Below are positions 1 through 64,000 of a DNA stretch of 64,000 nt, piece after piece. Position numbers and translations under genes: made by a program. The stretch is from contig ONIM01000004.1 of the NCBI GenBank assembly GCA_900317885.1, forward strand, positions 19,443 to 83,442, in the 5' to 3' direction. How positions within the stretch are numbered: position 1 is the first letter of the stretch; every line of letters starts with the position of its first letter. The DNA comes from an uncultured Bacteroidales bacterium. Its GTDB lineage: Bacteria > Bacteroidota > Bacteroidia > Bacteroidales > Paludibacteraceae. The notes below the pieces were generated by a model. That model worked only from the letters and a program-made list of their open reading frames with translations. It was not told where the DNA came from and ran no database searches.

Positions 1-1643
1 CGGCAACGGTAGTGCCCTTGGATTGCGATGCCGAGCCGAACTACACCGTGAAGATGCATGTGGAGTTCCAGACCCCCAAAGGACAGCTGATCATCAAGGA
101 CGTGACGACGAACACGGAGTATCCCTATGCGGTCTCTGCTCCTTTTGACACGCCGACCACCTTGGATACGAATATCGTCATCACCGGTCTGATTCCGGCT
201 ACTCATACGTGGGACGCCTATTTCGAGGATTGGACCACGGCTCAGATGAGCGGTGTGACGACCGATGCGCCGGTGGTACCGACGATAGACACACTCAATA
301 TCTCGTTCAGCGACCCGGGTTGTACCGAGCTGACGACGACCTTGACCTTCGATCTAGACTACACCTACCAGCGAGGTACAATGACTTATTGGGTAGATGC
401 ACTGCCTAAACAGACGGCGACCTATACTATCGACGATCCTACCAAACAGACCCTGACCGGTCTGACGGTAGCGAACATCCCTGCGGACGGCAAGAACAAC
501 CATGTACTGCATGTGTCGTTTGACGGCACGAACAGTTGCGTCAAGGACTATGCCCTGTCGACCGTTCCTTTCTCACCGGTGATCAGTTCGGTGACGGTGA
601 GCGTTCCGGCTACAGTGCAATGCAAAGACAATGATTATCCCGTTTCGGTATCGTTAGTGACTCCGTACGATGCGACAGGACGTAATATCGTGCTCTCCGG
701 CTCGAAAGACACGACTATTGTTGCTACAGGAACCAGTACGACCGTCGCTTTCAAACTGACGGATATCGGTGCTGCCGTATCGCACACGGTGATAGCTGCA
801 TATGAGGCTACTCCGACCTGTACGACCTCCAGCACTCCCTTCACTCCGCCGACACGTGTCAGCTGCGAGAAATTGGATACCACTATTTGTGAGGGTCAGA
901 CCGTGACTTGGAAAGGCACCGTTTATTCAGGAACGGTAGGACAGACGGATACAATCGTGGTAGGTCTTGACAGCCTTATCCTCACCGTTTATGCCGTACC
1001 GGCTATCACTATTCAACCGATGGATATGTTCTGCGACAACGAGGCGAACATCCTCATTCCGTTCAAGACCACAGCAGGTAATCCGGATATGTTTGATGTA
1101 GTAATCAACGATGTGCATTATGCCGGTACAGCCGTGGGCTCGGACATCTCCTTCCCGCGCGGTGCCGAACTGGTAGCAGGTGATTATACGGCTACGGTAA
1201 CGGTAGGCGAGTCAGGTTCGGACTGCTCGTCGCAAGCTGCGGTGAATTTCACCTTGGCAGCCGGAGACTTGATGTACAGCAAATGGACGGACGTGCTCTT
1301 TATCAGCAATGCCGACGGACGGTTCGTCTCCTACCAGTGGTACAACAACGGTTCGCTGATGTACGGCGAGACCCAGCAGAGACTGTATAACAGCAAAGGA
1401 TTGAGTGGTACCTATCAGTGCGTCATGACCACCAAGGAAGGTAAGACCATCTACACCTGTCCGCAGGACTTCGAGGACGTGCAGCCGAGCCGTAGCGCAG
1501 AACCGGAGCCGAATAAGGTGCAGATCGGGATGTACGATGCTATGGGTCGTGCTATCAAGGGGCGACCGGGTAAAGGTATCTACGTCGTTATCGAAGAGAT
1601 AGACGGTGAACGTACTGCCCAAAAAATCATCGTGAATGAGTAA
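1..1643 (+). CDS. Large secreted protein, C-terminal part (5' end outside window)
   Basis: The frame is open from base 3, so the start lies upstream; the GTG at 12 is only the first start-like codon. About 545 residues are visible. They form a string of beta-sandwich-like repeats rich in Thr, Val and Asp. Near residues 285-330 there is a segment with TICEGQTVTWKG followed by DSLILTV, a pattern common in surface proteins of gliding and gut Bacteroidetes. Residues 420-470 look like an Ig/PKD-type module (YQWYNNG, GTYQC). The last 40 residues (YDAMGRAIKG, GKGIYVV, QKIIVNE) resemble a T9SS type A sorting domain. I infer export by T9SS and cell-surface anchoring; the substrate is unknown. The stop overlaps the next gene by 8 bases. 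Confidence 0.75.
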   Translation, partial: ATVVPLDCDAEPNYTVKMHVEFQTPKGQLIIKDVTTNTEYPYAVSAPFDTPTTLDTNIVITGLIPATHTWDAYFEDWTTAQMSGVTTDAPVVPTIDTLNISFSDPGCTELTTTLTFDLDYTYQRGTMTYWVDALPKQTATYTIDDPTKQTLTGLTVANIPADGKNNHVLHVSFDGTNSCVKDYALSTVPFSPVISSVTVSVPATVQCKDNDYPVSVSLVTPYDATGRNIVLSGSKDTTIVATGTSTTVAFKLTDIGAAVSHTVIAAYEATPTCTTSSTPFTPPTRVSCEKLDTTICEGQTVTWKGTVYSGTVGQTDTIVVGLDSLILTVYAVPAITIQPMDMFCDNEANILIPFKTTAGNPDMFDVVINDVHYAGTAVGSDISFPRGAELVAGDYTATVTVGESGSDCSSQAAVNFTLAAGDLMYSKWTDVLFISNADGRFVSYQWYNNGSLMYGETQQRLYNSKGLSGTYQCVMTTKEGKTIYTCPQDFEDVQPSRSAEPEPNKVQIGMYDAMGRAIKGRPGKGIYVVIEEIDGERTAQKIIVNE

Positions 1644-2283
1644 GAAAAAAGCAGCATATTACGTCGTGTGGTCCGGTAAGACGCCCAGTATCTTTGATAC
1701 ATGGGAGGACTGCGAAGCACAGGTCAAGGGAGTACCGGGAGCGAAATACAAAGGTTTCGCTTCCCGTACCGAAGCCGAGCAGGCTTTTGCCTCTTCGCCG
1801 GAGAACTACCTCATTCGCAAGCCCAAAAGTGAGCAAGACAAATCTCCAATGTCCAATGTCCAATCTCCAATATCCAATCCTATTCTCCCTGCCTTGGCGG
1901 TGGACGCTGCGTGCAGCGGCAACCCCGGTGTCATGGAGTTCCGCGGCGTGATAGCGGATACCGGCACAGAGGTCTTTCACCGCGGTCCGTTCGTCGAAGG
2001 GACGAATAATATCGGCGAGTTTTTAGCGTTGGTATTGGGCTTGGCGTATATCAAGAAATATAATCTTCCTTGGGTAATATATACGGATAGCGCGACGGCG
2101 CTCGCGTGGGTACGTCAGAAACGATGTAAGACCAAGATCGAGTGGTCCGCGAAGAACCAGGACTTGTTCTTCATGGTACGGAAAGCGGAGATGTGGCTGC
2201 ATGATAACACCTGGACCACGCCGATATACAAATGGGACACAAAAGCCTGGGGAGAGATACCTGCGGACTTCGGGAGGAAGTAG
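1636..2283 (+). CDS. rnhA: Ribonuclease HI with N-terminal viroplasmin-like domain
   Basis: Cleaves the RNA strand of RNA:DNA hybrids. Residues 1-55 (YYVVWSGKTPSIFDTWEDC) form the caulimovirus-viroplasmin/RNase H N-terminal domain. Residues 75-215 form the RNase H fold, with acidic residues in VDAACSGNPG, NNIGEFLAL and YTDSATALAW and a late Asp near KWDTKAWG. Length (215) is normal for the two-domain form. The ATG overlaps the previous stop by 8 bases. The linker between the domains (residues about 68-82, SPMSNVQSPISN) is encoded by a tandem CCAATATC/CCAATCTC-like repeat and looks like an in-frame insertion. Confidence 0.9.
   Translation: MSKKKAAYYVVWSGKTPSIFDTWEDCEAQVKGVPGAKYKGFASRTEAEQAFASSPENYLIRKPKSEQDKSPMSNVQSPISNPILPALAVDAACSGNPGVMEFRGVIADTGTEVFHRGPFVEGTNNIGEFLALVLGLAYIKKYNLPWVIYTDSATALAWVRQKRCKTKIEWSAKNQDLFFMVRKAEMWLHDNTWTTPIYKWDTKAWGEIPADFGRK
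1841..1882 (+). repeat. In-frame tandem repeat (CCAATNTC family) inside rnhA
   Basis: Four to five imperfect copies of an 8-9 base unit related to CTCCAATAT occur head to tail. They encode the linker between the two domains of RNase HI. The same family in opposite orientation is inside the NRPS gene at 40250-40277. Confidence 0.75.
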
Positions 2284-2328
2284 AGAGTCGAAAGTAGAAA
2301 GACCGCTACGCTCAAAGTAGAAAGACTG
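2281..2328. repeat. Intergenic GAAAGTAGAAAG repeat
   Basis: Two copies of AAAGTAGAAAGAC flank CCGCTACGCTC just after the rnhA stop. A close relative (CCGCTTCGCTCAAAGT, then GAAAG units) is inside the glycogen synthase gene at 18791-18820, and another copy lies at 37396-37422. Confidence 0.65.
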
Positions 2329-2373
2329 TTTTGTAAAAAAAAGATTACAAAAATAAGATTTTTGGACGAATTA

Positions 2374-2405
2374 TTTGCATAGGTGCGAAAAAAACAGTAC
2401 CTTTG
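2374..2405 (+). promoter_or_regulatory. Promoter of gap
   Basis: TTTG at 2374-2377, 20 bases, then TACCTTTG at 2398-2405, matching the Bacteroidetes primary sigma consensus. A leader of about 60 bases precedes the ATG at 2468. Confidence 0.8.
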
Positions 2406-2467
2406 CATCCGCAAAGGCTTAAGAGCAAAACAATTAATACACAAATAACTTAAATTTATCTACAATT

Positions 2468-3535
2468 ATGACAAAAGTAGCAATTAACGGCTTCGGCCGT
2501 ATTGGTCGTCTGGCTTTCCGTCAGATGTTCGAAGCAGAGGGTTATGAGGTAGTTGCCATCAACGACCTGACCAGCCCGAAAATGTTGGCTCACCTTCTGA
2601 AATACGATACCGCTCAGGGTGGTTTCGCAGGCAAGTTCGGTGAGGGTAAGCACACAGTAACTTACAAGGACGCAGTTCTCGCAGAGGACGGTAAGACCGT
2701 TGTAACTCCGGGTTCGATCACGGTTGACGGCAAGGAGATCACTATCTACGCTAAGCCGAACGCAGCTGAGCTGCCGTGGGGCGAGCTGGGCATCGACGTA
2801 GTACTCGAGTGTACCGGTTTCTATACCTCGAAGGCTAAAGCAGAGGCGCATATCCAGGCCGGCGCAAAGAAAGTAGTTATCTCTGCTCCGGCAGGTAACG
2901 ACCTTCCGACCATCGTTTACAACGTAAACCACAAGACCCTGACTCCGGCAGATAAGGTTATCTCCGCAGCTTCGTGTACGACCAACTGTCTCGCTCCGAT
3001 GGCAGCAGCTCTTCACAAATACGCTCCGATCCAGAGCGGTATCATGAGCACTATCCACGCTTACACCGGCGACCAGATGATTCTCGACGGTCCGCAACGT
3101 AAGGGTGACCTCCGTCGTAGCCGTGCAGGTGCACAGAACATCGTTCCTAACTCTACCGGTGCTGCTAAGGCTATCGGCCTCGTTATTCCGGAGCTGAACG
3201 GCAAGCTGATCGGTAGCGCACAACGCGTTCCGACTCCTACGGGTTCGACCACTATCCTGGTAGCAGTAGTAAAGGGTAAAGACATCACCAAAGAGGGTAT
3301 CAACGCAGCTATGAAGGCTGCTCAGACCGAGTCCTTCGGTTACACCGAGGATGAGATCGTTTCCAGCGATGTAATCGGTATGAAGTTCGGTTCGCTCTTC
3401 GATGCAACCCAGACTATGGTAGCTAAGATCGACGAGGATACCTATCAGGTACAGGTAGTTAGCTGGTACGACAACGAGAACAGCTACACCAGCCAGATGG
3501 TACGTACGATTAAATATTTGGCTGAACTCAAGTAA
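2468..3535 (+). CDS. gap: Glyceraldehyde-3-phosphate dehydrogenase, type I
   Basis: Glycolytic enzyme oxidising glyceraldehyde 3-phosphate to 1,3-bisphosphoglycerate with NAD and phosphate. The N-terminal Rossmann fold has the NAD motif NGFGRIGRL. The catalytic Cys is in [12 protein letters not shown], and the phosphate-site region [14 protein letters not shown] and the C-terminal [12 protein letters not shown] are intact. At 355 residues it is about 20 longer than usual, with the extra residues around positions 65-100. It has its own promoter and terminator. Codon choice is strongly biased, as expected for a highly expressed gene. Confidence 0.97.
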
Positions 3536-3540
3536 GCTTA

Positions 3541-3640
3541 ATCTAAGACTTCGCGCGACTCGCGGTTACACCGCTCGATGGCGCCTACGTCTTGATCTAC
3601 GCTTCCCCACTGCATGCTTGCATGCATCGGGGGCCCCAAT
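3541..3640. repeat. Palindromic intergenic element after gap
   Basis: AAGAC at 3545 and GTCTT at 3589 bracket a GC-rich stretch. A second hairpin follows: TGCATGC, two bases, GCATGCA, enclosed by CCCC and GGGG. No coding frame or known RNA was recognised. It resembles the extragenic palindromes seen elsewhere in the window. Confidence 0.5.
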
Positions 3641-3647
3641 AAACAAA

Positions 3648-3680
3648 ACAGACGTCCGACGGGCGTCTGTTTTTTGTTTT
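3648..3680 (+). terminator. Rho-independent terminator of gap
   Basis: Stem ACAGACG (3648-3654) with CGTCTGT (3664-3670), followed by TTTTTGTTTT. Flanking A and T runs could let it work in both directions for the convergent gene. Confidence 0.85.
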
Positions 3681-3709
3681 GCGCATGCGCGTAGGCGTAT
3701 GCGCGTGAT

Positions 3710-4081
3710 TTAATAAGGAGTGGAGGCGCCGGAGTCGGCGTCCGTCTTGGAACTCTTGGCTTTCGGCTCTTGGTTCTCAGCCTCCTTTACCTTTGCGGGT
3801 TTATGGATCTTCTCGAAGGCCTTGAGGAGCGTCGGGAGATTGGTCTTGGTGGTGTCATAGGTGAGGGTGACGGTCTTGGTATCGAGGTCGCAAACCAGAT
3901 CCTTGACACCTTTCTCAAAAGCGATATTCTTCATGATCTTATCGCAACAACCCTGACAATGGAGGTCGCAGGAGAGGACAACTGTTTGGCGGTTAGACCG
4001 CTTGGGGCCCCTTTCCCGGCCTTCCCCCTGAAAGGGGAAGGAGAATAATAGGCAGATGATAATAAAGAGATATTTTTTCAT
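3710..4081 (-). CDS. Exported heavy-metal-associated (HMA) domain protein
   Basis: 123 residues. The N-terminus (MKKYLFIIICLLFSFP) is a signal peptide, so the product should act outside the cytoplasm. Residues 33-100 form an HMA fold with the metal-binding pair in HCQGCC; the local CDLHCQGCC has an extra Cys on each side. The tail (residues 100-123) is charged and low complexity. It lies 41 bases downstream of feoB on the same strand and is probably co-transcribed, suggesting periplasmic metal binding linked to uptake. Residues 19-30 (QGEGRERGPKR) are encoded by a palindromic repeat inserted between signal peptide and domain. An exported single HMA domain is less usual than a cytosolic chaperone. 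Confidence 0.75.
   Translation of the reverse strand: MKKYLFIIICLLFSFPFQGEGRERGPKRSNRQTVVLSCDLHCQGCCDKIMKNIAFEKGVKDLVCDLDTKTVTLTYDTTKTNLPTLLKAFEKIHKPAKVKEAENQEPKAKSSKTDADSGASTPY
4021..4040. repeat. Palindrome inside the HMA protein gene
   Basis: CTTCCCC, six bases, GGGGAAG. It encodes the QGEGRERG-like stretch just after the signal peptide and belongs with the CCCTTCCCTTT-type insertions in the NRPS gene (39929-39970, 41711-41796). Confidence 0.65.
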
Positions 4082-4095
4082 AATTGTATAGTTTT

Positions 4096-4135
4096 TTTCT
4101 AGGGTACTAGGGTACTATGATACTAGGACACTAGT
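4096..4135. repeat. Tandem GGTACTAGG-like repeat between feoB and HMA gene
   Basis: Head-to-tail variants of ACTAGGGT / ACTATGAT / ACTAGGAC run from the feoB stop into the gap to the next gene. No gene is present here. Confidence 0.6.
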
Positions 4136-5796
4136 AGAGATCCTATCTGATAGACGAGGAAGGAGACGAGCCAGGCGAGGGCGAGGGAGTGGAAGACGGT
4201 GAACCAAGCCCAGACTTTTCCTGCCTCGCGGCGGAGGGTAGCTATCGTCGCGATACAAGGGAAATACAGCAGGACGAAGAGCAGGAAGGAGAACGCCGTG
4301 AGGGGCGTGAAGCCTGCAGTCGCTATATCTCCGTCGTATAGGATAGCGAGGGTCGAGACGATCGCTTCCTTCGCCGGCAGACCGGTGAGAAGGCAGACGG
4401 ACATCTTCCAATCAAAGCCAAGCGGCTCCAAAATCGGCGAGACGGCCTTGCCGATAGAGGCGAGGTAAGAGTTCTCGAGGTCGTTGAGGTCCTGCGAGGG
4501 GAAGTACTCGAGCGCCCAGATGATGATCGACGCCCAGAGGATGACGGTACAGATCTTCTGGAGGTAGTCCGCTACGCGTTCCCATATATGCGCGGCAGTG
4601 ACGCGGGCCTTGGGCAGGCGGAACTCCGGCAACTCGTTGACGGAGTCATCGTCGTCCTGCCGGAACCACGGGGTCTTCTTCATCACAAAAGCAAAGAGTA
4701 CGGAGAGACAGATACCTATCACGTAGAGAGAGATCATGACGAGGGCCTTATGGTCGGCGAAGAAGGTATCTACGAAGAGCATATATACCGGCAGCCTTGC
4801 CGAGCAGGACATGAACGGCACCATGAGCATTGTCAGGACGCGGTCCTTGGGGTTCTGGATGTCGCGCGCCGCCATGATCGCCGGTACGTTACATCCGAAG
4901 CCCATGAGCATCGGCACGAACGAACGTCCGTGAAGCCCGACGCGGTGCATAATGGTATCCATGATAAACGCCTCGCGCGCCATGTAGCCGGAGTCCTCCA
5001 TGAGGGAGATGAAGAAGAAGAGGATGATGATATTCGGCAGGAAAGCGAGTACCGCTCCGACGCCTTGCAGCACGCCGTCGATGAGCAGACCCGAGAACCA
5101 GCCGTCCGCCATGTGCGCATGAGCGAGCTCGCAGAGCGCGTTGATGCCGTTCTCTATCCACTCCTGCGGATAAGCGCCAAGGGTGAAGGTACACCAGAAC
5201 ACGAAATACAGCACTGCCATCATGATCGGGAAGCCGAGCCAAGGGTTCGTGAGGACCTTATCGATCTTCTCCAGGCGGGTCTGGTGGGCGTCATTAGGGG
5301 CATGGGTGAGGGTCTGGGTGAGGACACCGTGGACGTAGGCGCGGTAAGCGTCCTCGTCGCCCTGGTCGCGGAGGTGGTAGATCGGGTGCGCCGTAGAAAG
5401 CGGCTTAGCCGCTGTGTCTTCTATCAACGCCAGGCACTCCTCCAGACCATAGTTCTTGCGCACCGACACACGGCAGGTGGGTACACCGATGAGTTGCTCA
5501 AGTTTGGAGATATTGAGCGAGTGATCGGTCTGGAGCAAGAGGTCGTACCGTCCGATGGCGATGACGATCTTCTCATGCTCGTCGATGATATGCGGGGTGA
5601 GGAGGAGCGACTCCTCGAGTCGCGTGGAGTCCACCAGCTGCAAGACGACGTCGTAGGAATGACCGTGCAGCTCGTCGGGGTTATGCACCTCCGTGAATTG
5701 CAGGGCGAAATTATCCTTGTCCGCCAGGTTTTGGAGGGCAGAGGTGAGAGCGGATTTGCCGCTCTGAGGCAGTCCTATGACAGCGATTTTGGTCAT
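4123..5796 (-). CDS. feoB: FeoB-family Fe(II) transporter with shortened, degenerate G domain
   Basis: Inner-membrane ferrous iron transporter. The membrane part is classical: NPWLGFPIMMAVLYFVFW opens the helical region, and GFGCNVPAIMAARDIQNPKDR and PFMSCSARLPVYMLF are the conserved FeoB/Gate motifs. The N-terminal ~170 residues are an eroded G domain. G1 reads GLPQSGKSAL, not GNPNxGKTTLFN; no DxPG (G3) is seen; the G4 position reads IGRYDLL, not NxxD. Total length is 557 against roughly 650-800 for typical FeoB. No FeoA was seen nearby. The ATG at 5796 follows a good promoter. GTP hydrolysis is probably weak or lost; whether transport remains is unknown. Confidence 0.88.
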   Translation of the reverse strand: MTKIAVIGLPQSGKSALTSALQNLADKDNFALQFTEVHNPDELHGHSYDVVLQLVDSTRLEESLLLTPHIIDEHEKIVIAIGRYDLLLQTDHSLNISKLEQLIGVPTCRVSVRKNYGLEECLALIEDTAAKPLSTAHPIYHLRDQGDEDAYRAYVHGVLTQTLTHAPNDAHQTRLEKIDKVLTNPWLGFPIMMAVLYFVFWCTFTLGAYPQEWIENGINALCELAHAHMADGWFSGLLIDGVLQGVGAVLAFLPNIIILFFFISLMEDSGYMAREAFIMDTIMHRVGLHGRSFVPMLMGFGCNVPAIMAARDIQNPKDRVLTMLMVPFMSCSARLPVYMLFVDTFFADHKALVMISLYVIGICLSVLFAFVMKKTPWFRQDDDDSVNELPEFRLPKARVTAAHIWERVADYLQKICTVILWASIIIWALEYFPSQDLNDLENSYLASIGKAVSPILEPLGFDWKMSVCLLTGLPAKEAIVSTLAILYDGDIATAGFTPLTAFSFLLFVLLYFPCIATIATLRREAGKVWAWFTVFHSLALAWLVSFLVYQIGSLLVS

Positions 5797-5822
5797 TCAG
5801 GATTCAAATTCTTTTGCGGCTG

Positions 5823-5853
5823 CAAAAGTACTGCTTTTTTGCGACATACGCAA
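5823..5853 (-). promoter_or_regulatory. Promoter of feoB
   Basis: Read on the minus strand: TTG (5851-5853), 20 bases, TACTTTTG (5823-5830). The leader to the ATG at 5796 is about 20-25 bases. Confidence 0.75.
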
Positions 5854-5880
5854 TACCTAATAATGGGGATTTTTGAGGGG

Positions 5881-5962
5881 TTCTTAGCCCCGGGTACGAT
5901 TATTTCGCGCAAAGATGCGCGAAAAATGCACAGAGAAAGGGCGCGGGCTAAAGCCCCGCAAA
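5881..5962. repeat. Intergenic palindromic repeat element
   Basis: TTAGCCC near 5885 and GGGCTAA near 5945 form outer arms. Inside is a perfect hairpin TTCGCGC, six bases, GCGCGAA. No coding frame was seen. It is probably a REP-like extragenic element. Confidence 0.55.
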
Positions 5963-5993
5963 CCTAACGAAGAACAAGGGGGATATAAAACAA

Positions 5994-6033
5994 GAGAGCG
6001 GCCAGTGGGGGACCGCTCTCCTTGAAAAAATGA
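5994..6033 (-). terminator. Terminator behind the 47-residue peptide gene
   Basis: Stem GAGAGCGG (5994-6001) with CCGCTCTC (6013-6020). On the minus strand the hairpin is followed by TTGTTTTAT, on the plus side by GAAAAAA, so it may act in both directions. Confidence 0.75.
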
Positions 6034-6044
6034 ATTGGTTGGAA

Positions 6045-6188
6045 TTACCACGGATCGTTGGTTTCGATACCCGTGTTGAGTTTGCCGGCTCCGGAGCCGC
6101 CTGGGGCTGCACTTCCGGCGAGAACAACTGCGCCTAACTGAATAGTTGCGATTTGTACTTCAGGTTGATTATAGATTTTCTTTGTCAT
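6045..6188 (-). CDS. Small peptide, 47 residues, unknown function
   Basis: Short frame MTKKIYNQPEVQIATIQ..., ending in ..GIETNDPW. It starts 20 bases after the stop of the 1175-residue secreted protein and is followed by a terminator, so it is very likely the last gene of that transcript. A GGAGG lies 6-8 bases before the chosen ATG (6188); the ATG at 6203 overlaps that GGAGG and is less likely. The N-terminus is basic and polar, the middle (GAVVLAGSAAPGGSGAG) is hydrophobic then Gly/Ala-rich, and the C-terminus is acidic and ends in Trp. Small proteins of the form MKKxIYxQPxxEV are frequent in Bacteroidales (from memory). A precursor-peptide role is possible but unproven. Confidence 0.6.
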   Translation of the reverse strand: MTKKIYNQPEVQIATIQLGAVVLAGSAAPGGSGAGKLNTGIETNDPW

Positions 6189-6208
6189 AGTTTTGTCCTC
6201 CATTTTAA

Positions 6209-9200
6209 TCATTTAACCACCTGACCTTGCGCATTATAACGCACGCCGTTCTTAATAATAATGAGCTGCCCGTTTTCGATGCGTTTCTCGCTCTTGAGAG
6301 CCTCAGCCGCATTCTCCATGCCGGTAGCCTGCTGCTCTTCATTGAAGATGAAGCGTAGTTTCTTCGGTGCGTAAGCTGCTCCACCGCTGACGGTGAGGTA
6401 AGCTTTGTGCGCCGGTATAGTGCCCGTGAACTCGTAGAAACCAACGCCAGTTACACTATTGTCGGTCGAATGTCCGGAGAGTACGTAGCAGTTTGCCGGG
6501 GCAGCTGTTTCGAAGTCAACACCATGCAGGTCATTGTCCGCGCTGATGGTAACAGCGGCTGCGTCTGTCGGGGTGAGGACTACCGATGCAGAGGTCGATT
6601 TGAGGATAACTGCCGTGTTAGCAGGCAGTACTTCGCCAGCGTTCACTACTTTTGTCAAGTTCATATCACTACCGCTGATCGTAGCCACATATGCTTCTGT
6701 TCCAGTAGGGAGCATGTATTTCTGCGTTTCGTTATAGTGGGTGCTATAATAAACGCCTGCATGATCCGGATCCTCCTTAGCAGAAATAGGATACGTCGGA
6801 GTTAGGCTAAGAGCAGTCAGAGCCGCCAACGGTGCGTCCTTCTTGGCAGCAGGTGCACGTTTAGGAGCCGCACCTCCACCAGTAGAATTTATGTAGATAA
6901 CTACAGCTGTCTGATTGGGGACATCGTATTCAACAACCGCCTCTCCGGCAGCCACCTGAGCCGGGGTGAAACTATGAACTCCCGCTTCGGTTCTGATTTT
7001 CACTTTGAGTAAGCAGCCAGCTTGTATAGAGCCGTTAATTTTGAAACTTCCCGTTCCTTGCGGAAGTTCAAAACTAATGGTGTTATGAAGGTTTTCATTC
7101 CATCCCGGATGTCCGAAAGCATAGCAATCCAATGCTGCTTGAACCATTTCATCTGATATAACCTGTCCTATCTGTATTTGCTGAGTAGTAGCGTCGTACG
7201 TGGCGTTGTTAGCAATCGAGCTATTGGTCGATGGGTCAGAAGCAAAGTTTACAGAAGAAGTCAAAGCAATTGCAGTCGGTTTGATGTGAACAGGAATCTC
7301 GATTACTTTGTATTCTCCATTCATATCTCCATCTTCATAGCGTGCATAACGCACTCTAAATACATCATCACCTGCGGTCAGTGCGCGAAGTTTCGTCTCT
7401 GCCTGGATGCTGGCTACATAATGTTTACGCGAACCCCAAATAGAGAAACTCGGAGCATAGCCGACCGTCGGGTCGCTCTTCTCACGTAATTCCATCCAAG
7501 GCACCTCTTGACCGGTTTCCAGTTCAAATTTATAGTCTTCCGGCACTAATTGACCGGCATCAGGACCTGAGGTAAAGGCCAATACACATTCTTTAGTTGC
7601 AGCTTTACCGAATACCACATGGATGGTAAACGTTATACTTGCAGGTTTGTAATCCTCATTTCCATCTGTATGAGCAGTAACGACTGCGTCTCCAAGACCA
7701 TTCACAGTAAATTCGAAACTATTACCAGAAGTCTTGGTAAGGGTAATAACGTCATTATTGGGAACGGAGTACGTCATCGTAAGACCTTTTTCAGTTGGAG
7801 TAGCCCAATCTATAAAAGGTTGACCTTGATAATACTTGACCCCATTATTCACATAGAGAAAATATTCGGTACTTGGATAATAATAAGTTCCCGGTTTAAA
7901 CAACTCACCATACTTATCTTTTACGATGGTTGCCTCTGTCAGTTCATCGCTTCCATTTAAGAATTTAAGTTCCGGAACCTCTCTTGTGTCGCTTGGATCA
8001 GAATAATCTATTGTAAATGCAACGTATGTGATGTAATCAACGGATGCATTCGCCAAATCAACAGAGAAAGAAGCGTCACCTGTCCAAATAAGTTTGTTGG
8101 CAGTAGCAGTCCAACCGGACTCAGCCGGTAGATTCGTATTGTCCAAGTCAACTATACCGGCTATAACAATACGCGTCAATCTACCCGTTTCAGGAGCAAA
8201 AGTAAGTGTTCCATTTCCGCTGACGGTCATAGTAACTTTGTCATTTTGACTATCATAGAGGAAATGACTATAATCACCGTCTTCCGGAGCTGTTACAGTA
8301 GCTACAATACCTTCAATCGTCTGATTTTGTTCCGAAACTATTCCGTTATACGCTAACAGGGACAGATTGCTCTCTACAAGTTCTGATTTATCCCACTTAA
8401 CATCCGCTTGAGCATCCGGATCTGCCGCAAGAGTAAACACGATGGAAAAAATCGGTCCGGAAGTGAGATTCTTAGAACTATTCGACTTCAACACTACGGA
8501 CTCTGCACCATCTTCATCATCACTTGTCCATGTGAGTTGGCTATTCGTAAAGCTCCATCCGGATTCCGGCACAAGATCCGGATCGGGACCTTCATAATTC
8601 CAGTTAATGACAATGCGCGTTAATCTACCTGATTCGGGAGTAAAAATGAGCGATCCGTCATTATACATGGAGAAGCCACAATAGTTGTAGGGATCCGGTT
8701 GATAGAAGAAATAACAATAATCGACAGATTGATTCGGGCAACTATTCGTTACTCTGATTGTGTTAATCGTTTGAAAATCGTTCGTAGGGACATTGACCGT
8801 TGCGAGGTCATCTGTATTCCATGTAATCGTAGAAACCAAATGGGTCGGCACATCAGGCTCCGGCTCTTCTGTTACGAAAGTAAAGTCAATGGATGTTATA
8901 TCGCTTACAGAAGCAGCCAGAACAACAGAAGCGGCATTTCCTGTCCATGACAATGTATGTTCTGTTTCGCCCCAACTCCAGCCATTTGTATATATACCAT
9001 ATTCATTAGTGGTGTGAATAACAATGCTTGCCAAGTTGCCAAAAGGAGAGGAGAATGTGAACGTTCCGTCAGCTTCAAGATAGATATTGCCATTATTGGC
9101 ATTACTATCATAATAGAAATCGCTATTATCATCACTTCCGAGAGCGGTAGCTGTGGCTGTAATGCCATTAATCGTCTGGGACATTGGCTCGCCTTGTCCA

Positions 9201-9736
9201 TGCCACTGAGAAATGTTGATACTTGCAAGGTCTGACAGATTCCAAGAAGTAGAAGCAGGCACAGAAACAACGGTAAAGTCGATAGAAGTAATGTAGCTAA
9301 TATTGGCATAACCTTCATCGTTACCTAAAACCGCAGAAGCGGCATTACCTATCCATGATAAAGTATGCGATGTAGTATTTTCACTCCAACCTTCACCAAA
9401 TCCGGATGCGGATCCTGCTTCATCCAAGTGGATTACAATACTTGTCAGCTTACCCAAAGAAGTAGCAAACGTAATCGTACCGCCATTATCAAGAGAGATA
9501 TAGGAATAATAGGGTTCTTCATAATCCCGATAATAGAAACCGCTATAATCCTCACTTCCGGGAGCGGTGGCTGTAACAGTGATGCCACTAATTGTCATGG
9601 ACATTGGCTCGCCATTTCCTTGATACTGGGAAATACCGACACTTTGTACGGCGGCCTGATTCCACGTGATTTGCGTTGCCCAAGAGCTGACGGTTAGCGC
9701 CAGGAGGGCAATGAGTAAAGTAATTGTTTTTCTCAT
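6209..9736 (-). CDS. Large secreted beta-rich repeat protein
   Basis: 1175 residues with signal peptide MRKTITLLIALLALTVSSWA. Residues about 24-575 hold four diverged copies of a ~135-residue unit. Each starts with W(N/D) plus a short acidic stretch, then TI.GI..TATAPGS, a Phe/Tyr-rich strand, TF.....G.LT.IVI and a closing LSWTG.A..V. The middle (580-960) has cadherin/Ig-like stretches (NNDVITLTKTSGNSFEFTVNG). The last ~30 residues (RIENGQLIIIKNGVRYNAQGQVVK) match a C-terminal signature often seen on secreted Bacteroidales proteins and may be a T9SS-type sorting tail. The substrate is unknown. It heads a short transcript with the peptide at 6045. Confidence 0.75.
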   Translation of the reverse strand: MRKTITLLIALLALTVSSWATQITWNQAAVQSVGISQYQGNGEPMSMTISGITVTATAPGSEDYSGFYYRDYEEPYYSYISLDNGGTITFATSLGKLTSIVIHLDEAGSASGFGEGWSENTTSHTLSWIGNAASAVLGNDEGYANISYITSIDFTVVSVPASTSWNLSDLASINISQWHGQGEPMSQTINGITATATALGSDDNSDFYYDSNANNGNIYLEADGTFTFSSPFGNLASIVIHTTNEYGIYTNGWSWGETEHTLSWTGNAASVVLAASVSDITSIDFTFVTEEPEPDVPTHLVSTITWNTDDLATVNVPTNDFQTINTIRVTNSCPNQSVDYCYFFYQPDPYNYCGFSMYNDGSLIFTPESGRLTRIVINWNYEGPDPDLVPESGWSFTNSQLTWTSDDEDGAESVVLKSNSSKNLTSGPIFSIVFTLAADPDAQADVKWDKSELVESNLSLLAYNGIVSEQNQTIEGIVATVTAPEDGDYSHFLYDSQNDKVTMTVSGNGTLTFAPETGRLTRIVIAGIVDLDNTNLPAESGWTATANKLIWTGDASFSVDLANASVDYITYVAFTIDYSDPSDTREVPELKFLNGSDELTEATIVKDKYGELFKPGTYYYPSTEYFLYVNNGVKYYQGQPFIDWATPTEKGLTMTYSVPNNDVITLTKTSGNSFEFTVNGLGDAVVTAHTDGNEDYKPASITFTIHVVFGKAATKECVLAFTSGPDAGQLVPEDYKFELETGQEVPWMELREKSDPTVGYAPSFSIWGSRKHYVASIQAETKLRALTAGDDVFRVRYARYEDGDMNGEYKVIEIPVHIKPTAIALTSSVNFASDPSTNSSIANNATYDATTQQIQIGQVISDEMVQAALDCYAFGHPGWNENLHNTISFELPQGTGSFKINGSIQAGCLLKVKIRTEAGVHSFTPAQVAAGEAVVEYDVPNQTAVVIYINSTGGGAAPKRAPAAKKDAPLAALTALSLTPTYPISAKEDPDHAGVYYSTHYNETQKYMLPTGTEAYVATISGSDMNLTKVVNAGEVLPANTAVILKSTSASVVLTPTDAAAVTISADNDLHGVDFETAAPANCYVLSGHSTDNSVTGVGFYEFTGTIPAHKAYLTVSGGAAYAPKKLRFIFNEEQQATGMENAAEALKSEKRIENGQLIIIKNGVRYNAQGQVVK

Positions 9737-9771
9737 AAAATTAAATTTTTGTTAGTATTAATAAAATGAAA

Positions 9772-9954
9772 TTATTGCTTGTTATTTTTCTTTTCGGGCG
9801 TACGCGCGGGCGTATTGTCGGCAGTGTCGGAATTGTCAGAAGAGAACAACTCCTCGATCACCTCCTTGGTAAAGTCTTTCGCTTCCTGATGGCGATGCTG
9901 CGAAACGGAGGATGATTCCTGTGTAGATTGATTGTTATTTTTCTTGTTTTCCAT
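9772..9954 (-). CDS. Small hydrophilic protein, 60 residues, unknown
   Basis: MENKKNNNQSTQESSS... through ...KKNNKQ. A longer frame reaches 10035, but its first 27 residues would run through a terminator hairpin, so the ATG at 9954 (GAGG just upstream) is preferred. It is rich in Asn, Gln, Ser and charged residues, with a helical centre (EAKDFTKEVIEELFSS), and is probably cytosolic and partly disordered. It lies 35 bases upstream of the secreted repeat protein on the same strand. No family was recognised. Confidence 0.5.
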   Translation of the reverse strand: MENKKNNNQSTQESSSVSQHRHQEAKDFTKEVIEELFSSDNSDTADNTPARTPEKKNNKQ

Positions 9955-9970
9955 GCCCTCAAAAATGGAA

Positions 9971-10000
9971 CAAAAAAAGCACCCGATTGAATTCGGGTGC
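9971..10000 (-). terminator. Terminator downstream of the TPR/AraC gene
   Basis: Stem GCACCCGA (9979-9986) with TCGGGTGC (9993-10000), loop of six; the minus-strand transcript continues into TTTTTTTG. It ends only about 16 bases before the ATG at 9954, so it could instead act as a leader attenuator for the 60-residue gene. Confidence 0.8.
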
Positions 10001-10096
10001 AAGAGTAGTGTAAATCTCCGAAATTGCTTTTGCAAAAGCGGACAATTATTTTACAGAATCGGACAAAGTGCTATTTATTAAGAAAAAAACCTATAA

Positions 10097-10214
10097 AACC
10101 CCTTGTCGTTTGTAAGCCAGGCGGGCTTTTATGCCTTAGGAGAGTATGCCGCACTGTGAGCGAGCTCCCGGTCGTCATACCCCCTAATTCACACTCATTA
10201 CGGAGTTACAAACG
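10097..10214. repeat. TIR-bounded intergenic element, copy 1
   Basis: Inverted ends CGTTTGTAA (10107-10115) and TTACAAACG (10206-10214) enclose about 90 bases. Its right half (ACCCCCTAATTCACACTC) resembles the right half of the element at 52343-52471 (ATCCCCTAACTCCACAACTC), and both begin with AAACCCCTT-like sequence. The two look like members of one small, non-coding, MITE-like family. Confidence 0.55.
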
Positions 10215-10242
10215 CCTACGGACATAAACCTAAAAAACAACA

Positions 10243-11928
10243 CTATCCCTTTCCGCGGTTTAAACGGTAGTCAGAAGGGGACATTCCGACGTTTTGGGTG
10301 AAGGTTCTGGTGAACGAACTATGGTCGTCGAAGCCACAGCAGTTACCTACTTCCACGATAGGAATATCGAGATCCTGGAGCAACATGATCCGTGCCTGCT
10401 CGAGCTGGATGCGCATCATATATCGCTTGGCACCTTCGCCCGTCAGATATTTCACTTTGCGGTTGAGCGTCTTGGGCGACATGCACATCTTATCAGCAAT
10501 CTGAGTGACCGTAACCGCCTGATGATCCATCATTTGCGTGACGGAGAGGATGAGTTTCTTGAGGAAGAGTTTATCCTCCTGCGTCAAATATTCCACATCT
10601 TCTTCCGGTTTCGGTTCGGGTCCGGGAGCAGGTTCGGGTGCAGGAGAACGACGCGCTTCGTTGAGTTCCGTCATGACGGTACTCAACAGCTCGTTAGTCT
10701 TGCTCTGGCGGCGTCGGAACCAGATGAGCGAACCTACTATACAGAGGATCGCGCCTACGCCTACCGCTACTCCTATACCGGCGAGGCGGTGGTTGCTGCG
10801 GGTGAGTTGCTCCTTCTCTTTCACCAACTCGTCGCGGCCGAACTCGGCGTTGAAGCGGGCTAACTGCTCCGCCGTAGCATGCGAATAGAGCGAGTCTTTG
10901 AGCTGATGGTAGCGCTCCAGATGGACGCGTGCGGCGTCGGGATTAGACTTATAGAGGATCTCGTATATCGCGCGCTGGGCATACGCCTCATTATAGGGAT
11001 TGCCAATCCGGCGGCATATATCTATCGCCTCGGAGAGGTACGTCACCGCCTCTTCCTCATGCCCCAGACCACTCGCCGCCTGACCGCGTTTATTCAAGGC
11101 TATCGCTAACGACAGCTGGTCGCCCGTCTCACGGAAATACGGTACTACGTCCGCCAATATATGCTCCGCTTCGTCGTTACGGTTCAGGGCCAGGAGGATA
11201 GATGCCTTCTGGGTGAGCCGGACCGCCATCTTATACCGGTTACCCGTAGAGGACTCGATAAGGCACGCACTGTCGGCATAAAGCAGCGCCTGCTCTTTAT
11301 GCTCGAGGCGGTTCTCTATCTCACTCGCCATGCCGTATATTACCGCCATCCGGGAAGGATTATTCGCCTTCTTGGCATAGGTGATCGCCCGGAGGCTATA
11401 CCCCTCCGCTTCCTCGGGATTACCCGCCGCCAGAAGTGTTCCGGCGATCGTGTTCAGGGACGAAGAGATACGATCCGGATCGCCGCTCTTGCTGTCGAGT
11501 TGGTAGCAGCGGCGCATATAATGCAGCGCCTCTTCGTACTTCGATTGCCGCATATAGGCGAGTCCTAACATCGCCAGGTTGTCGGAGATGGATTTCTCGT
11601 CGGCGTACTCCATCAGTTCGAGCGCGCGGAGGAGGTTCTTCTCGGCACGCGGGTAGTCCTGCTCGGCGTAGTACCACTCGCCCGCCCAGTACCATACGAG
11701 GGCTTTCATGGTGTCAAGCGGCGTAGCGTCCGTAAAGACCACCGGCTCGTCCATAAACTCCTCTTCATCCATATAGGCGAAGAACTCCCTCGCCGTTTTC
11801 AGCCCGGGCTTATGGTCAAACTGCTCCAGCAGGGTGTCTATCTTCTCCGGCTCCTTCCGGTCGGTCGCCATGACGGCCACCACGCAAAGCGAGAGGACGA
11901 GTAGCGAAAATAGTTTTTTCATGATCAT
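10243..11928 (-). CDS. Membrane-bound TPR sensor with cytoplasmic AraC-type DNA-binding domain
   Basis: 561 residues. Residues 1-21 are a signal peptide (KKLFSLLVLSLCVVAVMA). Residues ~60-350 are TPR-like helical repeats (ALRALELMEYADE, EEALHYMRRCYQLD, EEAVTYLSEAIDICRR). One membrane helix lies at ~385-405 (GIGVAVGVGAILCIVGSLIWF), then a Pro/Glu linker (RSPAPEPAPGPEPKPEE), then an AraC HTH pair (~455-561: VTQIADKMCMSPKTLNRKVKYLTG and VEVGNCCGFDDHSSFTRTFTQNVGMSPSDYR). The topology puts the TPR outside and the HTH inside, giving one-step signalling without a kinase. Starts at 11928 (MIMKK) or 11922 (MKK) are equally good. Targets are unknown; the secreted protein downstream is a guess. Confidence 0.85.
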   Translation of the reverse strand: MIMKKLFSLLVLSLCVVAVMATDRKEPEKIDTLLEQFDHKPGLKTAREFFAYMDEEEFMDEPVVFTDATPLDTMKALVWYWAGEWYYAEQDYPRAEKNLLRALELMEYADEKSISDNLAMLGLAYMRQSKYEEALHYMRRCYQLDSKSGDPDRISSSLNTIAGTLLAAGNPEEAEGYSLRAITYAKKANNPSRMAVIYGMASEIENRLEHKEQALLYADSACLIESSTGNRYKMAVRLTQKASILLALNRNDEAEHILADVVPYFRETGDQLSLAIALNKRGQAASGLGHEEEAVTYLSEAIDICRRIGNPYNEAYAQRAIYEILYKSNPDAARVHLERYHQLKDSLYSHATAEQLARFNAEFGRDELVKEKEQLTRSNHRLAGIGVAVGVGAILCIVGSLIWFRRRQSKTNELLSTVMTELNEARRSPAPEPAPGPEPKPEEDVEYLTQEDKLFLKKLILSVTQMMDHQAVTVTQIADKMCMSPKTLNRKVKYLTGEGAKRYMMRIQLEQARIMLLQDLDIPIVEVGNCCGFDDHSSFTRTFTQNVGMSPSDYRLNRGKG

Positions 11929-11939
11929 AGATGATTATA

Positions 11940-13403
11940 TTACAGCGTTTTGAGGATCCTGCAGAGCCAGGCGTAGCAGCGATCGGTGGAGGGGATGGAG
12001 AGACGCTCCTGCGGGGAGTGGACGCCGTACATCTGCGGACCGATGGATACCATGTCGAGATAGGGGTACTTCTCGAGGAAGAGTCCGCACTCCAGACCGG
12101 CATGGATCGCCAGCACTTTGGGCTCGGATTGGAAGAGGTCGATATAGGCTTTCTTGGTGATGTCCAGAAGCGGCGAAGAGGGGTTGGGAGTCCATCCGGG
12201 GTACCCGTCGCCGTGGGTCACTTCGTCGCAAGCCATAGAGAGCGCCTGCTCCACGACCCATTTGAGATGGTGCTTGGAGGATTCTTTGGAAGACCGCTGG
12301 GAGGTGTTGACCTCTATATATGATCGACCATGCATGGTCGATTCTTGCTTCATCTTGATGGAGGCGAGATTGGTGGAGGTCTCGACGAGGCCGGGGATGT
12401 CGTGACTCATGGCGATCATGCCGTGGGGGCACTCGCAAAGCGCCATGACGAGGCGATACGCCTTATCGGCAGGGATAAAGGTCTCGGGCATATCGGTTGT
12501 CTCAAGGTCGAGGCGCATGTCTGTCTCTACGGCGCCGAAGACCTGCTCCATCTGCGCTACGAAATGGTTCCACTCAATGCGTATCTGCTCCTTGAAAGCC
12601 ATAGGGATGGCGATGACGGCTTCCGCTTCGCGGGCGATCGCATTACGGAGGTTACCGCCGTTGATAGACGCGAGCCGGACCTCGGTCTGGGGCATGATAC
12701 GCGCGAGGAACCAGACGAGGATCTGGTTAGCGTTGGCGCGACCTTTGTTGATATCGTCGCCGGAGTGGCCGCCGAGCAATCCCGATACGCTTAAGCGGAT
12801 TGGGATTGCATTTAGGATTTCAGATTTAGGATTTATGATTTGGGGTTCGTAGTGCATTTTCGCCAAGGTGTCGATGCCGCCGGCGCAGCCGATGAAGATC
12901 TGGCCGTCGTCCTCGGAGTCGAGATTGATGAGACGCTTGTGGCGGAGCATGCCGTCCCGGAGCTTCATAGCGCCGGTGAGTCCGGTCTCTTCATCGACCG
13001 TGAAGAGACACTCGATAGCGGGGTGCTGAAGTTCGGGGTCGGTGATGGCAGCGAGCGCCATAGAGATACCGATACCGTCGTCACCGCCGAGGGTGGTGCC
13101 TTTGGCTTTGAGCCACTCGCCGTCGATATAGGTCTCGATAGGATCGGTCATGAAATCATGGGAGACATCGCCGTTCTTCTCACAGACCATATCCATGTGC
13201 GCCTGGAGGATGACGCCCTCGCGGTCCTCGTAACCGGGGGTGGCGGGGACACGCATGATGACGTTCATCGCCTCATCGGCGACACACTCGATACCATGGG
13301 CAGCGGCGAAAGACTGCAGCCAGCGGCTGATTTGCTCCTCGTGCTTGGAGGGACGGGGGACTCGACAAATCTGAGCAAAGATGTCAAATACTTTTTGATT
13401 CAT
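11940..13403 (-). CDS. pepD: Aminoacyl-histidine dipeptidase (M20 family)
   Basis: Zn-dependent cytosolic dipeptidase acting on Xaa-His dipeptides. Metal-ligand motifs are visible: LQAHMDMVCEK, TLGGDDGIGISMALA, FTVDEETGLTGAMKL, and the late AIHAGLECGLFLEKYP with GPQMYGVHSPQE. 487 residues is the usual length. Two in-frame repeat insertions occur. One lies near residues 186-200 (PQIINPKSEILN) in the lid/dimerisation domain. The other is a perfect 20-base palindrome at 12323-12342 encoding TMHGRSY near residue 357. Its start overlaps the end of the MATE gene by 20 bases, so the two are co-transcribed. Confidence 0.93.
   Translation of the reverse strand: MNQKVFDIFAQICRVPRPSKHEEQISRWLQSFAAAHGIECVADEAMNVIMRVPATPGYEDREGVILQAHMDMVCEKNGDVSHDFMTDPIETYIDGEWLKAKGTTLGGDDGIGISMALAAITDPELQHPAIECLFTVDEETGLTGAMKLRDGMLRHKRLINLDSEDDGQIFIGCAGGIDTLAKMHYEPQIINPKSEILNAIPIRLSVSGLLGGHSGDDINKGRANANQILVWFLARIMPQTEVRLASINGGNLRNAIAREAEAVIAIPMAFKEQIRIEWNHFVAQMEQVFGAVETDMRLDLETTDMPETFIPADKAYRLVMALCECPHGMIAMSHDIPGLVETSTNLASIKMKQESTMHGRSYIEVNTSQRSSKESSKHHLKWVVEQALSMACDEVTHGDGYPGWTPNPSSPLLDITKKAYIDLFQSEPKVLAIHAGLECGLFLEKYPYLDMVSIGPQMYGVHSPQERLSIPSTDRCYAWLCRILKTL
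12323..12342. repeat. Perfect 20-bp palindrome inside pepD
   Basis: ATCGACCATGCATGGTCGAT. The same design with two base changes occurs at 21831-21850 inside the TonB receptor signal peptide. Confidence 0.8.
12803..12845. repeat. In-frame tandem repeat inside pepD
   Basis: Variants of AGGATTT / CAGATTT / ATGATTT in tandem encode PQIINPKSEILNAIP on the minus strand. A relative (GATGATTTATGATTTT) interrupts the C69 dipeptidase gene at 16528-16546. Confidence 0.7.
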
Positions 13404-14790
13404 ATTTCAGTCGTTTTAGTTGTCTATTAAACCGTATGTGAAAGAGGACGGCCGGGATCGCCAGAGCGATGACGAACGCCAACCACATACCTTTGGCGCC
13501 AAGGCCGAGGGGGAACGTCAGATATAATCCGAGCGGAAGTCCGACGGCTATATAGGCGAAGAGGGCGATGCGCATGGGTACGCGTACGTCCTGGATCCCG
13601 CGCAGCATAGCGGCTCCGATACATTGCAAGCCGTCCGCGTACTGGAAGAGCGCTCCTATCACCAGCAAGGTAGAAGCGATATTCGCCACCTCGGGGTCGC
13701 CGGTGAAGATATAGGGTATCTGATACCGGAAGAAAAACATGATACTTGCGCCGATGGTGTTCATCAGAAGACAGAGGTGGATAGAGGCGGTAGATGCCAT
13801 TCGCACCGCGTGGAGGTCGCCCTTGCCGAGCTGATGGGAAACGCGGATAGTAGTAGCCGCTCCGATGCCTTGCGCCAACATAAAGGTGAGGTCGCACATC
13901 TGGTTCGCGACGTGGTGCGCCGCTAAGGCTTCCTTGCTGATCCAGCCAATGATGACGAAGGAGGCGGTGAAGAGGAAGGCCTCCGCAAAAGACTGCAGAC
14001 CGATAGGCGTACCGATCGCCAGCAGGTGCTCAATCTCGCGGCGGGTGATGAGCCTACGGCTGACAGAGAGGATATACCTTCGCCAATCCGCCTTCCAAAG
14101 CATGGCTACCAGGAAGAAAAGAGGCATTAGCGCCCGGGCGATGAGCGTAGCCCACCCAGCTCCCTCGGCTCCCATGGGTTCAAAGCCCCAATGACCGAAG
14201 ATGAAGACCCAGTTAAGAAGAATATTCAGGAGATTACACCCGAGCGTTATCAGCATCGCGACGAGGGTGTTGCCCAAGCCCTCGAGGAACTGCTTGCAGA
14301 AACAGAAGAGCAGAAACGGCACTATTGAGAGCACTATTAATATATAGTACGGGCGCGCGCACGCGATGACCTCCGGCTCCTGACCGAAATCATCGAGATA
14401 CGGGATACACGGCGCCAGCAACAAAAGGGACGCCAGGCACATGAGAAAGGTGAAAACGAGTCCGTTAGAGAGGTACGAAGAGATTTGCGCATGCTTATGG
14501 TCTATCTCTTCGTCAGTCGTCCCCTGCTGCAGGAGTTTCTCGAGCCTTCCGTGTACATGCCCTACCAGCGGCGTGATGCCCATGACGGCTCCCATGGCAA
14601 AGACCATGACGGTAAAGAAGATGGCGTTGGAGAAACTCACCGCCGCCAGATCGGCTGTACCGTAATGACCGACCATGATACTATCCGCCAGACCGACCAT
14701 AGCTGCGCCAAACTGAGTGAGCATGACCGGAAAAGCGACCTTCAGATTTCGCTTGTAGTATGGTAATATTTCCCGAAATGTATAAGACAT
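13384..14790 (-). CDS. MATE-family multidrug/metabolite exporter
   Basis: About 468 residues with 12 predicted membrane helices in two six-helix halves (LKVAFPVMLTQFGAAMVGLADSIMVGHYG at the start; HLLAIGTPIGLQSFAEAFLFT opening the second half), typical of Na+- or H+-coupled MATE antiporters. A longer frame to 14829 exists, but the promoter -7 element lies at 14807-14814 inside it, so the ATG at 14790 (MSYTFREILPYY) is chosen. Substrate is not predictable. The 3' end overlaps pepD. Confidence 0.9.
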   Translation of the reverse strand: MSYTFREILPYYKRNLKVAFPVMLTQFGAAMVGLADSIMVGHYGTADLAAVSFSNAIFFTVMVFAMGAVMGITPLVGHVHGRLEKLLQQGTTDEEIDHKHAQISSYLSNGLVFTFLMCLASLLLLAPCIPYLDDFGQEPEVIACARPYYILIVLSIVPFLLFCFCKQFLEGLGNTLVAMLITLGCNLLNILLNWVFIFGHWGFEPMGAEGAGWATLIARALMPLFFLVAMLWKADWRRYILSVSRRLITRREIEHLLAIGTPIGLQSFAEAFLFTASFVIIGWISKEALAAHHVANQMCDLTFMLAQGIGAATTIRVSHQLGKGDLHAVRMASTASIHLCLLMNTIGASIMFFFRYQIPYIFTGDPEVANIASTLLVIGALFQYADGLQCIGAAMLRGIQDVRVPMRIALFAYIAVGLPLGLYLTFPLGLGAKGMWLAFVIALAIPAVLFHIRFNRQLKRLKYESKSI

Positions 14791-14806
14791 TGTACAAAAT
14801 CGAGTG

Positions 14807-14837
14807 CAAAGGTACAATTTTTTTTGCATATTTCAAA
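14807..14837 (-). promoter_or_regulatory. Promoter of MATE-pepD, overlapping a divergent promoter
   Basis: Minus-strand TTTG (14834-14837), 19 bases, TACCTTTG (14807-14814). Its upstream half is shared with the plus-strand promoter at 14823-14854. Confidence 0.78.
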
Positions 14838-14854
14838 AAAAAGCAGTAATTTTG
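14823..14854 (+). promoter_or_regulatory. Promoter of the beta-barrel gene, overlapping a divergent promoter
   Basis: TTTG (14823-14826), 20 bases, TAATTTTG (14847-14854). The leader to the ATG at 14865 is only a few bases. Confidence 0.78.
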
Positions 14855-14864
14855 CAGCCAAATT

Positions 14865-15656
14865 ATGAAACAAATGGGCAGTTTAAGGAATAAACGCATA
14901 GGATTAATCGCATTATTGGCATGCTTGTGTACGGTTTTTGTCCGGGCGGACGACCCCAATAAACCGGCGTACCAGATAGCGGATAATACGTTCTTCGATC
15001 CTACCAAGAAAGTGGAAAAGGAGGAGAGTTACCAATTCGGTATGGAGTACCGCATTGAGGTGGGGTACGCTCAGCACCAGCAACGGACGCACAGTCTCTC
15101 CTTCCCGGAGATGTACCTGCACGGCGTGCGGGCAGGTGCGAGTTTTACGTTCCTGCTGCCGATGCATTTCAGCCTGCAGACAGGAGTGTACTACACGTTG
15201 CTGTACGGAAAAAGAGAGCAACACTGGCGCTCGATGGACGCTCCTTCGCTACAGACGGAGTACATCACCCACCGCGTCTTGGCGCATAATCTGACCATTC
15301 CGGTAAGGGTATATTATACGATTCCGCTCTGGAAAAAACTGAATCTATTCTTCTACACGGGTCCGCAGCTCCATATCGGTATGGCGCAAACGGACTATAT
15401 CCAGAACCACCTGAGTCCGGGTACAAAGACATGGCTTGAAGGTCAAGGTATTCCGACAGACACGTACGACCGCATGGCGGATGAGTTAGTCCGCGCGAAT
15501 ATTCAGTGGGGCGTAGGAGGCGGTCTGGAATGGGACCGTTACCGGTTGCAGAGCGGGTACGACTTCGGTCTGAACAATCTCGTCAAACACAAACAGATCC
15601 CCACCCAGTACATGTCCGAGTGGGGATGGTTCGTAAGCTTCTGCTATAAGTTTTAG
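14865..15656 (+). CDS. Outer-membrane beta-barrel protein
   Basis: 263 residues with signal peptide (KRIGLIALLACLCTVFVRA). The mature part shows alternating strands (QFGMEYRIEVGYAQ, GVRAGASFTFLLPMHFSLQTGVYYTLLYG, IPVRVYYTIPLWKKLNLFFYTGPQLHIGMA, IQWGVGGGLEWDRYRLQSGYDFGLNNL) and ends in ..WGWFVSFCYKF, with the terminal aromatic residue typical of assembled barrels. It resembles the PorT/OMP_b-brl_2 type of 8-strand barrel. Function is unknown. The start could also be the ATG at 14877. It stands alone on its strand with its own promoter. Confidence 0.8.
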   Translation: MKQMGSLRNKRIGLIALLACLCTVFVRADDPNKPAYQIADNTFFDPTKKVEKEESYQFGMEYRIEVGYAQHQQRTHSLSFPEMYLHGVRAGASFTFLLPMHFSLQTGVYYTLLYGKREQHWRSMDAPSLQTEYITHRVLAHNLTIPVRVYYTIPLWKKLNLFFYTGPQLHIGMAQTDYIQNHLSPGTKTWLEGQGIPTDTYDRMADELVRANIQWGVGGGLEWDRYRLQSGYDFGLNNLVKHKQIPTQYMSEWGWFVSFCYKF

Positions 15657-15665
15657 GTAAAACCT

Positions 15666-15733
15666 TACGTATTCGTTGGCTAAATAACAAACGAATAACC
15701 AACTAATAACGAACGAATAACTAACGATTCGTC
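15666..15733. repeat. Tandem AACGAATAAC-type repeat
   Basis: Repeated ACGAATAAC/CTAATAAC units fill the gap between two convergent genes and reach the C69 stop codon. AACGAATAACTAACGATT here matches AACGAATGACTAA...CTAACGATT at 53850-53888. Confidence 0.65.
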
Positions 15734-17461
15734 CTATTCGTGGGTTATTTCCGGGGCGACCATGCGGAGGAATTTCTCGGGGAGCGAGAGCCGATTCGGT
15801 CCGCAGCTGTTGCCGTACCGGTTGCGTTTGAACTGGCCGTTCTCCTCTTTGCGCTCCTGTCCGTCGATAAATTTCGTCACCAGATAGAAGTATAGCCTCT
15901 GCCAATCCGCTACGAGGTTCTCCGCCTGCGAGCACGAATAGGAAGAAAGGAAGGCGGCAGCCTCATCTTCGCTAAGTTCGGAAGCCTGGGCATCGACTCC
16001 GGCTATCTGGGTATTGAACTTGTCGTCCCAGATCTGCTGGGTCTCGCGGATGTGCGGGTACATGCGGCTGTACTTGGTGTACGCCCAGTTGGCTACGAGG
16101 TTGAAGGTCCACCAAGCGGAGGTAGGCGAGTAAGTGTAGCTGTCGCCATTGCCCTCGGCAAAACACTCCGGCACATGCTTGAGGCAGCTGTACATCGGGG
16201 TGTAGCAGCTGCAGGCGGCATCGTCCACACCGAACCAGAAAATACCATACTTGCTGTACGGACGCATCTGCGCGACGAACGACCAAGCGGTCTGCTGGGT
16301 CGCCGTCGGACGCTCGTACCAATATTGCAGCGTATCGGTGCCTTCGGGAGCGAGCTTGAAGCCGAGGCCGCCGTAGCGGAGTTTGCTGTTCCAGGGACCG
16401 GCATCGGTACCTTGGGTGATATCGAGCGGCGTACCTTTGTATTCATCCCTCATGCATTCCTTGACATCCTGCACAGAGATTTTGCGGTTCGGGACAATCC
16501 AGAGAGGCATGTGTTCGCCCTCCGGGCTAATTGATGATTTATGATTTTCGCGGAAGGTCTTGCCGGTAGCGTAATCGAAGTACTTGTCCATGTCGTCACT
16601 AAAATGGTTAAAGAAAGACCATACGCGTGCTTCGCAGACATACAATCCGCTGAAATCAAACGGGTTATAGGCTGCCTGGAATGAGAAATCTTTGTCCGCG
16701 CCGGAGAAGAATCCTTTCTCGCGGGCAAAGGCGATGACATCCTTGCTCCACATCCAATCGCCCTTGCAAACGCAGTTGAGTTTTTTCTGGAGGCGTTTCT
16801 CCTCTTTGGTCAGTTTATGTTTTACGGAGAGGGGCAGCGTGGTGATGCGAGCCTGGTTGGCGTGGGCAGCGATGGCGTTGTCGGGAATACGGACAGCCAC
16901 CCAGACAGCGCCTTTCTGACCTTTTCCTTTGCCGATCAGATCCATGATCCAGACCTCATTGGGGTCGCCGAAAGAGAAGGACTCTCCTTCAGAGGCATAG
17001 CCGTATTCGTTGACGAGGGAAATGAACCACTCGATGGCTTCGCGGGCGGTCTTACTGCGCTCGAGGGCGATATAGATGAGGGAGCCATAGTCGATGCCGA
17101 CGGTGTCCCAAAGGGCTTCGCGGCCGCCCCAAGTGGTCTCACCGATGGTGACCTGGTGCTCGTTCATATTTCCCACTACGGTATAGGTGTGGGCAATCTG
17201 AGGGATGGATCCCTGTGGACGTCCGGTATCCCAGTCCTTCACTTCGCGCATCGCTCCTTCAGGGTGATCGGCAGCCGGGACGAAATGCAGGAAGCCGTAC
17301 ATGCCGTAGGAGTCCGCAGCATAGGAGATGATGGTACTACCATCCGCGGAGGCGTCTTTGCCAACAAGGAAGTTGGTGCAAGCGGATGTTTCCAAAGGAA
17401 ACGAGACCGCCATTATCATGGCTGAAAGACCGGCTACAATGTTCGCTGATAGAGTTTTCAT
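15734..17461 (-). CDS. Secreted C69-family dipeptidase
   Basis: 575 residues. The signal peptide (MKTLSANIVAGLSAMIMAVSFPLETSA) is followed at once by the Cys nucleophile in ACTNFLVGKDASADGSTIISYAADS, the N-terminal-nucleophile signature of family C69. This implies export and self-processing to expose Cys. The late W-rich core (GIFWFGVDDAACSCYTPMYSC) is also typical. A short insertion (ENHKSSISPE, near residue 308) is encoded by a TTATGATTT-type repeat. Its start overlaps the glycogen synthase stop (ATGA), and it is the last gene of a five-gene operon. It probably digests peptides in the periplasm. Confidence 0.9.
   Translation of the reverse strand: MKTLSANIVAGLSAMIMAVSFPLETSACTNFLVGKDASADGSTIISYAADSYGMYGFLHFVPAADHPEGAMREVKDWDTGRPQGSIPQIAHTYTVVGNMNEHQVTIGETTWGGREALWDTVGIDYGSLIYIALERSKTAREAIEWFISLVNEYGYASEGESFSFGDPNEVWIMDLIGKGKGQKGAVWVAVRIPDNAIAAHANQARITTLPLSVKHKLTKEEKRLQKKLNCVCKGDWMWSKDVIAFAREKGFFSGADKDFSFQAAYNPFDFSGLYVCEARVWSFFNHFSDDMDKYFDYATGKTFRENHKSSISPEGEHMPLWIVPNRKISVQDVKECMRDEYKGTPLDITQGTDAGPWNSKLRYGGLGFKLAPEGTDTLQYWYERPTATQQTAWSFVAQMRPYSKYGIFWFGVDDAACSCYTPMYSCLKHVPECFAEGNGDSYTYSPTSAWWTFNLVANWAYTKYSRMYPHIRETQQIWDDKFNTQIAGVDAQASELSEDEAAAFLSSYSCSQAENLVADWQRLYFYLVTKFIDGQERKEENGQFKRNRYGNSCGPNRLSLPEKFLRMVAPEITHE
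16528..16546. repeat. Short repeat inside the C69 dipeptidase gene
   Basis: GATGATTTATGATTTT, related to the pepD insertion at 12803-12845. It encodes ENHKSS on the minus strand. Confidence 0.5.
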
Positions 17462-19011
17462 AATAAACGAGGGTTTTGGAGTTCAGTAATTCGGTTATCT
17501 CTTTTCTTGAGGGCTATCACGTATGCTTTGCGGTAATACTTGAAGAAATGCTTCCAATCGGCTTTCTTCGCCACCGCTGCCGCCTCTTTGCGGGCACGTG
17601 CTTTGTCTTCGCCGCAAAGGCGGTCGAAGCGCAAGAGGTCATCGGCAATGTGCTCTGCGACAGCATCAAAATTGGAGTCATTGCGGTCAATGACGATGAC
17701 GCCAAACTGGTCTTTTTGCTGCGCTGCCCAAGCTCCGAATCCCGCGAGAGAGGTGGTGATCGTCGGAACATGGAAGGCGCAGGACTCCAGCGGCGTATAG
17801 CCCCAGGGCTCGTAATACGAGGGGAAGACCGTGACGTCCATGCCGATGAGGAGGTCGTAGTAAGTCTTTCCGAAAAGCGGATCATGGCCGTCGAGGTAAT
17901 AGGGCACGAAGACGGCGCTCACTTTGCCTTTGCGCGAAGGTGCGCGATCGAGATAAGGGATCATGACAAACGCCACGACTTCTTTCTCCGGCCGGTCGCT
18001 ATGGTAGATCTTCTGCGCGAGTTTGTCCAGCGCTGCCGCAAAGACATCGATGCCTTTGTTTTTCCACTCCTGACGACCGGAGATAGCGACAAAAAGTGCG
18101 TTCTCCGGCACTACTCCACCCAGTTTCTCTCCCGCCACGCGGCGCAAGGCCTCGCGCGCCTCTTCACGGCGGACGTCGAAAGCTTTACCCTTGGGCACGA
18201 ACGTCGGTTCGAAGCCGTTGGGGGTAACGATATCTACTGGTTTGTCGAGAAGTTGTGCGCACTCGCGAGCGGTGATGTCGCTGACGGTAGTAAAACAATC
18301 CGCAAAATGCGCCGCCTGTTTCTCCGCCGAGTGCTTGGAGACCATGTTCAGCTCCGCCGCCATCTGATCTCCATTATAGCCCTCGAAATAGTCGTAGAGG
18401 GGTTTGCCGTTTCCGGCGATGGAGCGGCCGATACCCGTGGCGTGGGTGGTGAAGAGGGTCGCAATCTGCGGACAATGATCCCGAAGGTAGAAGATAGAGA
18501 ACGCCGTCTGCCACTCGTTGGCGTGGGCGCAGCCCGCAGGCTGCGCCTTCGGGCTGACAGACTGATTTACACACAGCCAGTGATAGAGGTTCTCCATGAC
18601 GATGCCGGCGGCGTAGCCGAAGAGACAAGACTCGTCGTAATCGCCGTAAGCGGCGTGGCTCTGGACCCGGAACTTATCCCATGCCCATGCGTATATCTCG
18701 TTCTTGCGAGACCAGAGGCCGTCGAACTTCAGAAGGATGGCGATGGGTTCGCCGGGTACCTTCCAACGGCCGACACGAAGAGAAGGAATACCGCTTCGCT
18801 CAAAGTCGAAAGCAGAAAGCCATTCCTTCAGGAGGGACTTGTCTTCCTTAAAATAGATATCACTATGGTCGCCGAAATCGGGACCGAAGAAAAATACTTT
18901 GTCGGGGTGCTCCGCCTGCATCGAGGCCGCACGCGTACTAAGCACCGCATAAATACCGCCTACGCGGTTACAGACTTCCCAAGAGGTTTCAAAAATATAA
19001 TCAGGTTGCAT
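17458..19011 (-). CDS. Glycogen synthase, eukaryote-like GT3/GT5-type glycosyltransferase
   Basis: 517 residues. It adds glucose from a nucleotide sugar to alpha-1,4-glucan. The N-terminus (FETSWEVCNRVGGIYAVLSTRA) resembles the GT3 (animal/fungal-type) synthases found in Bacteroidetes. The GT-B core shows ITPNGFEP-like DIVTPNGFEPTFV, SGRQEWKNKGIDVF, and the donor-site stretch FPSYYEPWGYTPLESCAFHVPTITT with its acidic pair. Two in-frame repeat insertions are visible: WLSAFDFERSG (18791-18820) and a GC-rich palindrome encoding SPKAQPAGCAHA (18526-18555). The stop overlaps the C69 start by 4 bases, and the start directly abuts the lipoprotein stop. Confidence 0.88.
   Translation of the reverse strand: MQPDYIFETSWEVCNRVGGIYAVLSTRAASMQAEHPDKVFFFGPDFGDHSDIYFKEDKSLLKEWLSAFDFERSGIPSLRVGRWKVPGEPIAILLKFDGLWSRKNEIYAWAWDKFRVQSHAAYGDYDESCLFGYAAGIVMENLYHWLCVNQSVSPKAQPAGCAHANEWQTAFSIFYLRDHCPQIATLFTTHATGIGRSIAGNGKPLYDYFEGYNGDQMAAELNMVSKHSAEKQAAHFADCFTTVSDITARECAQLLDKPVDIVTPNGFEPTFVPKGKAFDVRREEAREALRRVAGEKLGGVVPENALFVAISGRQEWKNKGIDVFAAALDKLAQKIYHSDRPEKEVVAFVMIPYLDRAPSRKGKVSAVFVPYYLDGHDPLFGKTYYDLLIGMDVTVFPSYYEPWGYTPLESCAFHVPTITTSLAGFGAWAAQQKDQFGVIVIDRNDSNFDAVAEHIADDLLRFDRLCGEDKARARKEAAAVAKKADWKHFFKYYRKAYVIALKKRDNRITELQNPRLL
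18526..18555. repeat. Palindrome inside glycogen synthase gene
   Basis: GGCGCAG, seven bases, CTGCGCC, with an overlapping AGCCC/GGGCT pair. It encodes PKAQPAGCAHA on the minus strand. Confidence 0.65.
18791..18820. repeat. GAAAGCAGAAAG repeat inside glycogen synthase gene
   Basis: CCGCTTCGCTCAAAGTCG followed by GAAAG units; nearly identical to 2302-2323 between genes. It encodes LSAFDFERSG, residues about 65-74. Confidence 0.7.
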
Positions 19012-20019
19012 TTATTTGAGGTCGCTGTCCGCAGCGATTTTCGTTACTTCTTTTAATGAATTCAGGAGGATAGGGGTCGTGACAAACTTATTGTTATCCG
19101 AACCGACGAAAGGCATGTACCATACCCCTTCGCTGTTCGCCCAATAGATGCGGTTGTCCTTGGTATCCAGCGTCATCGCCGCGCAAGGGGAAGCATCAAT
19201 CTGCACGGGGTAGGCGCCATCGATATTCGCCACCCAAAGCCCGTTAGCGCGGTAGTAGATCTTGCGGTTGGCGATATGGAAGCCCTCCATCTGAGGGAAG
19301 ACGGTTTTCAGCTCGCTTAAGCGGAACTCGTAGCCGTTGTAGAATTGCAGGGTGTCCTGCTCGGCATTGAGAAGATCTGCCGCAGTCTCATCCTCCGCGT
19401 ACGCCTCCGCCTGATCACCGAAGATACGCTGGCGGTAATCAGCCCGGGCGGTACGTAAGAGCACCGAGTTCGTAGTCCGATTCTGAATACGGATGGAGCG
19501 CTCGATGATCGTAGTGTCCTGATTAAGGATAACGACCAGTTTCACCTTTTCCGCCTCAGCGGGATGCGTAAAACAGTATTTCAGCGAAGGCTGATCTTTC
19601 GCCGCTATGGTATCACCCAAGTACCAAGTATAGCTGACTGTATAATTGTAGGGGTTATACAGATTGGCGGTGAAGGTATAGTCGCGGAAGATATAGAAAG
19701 CCGTGTCGGAACATACAAAAGTAGGCACGGTGTCGGTGACGACAATCTTCTTGTAGGCCGTCCATCGGTTTTTCTTATCTACCTTGAGAATCACGTCATA
19801 CTCTCCCGGCTGCTTGAAGGTATGGGACGGCGATTTGAGGGTAGAGGTACCTCCGTCGCCAAAAGTCCACTCCCACTCTTCTCCTGTCGAAGAGAGATTC
19901 GAAAACGTCACTACTTGCCCGGCGCGAGGGTTTTGCGGCGAATAAGAGAAAGAAACGTCGTTTTTCTTACACGCCACCGCCACGCAGCAAAGTGTCAATA
20001 CTATTAATACTTTTTTCAT
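19012..20019 (-). CDS. PKD-domain lipoprotein
   Basis: 335 residues from the ATG at 20019. The signal peptide has a lipobox (VLTLCCVAVAC), so a Cys-anchored lipoprotein is expected. Residues ~25-95 are a PKD domain (RAGQVVTFSNLSSTGEEWEWTFGDGGTSTLKSPSHTFKQPGEYDVILKV). A second beta domain follows, with a C-terminal stretch that looks like propeller blades (GFHIANRKIYYRANGLWVANIDGAYP, DTKDNRIYWANSEGVWYMPF). It overlaps the miaA 3' end by 53 bases and abuts glycogen synthase. Function is unknown; surface glycan or protein binding is a guess. Confidence 0.8.
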   Translation of the reverse strand: MKKVLIVLTLCCVAVACKKNDVSFSYSPQNPRAGQVVTFSNLSSTGEEWEWTFGDGGTSTLKSPSHTFKQPGEYDVILKVDKKNRWTAYKKIVVTDTVPTFVCSDTAFYIFRDYTFTANLYNPYNYTVSYTWYLGDTIAAKDQPSLKYCFTHPAEAEKVKLVVILNQDTTIIERSIRIQNRTTNSVLLRTARADYRQRIFGDQAEAYAEDETAADLLNAEQDTLQFYNGYEFRLSELKTVFPQMEGFHIANRKIYYRANGLWVANIDGAYPVQIDASPCAAMTLDTKDNRIYWANSEGVWYMPFVGSDNNKFVTTPILLNSLKEVTKIAADSDLK

Positions 20020-20893
20020 AATCATTATTTGCATCAATCCAGTGGATTTCTTTATCCCGCCGGAACCAGGTCATCTGGCGCTTGGCATAATGGCGGGTGT
20101 TTTGCCGGATGAGTTCTACCGCGCGCTGAAGGTCGTATTCGCCATCAAGATAGCCGAATAACTCTCTGTACCCTACCGTCTGCAAACTATTCAGCCGGCG
20201 GAGCGGATAAACGGCTTTGGCCTCCTCGAGCAGTCCGTCCTCCATCATCTGCGAAACGCGGGTGTTGATTCGCTCATACAATTCTTCGCGGGGACGCTCG
20301 AGCGCGATCTTGAGGATGCGGAATGGCCTCTCTTTGCGGGTATTCGTCCGTAACGAACTATAGGGTTTGCCCATCGTGAGCGACAGCTCTACGCAGTGCG
20401 CCAAGCGCGCGGGATTGCTTTGATCCACCATCTCCCAATACTCCGGATCAAGGCGCTGTACCTCCTGTTGCAGCCATGTCAGACCTTGCAATTTGAAGTT
20501 CTCGGTTACCTCGGCGCGGATGGCATCCGGGATCGTAGGCAGGTCGTCCAGCCCATTGCAAACGGCGTCGGCGTACAACATCGAACCACCCGTCATGACC
20601 ACCACATCGTGGGTAAGGAAGAGTTCGTCAAGGAGTTCGAGGGCGTCTCGCTCGTACCGGCCGGCATTATAGTCGTCCTGCAGGTCGCGCGACGCAATAA
20701 AATAATGTTTTACGCGCGCGAGCTCCTGCGCCGTCGGTGCCGCAGTACCGATAGGTATGCCCCGGAAAACCTGACGACTGTCACAATTGAGGATAGGGCA
20801 GCCGTAATGCTCCGCTACCCGCAATGACAGCTCCGTCTTGCCGACACCTGTAGGACCAAGGAGCAGAAGGAGGGTTTTAGAACATGGTGCCAT
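19967..20893 (-). CDS. miaA: tRNA dimethylallyltransferase
   Basis: Transfers dimethylallyl to A37 of tRNAs reading UNN codons. The P-loop LLGPTGVGKTELSL and the following NCDSRQVFRGIPIGTAAPT are family hallmarks; the C-terminal RRLNSLQTVGYRELFGYLDGE and QMTWFRRDKEIHWID are also typical. The frame extends to 20998, but the upstream 35 residues do not look like MiaA, so the ATG at 20893 (MAPCSKTLLLLLGPTG) is chosen, giving 308 residues, the normal length. It overlaps the upstream gene by 17 bases and the downstream one by 53. Confidence 0.93.
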   Translation of the reverse strand: MAPCSKTLLLLLGPTGVGKTELSLRVAEHYGCPILNCDSRQVFRGIPIGTAAPTAQELARVKHYFIASRDLQDDYNAGRYERDALELLDELFLTHDVVVMTGGSMLYADAVCNGLDDLPTIPDAIRAEVTENFKLQGLTWLQQEVQRLDPEYWEMVDQSNPARLAHCVELSLTMGKPYSSLRTNTRKERPFRILKIALERPREELYERINTRVSQMMEDGLLEEAKAVYPLRRLNSLQTVGYRELFGYLDGEYDLQRAVELIRQNTRHYAKRQMTWFRRDKEIHWIDANNDYEKSINSIDTLLRGGGV

Positions 20894-21428
20894 CATCGAA
20901 ACTGAGGTCCTGGAAACCCTCCATGTCGATGTCGCCCAGATCGTACTCGTCCTTGAACTCGTCATCAAACATGAAATCATCGTTGCCCTTGCCGGCACCG
21001 ATATCTGCCAAAGGATCCTCGGATTTCAGTTGCTTCGGCGCTTTGCCCTTGCTCTCCACGCACTCCACTCCAGTCATGGAACCGGGTTTGATCTCCTTGA
21101 GCGAACCGAAGAAATAGCGCTCGAACATCGGGTCGAAGACATAGATAAGACGCTGGCCCTGCTCCTCAATCAGATCATTGAGGTGGGTCTCATTCATGAC
21201 CATGTTGTCGTACTCGAAGTTGGAGTCCATCTCCACGAGGGTGATCTCCTGGCCTTTCTCCCACTCGTCGTTGCAGATGAAGAACGAGGTCATCTGGTCA
21301 TCGGGATAGCCCACACTCTTCAAGATAGCCTCGTGCAGCTCCAGAAAAGTAGCATCGGCCGAGGCCTCAAAGACGCGGCGGAAATTAGGGTCGCCCTCTT
21401 CACACGAGAAAGTAAATTTGTAAATCAT
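20877..21428 (-). CDS. pRiA4b ORF-3-like domain protein
   Basis: 183 residues. The N-terminal ~95 residues (YKFTFSCEEGDPNFRRVFEASADATFLELHEAILKSVGY, FFICNDEWEKGQEITLVEMD) match the plasmid pRiA4b ORF-3 fold, a small alpha/beta domain of unknown biochemical role. The C-terminal third is highly acidic (EFKDEYDLGDIDMEGFQDLSFDDGTMF). First gene of a five-gene operon, with a clear promoter at 21477-21507. Confidence 0.8.
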   Translation of the reverse strand: MIYKFTFSCEEGDPNFRRVFEASADATFLELHEAILKSVGYPDDQMTSFFICNDEWEKGQEITLVEMDSNFEYDNMVMNETHLNDLIEEQGQRLIYVFDPMFERYFFGSLKEIKPGSMTGVECVESKGKAPKQLKSEDPLADIGAGKGNDDFMFDDEFKDEYDLGDIDMEGFQDLSFDDGTMF

Positions 21429-21476
21429 ATTCCTAAAAAATAAAGTTCAAAAATGTAGTTTTCAAAAAAATGCGCA

Positions 21477-21507
21477 CAAATTTACTGCTTTTTTTTGATA
21501 TACGCAA
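21477..21507 (-). promoter_or_regulatory. Promoter of the miaA-glycogen synthase operon
   Basis: Minus-strand TTG (21505-21507), 20 bases, TAAATTTG (21477-21484). Confidence 0.8.
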
Positions 21508-21550
21508 GAAAAAAGTGCTTTTTTTGTATTTATCAAAAAAGTTTGAGTTA

Positions 21551-21591
21551 TTTCGAGGACACCGACCCGGCTTTGCCGGCCCACCTCGAAA
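21551..21591. repeat. Long intergenic hairpin
   Basis: TTTCGAGG (21551-21558) pairs with CCTCGAAA (21584-21591), and CCGGC/GCCGG form an inner stem around TTT. No T-run follows, so it is more likely an extragenic palindrome than a terminator. The rest of 21429-21670 shows only the promoter at 21477. Confidence 0.6.
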
Positions 21592-21670
21592 TTACAGCCG
21601 CACGTTAGTGCTCATAAACAAGCTCCTAGCCCACAAAACTTAAATATATTTAATTTTTTGGTCTAATTTC

Positions 21671-21701
21671 TTGTTTATGTCAAACTTTTGTTGTAACTTT
21701 G
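21671..21701 (+). promoter_or_regulatory. Promoter of the riboswitch-TonB receptor transcript
   Basis: TTG (21671-21673), 20 bases, TAACTTTG (21694-21701); transcription should start about 35 bases before the aptamer. Confidence 0.82.
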
Positions 21702-21741
21702 CACGATTTTTTAACAAACGTACATTAACATTCTGTCAACT

Positions 21742-21813
21742 TCATTCGGGGTGCCGGTCTGGCTGAGATAAAACCCGTTGAACTTGGGCAGGTAATGCTG
21801 CTAAAGAAAATGA
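21742..21813 (+). promoter_or_regulatory. TPP riboswitch (thi-box)
   Basis: Conserved thi-box blocks appear in order: CGGGGTGCC, GGCTGAGATAAAACCC, and GCAGGTAATGCTGC followed by AAAGAA. The closing P1 helix is TCATT (21742-21746) with AATGA (21809-21813). The 3' arm of P1 contains the ATG (21810-21812) of the TonB receptor. TPP binding should therefore hide the start codon and block translation directly. Known biology: thi-boxes ahead of outer-membrane receptors in Bacteroidetes. Confidence 0.88.
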
Positions 21814-23993
21814 GAAAAAACATTCTTTCAATCAACCATGCATGGTTGATGGTTTTTGGTGCATTCGCACCGGTCATGTCTGCGTTCGGGCAGACGAGTG
21901 AGGACACATTGTCCGTGAACGATTTTCAGATCCAGGAGGTAGTCGTAAGTGCGCCTGTAAGGCAAGCTATCGTCAGTCGGGAAGAGGTCAAGTATCAGGA
22001 GCTGAACCACGATAACACGGGTCAGAACCTGCCGATACTACTGAGCAAGACCCCTTCGTTAGTGACGACCAGCGATGACGGTTTGGGTGTGGGTTACACC
22101 TATTTCCGCGTGCGCGGTAGTGATCACACGCGCGTGAACATGACCATCAACGAGGTGCCTCTCAATGATGCGGAGAGCCAGAGCGTGTTCTGGGTGAACA
22201 TGACGGATATCAGTTCGTCGATCACGAAGCTGGATGTGCAGCGCGGCGTGGGTACCAGCGCCAACGGCGGTAGCAGTTTTGGCGCAAGCATCAATATCAA
22301 CACCATCGACAACACGATTCCTGCGGATTATGAGCACCTGCCGGTACACGCGGAGTTGGGCTTCAACGGAGGTATGTACAACACCTTCCGCGAGATGGCG
22401 AAGATCGATGGATGGTGGGGAGACAAGAACAGTAAGAAAGGCGCATGGCATATCGGCGGCCGGTTCAGTAAGGTGAACTCCGACGGCTATATAGACCGCG
22501 CGAGCTCCGACCTGTTCAGTTACCAAGCGCAGTTAGGGTGGCAAAACAGCAAGACGGCGGTTAACCTGCTCTCTTTCGGAGGCAAAGAGAAGACCTATCT
22601 GGCATGGAATGGTCTAACGAGAGAAGAGATTGAGATCGACCGTCGTCAGAACACTGCGGGTGCCTTTCTCGACGCCAACGGCAACACCCAGTACTATAAC
22701 AATGAGACCGACAACTACCAGCAACACCATGTACACCTGAACGTGACCCACCGATTCAATTCCCATTGGAGTCTGAACGCGACCGGGCATTATACTTTCG
22801 GGACCGGATACTGGGAGACGTTTGACTCCTGGTACCTGATGGGCATTGTACAAAAAGGGCTCCGAAATCATTTCTACGGAGGAATCATCAGCACGAAATA
22901 TATCCACGAGAAAGTAGATGTACAGGCCGGTTTGGCGCTGAATAACTACAACGGCCTCTCGTATGGCAATATAGACCAGAATTACGGGACGAACTTCACG
23001 GAGTACTACTCCGGTTACGGCGATAAGTTAGACGGTAATATCTACGCCAAAGCTAATTGGAGAGTGCTGCATCGGGGCAAAGAGAAGTTGAGTCTGTACG
23101 GCGATTTGCAATATCGGTTGGTGGACCATCATATTTACGGGGATAACGACAATAGTACTGTCCCGGGCAGCAGGGTGAAGATCGAAGAGCATCACACCTG
23201 GCATTTCTTCAACCCGAAAGCCGGTCTGACGTACGACAACGGAGGTCACCGTCTGTCCGCCACATTCGCCTTAGCCAACCGCGAGCCGGCGAGATCGAAT
23301 TTCATCAACCGGCAAGATGACGAGCCGCAGCCTAAGCCGGAGAGACTATTCGACTACGAGTTAGGATATAACTATACGTCTACCGGCGTTACCAAGAGCG
23401 GCTACGCGATGCCGTGGCATATCGGGCTCAACCTGTATTTCATGGATTATAAGGACCAGTTAGTGCTGACCGGCGAGATTAACAGTATCGCTATTTTCCT
23501 GACCAAGAATGTAGATAAATCATACCGGACCGGCGCCGAGTTGCAGTTTGGCGTAGATTGGACCAAATGGTTCAGTTGGAGCGGAACGCTGACGTGGAGC
23601 CGTAATAAATGGTTAGACGGTAACACATGGCGCACGATCTCCTTCTCTCCGGATTGGGTTGCGGGGAATATCTTCTCCTTCCATGTCGCAGGATTTGAAG
23701 CGGAGATACAGACATCGGTCATCAGCAAACAGTTCCTCGCCAACAACGAGGACCCGAACGCGATGCTGAAGGCTTATACGGTAACCAATCTGAATCTGCA
23801 ATATCTCTTGCCGTTGCAGCAATACAAACGCTGCCCGGATATCACGCTCAAATGTCAGCTCAACAACCTCTTCAACACTATGTACGAGAGTAATGGTTAT
23901 GTCTATCATGACGCCTGGTCCGGCAGCGACATCGCATATTTCATGCCGCAAGCGGGCATCAATGTACACGCAGGATTTGTAGTAAAATGGTAA
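21810..23993 (+). CDS. TonB-dependent outer-membrane receptor under TPP control
   Basis: About 727 residues. The N-terminal plug domain (~45-165) shows QEVVVSAPVR, QNLPILLSKTPSLVTT, GYTYFRVRGSDHTRVNMTINEVPLND and KLDVQRGVGTSANG. It is followed by a 22-strand-type barrel ending ..AGINVHAGFVVKW. TPP control and family placement suggest import of thiamin or a precursor (the OMR1 type). The signal peptide is interrupted by a 20-bp perfect palindrome encoding INHAWLM. The ATG at 21810 is chosen because the one at 21795 lies inside the aptamer. No SusD-like or carboxypeptidase-like extension is present. Confidence 0.88.
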   Translation: MRKNILSINHAWLMVFGAFAPVMSAFGQTSEDTLSVNDFQIQEVVVSAPVRQAIVSREEVKYQELNHDNTGQNLPILLSKTPSLVTTSDDGLGVGYTYFRVRGSDHTRVNMTINEVPLNDAESQSVFWVNMTDISSSITKLDVQRGVGTSANGGSSFGASININTIDNTIPADYEHLPVHAELGFNGGMYNTFREMAKIDGWWGDKNSKKGAWHIGGRFSKVNSDGYIDRASSDLFSYQAQLGWQNSKTAVNLLSFGGKEKTYLAWNGLTREEIEIDRRQNTAGAFLDANGNTQYYNNETDNYQQHHVHLNVTHRFNSHWSLNATGHYTFGTGYWETFDSWYLMGIVQKGLRNHFYGGIISTKYIHEKVDVQAGLALNNYNGLSYGNIDQNYGTNFTEYYSGYGDKLDGNIYAKANWRVLHRGKEKLSLYGDLQYRLVDHHIYGDNDNSTVPGSRVKIEEHHTWHFFNPKAGLTYDNGGHRLSATFALANREPARSNFINRQDDEPQPKPERLFDYELGYNYTSTGVTKSGYAMPWHIGLNLYFMDYKDQLVLTGEINSIAIFLTKNVDKSYRTGAELQFGVDWTKWFSWSGTLTWSRNKWLDGNTWRTISFSPDWVAGNIFSFHVAGFEAEIQTSVISKQFLANNEDPNAMLKAYTVTNLNLQYLLPLQQYKRCPDITLKCQLNNLFNTMYESNGYVYHDAWSGSDIAYFMPQAGINVHAGFVVKW
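21831..21850. repeat. Perfect 20-bp palindrome in the TonB receptor signal-peptide region
   Basis: ATCAACCATGCATGGTTGAT; two-base variant of the pepD palindrome at 12323-12342. It encodes INHAWLM. Confidence 0.8.
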
Positions 23994-24039
23994 GAGAGCG
24001 GTAAAAAAAGTTTTTGGATAAATAAAAATGGCACTATTC

Positions 24040-24070
24040 TTGCATATATGGAAAAAAAATACTAATTTTG
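24040..24070 (+). promoter_or_regulatory. Promoter of porX
   Basis: TTG (24040-24042), 20 bases, TAATTTTG (24063-24070); the ATG follows 5 bases later, so the leader is minimal. Confidence 0.75.
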
Positions 24071-24074
24071 CAGC

Positions 24075-25631
24075 ATGAATAGGATTTTATGGGTTGACGA
24101 CGAGATCGACTTGTTGCAGCCGTACATTATTTATCTGAAAGAAAAGAACTACGAAGTCGTGACCGCCAGCAATGGGGAGGACGCGTTGGATTATCTGGAG
24201 CAAGAAGTACCGGACATCGTTTTTCTGGACGAAAACATGCCGGGTATGAGTGGCTTGGAAACGCTTCAGGAGATCAAGCGCCTTCATCCGGAGGTACCTG
24301 TAGTGATGATTACGAAGAGTGAGGAGGAGCACATCATGGAGCAGGCGATCGGCGAGAAGATCGCCGATTACCTGATTAAACCCGTCAATCCGAGCCAGAT
24401 TCTGCTTTGCCTCAAGAAGCATATTCATCAGCAGGCGATTGTGACAGAACAGGTACAGCAAAACTACCGTCAGGAGTGGAGCGACATCTCCTACATGATC
24501 GATACTGCCTCTACCATCGAGGAATGGCAGGCGATAGAGCGCAGTCTGAGCCGATGGGACATCGAGTTGGCGGGTGTAGAGGAGCAGGCCGGACATTCCG
24601 GCATGCGCAGCCTCATTGCCGACCAGCGGACGCAAGCAAATGCAGCCTTCAGCAAATGGATCGCCAAGAACTACGAGGGATGGTTTAACGCGGGCGAACA
24701 ACGGCCTGTCCTGTCGTGCGACGTAATGAAGCATAGTGTTTTTCCGCTGCTGGACAACGGGGAAAAAGTACTACTATGCGTGATTGATAATTTCCGATAC
24801 GATCAATGGCGGACGATTCAGCCGCTCTTGAGCGAGTTCTACTCCATCCGCTCGGAGGAGCAGTATACCTCCGTCCTTCCGACAGCTACCCAATATGCCC
24901 GTAATGCAATCTTCTCGGGCTTGATGCCCCTGCAGATCCAAGAGATGTACCCCGAATACTGGGTGGACGAAGGGGATGAGGAGAGCAAAAACCAATATGA
25001 GAAAGAGTTGGTACAGACCCTGCTGGACCGCTACCGGAGGCGAGAGAGTTTCAATTACTGGAAAGTAAACGAAAGCGATTTCTGCGAGCGGGTGATTCAT
25101 CAGTTGAAAGGCTCACAGGCGCAGCTGAATATCATCGTGCTCAATTTTATCGACATGCTCTCCCACTCCCGTACTGAAAGCAAGATGATGCGGGAGCTGG
25201 CAAACGACGAAGCGGCTTACCGCAGTTTGACCTTGAGTTGGTTCCGCCATTCGCCTACCTACGAATTGCTCCGTCGCGCTTCGGAGCTGGGATTCACACT
25301 GGTGCTGACTACCGATCATGGTACAACGAGGGTGAAGAATGCGGTACAGATCATCGCGGATAAAAACACCAACACCAATATCCGCTATAAGGTAGGAAAA
25401 GCGCTGAATTGCAGTTCCAAAAACGTGTTCACCATTGAGCACCCGAAGCGAGTGGGTCTGCCTTGCCCGAACGTGAGCAGCAGTTACGCCTTCTGTACCG
25501 GCAGCGACTTCTTCGCCTACCCCAATCAATTCAATTATTACGCCCAATACTACCGTAATACCTTCCAACACGGAGGTATATCGCTGGAGGAAATGATCAT
25601 TCCGCTGGTTACGCTGATTCCTAAAAAATGA
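24075..25631 (+). CDS. porX: T9SS response regulator with PglZ domain (PorX)
   Basis: 518 residues, the length of known PorX. Residues 1-120 are a receiver domain: acidic pocket in ILWVDDEIDLL, phospho-acceptor Asp in DIVFLDENMPGMSG, and Lys in YLIKPVNPSQ. A three-helix linker follows, then a PglZ (alkaline-phosphatase-like) domain from ~200, with LLCVIDNFRYDQWRTI, YTSVLPTATQYARNAIFSGLMP, FIDMLSHSRTE and TTDHGT as metal/active-site motifs. PorX pairs with the kinase PorY and controls T9SS gene expression. Its presence supports T9SS export of the giant proteins at both ends. The EEP-family gene overlaps its stop (ATGA). Confidence 0.93.
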   Translation: MNRILWVDDEIDLLQPYIIYLKEKNYEVVTASNGEDALDYLEQEVPDIVFLDENMPGMSGLETLQEIKRLHPEVPVVMITKSEEEHIMEQAIGEKIADYLIKPVNPSQILLCLKKHIHQQAIVTEQVQQNYRQEWSDISYMIDTASTIEEWQAIERSLSRWDIELAGVEEQAGHSGMRSLIADQRTQANAAFSKWIAKNYEGWFNAGEQRPVLSCDVMKHSVFPLLDNGEKVLLCVIDNFRYDQWRTIQPLLSEFYSIRSEEQYTSVLPTATQYARNAIFSGLMPLQIQEMYPEYWVDEGDEESKNQYEKELVQTLLDRYRRRESFNYWKVNESDFCERVIHQLKGSQAQLNIIVLNFIDMLSHSRTESKMMRELANDEAAYRSLTLSWFRHSPTYELLRRASELGFTLVLTTDHGTTRVKNAVQIIADKNTNTNIRYKVGKALNCSSKNVFTIEHPKRVGLPCPNVSSSYAFCTGSDFFAYPNQFNYYAQYYRNTFQHGGISLEEMIIPLVTLIPKK

Positions 25632-26434
25632 ACCATTTTATTCTCATAGCGATTACCGTCCTGACTTGGAACACGGGTCGGATGGGTGGTTTTGAAAAGC
25701 CCGAGAAGAACGAGGTCCTGCGCTATCTGACAGCGCAGGATGCAGATGTCATCTGTCTGCAGGAAGTAGATGTGTATAAGGACGCCCAATTCCTTACCTT
25801 GCCCGACGTGAAGCGCGTTCTGGGGAAGAAATATCCGTACTCGTACCTGGATTTCTCGGTCTATAACAAACGCCATCAATACGGTACGATGGTCTGGGCC
25901 AAATATCCGCTGATCAATAAACAAAGCATCCATTACGAGACACGGGGTAACCTCTCGAACCGCTGCGATATCGTTGTCGGAAACGATACCATCCGCCTGA
26001 TTAATAATCATCTGGAGTCCTATAGTTTCACTCCCGATGACATAATCGAAGCGGAGACACAGCGTAACTACGAGGGTTTTCTCTCTTCCTTCAGACGTCT
26101 GAAAGCCAAATGGAAACGCGCCATCGCCTTGCGTAACAAACAAGCGCGGGTAGTACGAAGAGAGATTGAGGACAGTCCGTACCCGGTAGTCGTAGTCGGG
26201 GATTTCAATGCACCGGTACTCAGTTATGCCTATTGGCATATCAGTAGCGGTCTGCACGACGCCTGGAGTAGTACTCACCCGTGGCAACGGGGCGGGGCTA
26301 CGTGCGAGAAAAGAGGATTCGGGTTTAGGATCGACTATATCCTGTCCTCCGAAAACCTGCGCCCTACAGCCTGTGAAGTAAAAGAAACAACAGGCTCGGA
26401 TCACAAGCCTGTTGTCGCTACGCTGGAATGGTGA
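25628..26434 (+). CDS. Endonuclease/exonuclease/phosphatase-family protein
   Basis: 268 residues. The EEP fold signature residues are present: Asn in TWNTGRM, Glu in VICLQEVDVY, Asp/Asn in VVVGDFNAPVLS and the final SDHKPV. The first 12 residues are hydrophobic (MNHFILIAITVL), compatible with a short export signal or anchor. The start overlaps the porX stop by 4 bases, so the pair is co-transcribed. Substrate (nucleic acid, phospholipid or inositol phosphate) cannot be told. It meets the rhomboid gene stop to stop with no gap. Confidence 0.85.
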   Translation: MNHFILIAITVLTWNTGRMGGFEKPEKNEVLRYLTAQDADVICLQEVDVYKDAQFLTLPDVKRVLGKKYPYSYLDFSVYNKRHQYGTMVWAKYPLINKQSIHYETRGNLSNRCDIVVGNDTIRLINNHLESYSFTPDDIIEAETQRNYEGFLSSFRRLKAKWKRAIALRNKQARVVRREIEDSPYPVVVVGDFNAPVLSYAYWHISSGLHDAWSSTHPWQRGGATCEKRGFGFRIDYILSSENLRPTACEVKETTGSDHKPVVATLEW

Positions 26435-27199
26435 TCACACCCGTTTGTGGTAATGATAATCTTTGAACCGGTCATCCGTACTGTCCAAGTGCTCATGACC
26501 GGTTATTTTTTCCTTTATCGTGCGCCAGAGATTGCCGATACGGGGCTCACGCCAATCGGTCTTGCGCCAGTACCAAATCAGTATCCATCCGAAGAGCATT
26601 CCGCCCAGATGGGCAAAATGGGCTACATTATCCGCCGTAAATCCCGCTACGGAACCTAATCCCGCAAAGAGTTCTATAGCCGCATATATGATAACGAACG
26701 TGCGCGCACGTATAGGAATGGGGATGAACAGGACATACAAGGGCACCGAGGGGTAGAGCCATCCGAAAGCGAAAAGGATGCCGAAGACCGCTCCGGAAGC
26801 GCCTATCGTGTTCAGAAAATAGGAATACTGCGCGAGGTAAGCGGCGCCATACGTGCTGCTCATGTTGGATAACATCAGAGCCCATACTACCTCTTGGATG
26901 AAAGCGGCGCCCAATCCGCAAACCAGATAATAGATCGCGAACCGACGCTCACCCCATTCGTTCTCAATCATAGGGGCAAACATCCATACGGCGAACATGT
27001 TAAAAAACAAGTGCGACAAGTTAGCATGCAGAAACATATACGTGATCGGCTGCCACCAATGGAAAGATGCCGCACTATAATAATGGAGGCCCCCGATGGC
27101 ATTCAAATCCACGCCATAACGCTGCAGAATACCTGCCAGCAAAAAGATAATCAAATTAGCTATTAATAAATAGCGAGTTACAATTGGTAAGTTACGCAT
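26435..27199 (-). CDS. Rhomboid-family intramembrane serine protease
   Basis: About 254 residues, at least six membrane helices. The catalytic Ser is in NTIGASGAVFGILFAF and the His in NVAHFAHLGGMLFGW; the oxyanion-side HANLSHLFFNMFAVWMF motif is clear. The frame continues to 27253, but a minus-strand TAATTTTG (27208-27215) sits there, so the ATG at 27199 (MRNLPIVTRYLL) is chosen; the leader would be very short. The C-terminal ~40 residues are a charged cytosolic tail. Confidence 0.9.
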   Translation of the reverse strand: MRNLPIVTRYLLIANLIIFLLAGILQRYGVDLNAIGGLHYYSAASFHWWQPITYMFLHANLSHLFFNMFAVWMFAPMIENEWGERRFAIYYLVCGLGAAFIQEVVWALMLSNMSSTYGAAYLAQYSYFLNTIGASGAVFGILFAFGWLYPSVPLYVLFIPIPIRARTFVIIYAAIELFAGLGSVAGFTADNVAHFAHLGGMLFGWILIWYWRKTDWREPRIGNLWRTIKEKITGHEHLDSTDDRFKDYHYHKRV

Positions 27200-27307
27200 A
27201 TCGAGTGCAAAATTACAAAAAATATACGAATTTCCATACAAAAAACGCACCAAATGCAGAAAAAATCACGTTTTTTTGCAAAAAATGCATTTTTTTTTGA
27301 AAAAATA

Positions 27308-27338
27308 TTTGGTATATAAAGAAAAAGTTGTAACTTTG
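27308..27338 (+). promoter_or_regulatory. Promoter of the HU gene
   Basis: TTTG (27308-27311), 19 bases, TAACTTTG (27331-27338). Confidence 0.8.
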
Positions 27339-27402
27339 CAAGCGTAATTCCGAAATAGGAACCAATCGTTCACATTATTAATAACTAAAAAACACTTAAG
27401 TT

Positions 27403-27666
27403 ATGAACAAATCAGAACTCATCAAGGCAGTTGCAGCTAAGGCTGAACTCCCGCAGGCAGAGGTAGCAAAAGTTCTCGACGCAGCTCTTGAGGCAGCAGT
27501 TGAGGCAGTTAAGAAAGGTGAGAGCGTACAGCTCATTGGCTACGCTACTATCAGCGTTGCTCAGAAGGCAGCTCGCAAGGGTATCAACCCTGCAACCAAG
27601 CAGGCGATCACCATCCCGGCTCGCAAGGTTGTTAAAATCAAACCGGGTGCTAAATTTGCTCTCTAA
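27403..27666 (+). CDS. HU-family nucleoid DNA-binding protein
   Basis: 87 residues. NKSELIKAVAAKAELPQAEVAKVLDAALEAAVEAVKKGESVQLIGYATISV, the DNA-binding arm core (RKGINPATKQAITIPARKVVKIKPGAKF) and the length are those of a standard HU dimer subunit. Strong codon bias and its own promoter and terminator suggest high expression. Confidence 0.96.
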   Translation: MNKSELIKAVAAKAELPQAEVAKVLDAALEAAVEAVKKGESVQLIGYATISVAQKAARKGINPATKQAITIPARKVVKIKPGAKFAL

Positions 27667-27684
27667 TAGGCAATGTAGCTTTAC

Positions 27685-27720
27685 AAACGAGTTGCCCTAC
27701 AAACGGGCAACTCGTTTTGT
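27685..27720 (+). terminator. Terminator of the HU gene
   Basis: 13-bp perfect stem AAACGAGTTGCCC (27685-27697) with GGGCAACTCGTTT (27705-27717), then TTGT. adk begins 24 bases later, so some readthrough may occur. Confidence 0.85.
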
Positions 27721-27743
27721 CTGTTCTTAAATAGGTATTAGAT

Positions 27744-28316
27744 ATGTTGAATATAATTTTGTGTGGTGCTCCGGGTAGCGGTAAAGGTACGCAGTCCGGG
27801 TATATAGCAGAGAAATACGGTCTGAAGCACCTCTCTACCGGCGATGTCCTGCGCGCCGAGATCGCCAAAGGCAGTGAATTAGGTAAAAGCATTGATGCGT
27901 TGATCTCCAATGGAAACCTGGTTCCGGACGAGATGATGTTCGGAGTGATCGAGAACTATATTGCTTCGCTTCCAGCGGATTGCAAAGGTACGATCTTTGA
28001 TGGTTACCCCCGTACAGTGTCCCAGGCAGAATCGCTGACCGGCTTGCTCAAGAAATACAACATGGACGCTATCATGATTGATCTCCTGGTAGACGAGCAG
28101 TTACTGATCCAACGCCTCATTGAGAGAGGTAAAGTGAGCGGTCGTGCGGACGACAACCTCAATACGATCCGTCATCGCATCGCCGTTTACCACAACCAGA
28201 CGGAGCCTATCGCACATTATTACCTGCATCACGGTAATTATTTTACCGTGAACGGCAATCACTCGGTAGAGGACGTGTTCCTGCAGATCGAGCGAATTAT
28301 TGACCTCGCAAAATAA
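27744..28316 (+). CDS. adk: Adenylate kinase
   Basis: Interconverts ATP + AMP and 2 ADP. P-loop [23 protein letters not shown]-binding [11 protein letters not shown] and [14 protein letters not shown], and a short lid ([12 protein letters not shown]) without Cys-type zinc ligands. 190 residues, the short-lid form usual in Bacteroidetes. Followed by obg 8 bases later. Confidence 0.96.
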
Positions 28317-28324
28317 TATTTCTT

Positions 28325-29500
28325 ATGGCCGCTAATTTTATCGACTATGTCAAGATCTACTGCCGCTCAGGAAAGGGTGGCGCAGGTTGCATGCACCTAC
28401 ATCGCGCCAAGTATCTGCCGAAAGGCGGTCCAGACGGCGGCGACGGAGGTAAAGGTGGGTCGGTGATCTTACGCGGCAACCGCAACCTGTGGACCTTACT
28501 GCACCTGAAGTACCAGAAGCATATCATGGCTACTGACGGCGGTAAGGGCGGTCAGAGCCGTTCGTTCGGCAAGGACGGAGAAGATAAGATCATCGAGGTA
28601 CCCTGCGGTACGGTGGTCTATGACGGCGAGACCGGCGAATATATATGCGAGGTGAAGGCACATGACGAGCGCGTGGTGTTACTCAAAGGCGGTCGCGGAG
28701 GTCTGGGAAACTGGCATTTCCGCACCGCTACGAACCAGGCGCCTCGTTACGCGCAGCCAGGCGAACCGGCACAAGAGCGCACCGTCATCATGCAACTCAA
28801 GGTACTGGCTGACGTAGGTCTCGTGGGCTTCCCCAATGCCGGCAAATCCACGCTACTGAGCGTTGTCTCGGCAGCCAAACCGGAGATTGCCGACTATCCT
28901 TTCACTACCCTCACACCGCAGTTAGGTATTGTTTCTTACCGCGACGGCCGGTCTTTCTGCATGGCGGATATCCCCGGAATCATCGAGGGTGCCAGCGAGG
29001 GAAAGGGACTGGGACTCCGGTTCCTGAGACATATTGAGCGAAACGCGGTGCTGCTATTTATGGTTCCCGCTACCAGCGAAGACATACAAGGCGAGTACCG
29101 GATTCTTCTTCGCGAATTAGAGCAGTACAACCCTGAACTACTGAGCAAGGCGAGGATCTTAGCCATCAGCAAGATGGATGTGCCGCGTGTGGATGATGAG
29201 GGCAACGGACTACCGGAGATTGATTTCGACGCGCTGCGAAAAGAACTGGATATACCCGTGATACCCATCTCCTCACTCACGAATGAGGGTATTGACGAAC
29301 TCAAAGACCAGCTGTGGACAGAACTCAACAAGGAGCAGAACCAGGTGATTGAGATCAGCCATGCGCCGATAGACGTGACCCTGATTGAGAAAGAGGAGCC
29401 GGAGGCACAAGAAGACGACGAGGAGCACACTATCTATCTCAACGAGGTAGAAGAGGAATGGGACCTCGACAAGTATAAAGGCATAGGCTGGGACGAATGA
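28325..29500 (+). CDS. obg: Obg-family GTPase
   Basis: 391 residues. The N-terminal Gly-rich Obg domain ([32 protein letters not shown]) is followed by a G domain: G1 [12 protein letters not shown]2 [13 protein letters not shown]3 [17 protein letters not shown]4 ISKMD. The C-terminal ~60 residues are acidic ([13 protein letters not shown]) in place of the OCT domain. Works in large-subunit ribosome assembly. Its stop overlaps the CLC start (ATGA). Confidence 0.96.
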
Positions 29501-31308
29501 TAAACACGTGGTACGATAGAATGATCGAGTGGCGTGAACGCCATCTGAGCGAGAAGCATCTGGTATTGCTTCTCTCGTTCTTCGTAGGAGCGTTCTCAGC
29601 AGCCGCAGCGGCTTTGCTGAAATCGTTTATCCATTTGATACAAAGGCTCGTAGAGGAGCAGCTGATTGCGGATGAGCGCACTTGGTGGTACCTCATCACG
29701 CCGGTTATCGGTATTACGCTCGCGGCCTTGTTTGTCAAATATGTCGTTCGTGACGACATCTCCCATGGTATCACGAAAATCCTGTACGCCATCTCTCAGC
29801 GCAAATCGATCATCAAGGCACATAACATGTGGTCTTCTATCATCGGTTCGGGTCTGACGATTGGTTTCGGCGGATCGGTCGGAGCCGAGGCGCCAATTGT
29901 GCTCACGGGCGCAGCCATCGGTTCCAACTTGGCGAAAGCCTTCCGTTTGAACCAGAAGACGATGATGCTCATGATCGGATGCGGAGCAGCAGGAGCTATC
30001 GGCGGAATCTTCAAAGCCCCTATAGCCGGTTTGGTCTTCACGCTGGAGGTACTGATGATGGATCTGACGATGACATCCGTAGCGCCGCTTCTCATCTCTT
30101 CCGTCACTGCCACCGCTATCTCCTATATCCTGACGGGTACCGAACCGATGTTCCCTCTGGATGTAGCCGAACCGTTCCTGGTGGAGCGTATCCCATGGTA
30201 TCTGGTATTAGGCGCTATCTGCGGTCTGGTCAGCCTCTATTTCACTCGGGGCATGAACGGGTTAGAGCAATGGGCGAAACACAACGTTCGTTCGTTCGGG
30301 CTGAAGATCCTTATCGGAGGACTGACGCTGAGCGTCCTGATCTTCCTCTTCCCGCCGCTATACGGCGAGGGTTACGACGTCATCAAGCAGCTCATCAATG
30401 GCGACAGCCTCTCGGCGCTAGATAACAGTCCGCTGCATAAATATCTCATACCGACGGATTTCTACGCCCAACTATCCACGACCAATACGCAGTTGATTCT
30501 GTTAGGTTACTTCATTGCCATCATCTTCCTGAAGATTGTTGCCAGCGTTGCGACGAACGGAGCGGGAGGTGTCGGAGGTATCTTCGCTCCCTCGCTTTTC
30601 ATGGGTGCTATCGTGGGATTTGTTACCGCACGGATCATGAATCTGGCGGGACTTATCGTACCGGAGACGAATTTTGCGTTGGTAGGTATGGCTGGACTGA
30701 TGTCCGGCGTGATGCATGCTCCGCTGACGGGAATCTTCCTTATCGCAGAACTAACAGGAGGATACCATCTGTTCATGCCGCTGATGATCGTCTCGGTCAT
30801 CTCCTATCTGACAATCATGCTCTTTGAGCCCCACTCGTTGTACGCGATGCGTCTGGCGCAGAAAGGCGAACTGCTGACCCACAACAAAGACCGTAACGTG
30901 CTCACGCTCCTAAAGATGGATAGCGTCCTGGAGACCGATTTCATCACAATCTTCCCCGAGATGACCTTAGGAGAATTAGTCAAAGTAATCAGCGAGAGCA
31001 AGCGTAATATCTTCCCTGTAATTGACCATGAGGGCCATCTGAAGGGCATATTGCTGCTGGACGAAGTGCGGAATATTATGTTTCAACCTCGTCTGTACAA
31101 GCGTTTTACGGTTGGTCAGCTCATGACTTCTCCACCCGCTATCCTGCGGTTTGATCTGACGATGGATAAAGTGATGGAGATTTTTGAAGACACCGGTGCC
31201 TGGAACTTACCGGTAGTAGATCAGGACCGTCGGTACTTAGGATTCGTATCCAAGTCCAAGATCTTCAATTCCTATCGACATGTACTCGTGCATTTCAGCG
31301 ACGAGTGA
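29497..31308 (+). CDS. CLC-family chloride channel/antiporter with CBS pair
   Basis: 603 residues. About ten membrane helices with selectivity loops [20 protein letters not shown] (the gating Glu is kept in GAEAP) and [17 protein letters not shown]; the retained Glu favours an H+/Cl- antiporter. Two CBS domains occupy ~450-590 ([61 protein letters not shown]), probably binding adenine nucleotides. Last gene of the adk-obg-CLC run. It converges on rluD with a 7-base gap. Confidence 0.92.
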
Positions 31309-31315
31309 TTTTCAA

Positions 31316-32368
31316 TTAATTCAAGGTATTGGGTTCATAATGCCGCCATTTCTCAATGAGAGCGGTCATGTCTTCGGGCCAGGAGCTATCGAAGAACATT
31401 CTTTCTCCCGTGCGCGGATGGGTAAACCCAAGCGTCTTGGCGTGCAGTACCTGCCTGGGACAAAGCGCAAAACAATTCTCAATATACTGCCTGTATTTCT
31501 GCGTACGAAGACCTTTCAGGATTTCGCAGCCCCCATACTTCTCATCCGCAAAAAGCGGGTGACCGATATGCTTCATGTGCACGCGAATCTGGTGGGTTCG
31601 ACCGGTCTCCAAGCGACATTCGACGAGTGTGACGTACGGAAATTGCTCGAGAACCCGCCAATGAGTAATGGCCTCTTTGGCTTGCGGACATTCCTCCGGA
31701 TCCCATACACGGTAGATTGTGCGGTCGCGGTTGTCGCGGGCTAAAGCACCTTCGATCGTGCCGCTTTGCTCTTTGAAGGTCCCCCAAACGAGGGCGTTAT
31801 AGGTGCGCTCGGTAGTGTGATCGAAGAACTGTTTGGCGAGATTGGCTTTTGCCTCCGGCGTCTTGGCAATCAGCAGGAGTCCGGAGGTGTCTTTGTCAAT
31901 GCGATGAACAAGACCGATAGAAGGATCATTGATATCTATCGGATGGCTGACAGCTGACGGCTGATGGCTAAAATGCCAGGCGAGGGCATGGAGCAGCGTG
32001 TGCTCGTAGTTGCCATGCCCGGGGTGGACTACCATCCCGGCCGGCTTATTGATGACCAGCAGATCTTCGTCCTCATAGACGATCGTCAGGGGGATATTCT
32101 CCGGGGTGATGGTGAAGTCGTGTGGTTCGTGGTCCAATAAGACTTGGATAATATCTCCGGGTTTGACACGATAATTAGAAGCGACAGGCAGACCGTTTAC
32201 CCACACGTTTCCTGCGTCCGCAGCCGTCTGGATGCGGTTTCGGCTGGTGTTAGTCATGTGTTCGGCGAGGTATTTGTCAACGCGTTCTTTGCCTTGCCCT
32301 TTATCCACCTCGCATCGCCATCTCTCCCAGAGTTCTTCGCTCTCTATGTCTAACTCTTCATTATTCAT
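31316..32368 (-). CDS. rluD: RluD-type 23S rRNA pseudouridine synthase
   Basis: About 350 residues. The N-terminal S4 RNA-binding domain (ERVDKYLAEHMTNTSRNRIQTAADAGNVWVNG) precedes the catalytic core with Asp in GLVHRIDKDTSGLLLIAKT and the distal TGRTHQIRVHMKHIGHPLFADEKYGG. The ATG at 32368 shares its A with the upstream PASTA gene stop (TGATG), indicating translational coupling. Residues ~138-147 (FSHQPSAVSHPID), just ahead of the catalytic motif, are encoded by an inserted GGCTGACAGCTGACGGCTGATGGC-type tandem repeat. Confidence 0.94.
   Translation of the reverse strand: MNNEELDIESEELWERWRCEVDKGQGKERVDKYLAEHMTNTSRNRIQTAADAGNVWVNGLPVASNYRVKPGDIIQVLLDHEPHDFTITPENIPLTIVYEDEDLLVINKPAGMVVHPGHGNYEHTLLHALAWHFSHQPSAVSHPIDINDPSIGLVHRIDKDTSGLLLIAKTPEAKANLAKQFFDHTTERTYNALVWGTFKEQSGTIEGALARDNRDRTIYRVWDPEECPQAKEAITHWRVLEQFPYVTLVECRLETGRTHQIRVHMKHIGHPLFADEKYGGCEILKGLRTQKYRQYIENCFALCPRQVLHAKTLGFTHPRTGERMFFDSSWPEDMTALIEKWRHYEPNTLN
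31941..31972. repeat. In-frame tandem repeat inside rluD
   Basis: Three imperfect copies of GGCTGATGGCT / GACAGCTGAC in a row encode HQPSAVSHP on the minus strand, close to the catalytic motif. Confidence 0.65.
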
Positions 32369-33186
32369 CAGAACCACTCTTCGTTATCGTTCTCGCTACC
32401 GGTAGCAGCTGCTTTCTCGATTTGCTTGGAGAGTCTGAGCGCAACCGTCTCTCCTTCTATCAGTTTCGATCCTTCGGCAGGAATCTGGCGATAAACGTAT
32501 TGGTTCACTCCTTCCTCTTCCGGTTCGTCATAACTGATGGCTCCCACGGTGAGTCGATGGCTGAGCAATAATGCCCGCGCCTCCTGTAGCGTCATTCCGA
32601 TGACGGAGGGCACCTCTACCTCTTCCGTTCCGCGGCCGTAACCTACAACCAGGCGCACCTGCGTACCTACCGGCAGTTTGTCTCCGGGCTGGATGCTCTC
32701 GCCGTTTCTCTTCACGTCCAAGACGAGGTCTCGGAAAGCAGAAGGTTCGTAGTCGTAGATTGTATCGACAGCCAATCCCATCCCGCGGAGCGTCGTTTCT
32801 GCCTGGCGGTAGCTCATGTCCTGCAGGTTAGGCATCGTTACCTGTCGTTTGGTAGTAGCGTTGATGGTCACATAGACGGCTCTGCCGTGTTTGGCGTGAG
32901 AGAAAGGCTTCGGGTCCTGCTCTACGATTGTACCGAAAGGTACCTGGTCCGAATAAGTGGAGTCTATTACCACCAATACCAGTCCTTCCGCGGACAATAA
33001 AGGTTCCGCTTCCGCCAGAACCATCCCTCGCACGTCATTCACCTCCACCTCTACTCCATGCTGCGTATAAGTACGCAACCATGCTATCAAACCGATCAGT
33101 ATTCCGAAAGCTACCAAAACGGCTAAAACGAGGTTGATACCAAGGAATTTAGCATCTGATTTGTCAAAAAAACCGCTTTTTCTCAT
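32368..33186 (-). CDS. Membrane-anchored protein with three PASTA domains
   Basis: 272 residues from the ATG at 33186. One membrane helix (~14-36, GINLVLAVLVAFGILIGLIAWL) and three PASTA modules (~42-108 VEVNDVRGMVLAEAEPLL; 112-188 VTMPNLQDMSYRQAETTL; 192-258 VEVPSVIGMTLQEARALL). PASTA domains bind peptidoglycan fragments or muropeptides, so a role at the cell wall is likely. Neither kinase nor transpeptidase is attached, as is usual for the Bacteroidetes version. Co-transcribed with rluD. Confidence 0.9.
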   Translation of the reverse strand: MRKSGFFDKSDAKFLGINLVLAVLVAFGILIGLIAWLRTYTQHGVEVEVNDVRGMVLAEAEPLLSAEGLVLVVIDSTYSDQVPFGTIVEQDPKPFSHAKHGRAVYVTINATTKRQVTMPNLQDMSYRQAETTLRGMGLAVDTIYDYEPSAFRDLVLDVKRNGESIQPGDKLPVGTQVRLVVGYGRGTEEVEVPSVIGMTLQEARALLLSHRLTVGAISYDEPEEEGVNQYVYRQIPAEGSKLIEGETVALRLSKQIEKAAATGSENDNEEWF

Positions 33187-33206
33187 AAAATGCAAAATTT
33201 ATTGTG

Positions 33207-33238
33207 CAAAATTACAATTTTTTTTGGATATATGCAAA
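33207..33238 (-). promoter_or_regulatory. Promoter of PASTA-rluD, overlapping a divergent promoter
   Basis: Minus-strand TTTG (33235-33238), 20 bases, TAATTTTG (33207-33214). Confidence 0.8.
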
Positions 33239-33254
33239 AATGTTTGTAATTTTG
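33223..33254 (+). promoter_or_regulatory. Promoter of the Cys-rich lipoprotein, overlapping a divergent promoter
   Basis: TTTG (33223-33226), 20 bases, TAATTTTG (33247-33254). With 33207-33238 it forms a symmetric pair that shares 16 bases. Confidence 0.8.
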
Positions 33255-33327
33255 CAGAGTTTTTCTCAGAAATACGAAGAATATAGTAAGATAAAGCTTT
33301 ATTAACTAAAAAAAAACTTTTACAATT

Positions 33328-33480
33328 ATGAAGAAAATGCTTCTTATCGTAGCTGTAGCATTCGCTGCTATGAGCTGCGGCAACAAGTGCTGCGACAAAA
33401 AGTGCGGCCAGGACACCTGCTGCCATCAGGACACCGTAGAGGTAGTTGAGGCAGAGGCTGCTGTAGAGGTTGCTGAGTAA
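33328..33480 (+). CDS. Small Cys-rich lipoprotein, 50 residues
   Basis: A short signal peptide with lipobox (LLIVAVAFAAMSC) is followed by a mature part of 34 residues that starts CGNKCCDKKCGQDTCCH and ends in an acidic Val/Glu/Ala tail. Six further Cys and one His in the first 18 mature residues suggest metal binding, Fe-S binding or redox chemistry at the membrane surface. It has its own promoter and terminator, and its codon use (GCT, GTA, GTT) resembles the highly expressed gap and HU genes. No family was recognised. Confidence 0.75.
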   Translation: MKKMLLIVAVAFAAMSCGNKCCDKKCGQDTCCHQDTVEVVEAEAAVEVAE

Positions 33481-33496
33481 TCTCTCTTGTTGTCTC

Positions 33497-33535
33497 AAAA
33501 AAGAAGCGACCCCTTTCGGGCCGCTTTCTTTTTTA
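33497..33535. terminator. Bidirectional terminator between the Cys-rich lipoprotein and gpmI
   Basis: AAGAAGCGACCC and GGGCCGCTTTCTT form the stem, flanked by A6 on the left and T6 on the right, so it can serve both converging genes. Confidence 0.85.
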
Positions 33536-33564
33536 TTATATATCCGATGACAAACGTCAAATAC

Positions 33565-35094
33565 TTAATCTTTGATAAGATTTTTTCCGGTCATCTCTTG
33601 GGGTTGGTCGATGCCTAAGATGTGACAGATAGAAGGAGCTACATCCGCGAGGATACCATTCTCTACGCGCGCGCCCGTGTGATCCTTACTTATATATACA
33701 AACGGAACGGGATTGAGGGAGTGCGCCGTGTTAGGCGTGCCATCCGCGTTGATGGCGTTGTCGCAGTTGCCGTGATCGGCAATGATGATAATCTCGTAGT
33801 CGTTGCGCAAAGCAGCTTCGACGGTCTCGTTGACACAGATATCGATAGCGGTGATAGCCTGCTGGATCGAGTTATACACGCCCGTATGGCCTACCATGTC
33901 TCCGTTAGCGTAGTTGAGGATGATGCAATCGTATTTCTGACTATTAAGTGCGTCGCGGAGCGCAATGGTCACTTCCGGCGCAGACATCATCGGCTGCAGG
34001 TCATAGGTAGCTACTTTGGGCGAGGGGATGAGGATACGATCTTCGTTCTCAAACTCCGCCTCACGACCGCCGTTGAAGAAGAAGGTGACGTGTGCGAACT
34101 TCTCTGTCTCGGCGATACGGAGTTGCTTGAGCCCTAACTTGCTGACCACTTCGCCTAAAGTATTGGTTACATTTTCTTTGGGGAAGAGGACATGCAGTCC
34201 TTGGAAGGAGCTGTCGTAGGGGGTCATGCAGCAGTAATGCAAGTGAGGGATGGTCTTCATGCCTTGCTCGGGCATGTCTTGCTGGGTGAGGGCGATAGTG
34301 ATCTCTTTCGCGCGGTCGTTGCGGTAGTTGAAGAAGATTACGGCGTCGCCTTCCTCGATAGTCGCTAATGGTTTGCCGTTGCGGACGTGTACGATCGGTT
34401 TTATGAACTCATCGGTAACGTCAGCAGCGTAGCTGGCCTCCATCGCCTCGTGCATGGACTCGAAAGCCTCGCCTTGACCGTTCACAAGCAGGTCGTATCC
34501 GACCTTCACGCGCTCCCAGCGTTTGTCGCGGTCCATGGCGTAGAAACGGCCGATGATCGAGGCAATCTCTCCGGCAGATTTCGCGCAGTGTGCCTCCAGC
34601 TGGTCGATGAATCCGATACCCGAACGCGGGTCGGTGTCACGGCCGTCCATGAAACAGTGGATGAAGGTCTTACCCTGCAGACCGTATTTGGCTGCGATGT
34701 CGCAGAGGTAGAAGAGGTGCTCCAAGCTCGAGTGTACGCCGCCGTTGGATGTCAGACCCATGAAGTGGATCTTCTTTCCGCTGGATTGGGCGTAGGAGAA
34801 GACCGCTTTGATCTCGGGATTGTCGAGGATAGAGCCGTCTTTGCAAGCGCGGTTGATCTTTACCAGATCCTGATAGACGACACGTCCGGCACCGATATTG
34901 AGGTGCCCTACTTCGGAGTTACCCATCTGTCCGTCGGGCAGACCGACATTCTCACCGCTGGCTTGCAGTTGCGAGTTCGGGTATTTCGCCAATAACGCGT
35001 CCCAGTGGGGCGTCGAGGTACAATAGATAGCATCGGCAGTATCCTTATGACCGATACCCCAGCCATCCAAAATCATCAATAATGCTTTACTCAT
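33565..35094 (-). CDS. gpmI: 2,3-bisphosphoglycerate-independent phosphoglycerate mutase
   Basis: Converts 3-phosphoglycerate and 2-phosphoglycerate in glycolysis, Mn-dependent. 509 residues, usual length. [10 protein letters not shown] (metal Asp), catalytic Ser in [51 protein letters not shown] and the late [10 protein letters not shown] are all intact. The start overlaps smpB by 8 bases. Confidence 0.96.
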
Positions 35095-35551
35095 ATATTC
35101 GTTTTTTTAGTTTGTCCATTTCGCGTTTGTCATCCGCTTCTCGGAGCGATTGACGCTTGTCGTAAGTGTGCTTACCCTGGCAGAGCGCAATCTCCACTTT
35201 TGCCAGGCCTTTGTCGTTGATAAAGAGCACCAGCGGGATGATGGTCTTGCCGGTATCCTTGGTCGCCTTCTCGAGTTTGCGAATCTCTTTGCGTTGCAAG
35301 AGCAGTTTGCGGTCGCGCTTGGCTTCATGATTGGCGTACGAACCGAACCGGTACTCAGCGATATGCATCTGCTTGATGTACATCTCTCCGTGCTCCACGG
35401 CACAGTAAGAGTCCACCAGCGAAGCTTTGCCCTCACGGATGGACTTGATCTCCGTGCCGAAGAGCTGAATGCCGGCGGTATAGCGGTCGAGGATGATATA
35501 CTCAAACCTCGCGCGCTTATTCTCAATCCGTATGTTGGTCTTGTTCCTCAT
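35087..35551 (-). CDS. smpB: SsrA-binding protein SmpB
   Basis: Partner of tmRNA in ribosome rescue. 154 residues; [33 protein letters not shown] is the conserved core and the basic C-terminal tail ([24 protein letters not shown]) enters the decoding site. Overlaps gpmI (8 bases) and the CNNM gene (29 bases). Confidence 0.96.
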
Positions 35552-36674
35552 TTACTTTGTCCTTACCTTGGCTTTGACCGTCGGTTGACGTCGCAGGTCT
35601 GACCTCCGTCGTTTCACCGTCGGGATTGACTGCTAATTTCTTATACTTCTTTTGTCGTTGTTCCCATCGCTCGCGTGCATACTGCTGCATGTCGATGACC
35701 GTGTCGTTTTCGTCGATGATCTCCAGACCGAAAATTGTCTCGATGATGTCCTCCAGTGTCAGGATGCCGACGAACATGCCGTATTCATCGATGACCTGGG
35801 CTATCTGGCTCTTCTGCTTGAGCATGGAATCAAAGATCGTACCGAGCGTGAGGTCCTGATCGAAAGCCGGCAATGGGCGTTTGATGCTGCCTAAGGTCTT
35901 ACGGAAGTGATCCTCCGTGAGGTCCTCCAAGGCATCGTTTCGCAGGATGTAGCCGGTGATATACTCCGGCGCTTCGGGTTTGTAGAGCGGAATGCGGGAG
36001 AAATGGTCGTACTCGTCGTTGTCGTAGTAGGCGCGGAGGGTCATGTTCTCCGGTGCTATCTTCGCCACCACACGCGGCGTCATGACATCGTAGGCGTGGA
36101 TGGAGTCGAGCCGCATGAGATTGGAGAAGATCTTATTCTCGTCCTCGTCCACCACTCCTTCTTCCTCGCCGACATTCACCATCGCCAAGACCTCTTCGCG
36201 GCTGACAGAGGGGTCATCTTCGTTGTCGGGGACCATGCGGGAGATGAGTTCGACGAGCCATACCAAGGGGTACAGCACGAAGATCAGGACCCGGATAACG
36301 CGTGCGGTAAAGCCCATGAGTTCGCGCCAGTAGGTCGTGCCGATAACTTTCGGGATGATCTCTCCGAAAAAGAGGATGAGGATGGTGGTGATGGCGGATA
36401 TGAGTCCGAACCACTTGCTGCCGAAGACCGCGGTTGCCTGCATACCTACGCCAGCCGCTCCGATGGTGTTGGCGATAGTATTCAGCGAGAGGATCGCCGC
36501 TAAGGGGCGACCCGTATCTTCCTTGTACGCGCTCATCAGTTTCGCGGGCGCGTAGCCTTCCTCCTCGCGGAGGTTAATATAACTGAGCGACGTGGACATC
36601 AGTACCGACTCCAGAACGGAGCACAGAAAACTGACGGCCATTGCGCCAATCAAAAACAATAGTAATAATCCCAT
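35523..36674 (-). CDS. CNNM/CBS-domain membrane protein (hemolysin C family)
   Basis: 383 residues. The N-terminal CNNM membrane domain (~1-180; [35 protein letters not shown]) is followed by a CBS pair (~195-330; [67 protein letters not shown]). The CorC_HlyC C-terminal domain of many relatives is missing and replaced by a charged low-complexity tail. The family is linked to divalent cation (Mg/Co) transport. First gene of the CNNM-smpB-gpmI operon. Confidence 0.88.
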
Positions 36675-36690
36675 AATGCAAAAATTCGTG

Positions 36691-36722
36691 CAAAGGTACT
36701 GCTTTTTTCTGATATATGCAAA
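36691..36722 (-). promoter_or_regulatory. Promoter of CNNM-smpB-gpmI
   Basis: Minus-strand TTTG (36719-36722), 20 bases, TACCTTTG (36691-36698). Confidence 0.8.
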
Positions 36723-36739
36723 TGCACGAGAAAAAAAAT

Positions 36740-37204
36740 TTACTTAATCACAACGAGAGATGGGATAAAGGGATTGTCATAAGTGCCGAGGTTGTCATCG
36801 CTCTTGTACGGGAAAGCGTCCTTCTGCTCGAAGATATTTTTATAATGCGTGGAGTAATAGCGGAGCGTGACCATTCCTTCCGAATCGGACATATAGAGGT
36901 AGAAGATTCCATCCTGGGGCGCTTTTACGCCGATGCAGGTCTCCCCGATAAATGCAGCCAGGAGGTCATTCTCGTTGAGGACGAAGTCCGCTGCGATATT
37001 CGGGTATTGCGCCTTGAGATCCACTTTGACTACTGCTGTCATGGATGAGGTCATGTCTGATTTCTCCGGAGCCGTCCAAACGGGGCGTGCCTTATTGGAG
37101 ACGAAGGTCTCCGGGGCTTGCTCTTGGTCTTTCTTGCAACCCGAGAAGAGCATCAGCATTATCATACTCAGAGAGTAGAGCGCGAAAATAAACGATTTCT
37201 TCAT
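36740..37204 (-). CDS. Small lipoprotein, unknown function
   Basis: 154 residues with a lipobox (SMIMLMLFSGC). The mature domain has NENDLLAAFIGETCIGVKAPQDGIFYLYMSDSEGMVTLRYYSTHYKNIF and ends LGTYDNPFIPSLVVIK. A similar LAAFVG.EC.GV pattern occurs in modules of larger Bacteroidetes surface proteins (from memory). Probably outer-membrane anchored. It stands alone with its own promoter. Confidence 0.75.
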   Translation of the reverse strand: MKKSFIFALYSLSMIMLMLFSGCKKDQEQAPETFVSNKARPVWTAPEKSDMTSSMTAVVKVDLKAQYPNIAADFVLNENDLLAAFIGETCIGVKAPQDGIFYLYMSDSEGMVTLRYYSTHYKNIFEQKDAFPYKSDDNLGTYDNPFIPSLVVIK

Positions 37205-37249
37205 ATAGATATTTTATTAATTATTTACCAAGCTTTTGTTTGACTTCCC

Positions 37250-37300
37250 TCTCCCGTGATAGGGGTGGTACCACCGCCGCTGGCAGCGAGCCTACAATAT
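37250..37300. repeat. Palindromic element upstream of the lipoprotein gene
   Basis: CCTCTCCC, GATAGGGG, a perfect GGTGGTACCACC, then GCCGCTGGCAGCG in series. It resembles the CCCTCCCC-type insertions in the NRPS gene. Confidence 0.5.
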
Positions 37301-37347
37301 GATATCACCGTTAACTTCATTTTTCTTCACAAAACCCTTTGCGGCTG

Positions 37348-37377
37348 CAAAGGTACTGCTTTTTTTTGAGATATGCA
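37348..37377 (-). promoter_or_regulatory. Promoter of the small lipoprotein
   Basis: Minus-strand TTG (37375-37377), 19 bases, TACCTTTG (37348-37355). The leader is about 140 bases and contains the palindromic element. Confidence 0.72.
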
Positions 37378-37395
37378 AGGAAAATCGGAGATTCT

Positions 37396-37422
37396 TAGTC
37401 GAAAGTAGAAAGCAGAAAGATC
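37396..37422. repeat. GTCGAAAGTAGAAAGCAGAAAG repeat, intergenic copy
   Basis: Third copy of the GAAAG family (also 2281-2328 and 18791-18820), located just downstream of the NRPS stop. Confidence 0.65.
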
Positions 37423-37430
37423 AGAAATAT

Positions 37431-40400
37431 TTACTCATCGAAAAATCCTAATTGTGAAATAGCTGTTAACATTCTATTGACGTAGGCGCTATCGGGCGCG
37501 GACCAGCGGAAGCCGAGACGAAGGAGGACAGCAGAGGTATAGCGGTTGTCGCGCTCGATCGTGACCGCCTTCTGGCCGTGGGTCATATCCTGATACGCCA
37601 AGAGAGCGGACATGAGGCTCGCTTTCTTCGGATCCTGACTGGCTTCGAGGATCGCTTGCCGGAACTCGTCCTCCTCGACGTAACGGATGGACTTACCGAT
37701 CTTCTCAAAGCCCGCAAGGATATCGCCCAAGAGGTCGGTATGGTTGTTGAAGGGCTGGAAGACATTACATTCTTTCGGCGTGGAGGCAAGCAGCACGACA
37801 GCTTTTGCCGTCTCGTTCACCGGCGAGAACTCCGCCGGCGAATCGTATTCGTCTATCGGGCAGCAGCCGAGGGTGGAGAACACTTTGAGACGCCCCATGT
37901 AACTGTTGGATTGGAAGTTCGCCTGGAACTCACCGTCGTAGCTACGCGCAGCAAGGTTGCCGACACGCATGATCTTAGCGTTCAGGCCGTGACGCGCGAC
38001 GGCATCGAGGATGACACGTTCGGCGAGGAACTTCGACCGCATATAGCGGTTATCGAGGAACTGACCGAAGTACAGCAAGCGTTCCGACAGTTCGGGTACC
38101 GCCTTGCCGTCACCGCGATCTACCCAAATCTCGCCGACGGAAGTGGTAGATATATGGATGAGTCGTGCGCCGGTCTTGAGACAGAACTCCACGCAGCGCT
38201 CTGCGCCGCCGATATTTACCTGCTCGATGTCATCGGTCTTGGAGAAGTGCTTGACGTTGGCTGCGCAGTTGAAGACGGTATCAATCAGACCGTCCTTCGG
38301 ACTGACAGAGATTTCGCTTGTGACATCGCCGTTGACGACGAAGAGGCGGGAACCGAAGAGCTCATCAAAACGTCGGTCGAAATAGTAGAAGAGCAAGTTA
38401 CGCAGACGTCGTTGCGCATCTTGCTGGTCTTTACCGCGAACAAGACAGGTGATGGTCTTGGCATCGGAGTCAATCAGCTCGCGCAGGACATGAATGCCGA
38501 GATAACCGGTAGCACCGGTGAGCAGCACGTTGCCTAAGTCCTGACGCTCGCCGCGGAGGAAAGTATTGAGGTTATTGCGCTGCAGAATCGCATCGATGCC
38601 GGAGTAATCGAAGTTATTTTCATCGGTTACGGGTGAGGGGTTACCGGTTACGGGTGCTTCGCCCGAGAGGAATTGTGCCAAGAGACGCGGCGTAGGATGG
38701 GTGAAGATATCGCCGTAGGCAACATGCTTACCGGCTTTGTCCGCTTCGATGATGACGCGGGTGACCATGAGGGACGTACCGCCGAGTTCAAAGAAGTTAT
38801 CCGTGGCACCTATCTTATCCTGATTGAGGATGGATGCAAAGATGTCGCAGAAGAGCCGCTCGTTGTCGTTAGCCGGTGCTACGTAGTCGCGGTCGGTGTC
38901 GGTGAGCTGCGGAGCAGGCAGCGCACGTTTGTTCACTTTCTGGTTCTGGTTCAGCGGAATGACGTCGATCTGCATGATCGAAGCCGGCACCATGTACGGC
39001 GGTTTGCGATCACGGATGAAGGCATTGAGTGCCTGGATGTCCATCTTGGTGTCGCTGACGATATAGGCAGCGATGAACTTACCTCCGTTGGGGTAATCAA
39101 AAGCCTGCACGGTAGCGTCGTTGATGCCGGGGAACTCGCGGATGACGGCTTCTACCTCTTTGAGTTCGATACGGAACCCGCGGATCTTGACCTGACCGTC
39201 CTGCCGACCGACAAACTGGATATTGCCGTCTGCGAGGTAACGCACGACGTCGCCGGTGCGATAGCAACGGAGATTATTCCAGTCGATATAGGTCTCGGCG
39301 GTCTTGTCGGGACGATTGAGGTAACCGCGGCTGACCTGCGGACCGGAAACAAGCAGCTCGCCTATAGCGCCTACGGGCACACGATGGAGGTCCTTATCAA
39401 CGATGAAGAGCCGGAAGTTATCCAGGGGTTTGCCGATCGGGATATTCTTCTCCTGCTCGTGTATCGGATAGGTCGTGGTGAAGATGGTACACTCGGTCGG
39501 ACCGTACGCGTTATGAAGCAGATAGTTAGCCGGCGGCGCGATGGTCGCAAGTTTCTCTCCTCCCACAGACAAGTGCTTGAGGGAGTGGTTGTCGCAGTTC
39601 TGCGCAAACTGATAGCCCACCTGGGTCGTCATGAAGGAGTGGGTGATGCCTTCCGCCTCGAAGTAATGATTGAGGTCCGGCAGGTTCAGACGGATATCTT
39701 CGCCGATGATATAGACGGCAGCTCCGCATGTGAGCGCCGGGTACATATCCATCATGTTCGCATCGAAGCCGTACGAAGCATATGCCGCCACTTTGTCTCC
39801 GGCATGGAGATCGTAGTAACGATGGTACCAATGACAGAACGCCACGAGATTGCGATGCTCGAGTTGGCAGCCTTTGGGCACGCCGGTGGAACCGGAGGTA
39901 TAGAGGAGGATGAATAAATCCGATGGGGAAGCCTCACCCCAACCCTCCCCTGAAGGGAAGGGAGTTTTGACTTCTGCTAACTCTTTGGTCAGGAGGACGG
40001 GGCCGGAGTATTCAAAAAAGCCCCTCTCGGCGGAGGCGGCCGTTCTCCCCGTTCCGTCGGGGAGACACTCCGCGTCGGCAATGAGGAGGGAAGCGGACGC
40101 ATCCTTCATCATGAAGTTCAGTCGTTCAGCCGGATAAGACGGGTCAAGCGGCTGGTAGGCACAACCGGCTTTGAGGGCAGCCAAGGAAGCGACTACCATC
40201 CATTCGGAGCGGTTGATGAGGATAGAAACGACAGGCTCGGAGCTTCGCTCATCTGAGATTGGAGATTGGAGATTGAGCACTTCGCAGATCCGTGCAGCGA
40301 TAGCGTCCGTGCGGGTGTCCACCTCTTTGTAGGTGAGGCGGACGTCGTGATAGACGACGGCGAGGTTATCGGGCGTCTCAGCCGCTTGTTTACGGAAGAG

Positions 40401-43385
40401 CGAGACGATAGTCTGGGTGTCGTCATAAGGCATGTCGGTCTGGTTGAAGGAGTCGAGGACGGCAGTCTGCGCTTCGTTGAGGAGCGAGATGGAACGCAGA
40501 GGTGCGGTGGTGTTTGCCGCAAAAGCCTGCACGGCGTTTGCCACCGACTGCGCGAGGTTGGTGATGAGCGCTTCGCTGTACCAGCCGTTGTCGTACTCGA
40601 CGGCAATAGAGGGCACGCCGTCCATGGGCATGATATAAAACGCGATCTTGAATTTCGGCACGTTCTGCTCCATGGTCTCGTCGGCGAAAACGGGTTTGCC
40701 GAAGACGGAGTAGGAGCTGAGCACGCCCATCTGGTAAGCGAACATGATCTCTGCCTTGAGGTCATAATCCGCTGCCACGCGTGCAAAGGGGTAGTCCTCG
40801 TGGGCGAGCGTTTGCTCGAAGGACTGCGCGTTCTCGCGGACGAACTCCTCAACCATCTGGTTCGCTATCTTCGTTGTCAGCGCAAGGGTGTTGACGAACA
40901 TACCCATGGTGTTGTTGACGCGGAGGTTGCTTCGTCCGTTGGAGATGGTAGTGATGCAGACATCATCTGTTCCTGCAAAACGCGCCAAGGAATAATAGAC
41001 TGCACTCAGCAGCACTGCCGCCGGCGTCACGCCTAATTGGGCCGCATATTTCTCTGCCGTAGGCATGTCGAAAGGTACGCAGACGCGTCCGTTCTCGCCC
41101 TGGGGGATGGCGTTGGTGAGGTCCGGTTGGATCTCGGTGACACTCTCGATGCCGGTGAGACGCTCGGCGAAGAAGGCCTCAGCAGCCTTGAAGGATTCGC
41201 CATTTTCTGCAGCTTTCTGCTCCGCCACGAACTGCGGATACGAGCACATCTCGGGTTCGATCTCTTTGCCTTCGAGCAGGTCGCATATCTCATGGATGAA
41301 GAGGTCGTACGAGGCACCGTCGCAAACGAGGTGGTGGATGTCGCTCAGGAGATAGAGGTGCTGCTCCGTGCGCACGATGACGAAACGGAAGAGCAGGTCT
41401 TTCTGCAGGTTGAACGGCTGTACGAACTCATGCTTGAAAGCGTCCATCTGCGCCTCTTCGAGTGCTTTCTCGGGTACGTCGATGGCTGCTTCGTTCATTT
41501 GTTGGGTGTCGATGGTCTGGATGACCTCGGCTTCCCGGGTGGCAAAATGCACGAAGAGTTCGGAGTGGTTGAGTACTGCCTTGCGCACCGCTTGCTGCAA
41601 TGCGTCGGTCTCTACGTCCAAAGGCATCTGAGTACAGATCGGCACGTTATAGAGTGTGGAGGTCGGGTTCTTCATGCACTCGAAATAGACGCCGAGTTGG
41701 GCGAAGCTCAAGCCTACCCCCGTCCCCTCCCTAAAAGGAGGGGTGGTTTGTGCGTCGCTTTCTCCCTTCCCTTTAGGGGAGGGTTGGGGAGAGGCTACTA
41801 ATTGCGTCAGTATCTCATTCTCGATGGCTTGGAGGGTGATGCCTTTGGTCATCTGTTTGGCATCGAGTTGGATGCCGAAACGCTTGTATATCTGGGTTGC
41901 TAACTTGATGGCAGCGATGGAAGAGAGACCCATGTAACGGAGGTCGGTCGTGATGCCGAACTCCTCCATGTTGACAATCTTCGCGATGATATCGTGCAGT
42001 TCTTGTTCGAGGACATTGAGCGGAGCCGCAGCCACAGCCTCCTCTACTTCGGGCTTGGGCGCCTCCGGCTTCGGCAGGGCACGTTTATCGACTTTCTGGT
42101 TCGGGTTGAGGGGTATAGCGTCAATCTGCATTGTCACCGCGGGCACCATGTACGGCGGTTTGCTGTCGCCGATGAAGGCATTGAGTTCGTCGATGTTGAT
42201 CTTCTCGTCGCTGACGACATAGGCAGCGATGAACTTACCTCCGTCGGGATAGTCGAAAGCCTGCACGGTAGCATCTTTGATGCCGGGGAACTCACGGATG
42301 ATGGCTTCGACCTCTTTTAGTTCGATACGGAACCCACGGATCTTCACCTGTCCGTCCCTTCTGCCGACGAACTCGATGTTTCCGTCCTCGCGGTAGTGAA
42401 CGATATCGCCGGTCTTGTAGCAACGCAGGCCGTTCCAATCGACGAAGACCTCTGCGGTCTTCTCGGGTTGGTTGAGGTATCCGAGCGACACCTGCGGTCC
42501 GGCTACATAGAGCTCGCCGTCCGTGCCGGTCGGTACTTCTTTGCCGTCCTGTCCCACGACGATGAGTCGCGTGCCGTTCGTATTGGCTTTGCCGATAGGT
42601 ATATTGGGCTCGTTCTGGGTCACGAAGAAACTGCTGACATAGACGGTACACTCCGTCGGACCGTAGCAGTTCATCAACTTATAAGAAGGCGGATCGAGGC
42701 TAATCAGTTTCTCGCCGCCCGTACCGAGCCACTGCAAGCCCGGGATGTCGGGGTAATTGAGCACGAGTTGCGTTGCCATCTGGGTGGTCATGAAGCAGTG
42801 GGTAATGTGCTCGTCTTGGATATATTGGTTGAGCCCCTCCAGGTCAAAACGGATCTCGTCGCCTACGATGCAGATGGTGGCGCCGGCTTTGACGCAGCAC
42901 CAGAGGTCCATCTGGAAGGCATCGAAGCCGTAACCGGCGTAGGTGGCGTACTTGCTTTGCGGAGTCAAGCCGATGGCCTGGACATGGAAATCAAGGAAGG
43001 CTAAGATATTCGCCTCGCTGAGCATGACGCCCTTGGGGATACCGGTGGTACCGGAGGTATAGAGCAGCACAAAAGCGTCGTCGCCGTCGTACTTGGAGGC
43101 ATCCTCCCGCATGTAGTTCAATCGCTCTTCGGGATAAGAGCCATCCAGCGGCATGGCGGTCAGACCTGCCTTGGCGATAGCGAGAGGCACGATGACCATC
43201 TGTTCGTTACGGGGCACGATGAACGCTGCCACTTTGTCGCCGCAACGGGTGACATACTGCGGATCGAGGGTGTCTGACAGGCGGTCCGCCTCCGCGAAAG
43301 TGATGCGTTTGTCACCGGCGATGCAGAAGATGTCATTCGGCCGCTCGGCTACGTGTTTTTTGAAGTATTCGATTAAGTGTTTCAT
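37431..43385 (-). CDS. Two-module nonribosomal peptide synthetase with terminal reductase (A-T-C-A-T-R)
   Basis: 1984 residues. A1 (~1-435): LLYTSGTTGIPKGVML, CYGPTE, ELYVAGPQVSLGYLN, YKTGD, GQVKIRGFRIE. T1 (~450-525): Ser in YMGLSSIAAI. C (~562-980): HHLVCDGASYD, complete. A2 (~1000-1480): LLYTSGSTGVPKG, NAYGPTECTIF, YRTGD. T2 (~1498-1568): FFELGGTSLMVTRV. R (~1600-1984): VLLTGATGYLGIHVL NAD(P)H site, STTSVGE and YMRSKFLAE catalytic Tyr/Lys. No TE, no starter C domain. Module 1 should load amino acid 1 with a free amine, module 2 adds amino acid 2, and R releases a dipeptide aldehyde. A1 lacks ~40 residues between its A2 and A3 motifs. At least five repeat insertions lie in linkers or loops. 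Substrates are not called. Confidence 0.92.
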   Translation of the reverse strand: MKHLIEYFKKHVAERPNDIFCIAGDKRITFAEADRLSDTLDPQYVTRCGDKVAAFIVPRNEQMVIVPLAIAKAGLTAMPLDGSYPEERLNYMREDASKYDGDDAFVLLYTSGTTGIPKGVMLSEANILAFLDFHVQAIGLTPQSKYATYAGYGFDAFQMDLWCCVKAGATICIVGDEIRFDLEGLNQYIQDEHITHCFMTTQMATQLVLNYPDIPGLQWLGTGGEKLISLDPPSYKLMNCYGPTECTVYVSSFFVTQNEPNIPIGKANTNGTRLIVVGQDGKEVPTGTDGELYVAGPQVSLGYLNQPEKTAEVFVDWNGLRCYKTGDIVHYREDGNIEFVGRRDGQVKIRGFRIELKEVEAIIREFPGIKDATVQAFDYPDGGKFIAAYVVSDEKINIDELNAFIGDSKPPYMVPAVTMQIDAIPLNPNQKVDKRALPKPEAPKPEVEEAVAAAPLNVLEQELHDIIAKIVNMEEFGITTDLRYMGLSSIAAIKLATQIYKRFGIQLDAKQMTKGITLQAIENEILTQLVASPQPSPKGKGESDAQTTPPFREGTGVGLSFAQLGVYFECMKNPTSTLYNVPICTQMPLDVETDALQQAVRKAVLNHSELFVHFATREAEVIQTIDTQQMNEAAIDVPEKALEEAQMDAFKHEFVQPFNLQKDLLFRFVIVRTEQHLYLLSDIHHLVCDGASYDLFIHEICDLLEGKEIEPEMCSYPQFVAEQKAAENGESFKAAEAFFAERLTGIESVTEIQPDLTNAIPQGENGRVCVPFDMPTAEKYAAQLGVTPAAVLLSAVYYSLARFAGTDDVCITTISNGRSNLRVNNTMGMFVNTLALTTKIANQMVEEFVRENAQSFEQTLAHEDYPFARVAADYDLKAEIMFAYQMGVLSSYSVFGKPVFADETMEQNVPKFKIAFYIMPMDGVPSIAVEYDNGWYSEALITNLAQSVANAVQAFAANTTAPLRSISLLNEAQTAVLDSFNQTDMPYDDTQTIVSLFRKQAAETPDNLAVVYHDVRLTYKEVDTRTDAIAARICEVLNLQSPISDERSSEPVVSILINRSEWMVVASLAALKAGCAYQPLDPSYPAERLNFMMKDASASLLIADAECLPDGTGRTAASAERGFFEYSGPVLLTKELAEVKTPFPSGEGWGEASPSDLFILLYTSGSTGVPKGCQLEHRNLVAFCHWYHRYYDLHAGDKVAAYASYGFDANMMDMYPALTCGAAVYIIGEDIRLNLPDLNHYFEAEGITHSFMTTQVGYQFAQNCDNHSLKHLSVGGEKLATIAPPANYLLHNAYGPTECTIFTTTYPIHEQEKNIPIGKPLDNFRLFIVDKDLHRVPVGAIGELLVSGPQVSRGYLNRPDKTAETYIDWNNLRCYRTGDVVRYLADGNIQFVGRQDGQVKIRGFRIELKEVEAVIREFPGINDATVQAFDYPNGGKFIAAYIVSDTKMDIQALNAFIRDRKPPYMVPASIMQIDVIPLNQNQKVNKRALPAPQLTDTDRDYVAPANDNERLFCDIFASILNQDKIGATDNFFELGGTSLMVTRVIIEADKAGKHVAYGDIFTHPTPRLLAQFLSGEAPVTGNPSPVTDENNFDYSGIDAILQRNNLNTFLRGERQDLGNVLLTGATGYLGIHVLRELIDSDAKTITCLVRGKDQQDAQRRLRNLLFYYFDRRFDELFGSRLFVVNGDVTSEISVSPKDGLIDTVFNCAANVKHFSKTDDIEQVNIGGAERCVEFCLKTGARLIHISTTSVGEIWVDRGDGKAVPELSERLLYFGQFLDNRYMRSKFLAERVILDAVARHGLNAKIMRVGNLAARSYDGEFQANFQSNSYMGRLKVFSTLGCCPIDEYDSPAEFSPVNETAKAVVLLASTPKECNVFQPFNNHTDLLGDILAGFEKIGKSIRYVEEDEFRQAILEASQDPKKASLMSALLAYQDMTHGQKAVTIERDNRYTSAVLLRLGFRWSAPDSAYVNRMLTAISQLGFFDE
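38625..38657. repeat. GGTTACGGGTGAGGGG repeat between T2 and R of the NRPS
   Basis: Two GGTTACGGGTG units flank AGGGGTTACC and encode APVTGNPSPVTDE. Copies of the same family occur at 43703-43729 (intergenic) and 44350-44385 (phosphatase gene). Confidence 0.75.
39929..39970. repeat. CCCTCCCCTGAAGGGAAGGG insertion in A2 of the NRPS
   Basis: Palindromic; encodes VKTPFPSGEGWGEASPS immediately before the A3 core motif. Confidence 0.75.
40021..40078. repeat. Second palindromic insertion in A2 of the NRPS
   Basis: CTCCCC, eight bases, GGGGAG, with a GGCGGAGGCGG flank. It encodes PDGTGRTAASAERGFF, which does not fit an adenylation domain. Confidence 0.65.
40250..40277. repeat. GAGATTGGAGATTGGAGATT tandem insertion in A2 of the NRPS
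   Basis: Three 8-base units encode NLQSPISDE; reverse-orientation relative of the rnhA insertion (1841-1882). Confidence 0.75.
41711..41796. repeat. Double palindromic insertion between T1 and C of the NRPS
   Basis: CCCCTCCCTAAAAGGAGGGG and CCCTTCCCTTTAGGGGAGGG follow each other and encode SPQPSPKGKGE and TPPFREGTGVGL in the T1-C linker. Confidence 0.8.
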
Positions 43386-43386
43386 T

Positions 43387-43689
43387 TTATTCTATCGTGA
43401 AAAGGTTATGAAAACCGCTCATGCGGAAGATATCGTCCACGTCCTCGTTGAGGTGGGTGATGCGAATCGAACCGCCTTTCGCCTCGGACTCGCGCTTGAG
43501 TTGCATGAAGAACCGCAAGCCGGCAGAAGAGATATACTCCAGCTGCTCACAATCGATCTCCAGCGCTTTGTCGGCCAGCGCCAACACTTGGTTCAGGTCC
43601 TCTACTTGGGTCGTGGTAACTGTCGTGTCGAGTTCGCCGATAAGGCAAACACGCGTCTCTTTGTCATTCGGAATAATGTTGATTTTCAT
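43387..43689 (-). CDS. STAS-domain anti-sigma-factor antagonist (RsbV-like)
   Basis: 100 residues from the ATG at 43689 (MKINIIPND); the frame extends to 43791, but that part is repeat-derived (RNPVTRNPL). STAS fold: RVCLIGELDTTVTTTQVEDL, and the phospho-acceptor Ser in LEIDCEQLEYISSAGLRFFMQL. In partner switching the dephosphorylated STAS protein binds the RsbW-type kinase. The stop is 1 base ahead of the NRPS ATG, so the two are tightly coupled. Confidence 0.9.
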   Translation of the reverse strand: MKINIIPNDKETRVCLIGELDTTVTTTQVEDLNQVLALADKALEIDCEQLEYISSAGLRFFMQLKRESEAKGGSIRITHLNEDVDDIFRMSGFHNLFTIE

Positions 43690-43702
43690 ATTGTGTAATT
43701 TT

Positions 43703-43729
43703 AAGGGGTTACGGGTTACGGGATTACGA
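43703..43729. repeat. GGTTACGGGTTACGGG intergenic repeat
   Basis: Between the RsbW-like and STAS genes. Same family as the insertions at 38625 and 44350. Confidence 0.65.
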
Positions 43730-44074
43730 ACTGATTTTCTTAACGAGGGTGAGGATGTTTTTGTCCTCGCTGCGCTCATAGTGTATCTCATCGACGAGTT
43801 GGCGGATGAGATGGATTCCCAGCCCTCCTACCTGTCTTTCGTCGGTCGCTTTGTCGTTGGGAATATGTGCCGTGGGGTCAAAGGCGATTCCGTCATCCGA
43901 TAACTGAATGCTGAATGCTGAATGCTGAATGCTGAGTACCATCTCTATCTCTGTCGCCCGGGAATAATGCAGAATATTCACGACCGCTTCTTCGGCTGCC
44001 ACCTCGAACTGCTTGAGGGCTTTCTTGCCGAGTCCGGCGCACATGCCGAAGGTATGTATTGTTCCTTTCAGCAC
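43724..44074 (-). CDS. RsbW-like anti-sigma / serine-kinase ATPase with internal repeat insertion
   Basis: 116 residues. HATPase_c signatures: Glu/Asn box in KQFEVAAEEAVVNILHYS, LSDDGIAFDPTAH, and GGLGIHLIRQLVDEIHYERSEDKNILTLVKK. A tandem GAATGCT repeat (43905-43935) encodes SIQHSAFSIQ directly before the DDG motif. The only start is GTG at 44074, just after an in-frame stop, and the domain lacks ~10-15 usual N-terminal residues, so the start region may be damaged. Expected to phosphorylate or bind the STAS protein. The phosphatase frame reads ~180 bases into it. Confidence 0.8.
   Translation of the reverse strand: MLKGTIHTFGMCAGLGKKALKQFEVAAEEAVVNILHYSRATEIEMVLSIQHSAFSIQLSDDGIAFDPTAHIPNDKATDERQVGGLGIHLIRQLVDEIHYERSEDKNILTLVKKISS
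43905..43935. repeat. GAATGCT tandem repeat inside the RsbW-like gene
   Basis: Four 7-base copies of TGAATGC in a row. Read in two frames they encode SIQHSAFSIQ (kinase) and QHSAFSIQHS (phosphatase tail). Confidence 0.8.
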
Positions 44075-44349
44075 ACGCCATTGTGAGGGGTCCTGTCTTG
44101 CGGATGGTCATGAGGGTGATATCATCCGTAGGTTCCGCTTTGCCCATGAAGCCTTTGATAGCGCCGTACAGGTCATCGCGAGTCGCCACGATCTCTGCCC
44201 ATCGCTCAAGTCCTAACATCTCCCGCTCGGGGTTACGGGCCTCGGTCACACCATCCGTATAAAGGACAAGGGTATCTCCTTCTCCGAGCATGCAACCTTG
44301 CTCCACGAACGAGTAATGTCCGTCAAAGCCCAGCGGGATATTCGGTTCA

Positions 44350-44385
44350 ACGGTGAGGGGTGAGGGGTTACCGGTTACGGGTGAG
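44350..44385. repeat. GGTTACGGGTGAG repeat inside the phosphatase gene
   Basis: Encodes YSPVTGNPSPLT; same family as 38625-38657. Confidence 0.7.
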
Positions 44386-44661
44386 TAGACAATCGGCGCG
44401 CAATGTCCGGCGTTGCAGTAAACCAACTCGCCCGTAGGGATGCGGAGGCGTCCGACAAAAGCTGTGACGAAAGTCAGGGAGGGGTTGTTCTCACTGAGGA
44501 CAGCGTTCATCTCCTCCATGATCTCTTTGGGTGAGTTAGCCCGCACGCCGGCAGCACGGAAGAGGTTCACCGCGGCACTCATGAAGATCGCCGCCGGCAC
44601 TCCTTTGCCGCTCACATCGCCGATGATGAACCATAACTCGTCTCCTTCGCGATGGAAGTCA

Positions 44662-44739
44662 AAGAGGTCTCCTCCGACTTCGCGCATCGGCACCAGGAGC
44701 AAGAGGTCTCCTCCGACTTCGCGCATCGGCACCAGGAGC
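44662..44739. repeat. Exact 39-bp tandem duplication in the phosphatase gene
   Basis: 44662-44700 and 44701-44739 are identical. The duplication keeps frame and repeats 13 residues. Perfect identity suggests a recent event or an assembly artefact. Confidence 0.9.
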
Positions 44740-45219
44740 GTTTGGAGCTCGATATCGCCGTCGCCTTGGGCTTTCTTCTTCTCGTTCTCGTCCTTCAGGA
44801 TACCCATCTGGATGTCATGGGCGATCTCCAGCTCGTGCGAGAGCACCTCTTTCTCCGTCTCCAGGCGTGCGTTCACTTGCTCGTCTCGCGTGATGCGACG
44901 AATCAAGAGTCCCACGACGAGGATACCTAATACAAACACGCTCAAGGGCAATAAGATACCTAAGCGGAGAGATTTGAGAATGTGGCTTTTCGGGATAGCC
45001 GTAACCATGCTGATATTAATCGGCTGCAGGGTCTTACGGGAGATGATCCAACTCTGGTCAAAACCATCCTTGGGTGCGCCATCGCTGGCAGCCAGGAGGG
45101 TTCCGTTGGAGCTATAAAGCATGAACACCGCCGCCTCAAAAGGCTTGAAATGATCCAAGAGTTGGTTGATCCATTTGAGACTGAAATCGATGCCAATGAC
45201 GCAAATCAGTTTTCCTTCT

Positions 45220-45669
45220 TCATCCCGCATCGTCCTTGCTTTGCGCCGCACCTTTGTACCACTCGCGCTCAAAATAATCATGGGCATCATCGCCTAAGAT
45301 ACCGGAGATGATGGTGTCCTGCGTACGATAGGTGGTCGGTTCATACCATTTCTCTTGGGGGAAATAGTACGGAGGAAAAGCCACATAACAGGCGTAGAAA
45401 GTAGGATAGCGGTTGAGTATCTCTTCCGTTTTGTGGGTAATCGTCCTCGGCTTCGACAGCTGTTTCTTCACTCCGTCCTCCAACTCAGCCCATGCTTCCA
45501 ACGCATCGTACAACTCAAAACGCAGCTTCTCTTCGGCGATCTGCATCTCCAGCTCCATCTTCTCCTGCAGACGGAACCGTGCCCGGCTGTAGGACACGTA
45601 CGACTGCACTCCCATGCCTAACAGGAGGAAGAGAGCCGCTAAAATATGTACGGACGCAAATCGTTTCAT
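45220..45669 (-). pseudogene. SpoIIE/RsbU-like phosphatase, 5' sensor fragment
   Basis: 149 residues: N-terminal membrane helix (VHILAALFLLLGMGVQSYVSYS), then the first part of a dCache-like extracytoplasmic sensor (PTFYACYVAFPPYYFPQEKWYEP, DYFEREWYKGA). The frame ends 8 codons later at SKDDAG. The expected W..PY.D...TYS.P segment of such sensors is absent, so a deletion seems to accompany the frameshift. With the downstream fragment it would give one sensor phosphatase. The start overlaps the transporter stop by 4 bases. Confidence 0.7.
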
Positions 45670-47030
45670 GGATTAAAGAGCCCGATTCCGTTCAAGAAGA
45701 TAAGAAGAATAGCTATCGGTACGATCCATCGGAGGGCGAAGACGAACGCCGGACGAAGCCATTGTTTGTAGCGCTTCTGACTATGCGGCACGAGGTCGTT
45801 GTCCTGGAACGGCATGAACCATCCGATGAACAGCGACATCGCTAATGCGCTAAACGGCATCATATAGTTCGTCACAAGGGTGTCGCTTAGATCAAAGAGG
45901 TTATGTCCGCATATCTGCAATCCGCTCCAGACGCCGGTCATCGACAGTATATAAAGCGTCACAAATATACAGATGACACCGGTTGCTATCAGCACGCTGT
46001 AATGCCTGTTGAGCTTGCCGCGACTCATCTCCATGATGCTGGCTACAATCACCTCCATCAGGGAGATCGTCGAGGTGAGCGCTGCGATGAACAGCAAAGC
46101 GAAGAAAACCACGCCGCTGAGCCATGCGAAAGACATATGCTGCAAGACTGCCGGCAGGACGACGAAGACTAACTGCGGACCTTCCGCCGGGTCAAAACCA
46201 AACGCAAACACCGCCGGGAAGATGATCACACCTGCCAGGACGGCTACCAAGGTATCGAGGAGGATGACTTGGAATGACGTCTTGGTCACATCCTGCTCTT
46301 TAGGCATATACGCGCCATAAGTGATCATCAGACCGAGACCCACCGAGAGGCTGAAAAAGCACTGACCGGCGGCTTCCATAAAGACCGAAGGCGTGATATG
46401 CGAGAAATCCGGATGGAAGAAGAACTTGAGTCCTTCTCCGCTGCCCTCTAACAGCAGCACGCGGACGACCATCAAACTCATCATAATCAGCAGAAGGGGC
46501 ATCAGAATCTTACTCAGCCGCTCGATACCGCTGCTCACACCGAACCACAGAATGGCGGCGGTGCACAACACCGGAATGATAGCGCAGATGATCATCTTCG
46601 GAGCATTGGTCATGTTCGCCGAGAAATGCGTGAGCAGCTCTTCCGTTCCCATGCCTGCGTACGAGTTAACGACCGCCTCATAGAGGTAGTTCACGCACCA
46701 GCCCGTCACCACGAAATAGAACCCCGTGAGGATCAGTACCGTAAGCGCCGACCACCATCCTAACCACTGCCAGCGGTTATTGCCGCTGATGGCGCGGAAA
46801 GCGGAGAAGGTCGATTGGCCCGCCTTGCGACCGATCAGCATCTCCGTCATCAAGAGCGGCATGCCGAAAAGAATAACGCATAGGAGGTACACTAACAAAA
46901 AAGCACCACCGCCGTTCTGACCTGCCTCGTACGGAAATTTCCAGATATTTCCTAAACCGATAGCACTGCCCGCGGCAGCTAAAATGACTCCTAACTTGGA
47001 ATTAAAACCCGTGTTTTTTGGCTGTTCCAT
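45666..47030 (-). CDS. NSS-family Na+-coupled amino-acid transporter
   Basis: About 454 residues, 11-12 membrane helices. The Na+/substrate site motif of helix 1 is clear (GSAIGLGNIWKFPYEAGQNGGGAFLLVYLL), as is GVSSGIERLSKILMPLLL of the central region. This family (LeuT, TnaT) imports neutral or aromatic amino acids with Na+. The ATG at 47030 (MEQPKNTG) follows the promoter at 47055-47086; the in-frame upstream start is inside the promoter. It overlaps the phosphatase and appears to be the first gene of the NRPS operon, so it may supply a substrate amino acid. Confidence 0.9.
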   Translation of the reverse strand: MEQPKNTGFNSKLGVILAAAGSAIGLGNIWKFPYEAGQNGGGAFLLVYLLCVILFGMPLLMTEMLIGRKAGQSTFSAFRAISGNNRWQWLGWWSALTVLILTGFYFVVTGWCVNYLYEAVVNSYAGMGTEELLTHFSANMTNAPKMIICAIIPVLCTAAILWFGVSSGIERLSKILMPLLLIMMSLMVVRVLLLEGSGEGLKFFFHPDFSHITPSVFMEAAGQCFFSLSVGLGLMITYGAYMPKEQDVTKTSFQVILLDTLVAVLAGVIIFPAVFAFGFDPAEGPQLVFVVLPAVLQHMSFAWLSGVVFFALLFIAALTSTISLMEVIVASIMEMSRGKLNRHYSVLIATGVICIFVTLYILSMTGVWSGLQICGHNLFDLSDTLVTNYMMPFSALAMSLFIGWFMPFQDNDLVPHSQKRYKQWLRPAFVFALRWIVPIAILLIFLNGIGLFNP

Positions 47031-47054
47031 AAGTACCTTTGCAACTTTTGGCTG

Positions 47055-47086
47055 CAAAGATACTGCTTTTTTTGCATTTATGCAAA
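47055..47086 (-). promoter_or_regulatory. Promoter of the transporter-partner switch-NRPS operon
   Basis: Minus-strand TTTG (47083-47086), 20 bases, TATCTTTG (47055-47062). It is the only promoter of this type seen upstream of the six genes. Confidence 0.78.
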
Positions 47087-47115
47087 TTTATAGAGTAAAA
47101 AGTGTTTTCATTTGG

Positions 47116-48294
47116 CTATTTTTCTTTACTTAAAGGCATGACTCCGTGCTCTTTCAGTTGCTCTACGTACTCTCTCACCTCCGGAGTATGGCGGCCTAAT
47201 TCTTTCCACGCACGGGCAAACTGGTCGTGGTTATTCTTCTTGGAGTAGTCCTTGACCAACTGCTCGGTCATCCACCGGGTGATATCCCGAACGGAGCAAG
47301 CCCGGCGTACGTACCCCATCTGCCGCAAGGCGTAGATAGCGGCGGAGAGGCAGTGATAATAATCCCACTCTTTCTCTTGGAGACGCAAGTACTGCGTCAG
47401 CTGTTTCTGCCGTTGTTCGCTCACCTCTTTCTCCCAGAAGAGCACGGGTTTCTCGGGCTTCAGGTGCTTGGTGATATATTTCTGCCAATTGAGCATCCAT
47501 TGTCCCCATAGTTGTCGCTGGTCGTCATTCAAGGCATTTATATCCTCCTTTAGAAAGAGCCAATCGGTCTCCTGCTCGACGATGTGGTTGCGGTGCCTGG
47601 CAGCGCGGGGTTGCGCGCCGGGAAGTTCGCGTATCTGCGCTTGGTAAGTAGTCCATCTCCAGGTGAGGTAGCGTTTGTAGATATCCTCCGCGGCTTCGCC
47701 TTCAAAGACAAAAGTGAACTCGTCGCGGGATAGAGCCTGGATTTGGCCGTTAGCTTCTTTGAGCAGGTCCTCATAAAGGGCATTAACCTGCGCAGGGTCG
47801 GTCCACTCGGCATGCAAGAACTGCTGCCTAAACGGCTCAGTATGCGCAGCGTTCAGCAACCATTGTGCAAAAGGTTCTACCCAGGGTTGGTACTCCCAGA
47901 TGTGGTTTCCGAAGGTCTCAACGGTCAGGTAACGCATGTACGTCGTCACTAACTGTAACGCCAGATCCGATAGCCGCATATTCGGACAGATGTCCGCCCA
48001 CTCCACTTCCGAAGTGGTTAACCCTATATACGCTTCGTTGAGCAGTTCGACCTCTGCGCCGATCAGCCCCCATTCGTCGCGTCTCACTTCCCGCTCGTAC
48101 TTTCGTATCCACGCCATCTGCTCCGCGTCGCTATCTATCGCTATACCTCGCCGGGTGCCTTCCTCCGTGTCCACAATCAACGCACTGAGCAGCGCAGCTC
48201 CCGCCACACCGCCTATCTCTACTTCCGTTTGAGCCACTTTCAGGTAGTGGTTCTCGTAACGGATTTGCTCATTGATGATATAATCTTCTAACAT
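47116..48294 (-). CDS. Unrecognised protein, 392 residues
   Basis: Starts at ATG 48294 (MLEDYIINEQIRYEN). No signal peptide; one mildly hydrophobic stretch (GGVAGAALLSALIV, ~24-37). The rest is helical and rich in Trp, Gln, Glu and Arg, e.g. DIYKRYLTWRWTTYQAQI, LFWEKEVSEQRQKQLTQYLRLQEKEWDYYHCLSAAIYALRQMGY. Looks cytosolic. The C-terminal RDITRWMTEQLVKDYSKKNNHDQFARAWKELGRH resembles small helical DNA- or protein-binding modules, but I cannot name a family. It stands alone with its own promoter and almost no leader. Confidence 0.7.
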   Translation of the reverse strand: MLEDYIINEQIRYENHYLKVAQTEVEIGGVAGAALLSALIVDTEEGTRRGIAIDSDAEQMAWIRKYEREVRRDEWGLIGAEVELLNEAYIGLTTSEVEWADICPNMRLSDLALQLVTTYMRYLTVETFGNHIWEYQPWVEPFAQWLLNAAHTEPFRQQFLHAEWTDPAQVNALYEDLLKEANGQIQALSRDEFTFVFEGEAAEDIYKRYLTWRWTTYQAQIRELPGAQPRAARHRNHIVEQETDWLFLKEDINALNDDQRQLWGQWMLNWQKYITKHLKPEKPVLFWEKEVSEQRQKQLTQYLRLQEKEWDYYHCLSAAIYALRQMGYVRRACSVRDITRWMTEQLVKDYSKKNNHDQFARAWKELGRHTPEVREYVEQLKEHGVMPLSKEK

Positions 48295-48303
48295 AATCGG
48301 GTA

Positions 48304-48334
48304 CAAAGATACAAAAAATTCTCAATATATGCAA
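48304..48334 (-). promoter_or_regulatory. Promoter of the 392-residue gene
   Basis: Minus-strand TTG (48332-48334), 20 bases, TATCTTTG (48304-48311). The ATG at 48294 lies about 10 bases from the -7 box, leaving almost no leader. Confidence 0.75.
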
Positions 48335-48403
48335 GAAAAATTCTCAAAGTACCATGAATTTTTACTCAAATTGCCCTTCGCACGCCTTTATTAAGTATAC
48401 ACA

Positions 48404-48480
48404 GCACTCGGGCGACTCATTTGTTGAGCCGCCCGAGTGTATAGGTTTTGTGCTTGGTACTTAGTCCCTTGGTACTTTAA
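48404..48480. repeat. Large hairpin and TTGGTACTT direct repeats
   Basis: CACTCGGGCG pairs with CGCCCGAGTG around an AT-rich loop. It is followed by TTGGTACTTAGTCCCTTGGTACTT, a direct repeat. It lies at the 3' end of the DUF262-HNH gene. There is no T-run on the minus strand, so a repeat is favoured over a terminator. Confidence 0.55.
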
Positions 48481-48481
48481 T

Positions 48482-49603
48482 TTACTTGCTGCTTTTCCGT
48501 CGGTTGCAATCGCGGCAGAGCATTTGGCAGTTGGAGGCAATCGTTCGTCCGCCTTCTACCCACGGGGTGATATGGTCGGCTTCCATGACTTCGATGTCAA
48601 ACGCTTTGCCGCAGATTGCGCACTTGCCGCCTTGTCGTTCATAGACCTCACGGCGCGTGTTCGCATCAAAAGTGCGGATACCCAAATGGTGGATGTCGCC
48701 GTCCAAGATATAAGCGAAGATGCCGGATTTCTTCTGCACATCGGAGTCCGCCATCAATTTAGCCATTTGTTGGCCGATTGAAGTAGCGGTTAAAGGCGTG
48801 TCTTTGTGTTTGTTATACAACAGGCCCCATTCCACGCCTTTCATCTCTTTTTTGTACTGGCGGCCGAAGAGTTTTTCAATCCAATGAATGACATCCTGGA
48901 AATACTGCCATAGTTCGTCGGCATCGGTGTCATGCTGGTGGAGCGCCATGTATTTCTCAATCGTCAAGCCTTGTTTGTCTGCAATCCAACCGAGTGCGGT
49001 CTCAAAATAATCCTGCCGAATAGGCGAACCGTTCATGAAGTCCGAACCGATGCGATAAGCCACGCAGCCTGTCTTGGAGAAACGGCGTTTGGCTTGCGTA
49101 ACCCACGAGCCGGAATAGATGGCATTGCGGATTTCCTGATCTTTGAGTTTCTCGCCGGCAATATTGATGCGCTGGAACCATTTGAGTTTCTCTTCGTCGG
49201 TTCCTTCGCAGATATAGATTTGCAGTTTGTAGTCGAGAATACGGTTTTGCTGCTCTTCGGTCATGTTGTTGAATCCGAGCAAGTTACCGTCAAAAAGCAT
49301 CATATACTCGCCGGCAATAAACGAACAAATAGAAATCGTTCGTTGCTGTCCGTCGAGGACTTCGTATTCGATGCCGTCAGAGCCATCTGTCTTAACCCAA
49401 TACATGACGTTGAGCGGGAAATTCTGCCAGACGGTGTCCATGACGGCATTTCGTTGTTTCTCGTCATAAACGAACTCTCGTTGATATTTCGGGCGTATAT
49501 TCAATCGTCCGTTATAACCGACGATTCCTTCTTCTTGAATACTCAAATCGTTGTACCCCGCGCACAACTCCCGCACGCGAATTTCATGCAATTCTATTTT
49601 CAT
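48482..49603 (-). CDS. DUF262 + HNH endonuclease (GmrSD-like)
   Basis: 373 residues. The N-terminal DUF262 (ParB-like) domain has IRPKYQREFVYDEKQRNAVMDTV and the signature VLDGQQRTISI. The C-terminal HNH domain has paired Cys and His: CAICGKAF, EADHITPWVEGGRTIASNCQMLCRDCNRRK. Relatives act as NTP-driven nucleases against modified or foreign DNA (GmrSD, DUF262 BREX-type). The start overlaps the stop of the adenine methylase (ATGA), so the two form a restriction-modification-like pair. Confidence 0.88.
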   Translation of the reverse strand: MKIELHEIRVRELCAGYNDLSIQEEGIVGYNGRLNIRPKYQREFVYDEKQRNAVMDTVWQNFPLNVMYWVKTDGSDGIEYEVLDGQQRTISICSFIAGEYMMLFDGNLLGFNNMTEEQQNRILDYKLQIYICEGTDEEKLKWFQRINIAGEKLKDQEIRNAIYSGSWVTQAKRRFSKTGCVAYRIGSDFMNGSPIRQDYFETALGWIADKQGLTIEKYMALHQHDTDADELWQYFQDVIHWIEKLFGRQYKKEMKGVEWGLLYNKHKDTPLTATSIGQQMAKLMADSDVQKKSGIFAYILDGDIHHLGIRTFDANTRREVYERQGGKCAICGKAFDIEVMEADHITPWVEGGRTIASNCQMLCRDCNRRKSSK

Positions 49604-50733
49604 GGCTTTTGTGGTTTTTTATTACGAATTAAAATGCGTTGATACACTTTTTCTTGAATGCCATCTTTTAGTATAACACCACTAGCATTCAAATCATAAG
49701 TACCATTTTTCCCAAATTTTGCGAAGTAAGCCTGTTTACATTCTGCCGTTGTATATACTTTGGTTTTTAAAGCATAGAGGTTTTCATTTTCACACATGCC
49801 CAAAATCTCAAATTGATCTGGATTGTATTTATCCATAAAAGTAATCGGTACTCCCATTATTCCTTCAAAATCAATAGGGATTTCACCAGTTTTATTCACA
49901 TTTATTGCGTCGTAATTTTCATAAGTAGGGTATTCCTCAGGAGTATATTGCTTGTATAAATCTAAATCTTCATGTCGTTGAGGATAGTCTAAGTTTGTAA
50001 ACCATCGAACCCCAACAACTCTAATATATCTATTTCCTTTTTCATCAACTCGCAAGGATTTAGACCTTACTTCATAAGTGGGAGGAATCATAAATTCTCG
50101 ATCCCCGCTATGTATACTCACCCCAAGCCACATATTATTCTCTTTTACTAACTTGAAGCATTCTTTGTATGTTAATGCATTCTGATTTCCAATTATCAAG
50201 AATTTTTTTTCATATTTCACTAATTGAGCCACATATTCGCGGAAAAGCGAGAAAGGCGGATTGGTGACCACTATATCTGCTTCTTTGAGCAATTCAATAC
50301 ATTCCTGTGAGCGAAAATCTCCATTCCCTTTGAGTAAAGAAAGTACATTTTTATCATTTTGAATTAAGTATTGCACATCGGCTAAATTTACCGCTCCATC
50401 GTTATTGTAGTCCTGTACTTCCGTAATCTCTACTTTGTAGGCTATCTTCTTTGGTTCACTTTCTTCTATCTCAAACAACAACGGCAGTTCATCCCCGGCT
50501 ATGGGAGAACCGTTATAGCAGGTAGCTATCAATTTCTTGAGACCTAATTGGTTGAAATTAAGGGCAAAATACTTGAAGAAATTACTCTCGTACGGGTCGT
50601 CGCAATTACACAACACTACCTTTCCCTTAAAGTGTTGTTTATAATATTTGAGTTCCTTGGCTATATCGTCTAATTGTGTATAGAACTCATCCTGTTTAGC
50701 AACTTTAGCTGCTTGTAAATCGCTTTGTGCCAT
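49600..50733 (-). CDS. EcoRI-type adenine-specific DNA methyltransferase with dockerin-like loop
   Basis: About 377 residues from ATG 50733 (MAQSDLQAAKVAKQDEFYTQLDDIAKEL). Matches the EcoRI methylase family: CNCDDPYESNFFKYFALNF and the catalytic ADIVVTNPPFSLFREYVAQL. Residues ~118-140 contain DYNNDGAVNLADVQYLI, a Ca-binding dockerin/EF-hand-like loop unusual in a cytosolic methylase. Coding is more AT-rich than flanking housekeeping genes, consistent with transfer. A N6-adenine methylase protecting sites cut by the adjacent HNH protein is the natural reading; the target site is unknown. Confidence 0.88.
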   Translation of the reverse strand: MAQSDLQAAKVAKQDEFYTQLDDIAKELKYYKQHFKGKVVLCNCDDPYESNFFKYFALNFNQLGLKKLIATCYNGSPIAGDELPLLFEIEESEPKKIAYKVEITEVQDYNNDGAVNLADVQYLIQNDKNVLSLLKGNGDFRSQECIELLKEADIVVTNPPFSLFREYVAQLVKYEKKFLIIGNQNALTYKECFKLVKENNMWLGVSIHSGDREFMIPPTYEVRSKSLRVDEKGNRYIRVVGVRWFTNLDYPQRHEDLDLYKQYTPEEYPTYENYDAINVNKTGEIPIDFEGIMGVPITFMDKYNPDQFEILGMCENENLYALKTKVYTTAECKQAYFAKFGKNGTYDLNASGVILKDGIQEKVYQRILIRNKKPQKP

Positions 50734-50776
50734 ATTGATTGATAGCTGTTTTGTGCATACTATCAATCACAGCAAT

Positions 50777-51022
50777 AAAAAGCGTGAGCCTCTTATCACT
50801 TACCAAGGTAGCCCTGCGAAGGAAACCTTTTCCACTTTAAGAAACTCACACTATTCGTGCAAGCATCTATTATAGTGGAAAAAGGCATACCTATACACAG
50901 GTCGCCTTTACTGATTATTCCAGTGCTTTATATCCGTAAACTTTCGCAGGGCTTTCGGTAAAAGTGAAATAATAGTAATGCTTATTATTTTAATATATTT
51001 CTATATTTCTCACCGCTTTTTT
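50777..51022. ncRNA. Candidate structured RNA or inverted-repeat element
   Basis: No coding frame. Nested complementary arms, from outside in: AAAAAGCGTGAG (50777) / CTCACCGCTTTTTT (51009); TCACTTACC (50796) / GGTAAAAGTGA (50957); GCCCTGCGAA (50811) / TTCGCAGGGC (50943); CCTTTTCCACT (50826) / AGTGGAAAAAGG (50874). Side hairpins: GGCATACCT / AGGTCGCC (50884-50906), ACTG / CAGT (50910-50924), AAATAATA / TATTATTT (50967-50990). This gives a ~245-nt multibranched fold ending in a T-run on the plus strand. Signatures of tmRNA, SRP, RNase P were not found. The strand is uncertain; an invertible DNA segment is an alternative. Confidence 0.5.
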
Positions 51023-51071
51023 ACGCTGTCGGTGCCAGCGATTGTTATGGTCGCTATTTGCAACCTAAAAT

Positions 51072-51929
51072 CTACATCTTACTCAATAAATCATCAGTTG
51101 TTTGTTCCAATTTGACGAAGCCAAACCACTTTTTGCCGAGGTCTTTGAGACTTGCGCCTATAAGATAAACGGCGTCGTCTATACACAAGAACCGATCGTG
51201 AGCACGATCAAACTGCTCAATTTCTATTGGAGCATATTGCGCATTGTGTTTCTCGAAATCGAGTGTCAATTGGCGGGAAATACTCTTTGTGTAGATGGTG
51301 GCACTTACGTCTTCACCTCGCTTATCTAACATCGTCAAAACACTGTCATCCACATAGTTATCAATCAATACGATACGTTTCTTAGCTTCGCGGATTCGAT
51401 CATTAACAAAAGTATATGCATCAAAGATTTGTCCGTCATAAAAGATTCCTTCAACGGGTGGTAACGATGTCCGCACAAAAAAATCTACCTTATTTTGCAA
51501 TTCATGTATCTGGTCTGAGTGTTCTTGCAAACGACGGTCTATGCGGTCTTCCATGCTCGTTAATCGTTGGTTTACCGCATAGCCTTTTAATAAATAATCC
51601 TTTAATATTTTATTTGCCCACTGCCGAAACTCAACACCTCTTTTACTTTTTACCCGATAACCGACAGAGATAATAACATCTAAGTTGTAATATGTGGTTT
51701 CATATACTTGGTCGGCATCCATACCCATGTGTGCAAATTTTGCACATGTGATATTTTCACCCAATTCGCCCTCCTTATATATGTTGCGTATATGCCTCGA
51801 AATAACCGTTCTATTACGGTCAAACAGCAATGCTATCTGGTTTACATTGAGCCAAACAGTCTCGTCTTTCAGTTGCACCTCCAATTGAAACTGCTCATTC
51901 GGTTTGTATAATACTATTTCGTCTTTCAT
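51072..51929 (-). CDS. RhuM-like DNA-binding protein
   Basis: 285 residues. The N-terminal ~120 match the RhuM/virulence-protein family: VWLNVNQIALLFDRNRTVISRHIRNIYKEGEL, TTYYNLDVIISVGYRVKSKRGVEFRQWANKILKDYLLKGYAVN. A coiled linker (~125-150) leads to a second domain with VLIDNYVDDSVLTML and AHDRFLCIDDAVYLIGASLKDLGKK, which looks phospholipase-D-like with a single H.R/D core. The family is common on islands and near restriction genes. Promoter at 52035-52066. Confidence 0.8.
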   Translation of the reverse strand: MKDEIVLYKPNEQFQLEVQLKDETVWLNVNQIALLFDRNRTVISRHIRNIYKEGELGENITCAKFAHMGMDADQVYETTYYNLDVIISVGYRVKSKRGVEFRQWANKILKDYLLKGYAVNQRLTSMEDRIDRRLQEHSDQIHELQNKVDFFVRTSLPPVEGIFYDGQIFDAYTFVNDRIREAKKRIVLIDNYVDDSVLTMLDKRGEDVSATIYTKSISRQLTLDFEKHNAQYAPIEIEQFDRAHDRFLCIDDAVYLIGASLKDLGKKWFGFVKLEQTTDDLLSKM

Positions 51930-52034
51930 ATAAGTCTAAGAATGCCTTTTTTCATTATGTCCGTATTTACCCCCACCCGAAAGACGTATACCCTCGGCGT
52001 GAGCTAAATACTGCAAAACTTCTGTTTTGCGCTG

Positions 52035-52066
52035 CAAAATTACACAAAAAAAATGACACTTGCAAA
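52035..52066 (-). promoter_or_regulatory. Promoter of the RhuM-like gene
   Basis: Minus-strand TTTG (52063-52066), 20 bases, TAATTTTG (52035-52042). The leader is ~100 bases. Confidence 0.75.
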
Positions 52067-52080
52067 TAAAAGTACCATTT

Positions 52081-52341
52081 TTATGCATTTTCGTATTGTT
52101 CTAACGGATTTATGTCACAAAAATCATCAAAAAATAACGAACATAAAAAAGCGACAGCATTTTCATAGCTTTTTATAATGCGCTGATTATCAGCGGCATA
52201 GGTTGCATCTAAATGTCGCAAGTTTTGGAGGTAGTCGTAAAATAGAAATGCTGCATTTACGAGTATAGCTATACCTAAATCTCCTATATATAGAGGGACT
52301 CGAATTATCGAGAGATTGAATTTGATATAAGAAAAAAACAT
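52081..52341 (-). pseudogene. AT-rich frame, possible gene remnant
   Basis: 86-codon frame without a clear start context. Its C-terminal half (FYDYLQNLRHLDATYAADNQRIIKSYENAVAFLCSLFFDDFCD) reads like a helical protein; the N-terminal part does not. No family was recognised. It lies between a RhuM-like gene and a TIR element, so a fragment of a lost island gene is likely. Confidence 0.25.
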
Positions 52342-52342
52342 A

Positions 52343-52471
52343 AAAAACCCCTTTGTATGCTTTAGCGCTTCGCGCTTTGCGTACTTTGATGCTAAAAACT
52401 CCTCGCAAGCAAGCTTTCGGATAGTTTTTATCCCCTAACTCCACAACTCTTCGAGTAATAGCATACAAAGG
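52343..52471. repeat. TIR-bounded intergenic element, copy 2
   Basis: Perfect 12-bp inverted ends CCTTTGTATGCT (52350-52361) and AGCATACAAAGG (52460-52471). Inside are AGCGC/GCGCT and AAAAACT/AGTTTTT stems. Related to 10097-10214. No transposase and no clear target-site duplication were seen. Confidence 0.65.
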
Positions 52472-52513
52472 AAATAAACATACAAAACATTTTTATTTAA
52501 AACCTTTATTAGT

Positions 52514-53827
52514 ATGATTCAAAACTTTAATCCTGCGATGGAAGCGGACCAGGATCTGCACATCGCGAAACACATTGAGCCGGAGAACTTGCCGGCAATG
52601 ATTCAACCGATTATGTCGCTTGCGCAATCTGATGCAGAGCGGGACATGTTATTGATGTCGTTGCTGACTGCGGCAGGCAGCTGCATGCCGAACCTCTATT
52701 TCCGCTACGGACTGACGGGCAAGAAGTACTATCCTAACCTCCAATGCTTCATCGTCGGTTCGGCGGCCTGCGGAAAGGGTATCGCGAACCTCGCCTTAGA
52801 ACTCGTCAGCAAGGTACACGAAGCCCTGCCGCTCGTCATCGCCGGGGACTCTTCGTACCCGGGATTCTACAAACAGCTGGAGCGACAGAACGGTCGCGGG
52901 TACATCCATGAGAGCGAGGGATCGGTTATTACCGATGTATGGCGTTCGTCCGTGGCTAACTACAATACCGCCTTGCGTAAAGCCGCGGAGCACGAACCGA
53001 TCACGCGTAACCGCGCGAACAATAGTTCATCTATCGCGTGCCCGCAGTTGTCCGTGCTCCTCACCGGCACATTCAGCCAGTACAAAGCGCTCGTGCCATC
53101 TATCGAGAACGGCTATTTCTCGCGTCTCTTGACACTCATTGTGAATGACCAGCAAGCCTTTAGCAGTCGTTACGTAGAACCCGCAAGCGGTTCGAACGGC
53201 GTCATGAGTACTGCAGCCCAACAGCTGTACGATCTCTGCCAAGCGCTGTATAAATGCCGTCCGATGGAATTCTCCCTCACGGCCGAGCAACGTGCGCGCC
53301 TCGGACAGCACTTGGAGACGGCTTATCCTGCGCTGATGCAAGTTTTGGGCGTGAATTTTCACTCCGTTGTGCTGCGCATGGCGGTGCATATAGAGCGCAT
53401 CGCGATGATACTTACGGCGATGAGAGAAAAGCCTAACCCCGACAATGTTCTACGGACGGCCACCGGCAGTCCGATCGAGCAGAGCTCTTCACCCGTAAAA
53501 GGAAGGGAGGTATTGGAATGTTCGGACCTCGACTACCAAACTGCCGAACTCATCGGCAACAAACTCATCCTCCACATGGCTGCCGCCTATCGGATGATCA
53601 AGGGTGCAGAGGAAGTGAGTGTACCGAAAGTACAGCCGCTGGATCAACGTCAGATGTTGCTGAGCTTATTGCCGGAGGAGTATGAAGTCCAGAATTTAGT
53701 AACAGAGGCAAAGTCTCAAGGTTTATCGTACAGGACAGCTACGCGATGGAATGAAGGATGGATGGAAGAAGGTTTAGTCATAAAAGTCCGGCATGGAGTA
53801 TATAGGAAGAGACTCGCTTCTGCATAG
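52514..53827 (+). CDS. DUF3987-family protein (primase/helicase-associated)
   Basis: 437 residues. Matches the DUF3987 region found in phage- and island-type primase proteins: NLQCFIVGSAACGKGIANLALELV (a P-loop-like GxxxxGK followed by Gly, not Ser/Thr), then FYKQLERQNGRGYIHESEGSVITDVW and SVLLTGTFSQYKALVPSIENGYFSRLL. The C-terminal ~60 residues resemble a winged helix (LLPEEYEVQNLVTEAKSQGLSYRTATRWNEGWMEEGLVIKVRHGVYRK). A short repeat-like insertion (SPIEQSSSPVKGRE) lies near 318-332. Probably replication or mobilisation of an element. The 130-residue gene follows after the 9-bp array. Confidence 0.8.
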   Translation: MIQNFNPAMEADQDLHIAKHIEPENLPAMIQPIMSLAQSDAERDMLLMSLLTAAGSCMPNLYFRYGLTGKKYYPNLQCFIVGSAACGKGIANLALELVSKVHEALPLVIAGDSSYPGFYKQLERQNGRGYIHESEGSVITDVWRSSVANYNTALRKAAEHEPITRNRANNSSSIACPQLSVLLTGTFSQYKALVPSIENGYFSRLLTLIVNDQQAFSSRYVEPASGSNGVMSTAAQQLYDLCQALYKCRPMEFSLTAEQRARLGQHLETAYPALMQVLGVNFHSVVLRMAVHIERIAMILTAMREKPNPDNVLRTATGSPIEQSSSPVKGREVLECSDLDYQTAELIGNKLILHMAAAYRMIKGAEEVSVPKVQPLDQRQMLLSLLPEEYEVQNLVTEAKSQGLSYRTATRWNEGWMEEGLVIKVRHGVYRKRLASA

Positions 53828-53849
53828 GGAATACCATCGTAAATCTATA

Positions 53850-53890
53850 ACGAATGACTAAGAACCACTAAGAACCACTAACGATTTATC
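53850..53890. repeat. ACTAAGAACC tandem repeat
   Basis: AACGAATGACTAAGAACCA, a second ACTAAGAACC unit, then CTAACGATT. Same family as 15666-15733. Confidence 0.65.
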
Positions 53891-53924
53891 AGCAAAAATT
53901 GGCTGATGAATTAAAAAATCGACA

Positions 53925-53986
53925 TGACCATATTGACCATTTTGACCGTTTGGAGTATGAAACGGTCAATACGGTCAAAACGGTCA
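53925..53986. promoter_or_regulatory. Six-unit 9-bp array: three direct and three inverted TGACC repeats
   Basis: TGACCATAT, TGACCATTT, TGACCGTTT (53925-53951), an 8-bp spacer GGAGTATG, then AAACGGTCA, ATACGGTCA, AAACGGTCA (53960-53986). The halves are inverted copies with 23 of 27 positions matching. It lies between the DUF3987 gene and the 130-residue gene, 34 bases before the ATG. An operator, an iteron-type origin or an RNA hairpin are all possible. Confidence 0.8.
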
Positions 53987-54020
53987 GATCAAAAAATTAT
54001 TAAAAGAAAGGAAATGAATT

Positions 54021-54413
54021 ATGGCACACTATGTACCTTCAGCCGGCATTGAGAATTTCACCGGTGCATGGAGCAAAAAGAAAATTCAAGGAGTTCACCA
54101 CATGACCATCACCCGCCGCAAAAAGGTCAAGGATCCGTTGACGGGTGAAGTGGTCGGTTTGGGCCCGAAGGAGATCTACTCGCAGGAGCGTCGTGACATG
54201 GGAAAGAACCCATTGACGCCCAACGAGACCGTCCAGCGTAGCCGTTGGCGCGAAGCCTGCCGCGAGGCGCCTTTGATCTACAAGGACAAGACCCATCCTC
54301 GTTTCATGGAGATGTACCATCGCTGGCGCGAACAACTGAGTTCCGACGAGCCCTGCAAGCAGTTCCCAAACTTCGTGAGGGCGGTGTTAGCAAGCGAAGA
54401 GAGTCCGGAATAG
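54021..54413 (+). CDS. Unrecognised basic protein, 130 residues
   Basis: MAHYVPSAGIENFTGAWSKKKIQGVHHMTITRRKKVKDPLTGEVVGLGPKEIYSQERRD... Basic N-terminal half with short strands, then a helical half rich in Arg, Trp and Pro (ETVQRSRWREACREAPLIYKDKTHPRFMEMYHRWREQL). AAGGAAATGAATT precedes the ATG. Small nucleic-acid-binding proteins of similar look often accompany DUF3987 genes in Bacteroidales (inference). Preceded by the six-unit 9-bp array, which may control it. Confidence 0.7.
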   Translation: MAHYVPSAGIENFTGAWSKKKIQGVHHMTITRRKKVKDPLTGEVVGLGPKEIYSQERRDMGKNPLTPNETVQRSRWREACREAPLIYKDKTHPRFMEMYHRWREQLSSDEPCKQFPNFVRAVLASEESPE

Positions 54414-54492
54414 AAAACGGACATACTGTGCACCAAAAGGGCAACAGAATCTCCAAAAAATACACTTTGGGGGCATAATAATTGCAAAATGC

Positions 54493-54523
54493 TTGTATAT
54501 ATCAGATTTTTATTGTAATTTTG
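54493..54523 (+). promoter_or_regulatory. Promoter of the giant surface protein
   Basis: TTG (54493-54495), 20 bases, TAATTTTG (54516-54523); ATG at 54545. Confidence 0.8.
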
Positions 54524-54544
54524 CACGCTTTAATTTATTTGTTT

Positions 54545-57500
54545 ATGAAAAACAAACGTATTTTTACGGGATTATTAGTAGTAATGTGTATGTTCATGCT
54601 CACGCCTCAGCGGGCGCAAGCGAATGACTATCTGGAGCATTCGGAGCACTACACGGTGATGAACATGGGTAACGGCGTGTACCGGTTCACGATTCCTATC
54701 TGGGTATACGGCCGCGCGAACGACTACTACTTAGATTCGTACAACGCGCGTAACGGTCAGTACGACTCGTACATCTGGTACTCGCTCAAGCCGAATCAGG
54801 AGCGCGGTGCAAACGATGTGCATCGTATCGCGACGGTGGCCGCCGTGCGTTATGGTCTGAACGACAAGAACGACTATACCGGCGAAGGAGAGGGCTTCAT
54901 CTACATGCACACCGGTAGTGCGGTGATTCAGAACCTGAAAGACGGCACGAAATTACCTATCCCGCAAGATGACGATACGTATTGGGACCAGTGGACGAAC
55001 TCGCTTAAGCTCAAGCGTAAGAACGATGACGGGCATGTGAACATCACGTATATCGAGTTCGACTGGTATCCTCCGCAGGAGTTAGCCGGAAAGAACTTCT
55101 ACTGGGGCGTGAGTGCGAATATCTACAAGAAGTATTCCGGCGAGAGCTGCTATACGAAATGGTGGAAGATGTCGGATCGTCTGAATATGACCGATCCGCA
55201 GACGCCGGAGCTCTTTACGCCGTATCTGTATGCGCTGGACGAAGAGGGCGTGACAGGTTATGGCAACGCCGCCGTGCAATACGTGACCTATCAGCAGGGC
55301 GTGAGCTACCATACTTCGCTCAATCCGAACGAGGTAGGTATCAACGAGAACTCGGGCGCTATCATCGTGCCGACCGCCGATACGGTACAGCGGCAATTCA
55401 ACGCCACATTCCGCGTCAACCTGACGAACGACTCGACCAATCCGCAGATCTTCACGCTCAAGACGAATGCGGTGAACATCCCGGCATACCACCGTATCTA
55501 TGACTTCAGTGCGGAGGAGGTACTGGATGAGCAGCAGAGCGTGACGGGTAAGGTGAAACTGAAATGGGCCATCCGTTTCCCTGGTGCGGAAGACCTGGTA
55601 TCAGGCGATGTATTCCAAGTGGAGCGCGCGCTGGAGAAAGACTTCTCGGATGCACAATCGATCAGGGTACAGAGTTTCGATGTCGATTCGGCGAACTACT
55701 CATATGAAGATGACCCGACATCCGTGCTGATAGACGCCAACTCCAGTACGGAGCAGAAACGCCGCATGAGCGAAGAGGGCACATTCTATGCAAAGGACAC
55801 AGATGGTAATACGAAGATCCAATACTATGCGCGATTGACGAGCAACAAGGTCTATGAACCGGGTAAGACGGTTTACTACCGCGTACGCCGTGGCTCCTCG
55901 GCCATATGGGGATGGCATGAACCCTATGCGCAGAAGACGGAGCTGAAGAAGAACAACTATCTGGCGCCGCTCGCCGAACAGCAAGAGGCGTACACGAAAG
56001 ATCCGGACTGGGATAACAACCGATTGGTGCATTTCAACATCAAACTGGAGAACAAAGCCGTGACGCAGCAGCCGGAGGCAGAGAGCCAATGCGAATTGAA
56101 AACCTACATCCAGCACATCGACGGCATGATACCTATCCGTCTGCATGTGACGGGTTCGGGTGGCGTCAATCCGGCAGATTATCAATATAAACTATATTAC
56201 CTGCCGTCGGAAGGCACGCTGCAGCAGACGATGCTAAGTCTGCAAGACGGCAATATTTTGGAGACGGAGGTAGAGTCCGGCAGTATGGTGCAGATCAGCG
56301 TGATAAACAGCCAGGGCTACTCGGTGAACACGCTCAACCTGATCGGTAAGTTAGACGACCAGGCAGCATATATCGCCGATTGGGAGTTATATCCCGGCAG
56401 CGGCAGCAACCTCTACGACCATACCTATGAGGACGAGACGGCGATGCAGACGGCCTTGGATCAGCTGACGGCGCAGTACCCGCTGCCCGATAGCGCGCGC
56501 CATGTGCTCTATACGAAGATTGAGCAGAAGACCACCGGATTGAACGCCAGCAATACCTACCGCAATTGGGATCGGAATGCGATCATCTACCTGCAGCGTA
56601 TCGCCGTGGAGACAAACGACACGATTGAGTTCACCGTTCCGGCCGACAGCATCAAACGCCAAGCGGATGGCTCCTGGATCGCCCATACGACGAACATAGT
56701 GGACCAAAGTTGTCTGCACTACCGCTATGCGGTACGTATCGACCAGACAGGTTCGGTGCTCAAAGTGCTGGATCCGGCGGAGTTACTGCCGGTAGCGATC
56801 GACGGACCGGATCTGTACTACAACGAAGTAGCCGATATAGCCCGTTTCGATGCGTCGCAGGGTACGGATCGCTACGGCGTGATCCTGACCTGGGAACCGA
56901 CGCCGGGCGGATTGGATTTCTATGAGTTATCGCGCCGCGAGGCAGGCAGTACGGCGGAGTTTGAACCCGTCAAGACCACAGAGGAGACCAACTACCGCGA
57001 CGATGATGCCGTGCCCGGCAAAGAATACGAGTACCGACTGATGGCATCGTTCTCCTGCAACGATACCACAACCACCAGTTTTGCTACCACGACCGGTTTC
57101 CGCTCACCGTACGGATTGATCTCCGGACGTATCCATTATTCCGATGGCACCGGTTGTCCGGACATTAAGGTAGGATTAGAGGGTGAAGGGATTAGTGGAT
57201 TAGAGACCGTGACGGACGGCGCAGGACGGTTCGTATTCGACAGCCTGCTCTACGGAGAGGGCAAGGAGTATCATATCACGCCGGTCAGCACCTATGCCGA
57301 GTTCCGGTACAATAACACCACCGCTACCTCCACCTCTACGACCCTGGATGCCGAGAACCCCGTGGCTTCGGGCATTGAGTTTGATAATATCTCCTCCGTG
57401 CGTTTCAGCGGAAGAGTACTCTACTCCAAATCTACCATCCCGGTACGCGATGCGAACATCCTGTTAGATAGCACGATGGTCTATAGCTCGGGCGGACCGC

Positions 57501-60500
57501 TTCGGACGAACGCATCCGGTAACTTCGAGCTGCAAGTACCGAAGGATCATCCGTTTACGATACAGGTTGTCAAAGACGGTCACCGTTTCGAGGGAGACGG
57601 ATTCGTGCGAATGAATAACGACAGCAATCTGGTGCTGGACAAAGCGCTGGACGGTGTTCGGATATGGGACGCCACGAAAGTTAAATTGGCCGGCCGACTC
57701 GTCGGAGGTGTGAAACAAGCGGAGAAAGCGTTAGGTTTCGGACTGAGCAAGAACAACCTCGGCGATGACCTCCAACTGGTGCTCGAACTCGAGGGCGATA
57801 ATATCTCGCAGATCGTGCGCGATGAGGACGACCTGACGCGCGACACCTTCGAATACACGGTACCGCATATCGTTCGGAGTTTCGGCGGCGCAGAGACGCA
57901 GACGGGTGAGACCCACATGCTCTATCAGAAGAAGCGCATCATCATCCGTCCCGATTCGCTAACGGGCGAATACTGCGCAGAGATCTTCCCGGTGAAGTAT
58001 AAGATCACTCAAGCTACGGCACGCGGCTATGCGACGCTCTTTGCCGAAGGCAAGACCAGCGACGTGATCGACCTGAGCAATGCGGCTACCTATGCCGGCG
58101 GAGATGCGTACGAGGATAAGATCTTCCAATGGAATGAGAAATACAGCATCACCTACCGTTCGCCGATCGATATCAGTTGTATCCAGATGCGCTACGGTAC
58201 GCCGATGCCGTATTACGGCGAAGAGTATATGTCGCGGCAGAACGTACTGAATGAACAGATACAGATTCCGTTGGCGGAGAAAGACTCCACCGGTCAATAC
58301 CACTATACCTTTGGAGCTCCGGTATTCCCGACGGCGAACTACACCTTCCGTATCACGGCGCACGAGGACTACTACTATAACAATGACAAGAACTCCACGC
58401 AGCACGAAGAGGTGCGTATCAACGGCGGAAAGATGATGGTTTACAACGGCATGCACGCCTCCGAAGAGACGCAGACCTTCTCCGGTCTCTTCCCGAAATG
58501 GGAGCAAGCGACGCAGACTATCCTCAAGCACTCGAGGGTGACGAATACAGAGGGACAGATTGACATCACCATTCCGATAGACTACGTATCCTTCAACCAG
58601 ACAGGTGATGATGCGCTGCGCGTGCTCAACGTATCGGTTGAGTCCGACGGACGGTATATCGAGAAGCAGGTACTGCGCGGTTACGTCACCGGTAGCCGCT
58701 GGAAAGGCACGGACTATATGGCCAAGATCAAGGCGAACGTGGATGTGATGGATATCCTCCGTGACCCGCCGGGCGCCAAGAGTTATGCTTACCTGGAGTC
58801 CGGATCGAGTTTCAACTATTCCTACACATGGAATGTAAAACTGGATTTCGGCGCGAAACTGAACTTCAAATACGGCTCAGGGCAGACCTTCGTATTCGGT
58901 AACTTCTTAGGTGCGGCTCCGGGTACGCCGAGTGCGTATTCGGGTTACGTGATGAATGCCTCGGTAGCCAACACCTATGCTATACCTATCACTACCGGAT
59001 TCGACTGGAAGCGCGGCGGTAGCTATACATTCACCACCAATCAGCGTATCGAGACAGGCAGCGACAACTGGTTCGTAGGCTCGAGAGGCGATATCTATAT
59101 CGGCCTGACGCAGGGTCTGCTGCTGCAACTGGCAGATGCCGTGAAACCTTTGGATTCGCTGACCTACTCCACCTTGAAGGCCCAGATGAAAGAGAACGTA
59201 GGCGTGACGGGTAACGGCGCTACGGTAGCGGAAGGACGAAGCCTTGCAGGCGAGAAATACTACCTCACCATCGGCGAAGAGATCGGTACATCCGTGACGG
59301 TGGATGGTACGTTCGTCTATTCGCAGGATTACATCGTGACGGTACTGCTGCCACAGTTGATTAAAGAGCGTGATGCGCTGTTGGTAACGGGCGATAGCGC
59401 GACGGTACAGGCCATAGCGGATGTGAAGGGCACAGAGGTCTATTGGTCCACCGTTCTTCCGACGGATACCACCTACGCCCTGACCAACTACAAGAAAATC
59501 ATTCCGACGGGCGACTCGGAGAAGATGTGGATCGACGTGGACCGCGTAGCGGAATACAACACCACGATTAAAAAATGGCTGGATCTAATTGCGAAGAACG
59601 AAGAGGAGAAGATCAACGTGTTAGGCGGCAACAAAGCCGAGCATATCGGCAATTATTCGGTAAGCAACGGCGTGAAGATGAGTTATAGCAACACGTACGA
59701 CGCGGTAGGTACCTATTCCTGGAAATGGACCGGTTTGGGCTCAGGATTGACCGGCAATTTCGAGACACTATTCGTCTCCCAAGACCTGAAAGGAATGGGC
59801 AATGAAATGAAGGAGATGAGAAACTTATTCCAGACTATCTACAATAATAACGGCGGCGATGGCAACCAGGGAAGCAAGGGCAGTCCGTTCACCCTCAATA
59901 CCAAACTGCCGACCGCCGAGACTACCTTCGAGTTCACGCCTATTCTGGATCTGGATTGGGACCGCGATCCGGTGGAGACCAAGACGTATACGCGTACGGC
60001 AGGTTTCGTACTCGAGCCGGATGAGTACAGCTATATGAACGTTGATGTATTCCGCCGCAAGGAAGAATCGAATGACTTCAACAAAACCACAGATGAGATC
60101 CGCGAGCGCGTGGACGATGGATTGGAATTGGATTATGAGAGCGAAGATCATCTGTACGGTTCGTTTGTATATCGCCTGAACGGCGGCGCGACGAAATGTC
60201 CGTGGGAGGGGCCGGAAGAGTCCATCTTCTACTCCAAGGGCGGCCGTCCGGTACAGATGTCGAGCGGTACACTCAAACTGGAGGTGCCGACCATCGAGAT
60301 CCTCAACCATGAGGTGAGCGATATCCCGCATGATCAGCCGGCGATTATCCATATCCGCCTCAGCAACGAGACCCAGCAGACCTTCGAGAGCTATGTAGTA
60401 TTCAAACTCGTGCTGGTCGATGCGTCCAACCCCCTTGGCGCCAAAGTGCTGATGGACGGTTTCCCGCTGACGGGTGACGGCCGGTCTATTAAGTTGAACC

Positions 60501-63500
60501 CGGGACAGACCATCGACAAGACGCTCGAGGTGTATGCCGGTCAGGGCTATGACTTCGAGAACCTGACGCTGATGCTCGCTTCGCAATGCGACATCTTGAA
60601 CTTCGCGAAGGCATCGTTCAGCGTGCATTATCAACCGACAAGTTGCGATGTCAATATCTCGACACCGCATGACAAATGGGTAATGAACACCCTTTCGCCG
60701 AAGGACTCGACAGGATGGTATCTGCCGGTAGTCATTGACGGCTACGACATCAACTACCCGAACTTCGACCATATCGAGTTCCAGTACAAGCTGAGCAAGC
60801 AGTCCGACGACGGATGGGTGAACCTCTGCTCCTACTACGTCGACAGTACCCTGTACCAGAACGCCTCGGGCTCAAAGGCACTGATGGGTCCCGGCCGGAT
60901 TGAGAACATCGCTTTCTACGGCGAGCGTGACCCCATGGAGCAGCTCTACGACCTGCGCGCCGTGTCCTTCTGTCGTTATGGCACTTCGTATCTCACGAAG
61001 TCCTCGCCGGTGCTGACGGGTATCAAGGACACCCGTGTGCCGAGAGTCTTCGGCGAACCCGAACCCGCCAACTCCATCCTCGGCGTAGGCGACAACCTCA
61101 AGCTGCGGTTTAACGAACCGATAGCCGGCAATTACCTGGACGAGGATAACAACTTCCAGATCACCGGTATTACCAACGAGATAGGTATGTCCGCTGCTAC
61201 GGCGCTGCATTTCGACGGCAACGATGTCGCTTATACCAAGGCGAAACGTGACCTCACGGATAGGTCCTTCACCCTCGACATGATGATCCGTCCGACCGTA
61301 GCGAACAACCGCGCGAACGACATGATCCTCTTTGAGACCGGAGACGGCAAGGTCACCAAGCAGCTGATCCTGACCAAAGACAACCGTCTGAGGCTGGTGA
61401 AGAAGGTAGGCAACGCCTTCCTCGCCAAGACCTCCAAGCCGATGGAGTCCCTCATGGCGTTCCAGCGTATCATAGTAGTATCCGACAAGCAGAATAGCCG
61501 CACCCGCTTCTTCGCCGGTACGGTGGACATCACCGACCATATCTTAGGCGACGCCAACGATCAGGTAGAGGAAGGCAGCAGCGCGTACTTCCGTTTCGGC
61601 GAGGACTACGACGGCGATATGCTGGAGACCCGTATCTGGACCAAAGCCCTGACGGTAGAGGAGATAGCCGCTACGGCGAACCACTCCCTCACGGGCTACG
61701 AGCGCGAATTGCTGGCTTACTACCGGATGGATGAAGGAAAGGGCGAGACCGTGACGGATCAGGCACACGGCGCAACCCTCTACCTCGACGGCTGCTCGTG
61801 GAACAAACAGAAAGGCTACTCGCTCCGTCTGGACGGCGAGCCGGTGAGACTCAACGGCAACCTGCTCGGTCGCTCGGCGGCGTATGACGAGACGATGCTA
61901 TTCTGGTTCAAGGCAGAGAGCGAAGGTACGCTCTTCTCCGCAGCCCGTCATGAGGCTACCGACTCCACCGCAGCAACAGGAACCCTGCTTGCCCTCGAGA
62001 ACGGCGGACTCGCTCTGCGTAGCGGTGGAATTGAAAAAATAGTAAATCACAAATGCGCCGATGGCGAGTGGCACCACCTCGTGCTGACCATCAGCCGGAC
62101 GTATAACCACGCGGCCCTCTTCCTCGACGGCGCGATGCTGATGTCGATGGACGCGAACGAATTAGAAGGCATCACGGGCGCGATGTCGCTCGGCGGAAAC
62201 GGATTCAAGGGTCTGATCGACGAGTTCGCGATCTTCGAGCAAGCCCTGCCGCAGTCGCTTGTGGAGACCTACGAGACTATCGCTCTCTCCGGCGATGAGA
62301 TGGGCTTGATGGCGTACCTGCCCTTCGACGAGCAGTACTCCAACCCCAACGGCATCCTCGAGCAACGCTTCACCATCAATGACAAGCGCATCTTCAAGGA
62401 CCCGAACGGTAATATAGTGAACAAGATCGTGCCGCTCCTCCTCAATAATCAGCCCAGCCTGGCTGATCCTTCCAACGCGCCGATCAGGTCACACGGGCTG
62501 CTCAACAAGCTCTATTTCGATTGGTCATTCAACAACGACGAACTGATGGTCAACATCCTCAATCGCAGCTATGAGATCAACAAGCAACCTATCTACGTCA
62601 CTGTCCGCGATGTCGAGGACCTGAACGGCAACCCGATGGCTTCGCCGGTGACCTGGACGGCTTTCGTGGATCGCAACAGCCTCAAGTGGTCGGATCGCGA
62701 ACTAAGCGTGAAGGTCGAGGATAGTACCGAGGGCGAAGAGGAGAGAACGATCCGGATCATCAACCACTCCGGCAAACGTCATACCTACCAGATCGAGTCC
62801 CTGCCGGCTTGGTTGTCCGTGGACAGACCTTACGGCGCCATCGACCCGATGGGCGAACAGACTATCCGGCTCACCTTCAACCGCCAGATAACCATCGGCG
62901 AACATAGCGACATCATCTACCTTACCGACGAGGAAGGTCTCTCTGAGCCGCTTCGTATCGAGTATGAGGTAGAGGCGCTCCCGCCGTACGACGAAGTGGA
63001 GGAAGGACTCTATCCGTATAACATGTCCGTCTGCGCACAGGTGAAACTTCTCACGGAGTCCGGACTTGTGTACGACACCGACGACCGCGACATCGTCTAT
63101 GCCCTCTTCCGCAACCAGTGTGTCGGCAAGGCGAACGTGTCGGTCAATGCTCTCAGCAACACCTCTGACGTCTATCTGACCGTCATGGGCAATGAGGAGA
63201 TGACACGCAAGGAGATTGTCTTCCAACTATGGCAAGCTTCGACAGGCAAGACCCTCAACCTCACCCCAAGCGAGAAGATCGTCTTTGCGCAGGGAGCGGT
63301 CTATGGATGCGGTTCTCCCGAACCCATCATCCTCTCTACCTCGGCTTCCGAGATGCAGACGATAGAGCTCGCGAAGGGATGGAACTGGATATCCTTCAAT
63401 CTCGACTTGCAGCCCGCGACGGCACCGATTGTCAAGGTTCTTTCTGCGAAAGAGCCATGGACGGAGGGAGACATCATCAAGAACCCGGCCACCCAGCATT

Positions 63501-64000
63501 TCGTAACCTATTCGGAGATTAACGACGCCTTTATCGGTGATTTCTCGTACCTGCGGTTTATCTATACCTATATGGTCTATAGCGGCCATGCCAATACGAT
63601 GTGCGTCAATGGTAATCACCTGCCGGCCGACTCTATGCATATCACCGTCCGCGGAGACGGGAGCTGGAGTGCCCTGCCGTGTCTGCTGAACACGACGACA
63701 CATATTGCCGAAGCCCTCGCTGACTATTACGACGATGCTACACCGGGAGATATGATCAAGGCACGTAACCGCTTTGCGTATTTCTCGAACGACAAACAAT
63801 GGGTAGGTGACCTCACGGCGCTCCGTCCGGGAGAAGGATATTTCTTCAAACGCACAGGCAAGGGAGATGTAGATGTACGCTTCTTCGATAATCCTGCTAA
63901 CGCTCCAACAAGAAAGGCTCTTCCTTTTGGGGAACATTCGGAGGCAGGCTTTTCCAATCCCAAGGCAGCAACCAACATGACCATGATTGCTGTGATTAAT
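54545..64000 (+). CDS. Giant secreted surface protein (3' end outside window)
   Basis: The frame is open from the ATG at 54545 to the window end, at least 3150 residues. Signal peptide MKNKRIFTGLLVVMCMFMLTPQRAQA. Visible modules: beta-rich N-terminal part; a fibronectin-III-like stretch near 56.9 kb (GVILTWEPTPGGLDFYELSRREAG); a carboxypeptidase-regulatory-like fold near 57.1 kb (GLISGRIHYSDGTGCPDIKVGLEGEG); a long middle with further beta modules; two LamG/concanavalin-like domains at ~61.2-62.3 kb (ALHFDGNDVAYTKAKRDLTDRSFTLDMMI; GYSLRLDGEPVRLNGNLLGRS, GEWHHLVLTISR, GLIDEFAIFEQAL). Near the end come WNWISFNLDLQP and FAYFSNDKQWVGDLTALRPGEGYFFKR modules common in T9SS cargo. Probably an adhesin or surface scaffold; no enzyme motif was seen. 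Confidence 0.85.
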   Translation, partial: MKNKRIFTGLLVVMCMFMLTPQRAQANDYLEHSEHYTVMNMGNGVYRFTIPIWVYGRANDYYLDSYNARNGQYDSYIWYSLKPNQERGANDVHRIATVAAVRYGLNDKNDYTGEGEGFIYMHTGSAVIQNLKDGTKLPIPQDDDTYWDQWTNSLKLKRKNDDGHVNITYIEFDWYPPQELAGKNFYWGVSANIYKKYSGESCYTKWWKMSDRLNMTDPQTPELFTPYLYALDEEGVTGYGNAAVQYVTYQQGVSYHTSLNPNEVGINENSGAIIVPTADTVQRQFNATFRVNLTNDSTNPQIFTLKTNAVNIPAYHRIYDFSAEEVLDEQQSVTGKVKLKWAIRFPGAEDLVSGDVFQVERALEKDFSDAQSIRVQSFDVDSANYSYEDDPTSVLIDANSSTEQKRRMSEEGTFYAKDTDGNTKIQYYARLTSNKVYEPGKTVYYRVRRGSSAIWGWHEPYAQKTELKKNNYLAPLAEQQEAYTKDPDWDNNRLVHFNIKLENKAVTQQPEAESQCELKTYIQHIDGMIPIRLHVTGSGGVNPADYQYKLYYLPSEGTLQQTMLSLQDGNILETEVESGSMVQISVINSQGYSVNTLNLIGKLDDQAAYIADWELYPGSGSNLYDHTYEDETAMQTALDQLTAQYPLPDSARHVLYTKIEQKTTGLNASNTYRNWDRNAIIYLQRIAVETNDTIEFTVPADSIKRQADGSWIAHTTNIVDQSCLHYRYAVRIDQTGSVLKVLDPAELLPVAIDGPDLYYNEVADIARFDASQGTDRYGVILTWEPTPGGLDFYELSRREAGSTAEFEPVKTTEETNYRDDDAVPGKEYEYRLMASFSCNDTTTTSFATTTGFRSPYGLISGRIHYSDGTGCPDIKVGLEGEGISGLETVTDGAGRFVFDSLLYGEGKEYHITPVSTYAEFRYNNTTATSTSTTLDAENPVASGIEFDNISSVRFSGRVLYSKSTIPVRDANILLDSTMVYSSGGPLRTNASGNFELQVPKDHPFTIQVVKDGHRFEGDGFVRMNNDSNLVLDKALDGVRIWDATKVKLAGRLVGGVKQAEKALGFGLSKNNLGDDLQLVLELEGDNISQIVRDEDDLTRDTFEYTVPHIVRSFGGAETQTGETHMLYQKKRIIIRPDSLTGEYCAEIFPVKYKITQATARGYATLFAEGKTSDVIDLSNAATYAGGDAYEDKIFQWNEKYSITYRSPIDISCIQMRYGTPMPYYGEEYMSRQNVLNEQIQIPLAEKDSTGQYHYTFGAPVFPTANYTFRITAHEDYYYNNDKNSTQHEEVRINGGKMMVYNGMHASEETQTFSGLFPKWEQATQTILKHSRVTNTEGQIDITIPIDYVSFNQTGDDALRVLNVSVESDGRYIEKQVLRGYVTGSRWKGTDYMAKIKANVDVMDILRDPPGAKSYAYLESGSSFNYSYTWNVKLDFGAKLNFKYGSGQTFVFGNFLGAAPGTPSAYSGYVMNASVANTYAIPITTGFDWKRGGSYTFTTNQRIETGSDNWFVGSRGDIYIGLTQGLLLQLADAVKPLDSLTYSTLKAQMKENVGVTGNGATVAEGRSLAGEKYYLTIGEEIGTSVTVDGTFVYSQDYIVTVLLPQLIKERDALLVTGDSATVQAIADVKGTEVYWSTVLPTDTTYALTNYKKIIPTGDSEKMWIDVDRVAEYNTTIKKWLDLIAKNEEEKINVLGGNKAEHIGNYSVSNGVKMSYSNTYDAVGTYSWKWTGLGSGLTGNFETLFVSQDLKGMGNEMKEMRNLFQTIYNNNGGDGNQGSKGSPFTLNTKLPTAETTFEFTPILDLDWDRDPVETKTYTRTAGFVLEPDEYSYMNVDVFRRKEESNDFNKTTDEIRERVDDGLELDYESEDHLYGSFVYRLNGGATKCPWEGPEESIFYSKGGRPVQMSSGTLKLEVPTIEILNHEVSDIPHDQPAIIHIRLSNETQQTFESYVVFKLVLVDASNPLGAKVLMDGFPLTGDGRSIKLNPGQTIDKTLEVYAGQGYDFENLTLMLASQCDILNFAKASFSVHYQPTSCDVNISTPHDKWVMNTLSPKDSTGWYLPVVIDGYDINYPNFDHIEFQYKLSKQSDDGWVNLCSYYVDSTLYQNASGSKALMGPGRIENIAFYGERDPMEQLYDLRAVSFCRYGTSYLTKSSPVLTGIKDTRVPRVFGEPEPANSILGVGDNLKLRFNEPIAGNYLDEDNNFQITGITNEIGMSAATALHFDGNDVAYTKAKRDLTDRSFTLDMMIRPTVANNRANDMILFETGDGKVTKQLILTKDNRLRLVKKVGNAFLAKTSKPMESLMAFQRIIVVSDKQNSRTRFFAGTVDITDHILGDANDQVEEGSSAYFRFGEDYDGDMLETRIWTKALTVEEIAATANHSLTGYERELLAYYRMDEGKGETVTDQAHGATLYLDGCSWNKQKGYSLRLDGEPVRLNGNLLGRSAAYDETMLFWFKAESEGTLFSAARHEATDSTAATGTLLALENGGLALRSGGIEKIVNHKCADGEWHHLVLTISRTYNHAALFLDGAMLMSMDANELEGITGAMSLGGNGFKGLIDEFAIFEQALPQSLVETYETIALSGDEMGLMAYLPFDEQYSNPNGILEQRFTINDKRIFKDPNGNIVNKIVPLLLNNQPSLADPSNAPIRSHGLLNKLYFDWSFNNDELMVNILNRSYEINKQPIYVTVRDVEDLNGNPMASPVTWTAFVDRNSLKWSDRELSVKVEDSTEGEEERTIRIINHSGKRHTYQIESLPAWLSVDRPYGAIDPMGEQTIRLTFNRQITIGEHSDIIYLTDEEGLSEPLRIEYEVEALPPYDEVEEGLYPYNMSVCAQVKLLTESGLVYDTDDRDIVYALFRNQCVGKANVSVNALSNTSDVYLTVMGNEEMTRKEIVFQLWQASTGKTLNLTPSEKIVFAQGAVYGCGSPEPIILSTSASEMQTIELAKGWNWISFNLDLQPATAPIVKVLSAKEPWTEGDIIKNPATQHFVTYSEINDAFIGDFSYLRFIYTYMVYSGHANTMCVNGNHLPADSMHITVRGDGSWSALPCLLNTTTHIAEALADYYDDATPGDMIKARNRFAYFSNDKQWVGDLTALRPGEGYFFKRTGKGDVDVRFFDNPANAPTRKALPFGEHSEAGFSNPKAATNMTMIAVIN

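Follow-up and report, generated by a model that had tools for sequence, protein, structure and literature searches.

What does a partner-switching module control when the gene behind it encodes a nonribosomal peptide synthetase (NRPS) and no sigma factor is encoded nearby? Canonical RsbU-RsbW-RsbV systems have a transcriptional output. The question is raised by a minus-strand operon in a 64,000-nt stretch of an uncultured Bacteroidales genome (contig ONIM01000004.1; hereafter the window), for which the original prediction had proposed that a kinase and a STAS antagonist may control the NRPS or its product at the protein level. Here we report a comparative analysis of this operon and its relatives in Bacteroidales, Clostridia, and methanogens. 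The operon is best explained as a peptide pathway that is complete in itself, spreads horizontally, and brings along a dedicated protein switch, and we lean slightly toward a dedicated receptor-STAS switch that would control the NRPS pathway after translation. The conserved link between switch and NRPS favors part of the proposal, while the amino acid transporter it had included turned out not to be a constant partner.

Operon layout and start sites

ORF inspection of the window recovered the minus-strand array at 47030-37431 with the overlaps and few-base gaps first described, and Pfam matches support its domains. The unit consists of an NSS transporter, a receptor, a STAS protein, and an NRPS (A-T-C-A-T-reductase), with a 4-nt overlap between the NSS stop and the receptor ATG and, as originally noted, 1 nt between the STAS stop and the NRPS ATG. 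The six genes first counted are four, because the phosphatase and kinase frames are a single broken gene; array, overlaps, promoter, and the absence of a nearby sigma factor stood, while the gene count and the two-gene phosphatase/kinase arrangement did not. The features are as follows.

47055..47086, minus: Bacteroidales-type promoter (-33 TTTG, 20 nt, -7 TATCTTTG)
45666..47030, minus: NSS/SNF sodium-dependent transporter (PF00209, 3e-58; NF037979), a recurrent but not constant partner
43724..45669, minus: receptor remnant (PDC/Cache sensor, TM, SpoIIE phosphatase, RsbW-type HATPase kinase), broken by comparison with relatives
45220..45669, minus: remnant open frame 1, N-terminal sensor half (PDC), stopping just past the first deletion
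43893..45290, minus: remnant open frame 2, remaining sensor, TM, and SpoIIE phosphatase, with the frame lost past the second deletion
44661..44738, minus: 39-nt exact in-frame tandem duplication within the phosphatase, absent from L034-L036
43724..44074, minus: remnant open frame 3, HATPase_c_2 kinase domain with truncated N-terminus; N, G1, and G2 boxes kept
43387..43689, minus: STAS-only protein, 100 aa, ISSAGLR phosphoserine-type motif (PF01740, 1.3e-12)
37431..43385, minus: NRPS, 1984 aa, A-T-C-A-T-R, uninterrupted frame (Pfam domains including NAD_binding_4 reductase)
42066..43385, minus: A1 adenylation domain (approximate boundaries)
41796..42023, minus: T1 carrier domain, GLSSI serine (approximate boundaries)
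40455..41711, minus: condensation domain (HHxxxDG)
38937..40397, minus: A2 adenylation domain
38667..38852, minus: T2 carrier domain, GGTSL serine
37434..38543, minus: terminal thioester reductase domain, YxxxK invariant in 12 aligned rows (approximate boundaries)

As had been claimed, the promoter (TTTG-N20-TATCTTTG) is the operon's only exact -33/-7-type match; the neighboring minus-strand matches lie at 36691-36722 and 52035-52066, and the window holds 11 promoter-type matches against 0.84 expected in shuffles. For the NSS gene, the ATG at 47030 is the most likely start, since a start at the TTG at 47057 would overlap the -7 element. For the STAS gene it is the ATG at 43689 rather than 43791, in agreement with the starts of its relatives. 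A riboswitch search of the gap between the NRPS gene and 36740 gave no Rfam match at E 0.5, and no 14-mer repeated at least four times, as sought for interspersed repeats, occurs in the window.

A fused receptor, broken in the window

Judged by its relatives, what had been described as a broken SpoIIE phosphatase gene and an RsbW kinase gene is one gene for a fused receptor. Phosphatase and kinase domains occur together in 28 ORFs of 574-737 aa (L033-L072), including the close relatives L034, L035, and L036, in which a single intact polypeptide unites a PDC/Cache sensor with a SpoIIE phosphatase and an RsbW-type kinase. Intact fused receptors of relatives measure 646-737 aa. The window gene shares 91% DNA identity with L035, relative to which it carries two frameshifting deletions, of 65 nt (junction 45230/45231) and 35 nt (junction 44084/44085). 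Its Pfam matches are strong (SpoIIE PF07228, 7.5e-44; HATPase_c_2, 2.4e-21), the phosphatase metal-site motifs GGD, GDVSGK, TDG, and DD are invariant in 14 aligned receptors, and the HATPase_c_2 domain, a predicted serine kinase, has its N, G1, and G2 boxes, although its N-terminus is truncated in the window. With the receptor broken, signal input has probably been lost in this genome, unless the break is an assembly error.

Like RsbU/RsbW/RsbV and SpoIIE/SpoIIAB/SpoIIAA, the locus encodes together a SpoIIE-type phosphatase, a HATPase_c_2 domain of the serine-kinase type, and a STAS protein with a phosphoserine motif; unlike them, it places phosphatase and kinase in a single membrane-receptor chain. 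In Mycobacterium tuberculosis, Rv1364c (PDB 3ke6) likewise joins RsbU and RsbW domains in one polypeptide, and 3ke6 is the best solved-structure match of the receptor (3.2e-14, phosphatase part). Unlike full-length Rv1364c, the receptor here begins with a PDC/Cache membrane sensor, and the STAS protein is separate. A review describes a related pair in Vibrio fischeri: the dual kinase/phosphatase SypE acts on the STAS-only SypA, which is the output in its own right. This pair controls biofilm, and the excerpted text of the review mentions no NRPS there (PMC8256260).

STAS protein and NRPS

The motif I(S/A)S(A/S)GLR is present in the aligned rows that show the STAS frame, with the exception of L070 (ISSKGIR), and relatives retain active-site motifs in phosphatase, kinase, STAS, and NRPS alike. 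STAS conservation stands at 77% (19 loci) and at first sight seems specific to the NRPS. We considered this conservation as a sign of an NRPS interface and dropped the argument, because a paralogous switch linked to RelA equals it: there the STAS protein is 80-82% identical as against 59-62% for its receptor (3 loci), so that STAS conservation is no proof of such an interface.

The NRPS has the A-T-C-A-T-R layout and intact catalytic motifs of a reductase-terminated gut NRPS, and relatives of known structure include 6vtj, a T-R chain, and 4f6l, the reductase domain of AusA. By its domain order, it would yield a reductively released dipeptide. Small NRPSs with a terminal reductase are reportedly also found in the dipeptide-aldehyde/pyrazinone clusters of gut anaerobes (Guo et al., 2017), with which the present cluster would have this trait in common. 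Reading both A domains by eye against GrsA code positions gave no confident substrate for either.

The switch and the NRPS are linked across gene orders

The genus sample comprised 63 genomes, 36 with the NRPS and 27 without. It had been stated in advance that NRPS genes found at random without the switch genes would refute the proposal; this was not borne out, as 34 of the 36 genomes have a STAS gene close to the NRPS, within about 6 kb on its contig, with only G277 and G270 lacking a nearby switch. A close form, type I STAS, is found in 28 of the 36, always adjacent to the NRPS, and in 0 of the 27 genomes without it.

Across Bacteroidales, the receptor family occurs at 37 and the STAS family at 35 of 44 NRPS loci, one of which (L190) was found via its receptor. 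Among other families near these loci, NSS is seen at 9 and any further family at most at 4; we therefore rejected NSS as a core part and regard the receptor-STAS-NRPS link as the core. Gene order varies (NRPS-STAS-receptor or NRPS-receptor-STAS at other loci; at least four orders overall). Locus L061 keeps an NRPS of the window clade with a paralogous switch at the same place, and diverged STAS proteins lie beside the NRPS in L061 and L048, a finding at odds with high specificity of any STAS-NRPS interface.

Genes that share an operon are co-inherited regardless of function, and receptor, STAS, and NRPS might merely share islands, with the window copy decaying. The broken receptor, the mobility of the cluster within the genus, and the NRPS frames split in G126 (L044) and G260 (L041), the latter at a locus where no kinase domain was found, would fit such co-mobility. 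We hold it to be very improbable, as the link persists in at least four gene orders, is kept by a paralogous switch in L061, and recurs in Clostridia and methanogens, and as only 2 of 71 further NRPS loci (some on short contigs) have a switch-type domain nearby, both of them (L082 and L149) from anaerobes counted as cases.

Horizontal movement of the cluster

Movement was followed on a tree of one gene, gpmI, covering 59 of the 63 genomes (three had no gpmI match and G281 a partial one). NRPS presence changes 19 times on this tree, 12 of them forced by supported branches. In 12 independent pairs differing in the NRPS, the genome-wide presence of type I STAS differed in the same direction in 7.4 pairs on average, in the opposite direction in 0, and not at all in 4.6 (sign test, median p 0.016). 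When any STAS match was counted, 4.5 of 12 pairs went the same way and 7.5 showed no difference, which is not significant (median p 0.125). A version scoring a switch beside the NRPS (10.5 same, 0 opposite, 1.5 without difference, of 12) was set aside as partly circular, because a genome lacking the NRPS can only score zero in it. NRPS distances correlate with those of the receptor (0.62) and not with those of gpmI (-0.05; 19 genomes), and NRPS sequences are 90-93% identical between genomes whose gpmI genes are at 75-76%. By these comparisons, the NRPS moves between genomes with its own receptor and STAS, and type I STAS tracks the NRPS.

Sigma factors and a transcriptional output

That no sigma factor is present holds for the neighborhood: searches with the genome's own two sigma-70 proteins found nothing homologous across the window and the NRPS stretches (84 loci in all), and the two sigma-70 region 2 genes of the whole draft genome lie on other contigs. 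The locus thus encodes the phosphatase, kinase-type, and STAS components of partner switching with no sigma factor alongside. Twelve genomes carry 1-5 sigma-70 region 2 genes each; G126, a close relative with 98% completeness, has a single one by this count of region 2 genes. Of the 24 strong HATPase_c_2 matches in the 12 genomes (E at most 1e-16), all but the broken copy of the window fall in frames of 670-749 aa, and therefore no free RsbW-like protein shows among them. In these respects the locus departs from RsbU/RsbW/RsbV, with an NRPS gene next in line.

The STAS protein could nonetheless work by way of the primary sigma factor, or of an ECF factor or repressor encoded elsewhere, so that the switch sets only the transcription of the operon, as the canonical systems do. 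Repressors with STAS partners exist (CapK/CapS; PMC13373217), in Chlamydia the primary sigma factor is reported to be under Rsb control (PMC4552016), and regulated expression was suggested for the NRPS of a methanogen (Leahy et al., 2010; PMC2812497). The operon has one strong promoter, most genomes checked have one or more extra sigma-70 genes, and G230 has a partial one where a contig ends, some 9 kb away from its NRPS. The absence of a sigma homologue from the scanned stretches, the single sigma-70 gene of G126, and the lack of a free RsbW-like protein among the strong matches weigh against this output, as do similar switch-NRPS clusters in archaea, which to our knowledge lack sigma factors; we regard it as unlikely, though the most serious of the alternatives. 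The low sigma-70 counts and the methanogen pairings support a switch output without a sigma factor, and the archaeal pairings point to the peptide pathway itself, and not to transcription, as what the switch may act upon.

Pairings in Clostridia and methanogens

Switch-NRPS pairings similar to those of Bacteroidales occur in some Clostridia and in Methanobrevibacter. Co-occurrence was noted as early as 2010 at mru0066-0071 of Methanobrevibacter ruminantium M1, an archaeal cluster in which serine phosphatases, an anti-sigma factor antagonist, and MatE surround an NRPS that ends in a thioesterase according to the text and in a reductase according to the supplementary legend; the accessible portions of that report put forward control at the level of expression and are silent on both a MATE-kinase fusion and the lack of sigma factors (PMC2812497). 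The original statement that such an arrangement was not known to be described therefore needs this amendment, while our search, with coverage lying mostly outside subscription journals, found no paper on "partner switching" together with "nonribosomal peptide".

In methanogens, ORFs of 574-587 aa with HATPase similarity, of MATE type where tested, directly follow the NRPS at 9 of 10 loci, and clostridial MatE-HATPase fusions adjoin it at two (L076 and L079). In the MATE-fused RsbW-like domain the N and G1 boxes are preserved, and the GGLGI motif is absent or degenerate (degenerate ATP lid). The predicted fold of the clostridial domain resembles SpoIIAB/RsbW (TM 0.80 to SpoIIAB), the structure matched by the model being one from a complex with SpoIIAA. 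Pfam HATPase matches of the methanogen MATE proteins are weak (L223, 3.7e-4; L082, 9.7e-4; none for L218).

These fusions would fit a STAS protein that gates a transporter for the product or a precursor, in export or import, instead of the NRPS, as would the transporters recurring beside Bacteroidales NRPS genes (NSS as above; MatE in L074 and L080). The genus of the window has no constant transporter at the locus, however, and none of its 24 strong HATPase_c_2 matches is a MATE-sized frame (12 weaker matches lie in frames of 102-1216 aa). The archaeal exporter route is therefore not simply transferable, and we consider transporter control in place of NRPS control improbable.

How the switch may work

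For the favored post-translational control of the pathway, we propose that a ligand would set the phosphatase/kinase balance of the receptor, that this balance would set the phosphorylation of the STAS serine, and that one STAS form would turn the pathway on or off with no sigma factor taking part. In the lineage of the window the likeliest STAS target would be the NRPS itself, as the only other gene constantly kept with STAS and receptor, and we infer that STAS would control the NRPS protein directly; for methanogens and some Clostridia, the likeliest target would be the MATE exporter with its RsbW-like domain. More tentatively, and with rather more doubt than confidence, the STAS protein may be a phosphorylation-controlled regulatory subunit of a peptide pathway that docks on the NRPS in Bacteroidales and on the RsbW-like pseudokinase of MATE in methanogens and some Clostridia, a sigma-free partner switching in two domains of life that would directly gate the assembly or export of a natural product.

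Several STAS-only switches have targets not yet identified, according to part of a review (PMC8256260). A STAS protein tied to one enzyme in several gene orders offers a short and directly testable list, the NRPS and the exporter. If the proposal is true, protein contact can serve bacteria and archaea as a switch for making or exporting peptides, and the receptor supplied with the cluster is a possible route to the signal for such gut NRPS clusters. Across 19 loci the sensor averages 41% identity as against 69-78% for the NRPS domains, which suggests that different species may tie the same product line to different signals. At three clostridial loci, a 7TM histidine kinase stands in place of the switch.

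Organization of the NRPS operon

The NRPS of the window, a 1984-aa protein of the A-T-C-A-T-reductase type, is encoded in a minus-strand operon, with its ATG 1 nt from the stop codon of the STAS gene. Sequence analysis and domain search gave the following features:

47055-47086, minus strand: Bacteroidales-type promoter preceding the operon, the sole exact match within the operon on that strand
47030 to 37431, minus strand: operon of an NSS-family transporter, a receptor remnant, a STAS-only protein, and the NRPS

Exact promoter matches number 11 in the whole window versus 0.84 expected from shuffles, and two pairs of overlapping divergent -33/-7 matches lie at 14807-14854 and 33207-33254.

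The original prediction described the SpoIIE gene as broken and the RsbW-like kinase as a gene of its own, a division that the relatives do not share, as they have both in one protein composed of a PDC/Cache sensor, a transmembrane part, a SpoIIE phosphatase, and an RsbW-type HATPase. Both catalytic domains share one frame in 28 ORFs among loci L033-L072. Eight further SpoIIE frames in these loci have no kinase in the same frame: L035 and L036 each carry such a second SpoIIE gene elsewhere, the L037 frame is split into two overlapping frames, no kinase domain was found for the L041 and L070 frames, and those of L066, L067, and L069 are cut by the end of the contig or of the fetched stretch. 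Compared with the intact gene of L035, the window receptor gene shows 91% DNA identity, two frame-shifting deletions of 65 and 35 nt, and an exact 39-nt tandem duplication; the break is either decay or an assembly fault. Loops of the catalytic half vary among close relatives by different short, repetitive-looking inserts (window 44349-44390 and 43945-44159; L034-L036), and similar text (PSPKGKGE, FREGTG) is found in an NRPS linker near 41.8 kb. The STAS gene of L055 contains a 12-residue internal tandem duplication.

A second copy of the STAS-NRPS junction, 94% identical, is located on a short contig of the same draft genome (G000:C40 1-3464, L033); this fragment represents either another copy or a strain variant, and it hints at mixed strains in the draft. 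Between the NRPS stop and a small ORF (36740-37204) lies a long leader with a TACCTTTG element (37230-37400), for which an Rfam search gave no match. A TPP riboswitch (RF00059, 57.9 bits) is present at 21737-21825. Just upstream of the operon, a restriction-modification pair (48482-50766) combines an EcoRI-type methylase (PF13651) with a GmrSD_N-HNH nuclease (PADLOC REase_II), accompanied by a PADLOC PDC-S05 candidate in a GC dip of 0.384 (51072-51929).

Conservation of the receptor-STAS-NRPS link in Bacteroidales

Of 300 genomes sampled from the family, 73 gave an NRPS match at 1e-30, in many cases to no more than an isolated adenylation-type domain; we took 39 of the larger loci so identified and contig C40 in addition. 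Within 7 kb of the NRPS in 44 Bacteroidales loci, we found the receptor in 37, STAS in 35, the NSS transporter in just 9, and any other family in at most 4, a count that leaves out L033, L063, L064, L066, L068, and L069, re-enters genomes G243, G199, and G237 as L290-L292, includes several loci cut by contig ends, and favours the link through L190, which was found via its receptor. The NSS transporter is therefore an optional partner.

Using the STAS protein of L042 as a query, we screened 63 genomes of the genus, of which 36 possess the NRPS (own genome included) and 27 lack it, 7 of the latter having single adenylation-domain hits only. A STAS protein at least 72% identical to the query (type I) was found in 28 genomes, all NRPS-bearing and each with the gene beside the NRPS (28/28), and in none of the 27 genomes without the NRPS, 16 of which possess a 32-44% identical paralogue. 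Among the 8 of 36 NRPS genomes without type I STAS, a paralogous STAS occurs at the NRPS in G171, G146, G199, and G237, and G254 and G243 have such a paralogue 5-6 kb downstream on the same contig. Since only the remaining two, G277 and G270, have no STAS near the NRPS, the link is present in 34 of the 36 genomes. An arginine-deiminase-family protein adjoins the NRPS in L034 (606-1922) and, fused to DUF3089, in L062 (7766-9865), whose NRPS is switchless yet has this neighbour.

Mobility of the NRPS and rebuilding of the link

Six window flank genes were looked for and all were absent from the stretches around the NRPS of L033-L072, which, in the nine measured, reach 5-12 kb upstream and just 0.3-2.2 kb downstream. 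In four genomes (G230, G158, G296, and G126) the NRPS is 90-93% identical to that of the window, with gpmI merely 75-76% identical, and G169, whose gpmI is 97% identical to that of the window genome, has no NRPS. A quick tree of 59 genomes was built from gpmI, the one marker gene on which the mobility analysis rests. NRPS presence required 19 changes on it, similar to the number with shuffled labels (19.5), and supported branches force 12 of the 19. Pairwise NRPS distances among 19 genomes had a Spearman correlation of -0.05 with gpmI and 0.62 with the receptor.

We compared 12 independent pairs on supported branches, one member of each pair having the NRPS and the other lacking it. Type I STAS, counted wherever it lies in the genome, differed in the same way in 7.4 pairs (mean), in the opposite way in 0, and not at all in 4.6 (median p 0.016); the numbers for any STAS match were 4.5, 0, and 7.5 (p 0.125). 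As linked genes travel together anyway, a rebuilt link is a stronger argument than co-inheritance. L061 pairs an NRPS of the window clade with the other paralogous type of switch, located at the corresponding position. The gene order is NRPS-STAS-receptor in L291 and L292, and NRPS-receptor-STAS in L190, from another family of the order; L070 has STAS-phosphatase upstream of the NRPS, and in L065 the NRPS is followed by phosphatase-kinase. Overall, genome comparison provides good support for a putative dedicated receptor-STAS switch of a mobile NRPS pathway.

NRPS-linked switch genes in Clostridia and methanogens

A scan of named genomes with the NRPS profile revealed clostridial NRPS loci whose neighbours are of the same kinds, including L076 with the order NRPS, MatE-HATPase_c_2 fusion, SpoIIE-HATPase fusion, PGA_cap, and STAS. 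SpoIIE and HATPase domains are also present at the NRPS in L078, L079, and L149, with STAS in two of the three; in the other 71 NRPS loci of the scan, used as a control (L081-L151, some on short contigs), switch domains were found only in L149 and L082. In the order to which the L076 genome belongs, 10 of 245 genomes gave a match at 1e-150. Among ten regions examined from nine of these genomes, L208, L209, and L210 carry STAS, SpoIIE, and HATPase at the NRPS, and the other seven do not; the neighbour in four switchless regions examined is a 7TM histidine kinase (L211, L214, L216) or asparagine synthase (L215), and the switchless L212 is a contig of the NRPS only. Two clostridial fusions adjoin the NRPS:

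L076 5997-7730: MatE-HATPase fusion (HATPase_c_2 Pfam match 1e-10)
L079 7826-9622: MatE-HATPase fusion (HATPase_c_2 Pfam match 5e-11)

L082 derives from a Methanobrevibacter MAG, in whose genus 48 of 67 genomes gave a match. In 9 of 10 loci (L218-L220, L222-L227), the gene immediately after the NRPS is an ORF of 574-587 aa that resembles HATPase by the local profile, and the contig of the tenth, L221, ends right after the NRPS. STAS lies divergently upstream of the NRPS in 7 of the 10 loci, and STAS, HATPase, and SpoIIE occur together in 5; L218 and L223 have no switch genes upstream, and the stretch of L227 contains hardly any upstream DNA. MATE models match all four ORFs examined (L218, L223, L222, and L082), but their HATPase_c_2 match to Pfam is weak, in contrast to the clostridial fusions (3.7e-4 in L223, 9.7e-4 in L082, none in L218). 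McrA was detected in 4 of the 10 genomes, on the NRPS contig in three (G949, G945, and G1004); a search of the L082 genome gave no McrA match.

Leahy et al. 2010 (PMC2812497) noted the co-occurrence of NRPS and switch genes in M. ruminantium M1 and proposed sensing and control of NRPS expression. This methanogen note is the sole prior mention of an NRPS link that we found in the literature for this variant of partner switching. A rumen survey (PMC8241843) reports archaeal NRPS with probable transfer from bacteria, and the term "anti-sigma" is absent from its main text.

Probable output of the switch

Partner switching through a sigma factor was considered as an alternative output. Sigma-70 region 2 genes number two in the own genome, both outside the contig of the window, and 1 to 5 per genome in 12 genomes of the genus. 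In G230, the NRPS contig ends in a partial sigma-70 gene that lies ~9 kb away from the NRPS. Homologues of both own sigma proteins were searched in 84 loci, with one found, in the non-NRPS locus L185. G126 (98% complete) has one sigma-70 gene; its receptor and STAS are intact, and its NRPS frame is split. The 12 genomes yielded 24 strong HATPase_c_2 hits (E at most 1e-16) and 12 weaker ones. Except for the broken copy of the window, every strong hit falls in a frame of 670-749 aa, matching the fused receptor in size, and thus none of the strong set points to a free RsbW-like protein. Archaea are not known to have sigma factors, and the sigma-70 region 2 search gave no match in archaeal control genomes. 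The output is thus probably not through a sigma factor. The switch most likely acts after translation, with the NRPS or an exporter as candidate direct targets.

The C-terminal RsbW-like domains fused to MATE mostly retain the N box and the G1-box D-x-G, but their ATP-lid motif GGLGI, which the receptors and free kinases possess, is absent or degenerate. A model of the L076 domain (mean pLDDT 86.5, four-row alignment) best matched SpoIIAB from the complex with SpoIIAA (TM 0.80, 13% identity), followed by RsbW from complexes with RsbV; by this likeness, the RsbW-like domain is a plausible STAS docking site on the exporter. No MATE-HATPase fusion was seen among the strong HATPase_c_2 hits of 12 genomes of the window's genus, where no gene but the NRPS constantly accompanies the receptor and STAS. 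Babu et al. reportedly described in 2010 a structure of the STAS domain of E. coli YchM with acyl carrier protein. Because the carrier domains of an NRPS are relatives of acyl carrier proteins, a direct STAS-NRPS contact is possible by analogy.

Receptor-STAS pairs away from the NRPS

The receptor-STAS module is not confined to NRPS loci. With a receptor profile, 393 genomes of the order gave matches at 1e-60 in 100 cases, many of which span the phosphatase part alone, and the NRPS was present in 1 of 20 stretches around the best matches (L190). The own genome encodes a second, intact pair (type II), followed by a RelA_SpoT-domain protein, GTP diphosphokinase-like by Pfam, and an APH-type kinase (L182, G000:C41 9539-11539 and upstream). 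Homologues of both downstream genes follow receptor-STAS in L183 and L056 (2762-6900) with 68-79% identity (71-79% for the RelA-like protein), and the STAS and RelA-like genes overlap by 4 nt in L182 and 14 nt in L056. The type II pair is apparently tied to this other enzyme, so the NRPS would be one of several enzymes tied to such switches. The receptor family has yet another type of partner in L185, L187, and L188, where a ~400-aa ORF with a STAS match, a fused receptor, a 598-aa ORF, and a second STAS are arranged in this order; the 598-aa ORF is a CitMHS/TrkA-C transporter by domain search in L185.

Follow-up and report, generated by a model that had tools for sequence, protein, structure and literature searches.

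Linkage of a two-module, reductase-ended NRPS to a partner-switching module in an uncultured Bacteroidales bacterium and related loci

Most of the known partner switches control transcription. The genes mru0066-0071 of Methanobrevibacter ruminantium M1 encode an NRPS, two serine phosphatases, an anti-sigma factor antagonist and a MatE protein, an arrangement taken by the authors to indicate that the environment is sensed and that expression of the NRPS is regulated (Leahy 2010, PMC2812497). NRPS clusters have been counted in thousands in a survey of the rumen (PMC8241843). Within the part of the literature covered here we found no case of a partner switch that controls an NRPS post-translationally; the one cluster there that joins an NRPS to a switch is that of M. 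ruminantium, and TciR of Vogesella indigofera is related to it but distinct.

The locus presented here lies in a stretch of 64,000 nucleotides (the window; contig ONIM01000004.1) from an uncultured Bacteroidales bacterium of the Paludibacteraceae. A sequence-only reading of this DNA had noted an NRPS together with genes of a partner switch, and had suggested a control at protein level that it did not know to be described. This holds only in part, as one such cluster had been noted in M. ruminantium. We provide a description of the locus, of the occurrence of the pairing in other genomes and of the candidate targets of the switch.

Organisation of the operon and of its sensor gene

The genes follow one another on the minus strand in the order NSS transporter, switch, STAS and NRPS (Table 1), as the sequence-only reading had it, and Pfam agrees with its domain calls (SNF/NSS, SpoIIE, HATPase_c_2, STAS and NRPS domains). 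The single base that it placed between the STAS gene and the NRPS is also correct, the STAS stop codon occupying 43389-43387. Both of these genes are intact, and the STAS start is most likely at 43689 (101 aa) rather than at 43791. The NRPS carries the Pfam domains AMP-binding, PP-binding, Condensation and NAD_binding_4; from this architecture its product is likely to be a dipeptide aldehyde together with the cyclised pyrazinone. The promoter upstream of the NSS gene, described as the only one of consensus type, is a perfect match to the Bacteroidetes-type pattern, and a pattern scan finds no second match inside 37431-47030; the window as a whole has 10 such matches versus 0.52 (sd 0.64) in shuffles. 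A scan for sigma-70-type promoters was set aside as uninformative, its 9 matches being not above chance (12.2 expected).

Table 1. Features of the locus, in window coordinates
Feature	Position	Strand	Basis or remark
Bacteroidetes-type promoter match, TTTG-N20-TAnnTTTG	47055..47086	-	24 bases before NSS ATG at 47030
NSS-family (SNF) sodium:amino-acid transporter	45666..47030	-	Pfam PF00209; accessory
Sensor-gene piece 1: membrane anchor and part of dCache/PDC sensor	45220..45669	-	PF22673; alignment to intact relatives
Sensor-gene piece 2: sensor end, TM, PP2C/SpoIIE phosphatase	43893..45290	-	PF07228, E 7.5e-44; alignment
Perfect 2 x 39-bp tandem duplication over phosphatase GGD metal motif	44662..44739	-	alignment
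Sensor-gene piece 3: RsbW-like HATPase_c_2 kinase domain	43724..44074	-	PF13581, E 2.4e-21; fused in closest relatives
STAS protein (anti-sigma-antagonist type), presumed phosphorylatable Ser in YISSAGL	43387..43689	-	PF01740
Two-module NRPS, A-T-C-A-T-R, 1984 aa, terminal thioester reductase	37431..43385	-	Pfam
Terminator-like hairpin 3' of NRPS	37336..37353	-	weak, consensus only

The count of six genes was wrong, since the phosphatase and kinase frames are pieces of what is one dCache-PP2C-HATPase gene of ~670-725 aa (measured stop to stop) in the closest relatives (e.g. L037, L038, L041, L056, L120). A phosphatase or kinase is seen at 70 clade loci, some of them cut by contig ends: the two share one ORF in 52 and are separate in 7, the window included, while the phosphatase is alone in 6 and the kinase in 5. 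With this fusion, a stand-alone kinase gene in the window is rejected: the kinase is in origin part of the fused gene. As assembled, and by comparison with intact relatives, the window copy lacks ~20 residues and changes frame within the sensor domain, and has a second hole with a frame change at the phosphatase-kinase junction; the 39-bp duplication is absent from four aligned relatives. The break may be a real lesion or a fault of metagenome assembly. With the sensor gene broken in this assembly, the switch may therefore be stuck in that strain. The window's bin also contains a diverged NRPS fragment (L002).

Three features of a partner-switching system are present (a PF07228 phosphatase, a PF13581 GHKL kinase and a Ser-bearing STAS protein). 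In alignment columns, the five metal-binding Asp of PP2C occur in 57/57 NRPS-linked relatives (the window copy being broken as assembled) and the N-box Asn, G1 Gly and G2 Gly of the kinase in all 51 rows with a letter there (6 have gaps). The Ser in the column which, from the SpoIIAA/RsbV motif, we take to be the phosphorylated one is kept in 70 of 70 aligned STAS proteins.

The dCache domain has a fold near those of amine and amino-acid receptors. In dCache_1AA the amino-acid pocket is made up of R-x-W-Y plus a further Tyr and Asp (PMC10104139). R-x-W-Y is found in 17/18 sensors of switch group 1, to which the window belongs, in 2/39 other NRPS-linked sensors and in 0/24 others; the further Tyr and Asp have matching spacing by eye and an upstream Tyr is without a clear match. 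Part of the pocket is missing from the window copy as assembled. These motifs suggest that the ligand in the window's lineage is probably an amino acid or an amine.

Linkage of the switch to the NRPS across genomes

A STAS and a phosphatase gene lie beside the NRPS in 23 of 27 family loci, and at the remaining four the contig stops inside the NRPS gene. These 27 are the strong condensation matches fetched, from 51 genomes with a condensation match, leaving out weaker matches (mostly frames of ~400-700 aa) and a second strong match in G041. Every other neighbour family found is confined to at most 4 of the 27. The search for neighbours relied on HMMs built for the purpose and on phmmer, with a cut at 20-25 bits, so that strongly diverged STAS or PP2C genes could have escaped it. 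Twenty comparison genomes without the NRPS were drawn from the 199 without a condensation match. A survey of 395 genomes of the phylum with TIGR01746 was uninformative because this model matches in every genome, mostly under its cut-off.

Wider relatives were limited to the best 80 of 491, and a set of 110 loci was obtained from 115 with a reductase match above 90 bits by removing 5 near-duplicates. When the count is restricted to loci flanked by 2.4 kb or more on each side, a STAS gene and a phosphatase or kinase gene lie within 2.7 kb of the NRPS at 47 of the 50 non-redundant ones in the close clade. The nearest switch gene is never more than 2.1 kb from the NRPS at these 47 and is at most 100 nt away at 26 of them; for more distant relatives the count is 9 of 15. 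The sequence-only reading had held that NRPSs lacking the switch genes at random in other genomes would speak against the pairing. Such a random pattern is not what is seen, the 47 of 50 standing against none found among 20 NRPS loci of Bacteroidota that fall outside the clade (18 taken at order level and 2 at phylum level, with contig ends cutting several of them short). Among Clostridia, no switch was found at 9 NRPS loci without a clade reductase, and a STAS and a phosphatase gene occur at only 4 of 11 loci with a clade-type NRPS. The background of SpoIIE domains is 52 matches in 23 NRPS genomes, about one per Mb. The linkage of NRPS and switch is not due to chance.

Nine adequately flanked loci are exceptions without a switch, three in the close clade (L121, L151, L163) and six in the distant group (L172, L177, L179, L182, L189, L195). 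In genomes G671 and G875 the clade NRPS is split over contigs whose visible sides carry no switch (L093, L095, L096, L114); their flanks are too short and they were left out of the linkage counts. The pairing extends to Clostridia and to methanogens: among the best relatives listed, contigs filed as Methanobrevibacter carry it at L194 and a STAS gene alone at L196.

At least one exchange of the switch appears to have taken place within the NRPS lineage, because NRPSs with switches of groups 1 and 2 are interspersed in the reductase tree yet the groups are far apart in the switch tree. The latter, built by a quick method and including some long branches, has at least four label changes on well-supported branches, and a single origin of the NRPS-switch pair was rejected on this basis; a fifth change was discounted, since rows O_L080_13535 and N_L034, the latter NRPS-linked, represent a single protein under two labels.

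Candidate targets of the switch

We propose that the operon would combine a reductase-ended two-module NRPS with a partner-switching module of its own. The extracellular dCache domain of the membrane protein would sense an outside ligand, its cytoplasmic PP2C domain would dephosphorylate the STAS protein and its RsbW-like domain would phosphorylate it, on the conserved serine. The phosphorylation state of STAS would then set product output through binding of a pathway protein, either the NRPS or an exporter, the latter being favoured where a MATE protein has an RsbW-like tail. Which way the switch works and which protein STAS binds are both inferred.

Transporter genes near the NRPSs of the clade are varied: NSS at 11 of the 110 loci, MATE at 18 and MATE-HATPase, assigned by length and alignment, at 10, with a further four in Clostridia (L220-L223). 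The amino-acid transporter read as part of the operon is thus a variable accessory, and its frequency rules out NSS as a core part. Pfam finds HATPase_c_2 at E <= 0.01 in six of seven MATE tails, one of these under the curated cut-off. For the tail of L171, modelled by structure prediction at pLDDT 83, all 18 Foldseek matches at E <= 0.001 are anti-sigma-kinase entries, 14 of them solved with a STAS antagonist. Catalytic features are eroded in some tails, and four MATE-HATPase loci (L148, L171, L174, L221) have no STAS or phosphatase gene in the fetched flank. As modelled, the tail is a possible docking site for STAS, and in some relatives the exporter may be as good a candidate target as the NRPS. 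No MATE-HATPase occurs in the window's genome, and exporter docking is therefore not directly applicable to this strain.

Because MATE exporters beside related NRPSs bear this tail, a dedicated partner switch acting at the protein level on synthesis or export of the product is the best reading, and we would give it an even chance. Its more specific form, in which a phospho-controlled STAS directly gates the NRPS and/or the exporter, the MATE protein having evolved an RsbW-like docking tail, in gut bacteria and methanogenic archaea alike, is tentative and falls somewhat short of that. Control of operon transcription instead, with an unlinked sigma factor, anti-sigma factor or other regulator as intermediary and the switch as a co-inherited cluster-situated regulator, is rather unlikely. 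This would follow the precedent of most known switches, autoregulation could easily work through the one promoter found upstream of the genes, and for M. ruminantium it is NRPS expression that was proposed to be regulated (Leahy 2010). However, the absence of a linked sigma factor, already claimed from the sequence, is confirmed by Pfam on the window and among the neighbours of the 27 loci; the window's genome, at 89% completeness, yields one Sigma70_r3 match, just two of its HATPase_c_2 proteins exceed the cut-off, and no regulator gene adjoins the NRPS at more than 4 of the 27 loci. An RsbW-like tail on an exporter makes little sense under pure transcription control, and the pairing is also found on Methanobrevibacter contigs (L194), archaea being, to our knowledge, without bacterial sigma factors.

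The MATE-HATPase genes beside the NRPS, the resemblance of the modelled tail to SpoIIAB/RsbW and the eroded catalytic features expected of a docking domain would also fit a STAS protein that gates the exporter only, with its target elsewhere, or the switch vestigial, where the transporter is a plain MATE or NSS. We consider this improbable, as most loci of the close clade, the window's included, keep the switch without such a tail and the window's genome has no MATE-HATPase at all. A fortuitous or selfish-cluster adjacency with no regulatory coupling, to which the nine exceptions and the broken sensor gene of the window would lend themselves, is very improbable in view of the 47 of 50 linked loci, their varied gene orders and orientations, the apparent replacement of the switch and the invariant catalytic residues. 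Were protein-level control true, the partner switch would target synthesis and export of a secondary metabolite rather than a sigma factor, the conserved sensor-to-switch-to-NRPS cassette would offer a handle for turning on such NRPS clusters, and the MATE tail would be a sharp candidate partner for a STAS protein whose target, as may also be the case for SypA, is not a sigma factor.

Comparison with known systems

Indigoidine is an NRPS product. In the TciK-TciR system of V. indigofera it is controlled by an RsbW-like protein for which a non-sigma target has been considered, but what is described is a two-component system, with a REC-RsbW response regulator found by genetics, and not a linked STAS cassette, and the genome is reported to have no RsbV/STAS homologue (PMC12826045). 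In the M. ruminantium M1 cluster, genes for serine phosphatases, an antagonist of an anti-sigma factor and a MatE exporter flank the NRPS; this cluster is known from one archaeal genome, however, and neither an RsbW-like MATE tail nor a protein-level target forms part of the proposal in the passages devoted to it (PMC2812497). Dipeptide-aldehyde/pyrazinone NRPS products of gut anaerobes, ruminopeptin for example, have the aldehyde end expected from a terminal reductase, but the sections describing them give no account of regulation (PMC12327764).

SypE-SypA of Vibrio fischeri likewise has kinase and phosphatase in one protein, a stand-alone STAS target and an output mechanism that is possibly post-transcriptional (PMC8256260, PMC12826045). 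SypE has a REC domain and serves biofilm genes, whereas here the sensor is a fused dCache domain and the cassette is linked to an NRPS. With RsbU-RsbW-RsbV and SpoIIE-SpoIIAB-SpoIIAA the present module shares the same three domain types and the conserved active residues. In contrast to these systems, it is without a linked sigma factor and is linked to an enzyme, and its phosphatase and kinase are mostly fused in one membrane sensor.

Operon layout and the sensor gene

The NRPS of the window is 1984 aa long (A-T-C-A-T-R) and lies in one operon with a STAS gene, an NSS transporter gene and a sensor phosphatase/kinase gene split over three ORFs. The spacing of one base between the STAS stop and the NRPS ATG described in the sequence-only reading was confirmed, as was its single consensus promoter, which is the sole Bacteroidetes-type match on the operon strand within or just upstream of the operon (across the window, 10 such matches were observed vs 0.52 expected). 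The STAS gene most likely starts at 43689.

The same reading had taken the phosphatase and kinase for separate genes, which did not hold. In the closest intact relatives they form one protein of ~670–725 aa including a membrane anchor, a dCache/PDC sensor, a PP2C/SpoIIE phosphatase and then an RsbW-like kinase. Phosphatase and kinase share one ORF in 52 of the 70 wider-clade loci having any of these domains (apart in 7, phosphatase only in 6, kinase only in 5). As assembled, the sensor domain in the window lacks ~20 residues and changes frame, the GGD motif of the phosphatase lies within a 39-bp tandem duplication, and the phosphatase-kinase junction also shows missing residues and a frame change. 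Since the window's bin also holds a diverged NRPS fragment, this broken gene is possibly an assembly artefact. The fragment (L002, on the 3.5 kb contig C40 of G000) is a second copy of part of the NRPS and is likely a strain variant.

Several other features were observed (Table). Stretches in the two NRPS adenylation domains share 84% identity over 300 bp, which suggests that recombination may have occurred between NRPS modules. By eye, in translation, the first A domain is without ~50 residues between its YPEERL and YTSGTTG motifs, which the second retains. Dispersed repeats and a C-rich palindrome lie within or between the operon coding frames.

Table. Location of features in the window and at related loci
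Feature	Position	Strand	Basis
Operon (NSS transporter, three sensor ORFs, STAS, NRPS)	47030 to 37431	minus	gene calls and Pfam
Bacteroidetes-type promoter match	47055-47086	minus	consensus scan
Similar adenylation domain stretches	38917-39216, 42073-42372		
First A domain, shortened region	43050-43136		translation, by eye
GGGTTACGGGT-type dispersed repeats	38619-38656, 43687-43724, 44346-44383		
C-rich palindrome	41724-41743		
Paralogous dCache-PP2C-HATPase and STAS cassette by RelA/SpoT-type synthetase	L059:5123-9537, and 14 loci among L060-L090		
STAS domain fused to APH-type phosphotransferase	L087:4738-5934		
MATE with C-terminal RsbW-like domain	L113:13637-15451, L171:11113-12864, L173:5960-7750, L194:11116-12855		

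Association of the NRPS with the switch

Within the family, 250 genomes were scanned for the condensation domain; 51 had a match and 27 strong NRPS loci were fetched. A phosphatase gene and a STAS gene both adjoin the NRPS in 23 of these and the NRPS reaches the contig end in the other four, while no other gene family was found beside it at more than four of these loci. SpoIIE matches in 23 NRPS genomes number 52 in total, about one per megabase, so that a chance neighbour within 5 kb is expected at only ~1% of loci; 11 of 20 same-genus genomes without an NRPS have no SpoIIE match anywhere. The linkage is not due to chance.

A species-genome collection was also scanned with a reductase-domain alignment and the best 80 of 491 relatives were retained, among them records titled Bacteroidales, Clostridia, Sporomusa, Acetobacterium, Methanobrevibacter and Ca. 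Methanofilum. Scoring covered 110 non-redundant loci in all, the previously fetched ones included, and linkage was counted only where each flank reached 2.4 kb or more. As to whether the NRPS occurs at random without the switch, a point raised by the sequence-only reading, STAS and phosphatase/kinase genes are present at 47 of 50 close-clade loci (exceptions L121, L151 and L163). In 26 of the 47 the closest switch gene is no more than 100 nt from the NRPS, and in every one it is no more than 2.1 kb away. The proportion is 9/15 (STAS with phosphatase or kinase) among more distant clade loci (exceptions L172, L177, L179, L182, L189 and L195). The L163 genome carries two phosphatase genes ~11–15 kb away on the NRPS contig. 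SpoIIE-type sensors are expanded in this 2.1 Mb genome (G934), which has 14 matches including a weak one. In G671 and G875 the clade NRPS is split and its visible sides carry no switch.

Eleven clade-type NRPS loci from Clostridia include four with STAS and phosphatase (L220, L222, L223, L237), one with a kinase only (L229), three showing no switch gene (L221, L238, L239) and three truncated loci where none was seen (L224, L225, L228). No switch was found at 9 Clostridia loci with other NRPSs, nor at 20 out-of-clade NRPS loci (18 from the order, 2 from the phylum), several of which are cut by contig ends.

Diversity and input of the switch proteins

A tree of 82 switch proteins places all 15 RelA-linked members in a single clade of 19 and spreads the NRPS-linked ones over several clades; at least four label changes are forced, one mislabelled duplicate row being discounted. 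In the reductase tree, NRPSs of switch group 1, which includes that of the window, are interspersed with those of group 2. The simplest reading of these trees is that the NRPS lineage may have swapped its switch yet continued to carry one. Within the two groups (18 and 24 loci), reductase, phosphatase and STAS distances correlate (r 0.31–0.68), the weakest correlation, reductase-STAS in group 2, being matched by 56 of 2000 permutations.

The five PP2C aspartates are all present in 57/57 switch proteins, the kinase Asn in 51/51 rows with a letter at that column, and the presumed phospho-serine, whose alignment column we take from the SpoIIAA/RsbV motif, in 70/70 STAS proteins. Judged by these residues, the switch chemistry is predicted to be intact across NRPS-linked relatives.

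The model of the L120 sensor (pLDDT 91) matches dCache receptors, the top match being a histidine-kinase sensor without a named ligand, followed by histamine, ethanolamine, putrescine and branched-chain amino acid receptors and, lower, a uracil receptor. R-x-W-Y, a signature of amino-acid dCache domains (PMC10104139), occurs in 17/18 group-1 sensors, 2/39 other NRPS-linked sensors and 0/24 others.

Candidate targets and known systems

Among the examined loci, 15 of 16 complete non-NRPS cassettes adjoin a small RelA/SpoT-type synthetase (identified by Pfam at L059 and L198, elsewhere by similarity), and in most cases APH-type phosphotransferase and tyrosine-phosphatase-like (Y_phosphatase3) genes are present as well; L059 is the one intact example in the window's genome. 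In the sixteenth, L087, STAS is fused to the phosphotransferase. L061, L066 and L075 have a fused phosphatase-kinase gene and no STAS was found there. The RelA/SpoT-linked cassettes indicate an association of partner switches with enzymes in this lineage, and at these loci the switch possibly controls alarmone-like synthesis.

For the NRPS-linked switch, a candidate target is the exporter. MATE proteins beside distant NRPS relatives carry an RsbW-like tail at 10/110 loci (by length and alignment), with four further cases from Clostridia loci; the contigs of L113, L171, L173 and L194 are filed as Bacteroidales, Clostridia and methanogens. Pfam HATPase_c_2 was detected in 6/7 tested NRPS-adjoining tails. 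For the remaining one, L171, the model (mean pLDDT 83, most of the core >90) gave 18 Foldseek matches at E <= 0.001, every one a SpoIIAB, RsbW or UsfX-type entry and 14 of them complexes with a STAS antagonist. The N-box Asn or G2 glycines are no longer present in several tails. The tail resembles a site at which STAS could dock on the exporter. No MATE-HATPase fusion was found in the window's genome, which has only two HATPase_c_2 proteins over the cut-off, so that candidate partners for its STAS are the NRPS, the transporter or another component. Action of the switch at the protein level is the favoured candidate mechanism.

The term 'anti-sigma' is absent from the main text of a rumen BGC survey (PMC8241843). 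Among the papers listed for an NRPS or exporter together with a partner switch, the sole description of such a cluster was that in one genome by Leahy 2010 (PMC2812497), although an earlier mention is possible. The NRPS-switch pairing is real and recurrent, looks functional and was partly foreseen by this single-genome description. It is distinct from TciR (PMC12826045), an RsbW-like response regulator controlling indigoidine in a genome which, according to its authors, is without an RsbV homologue.
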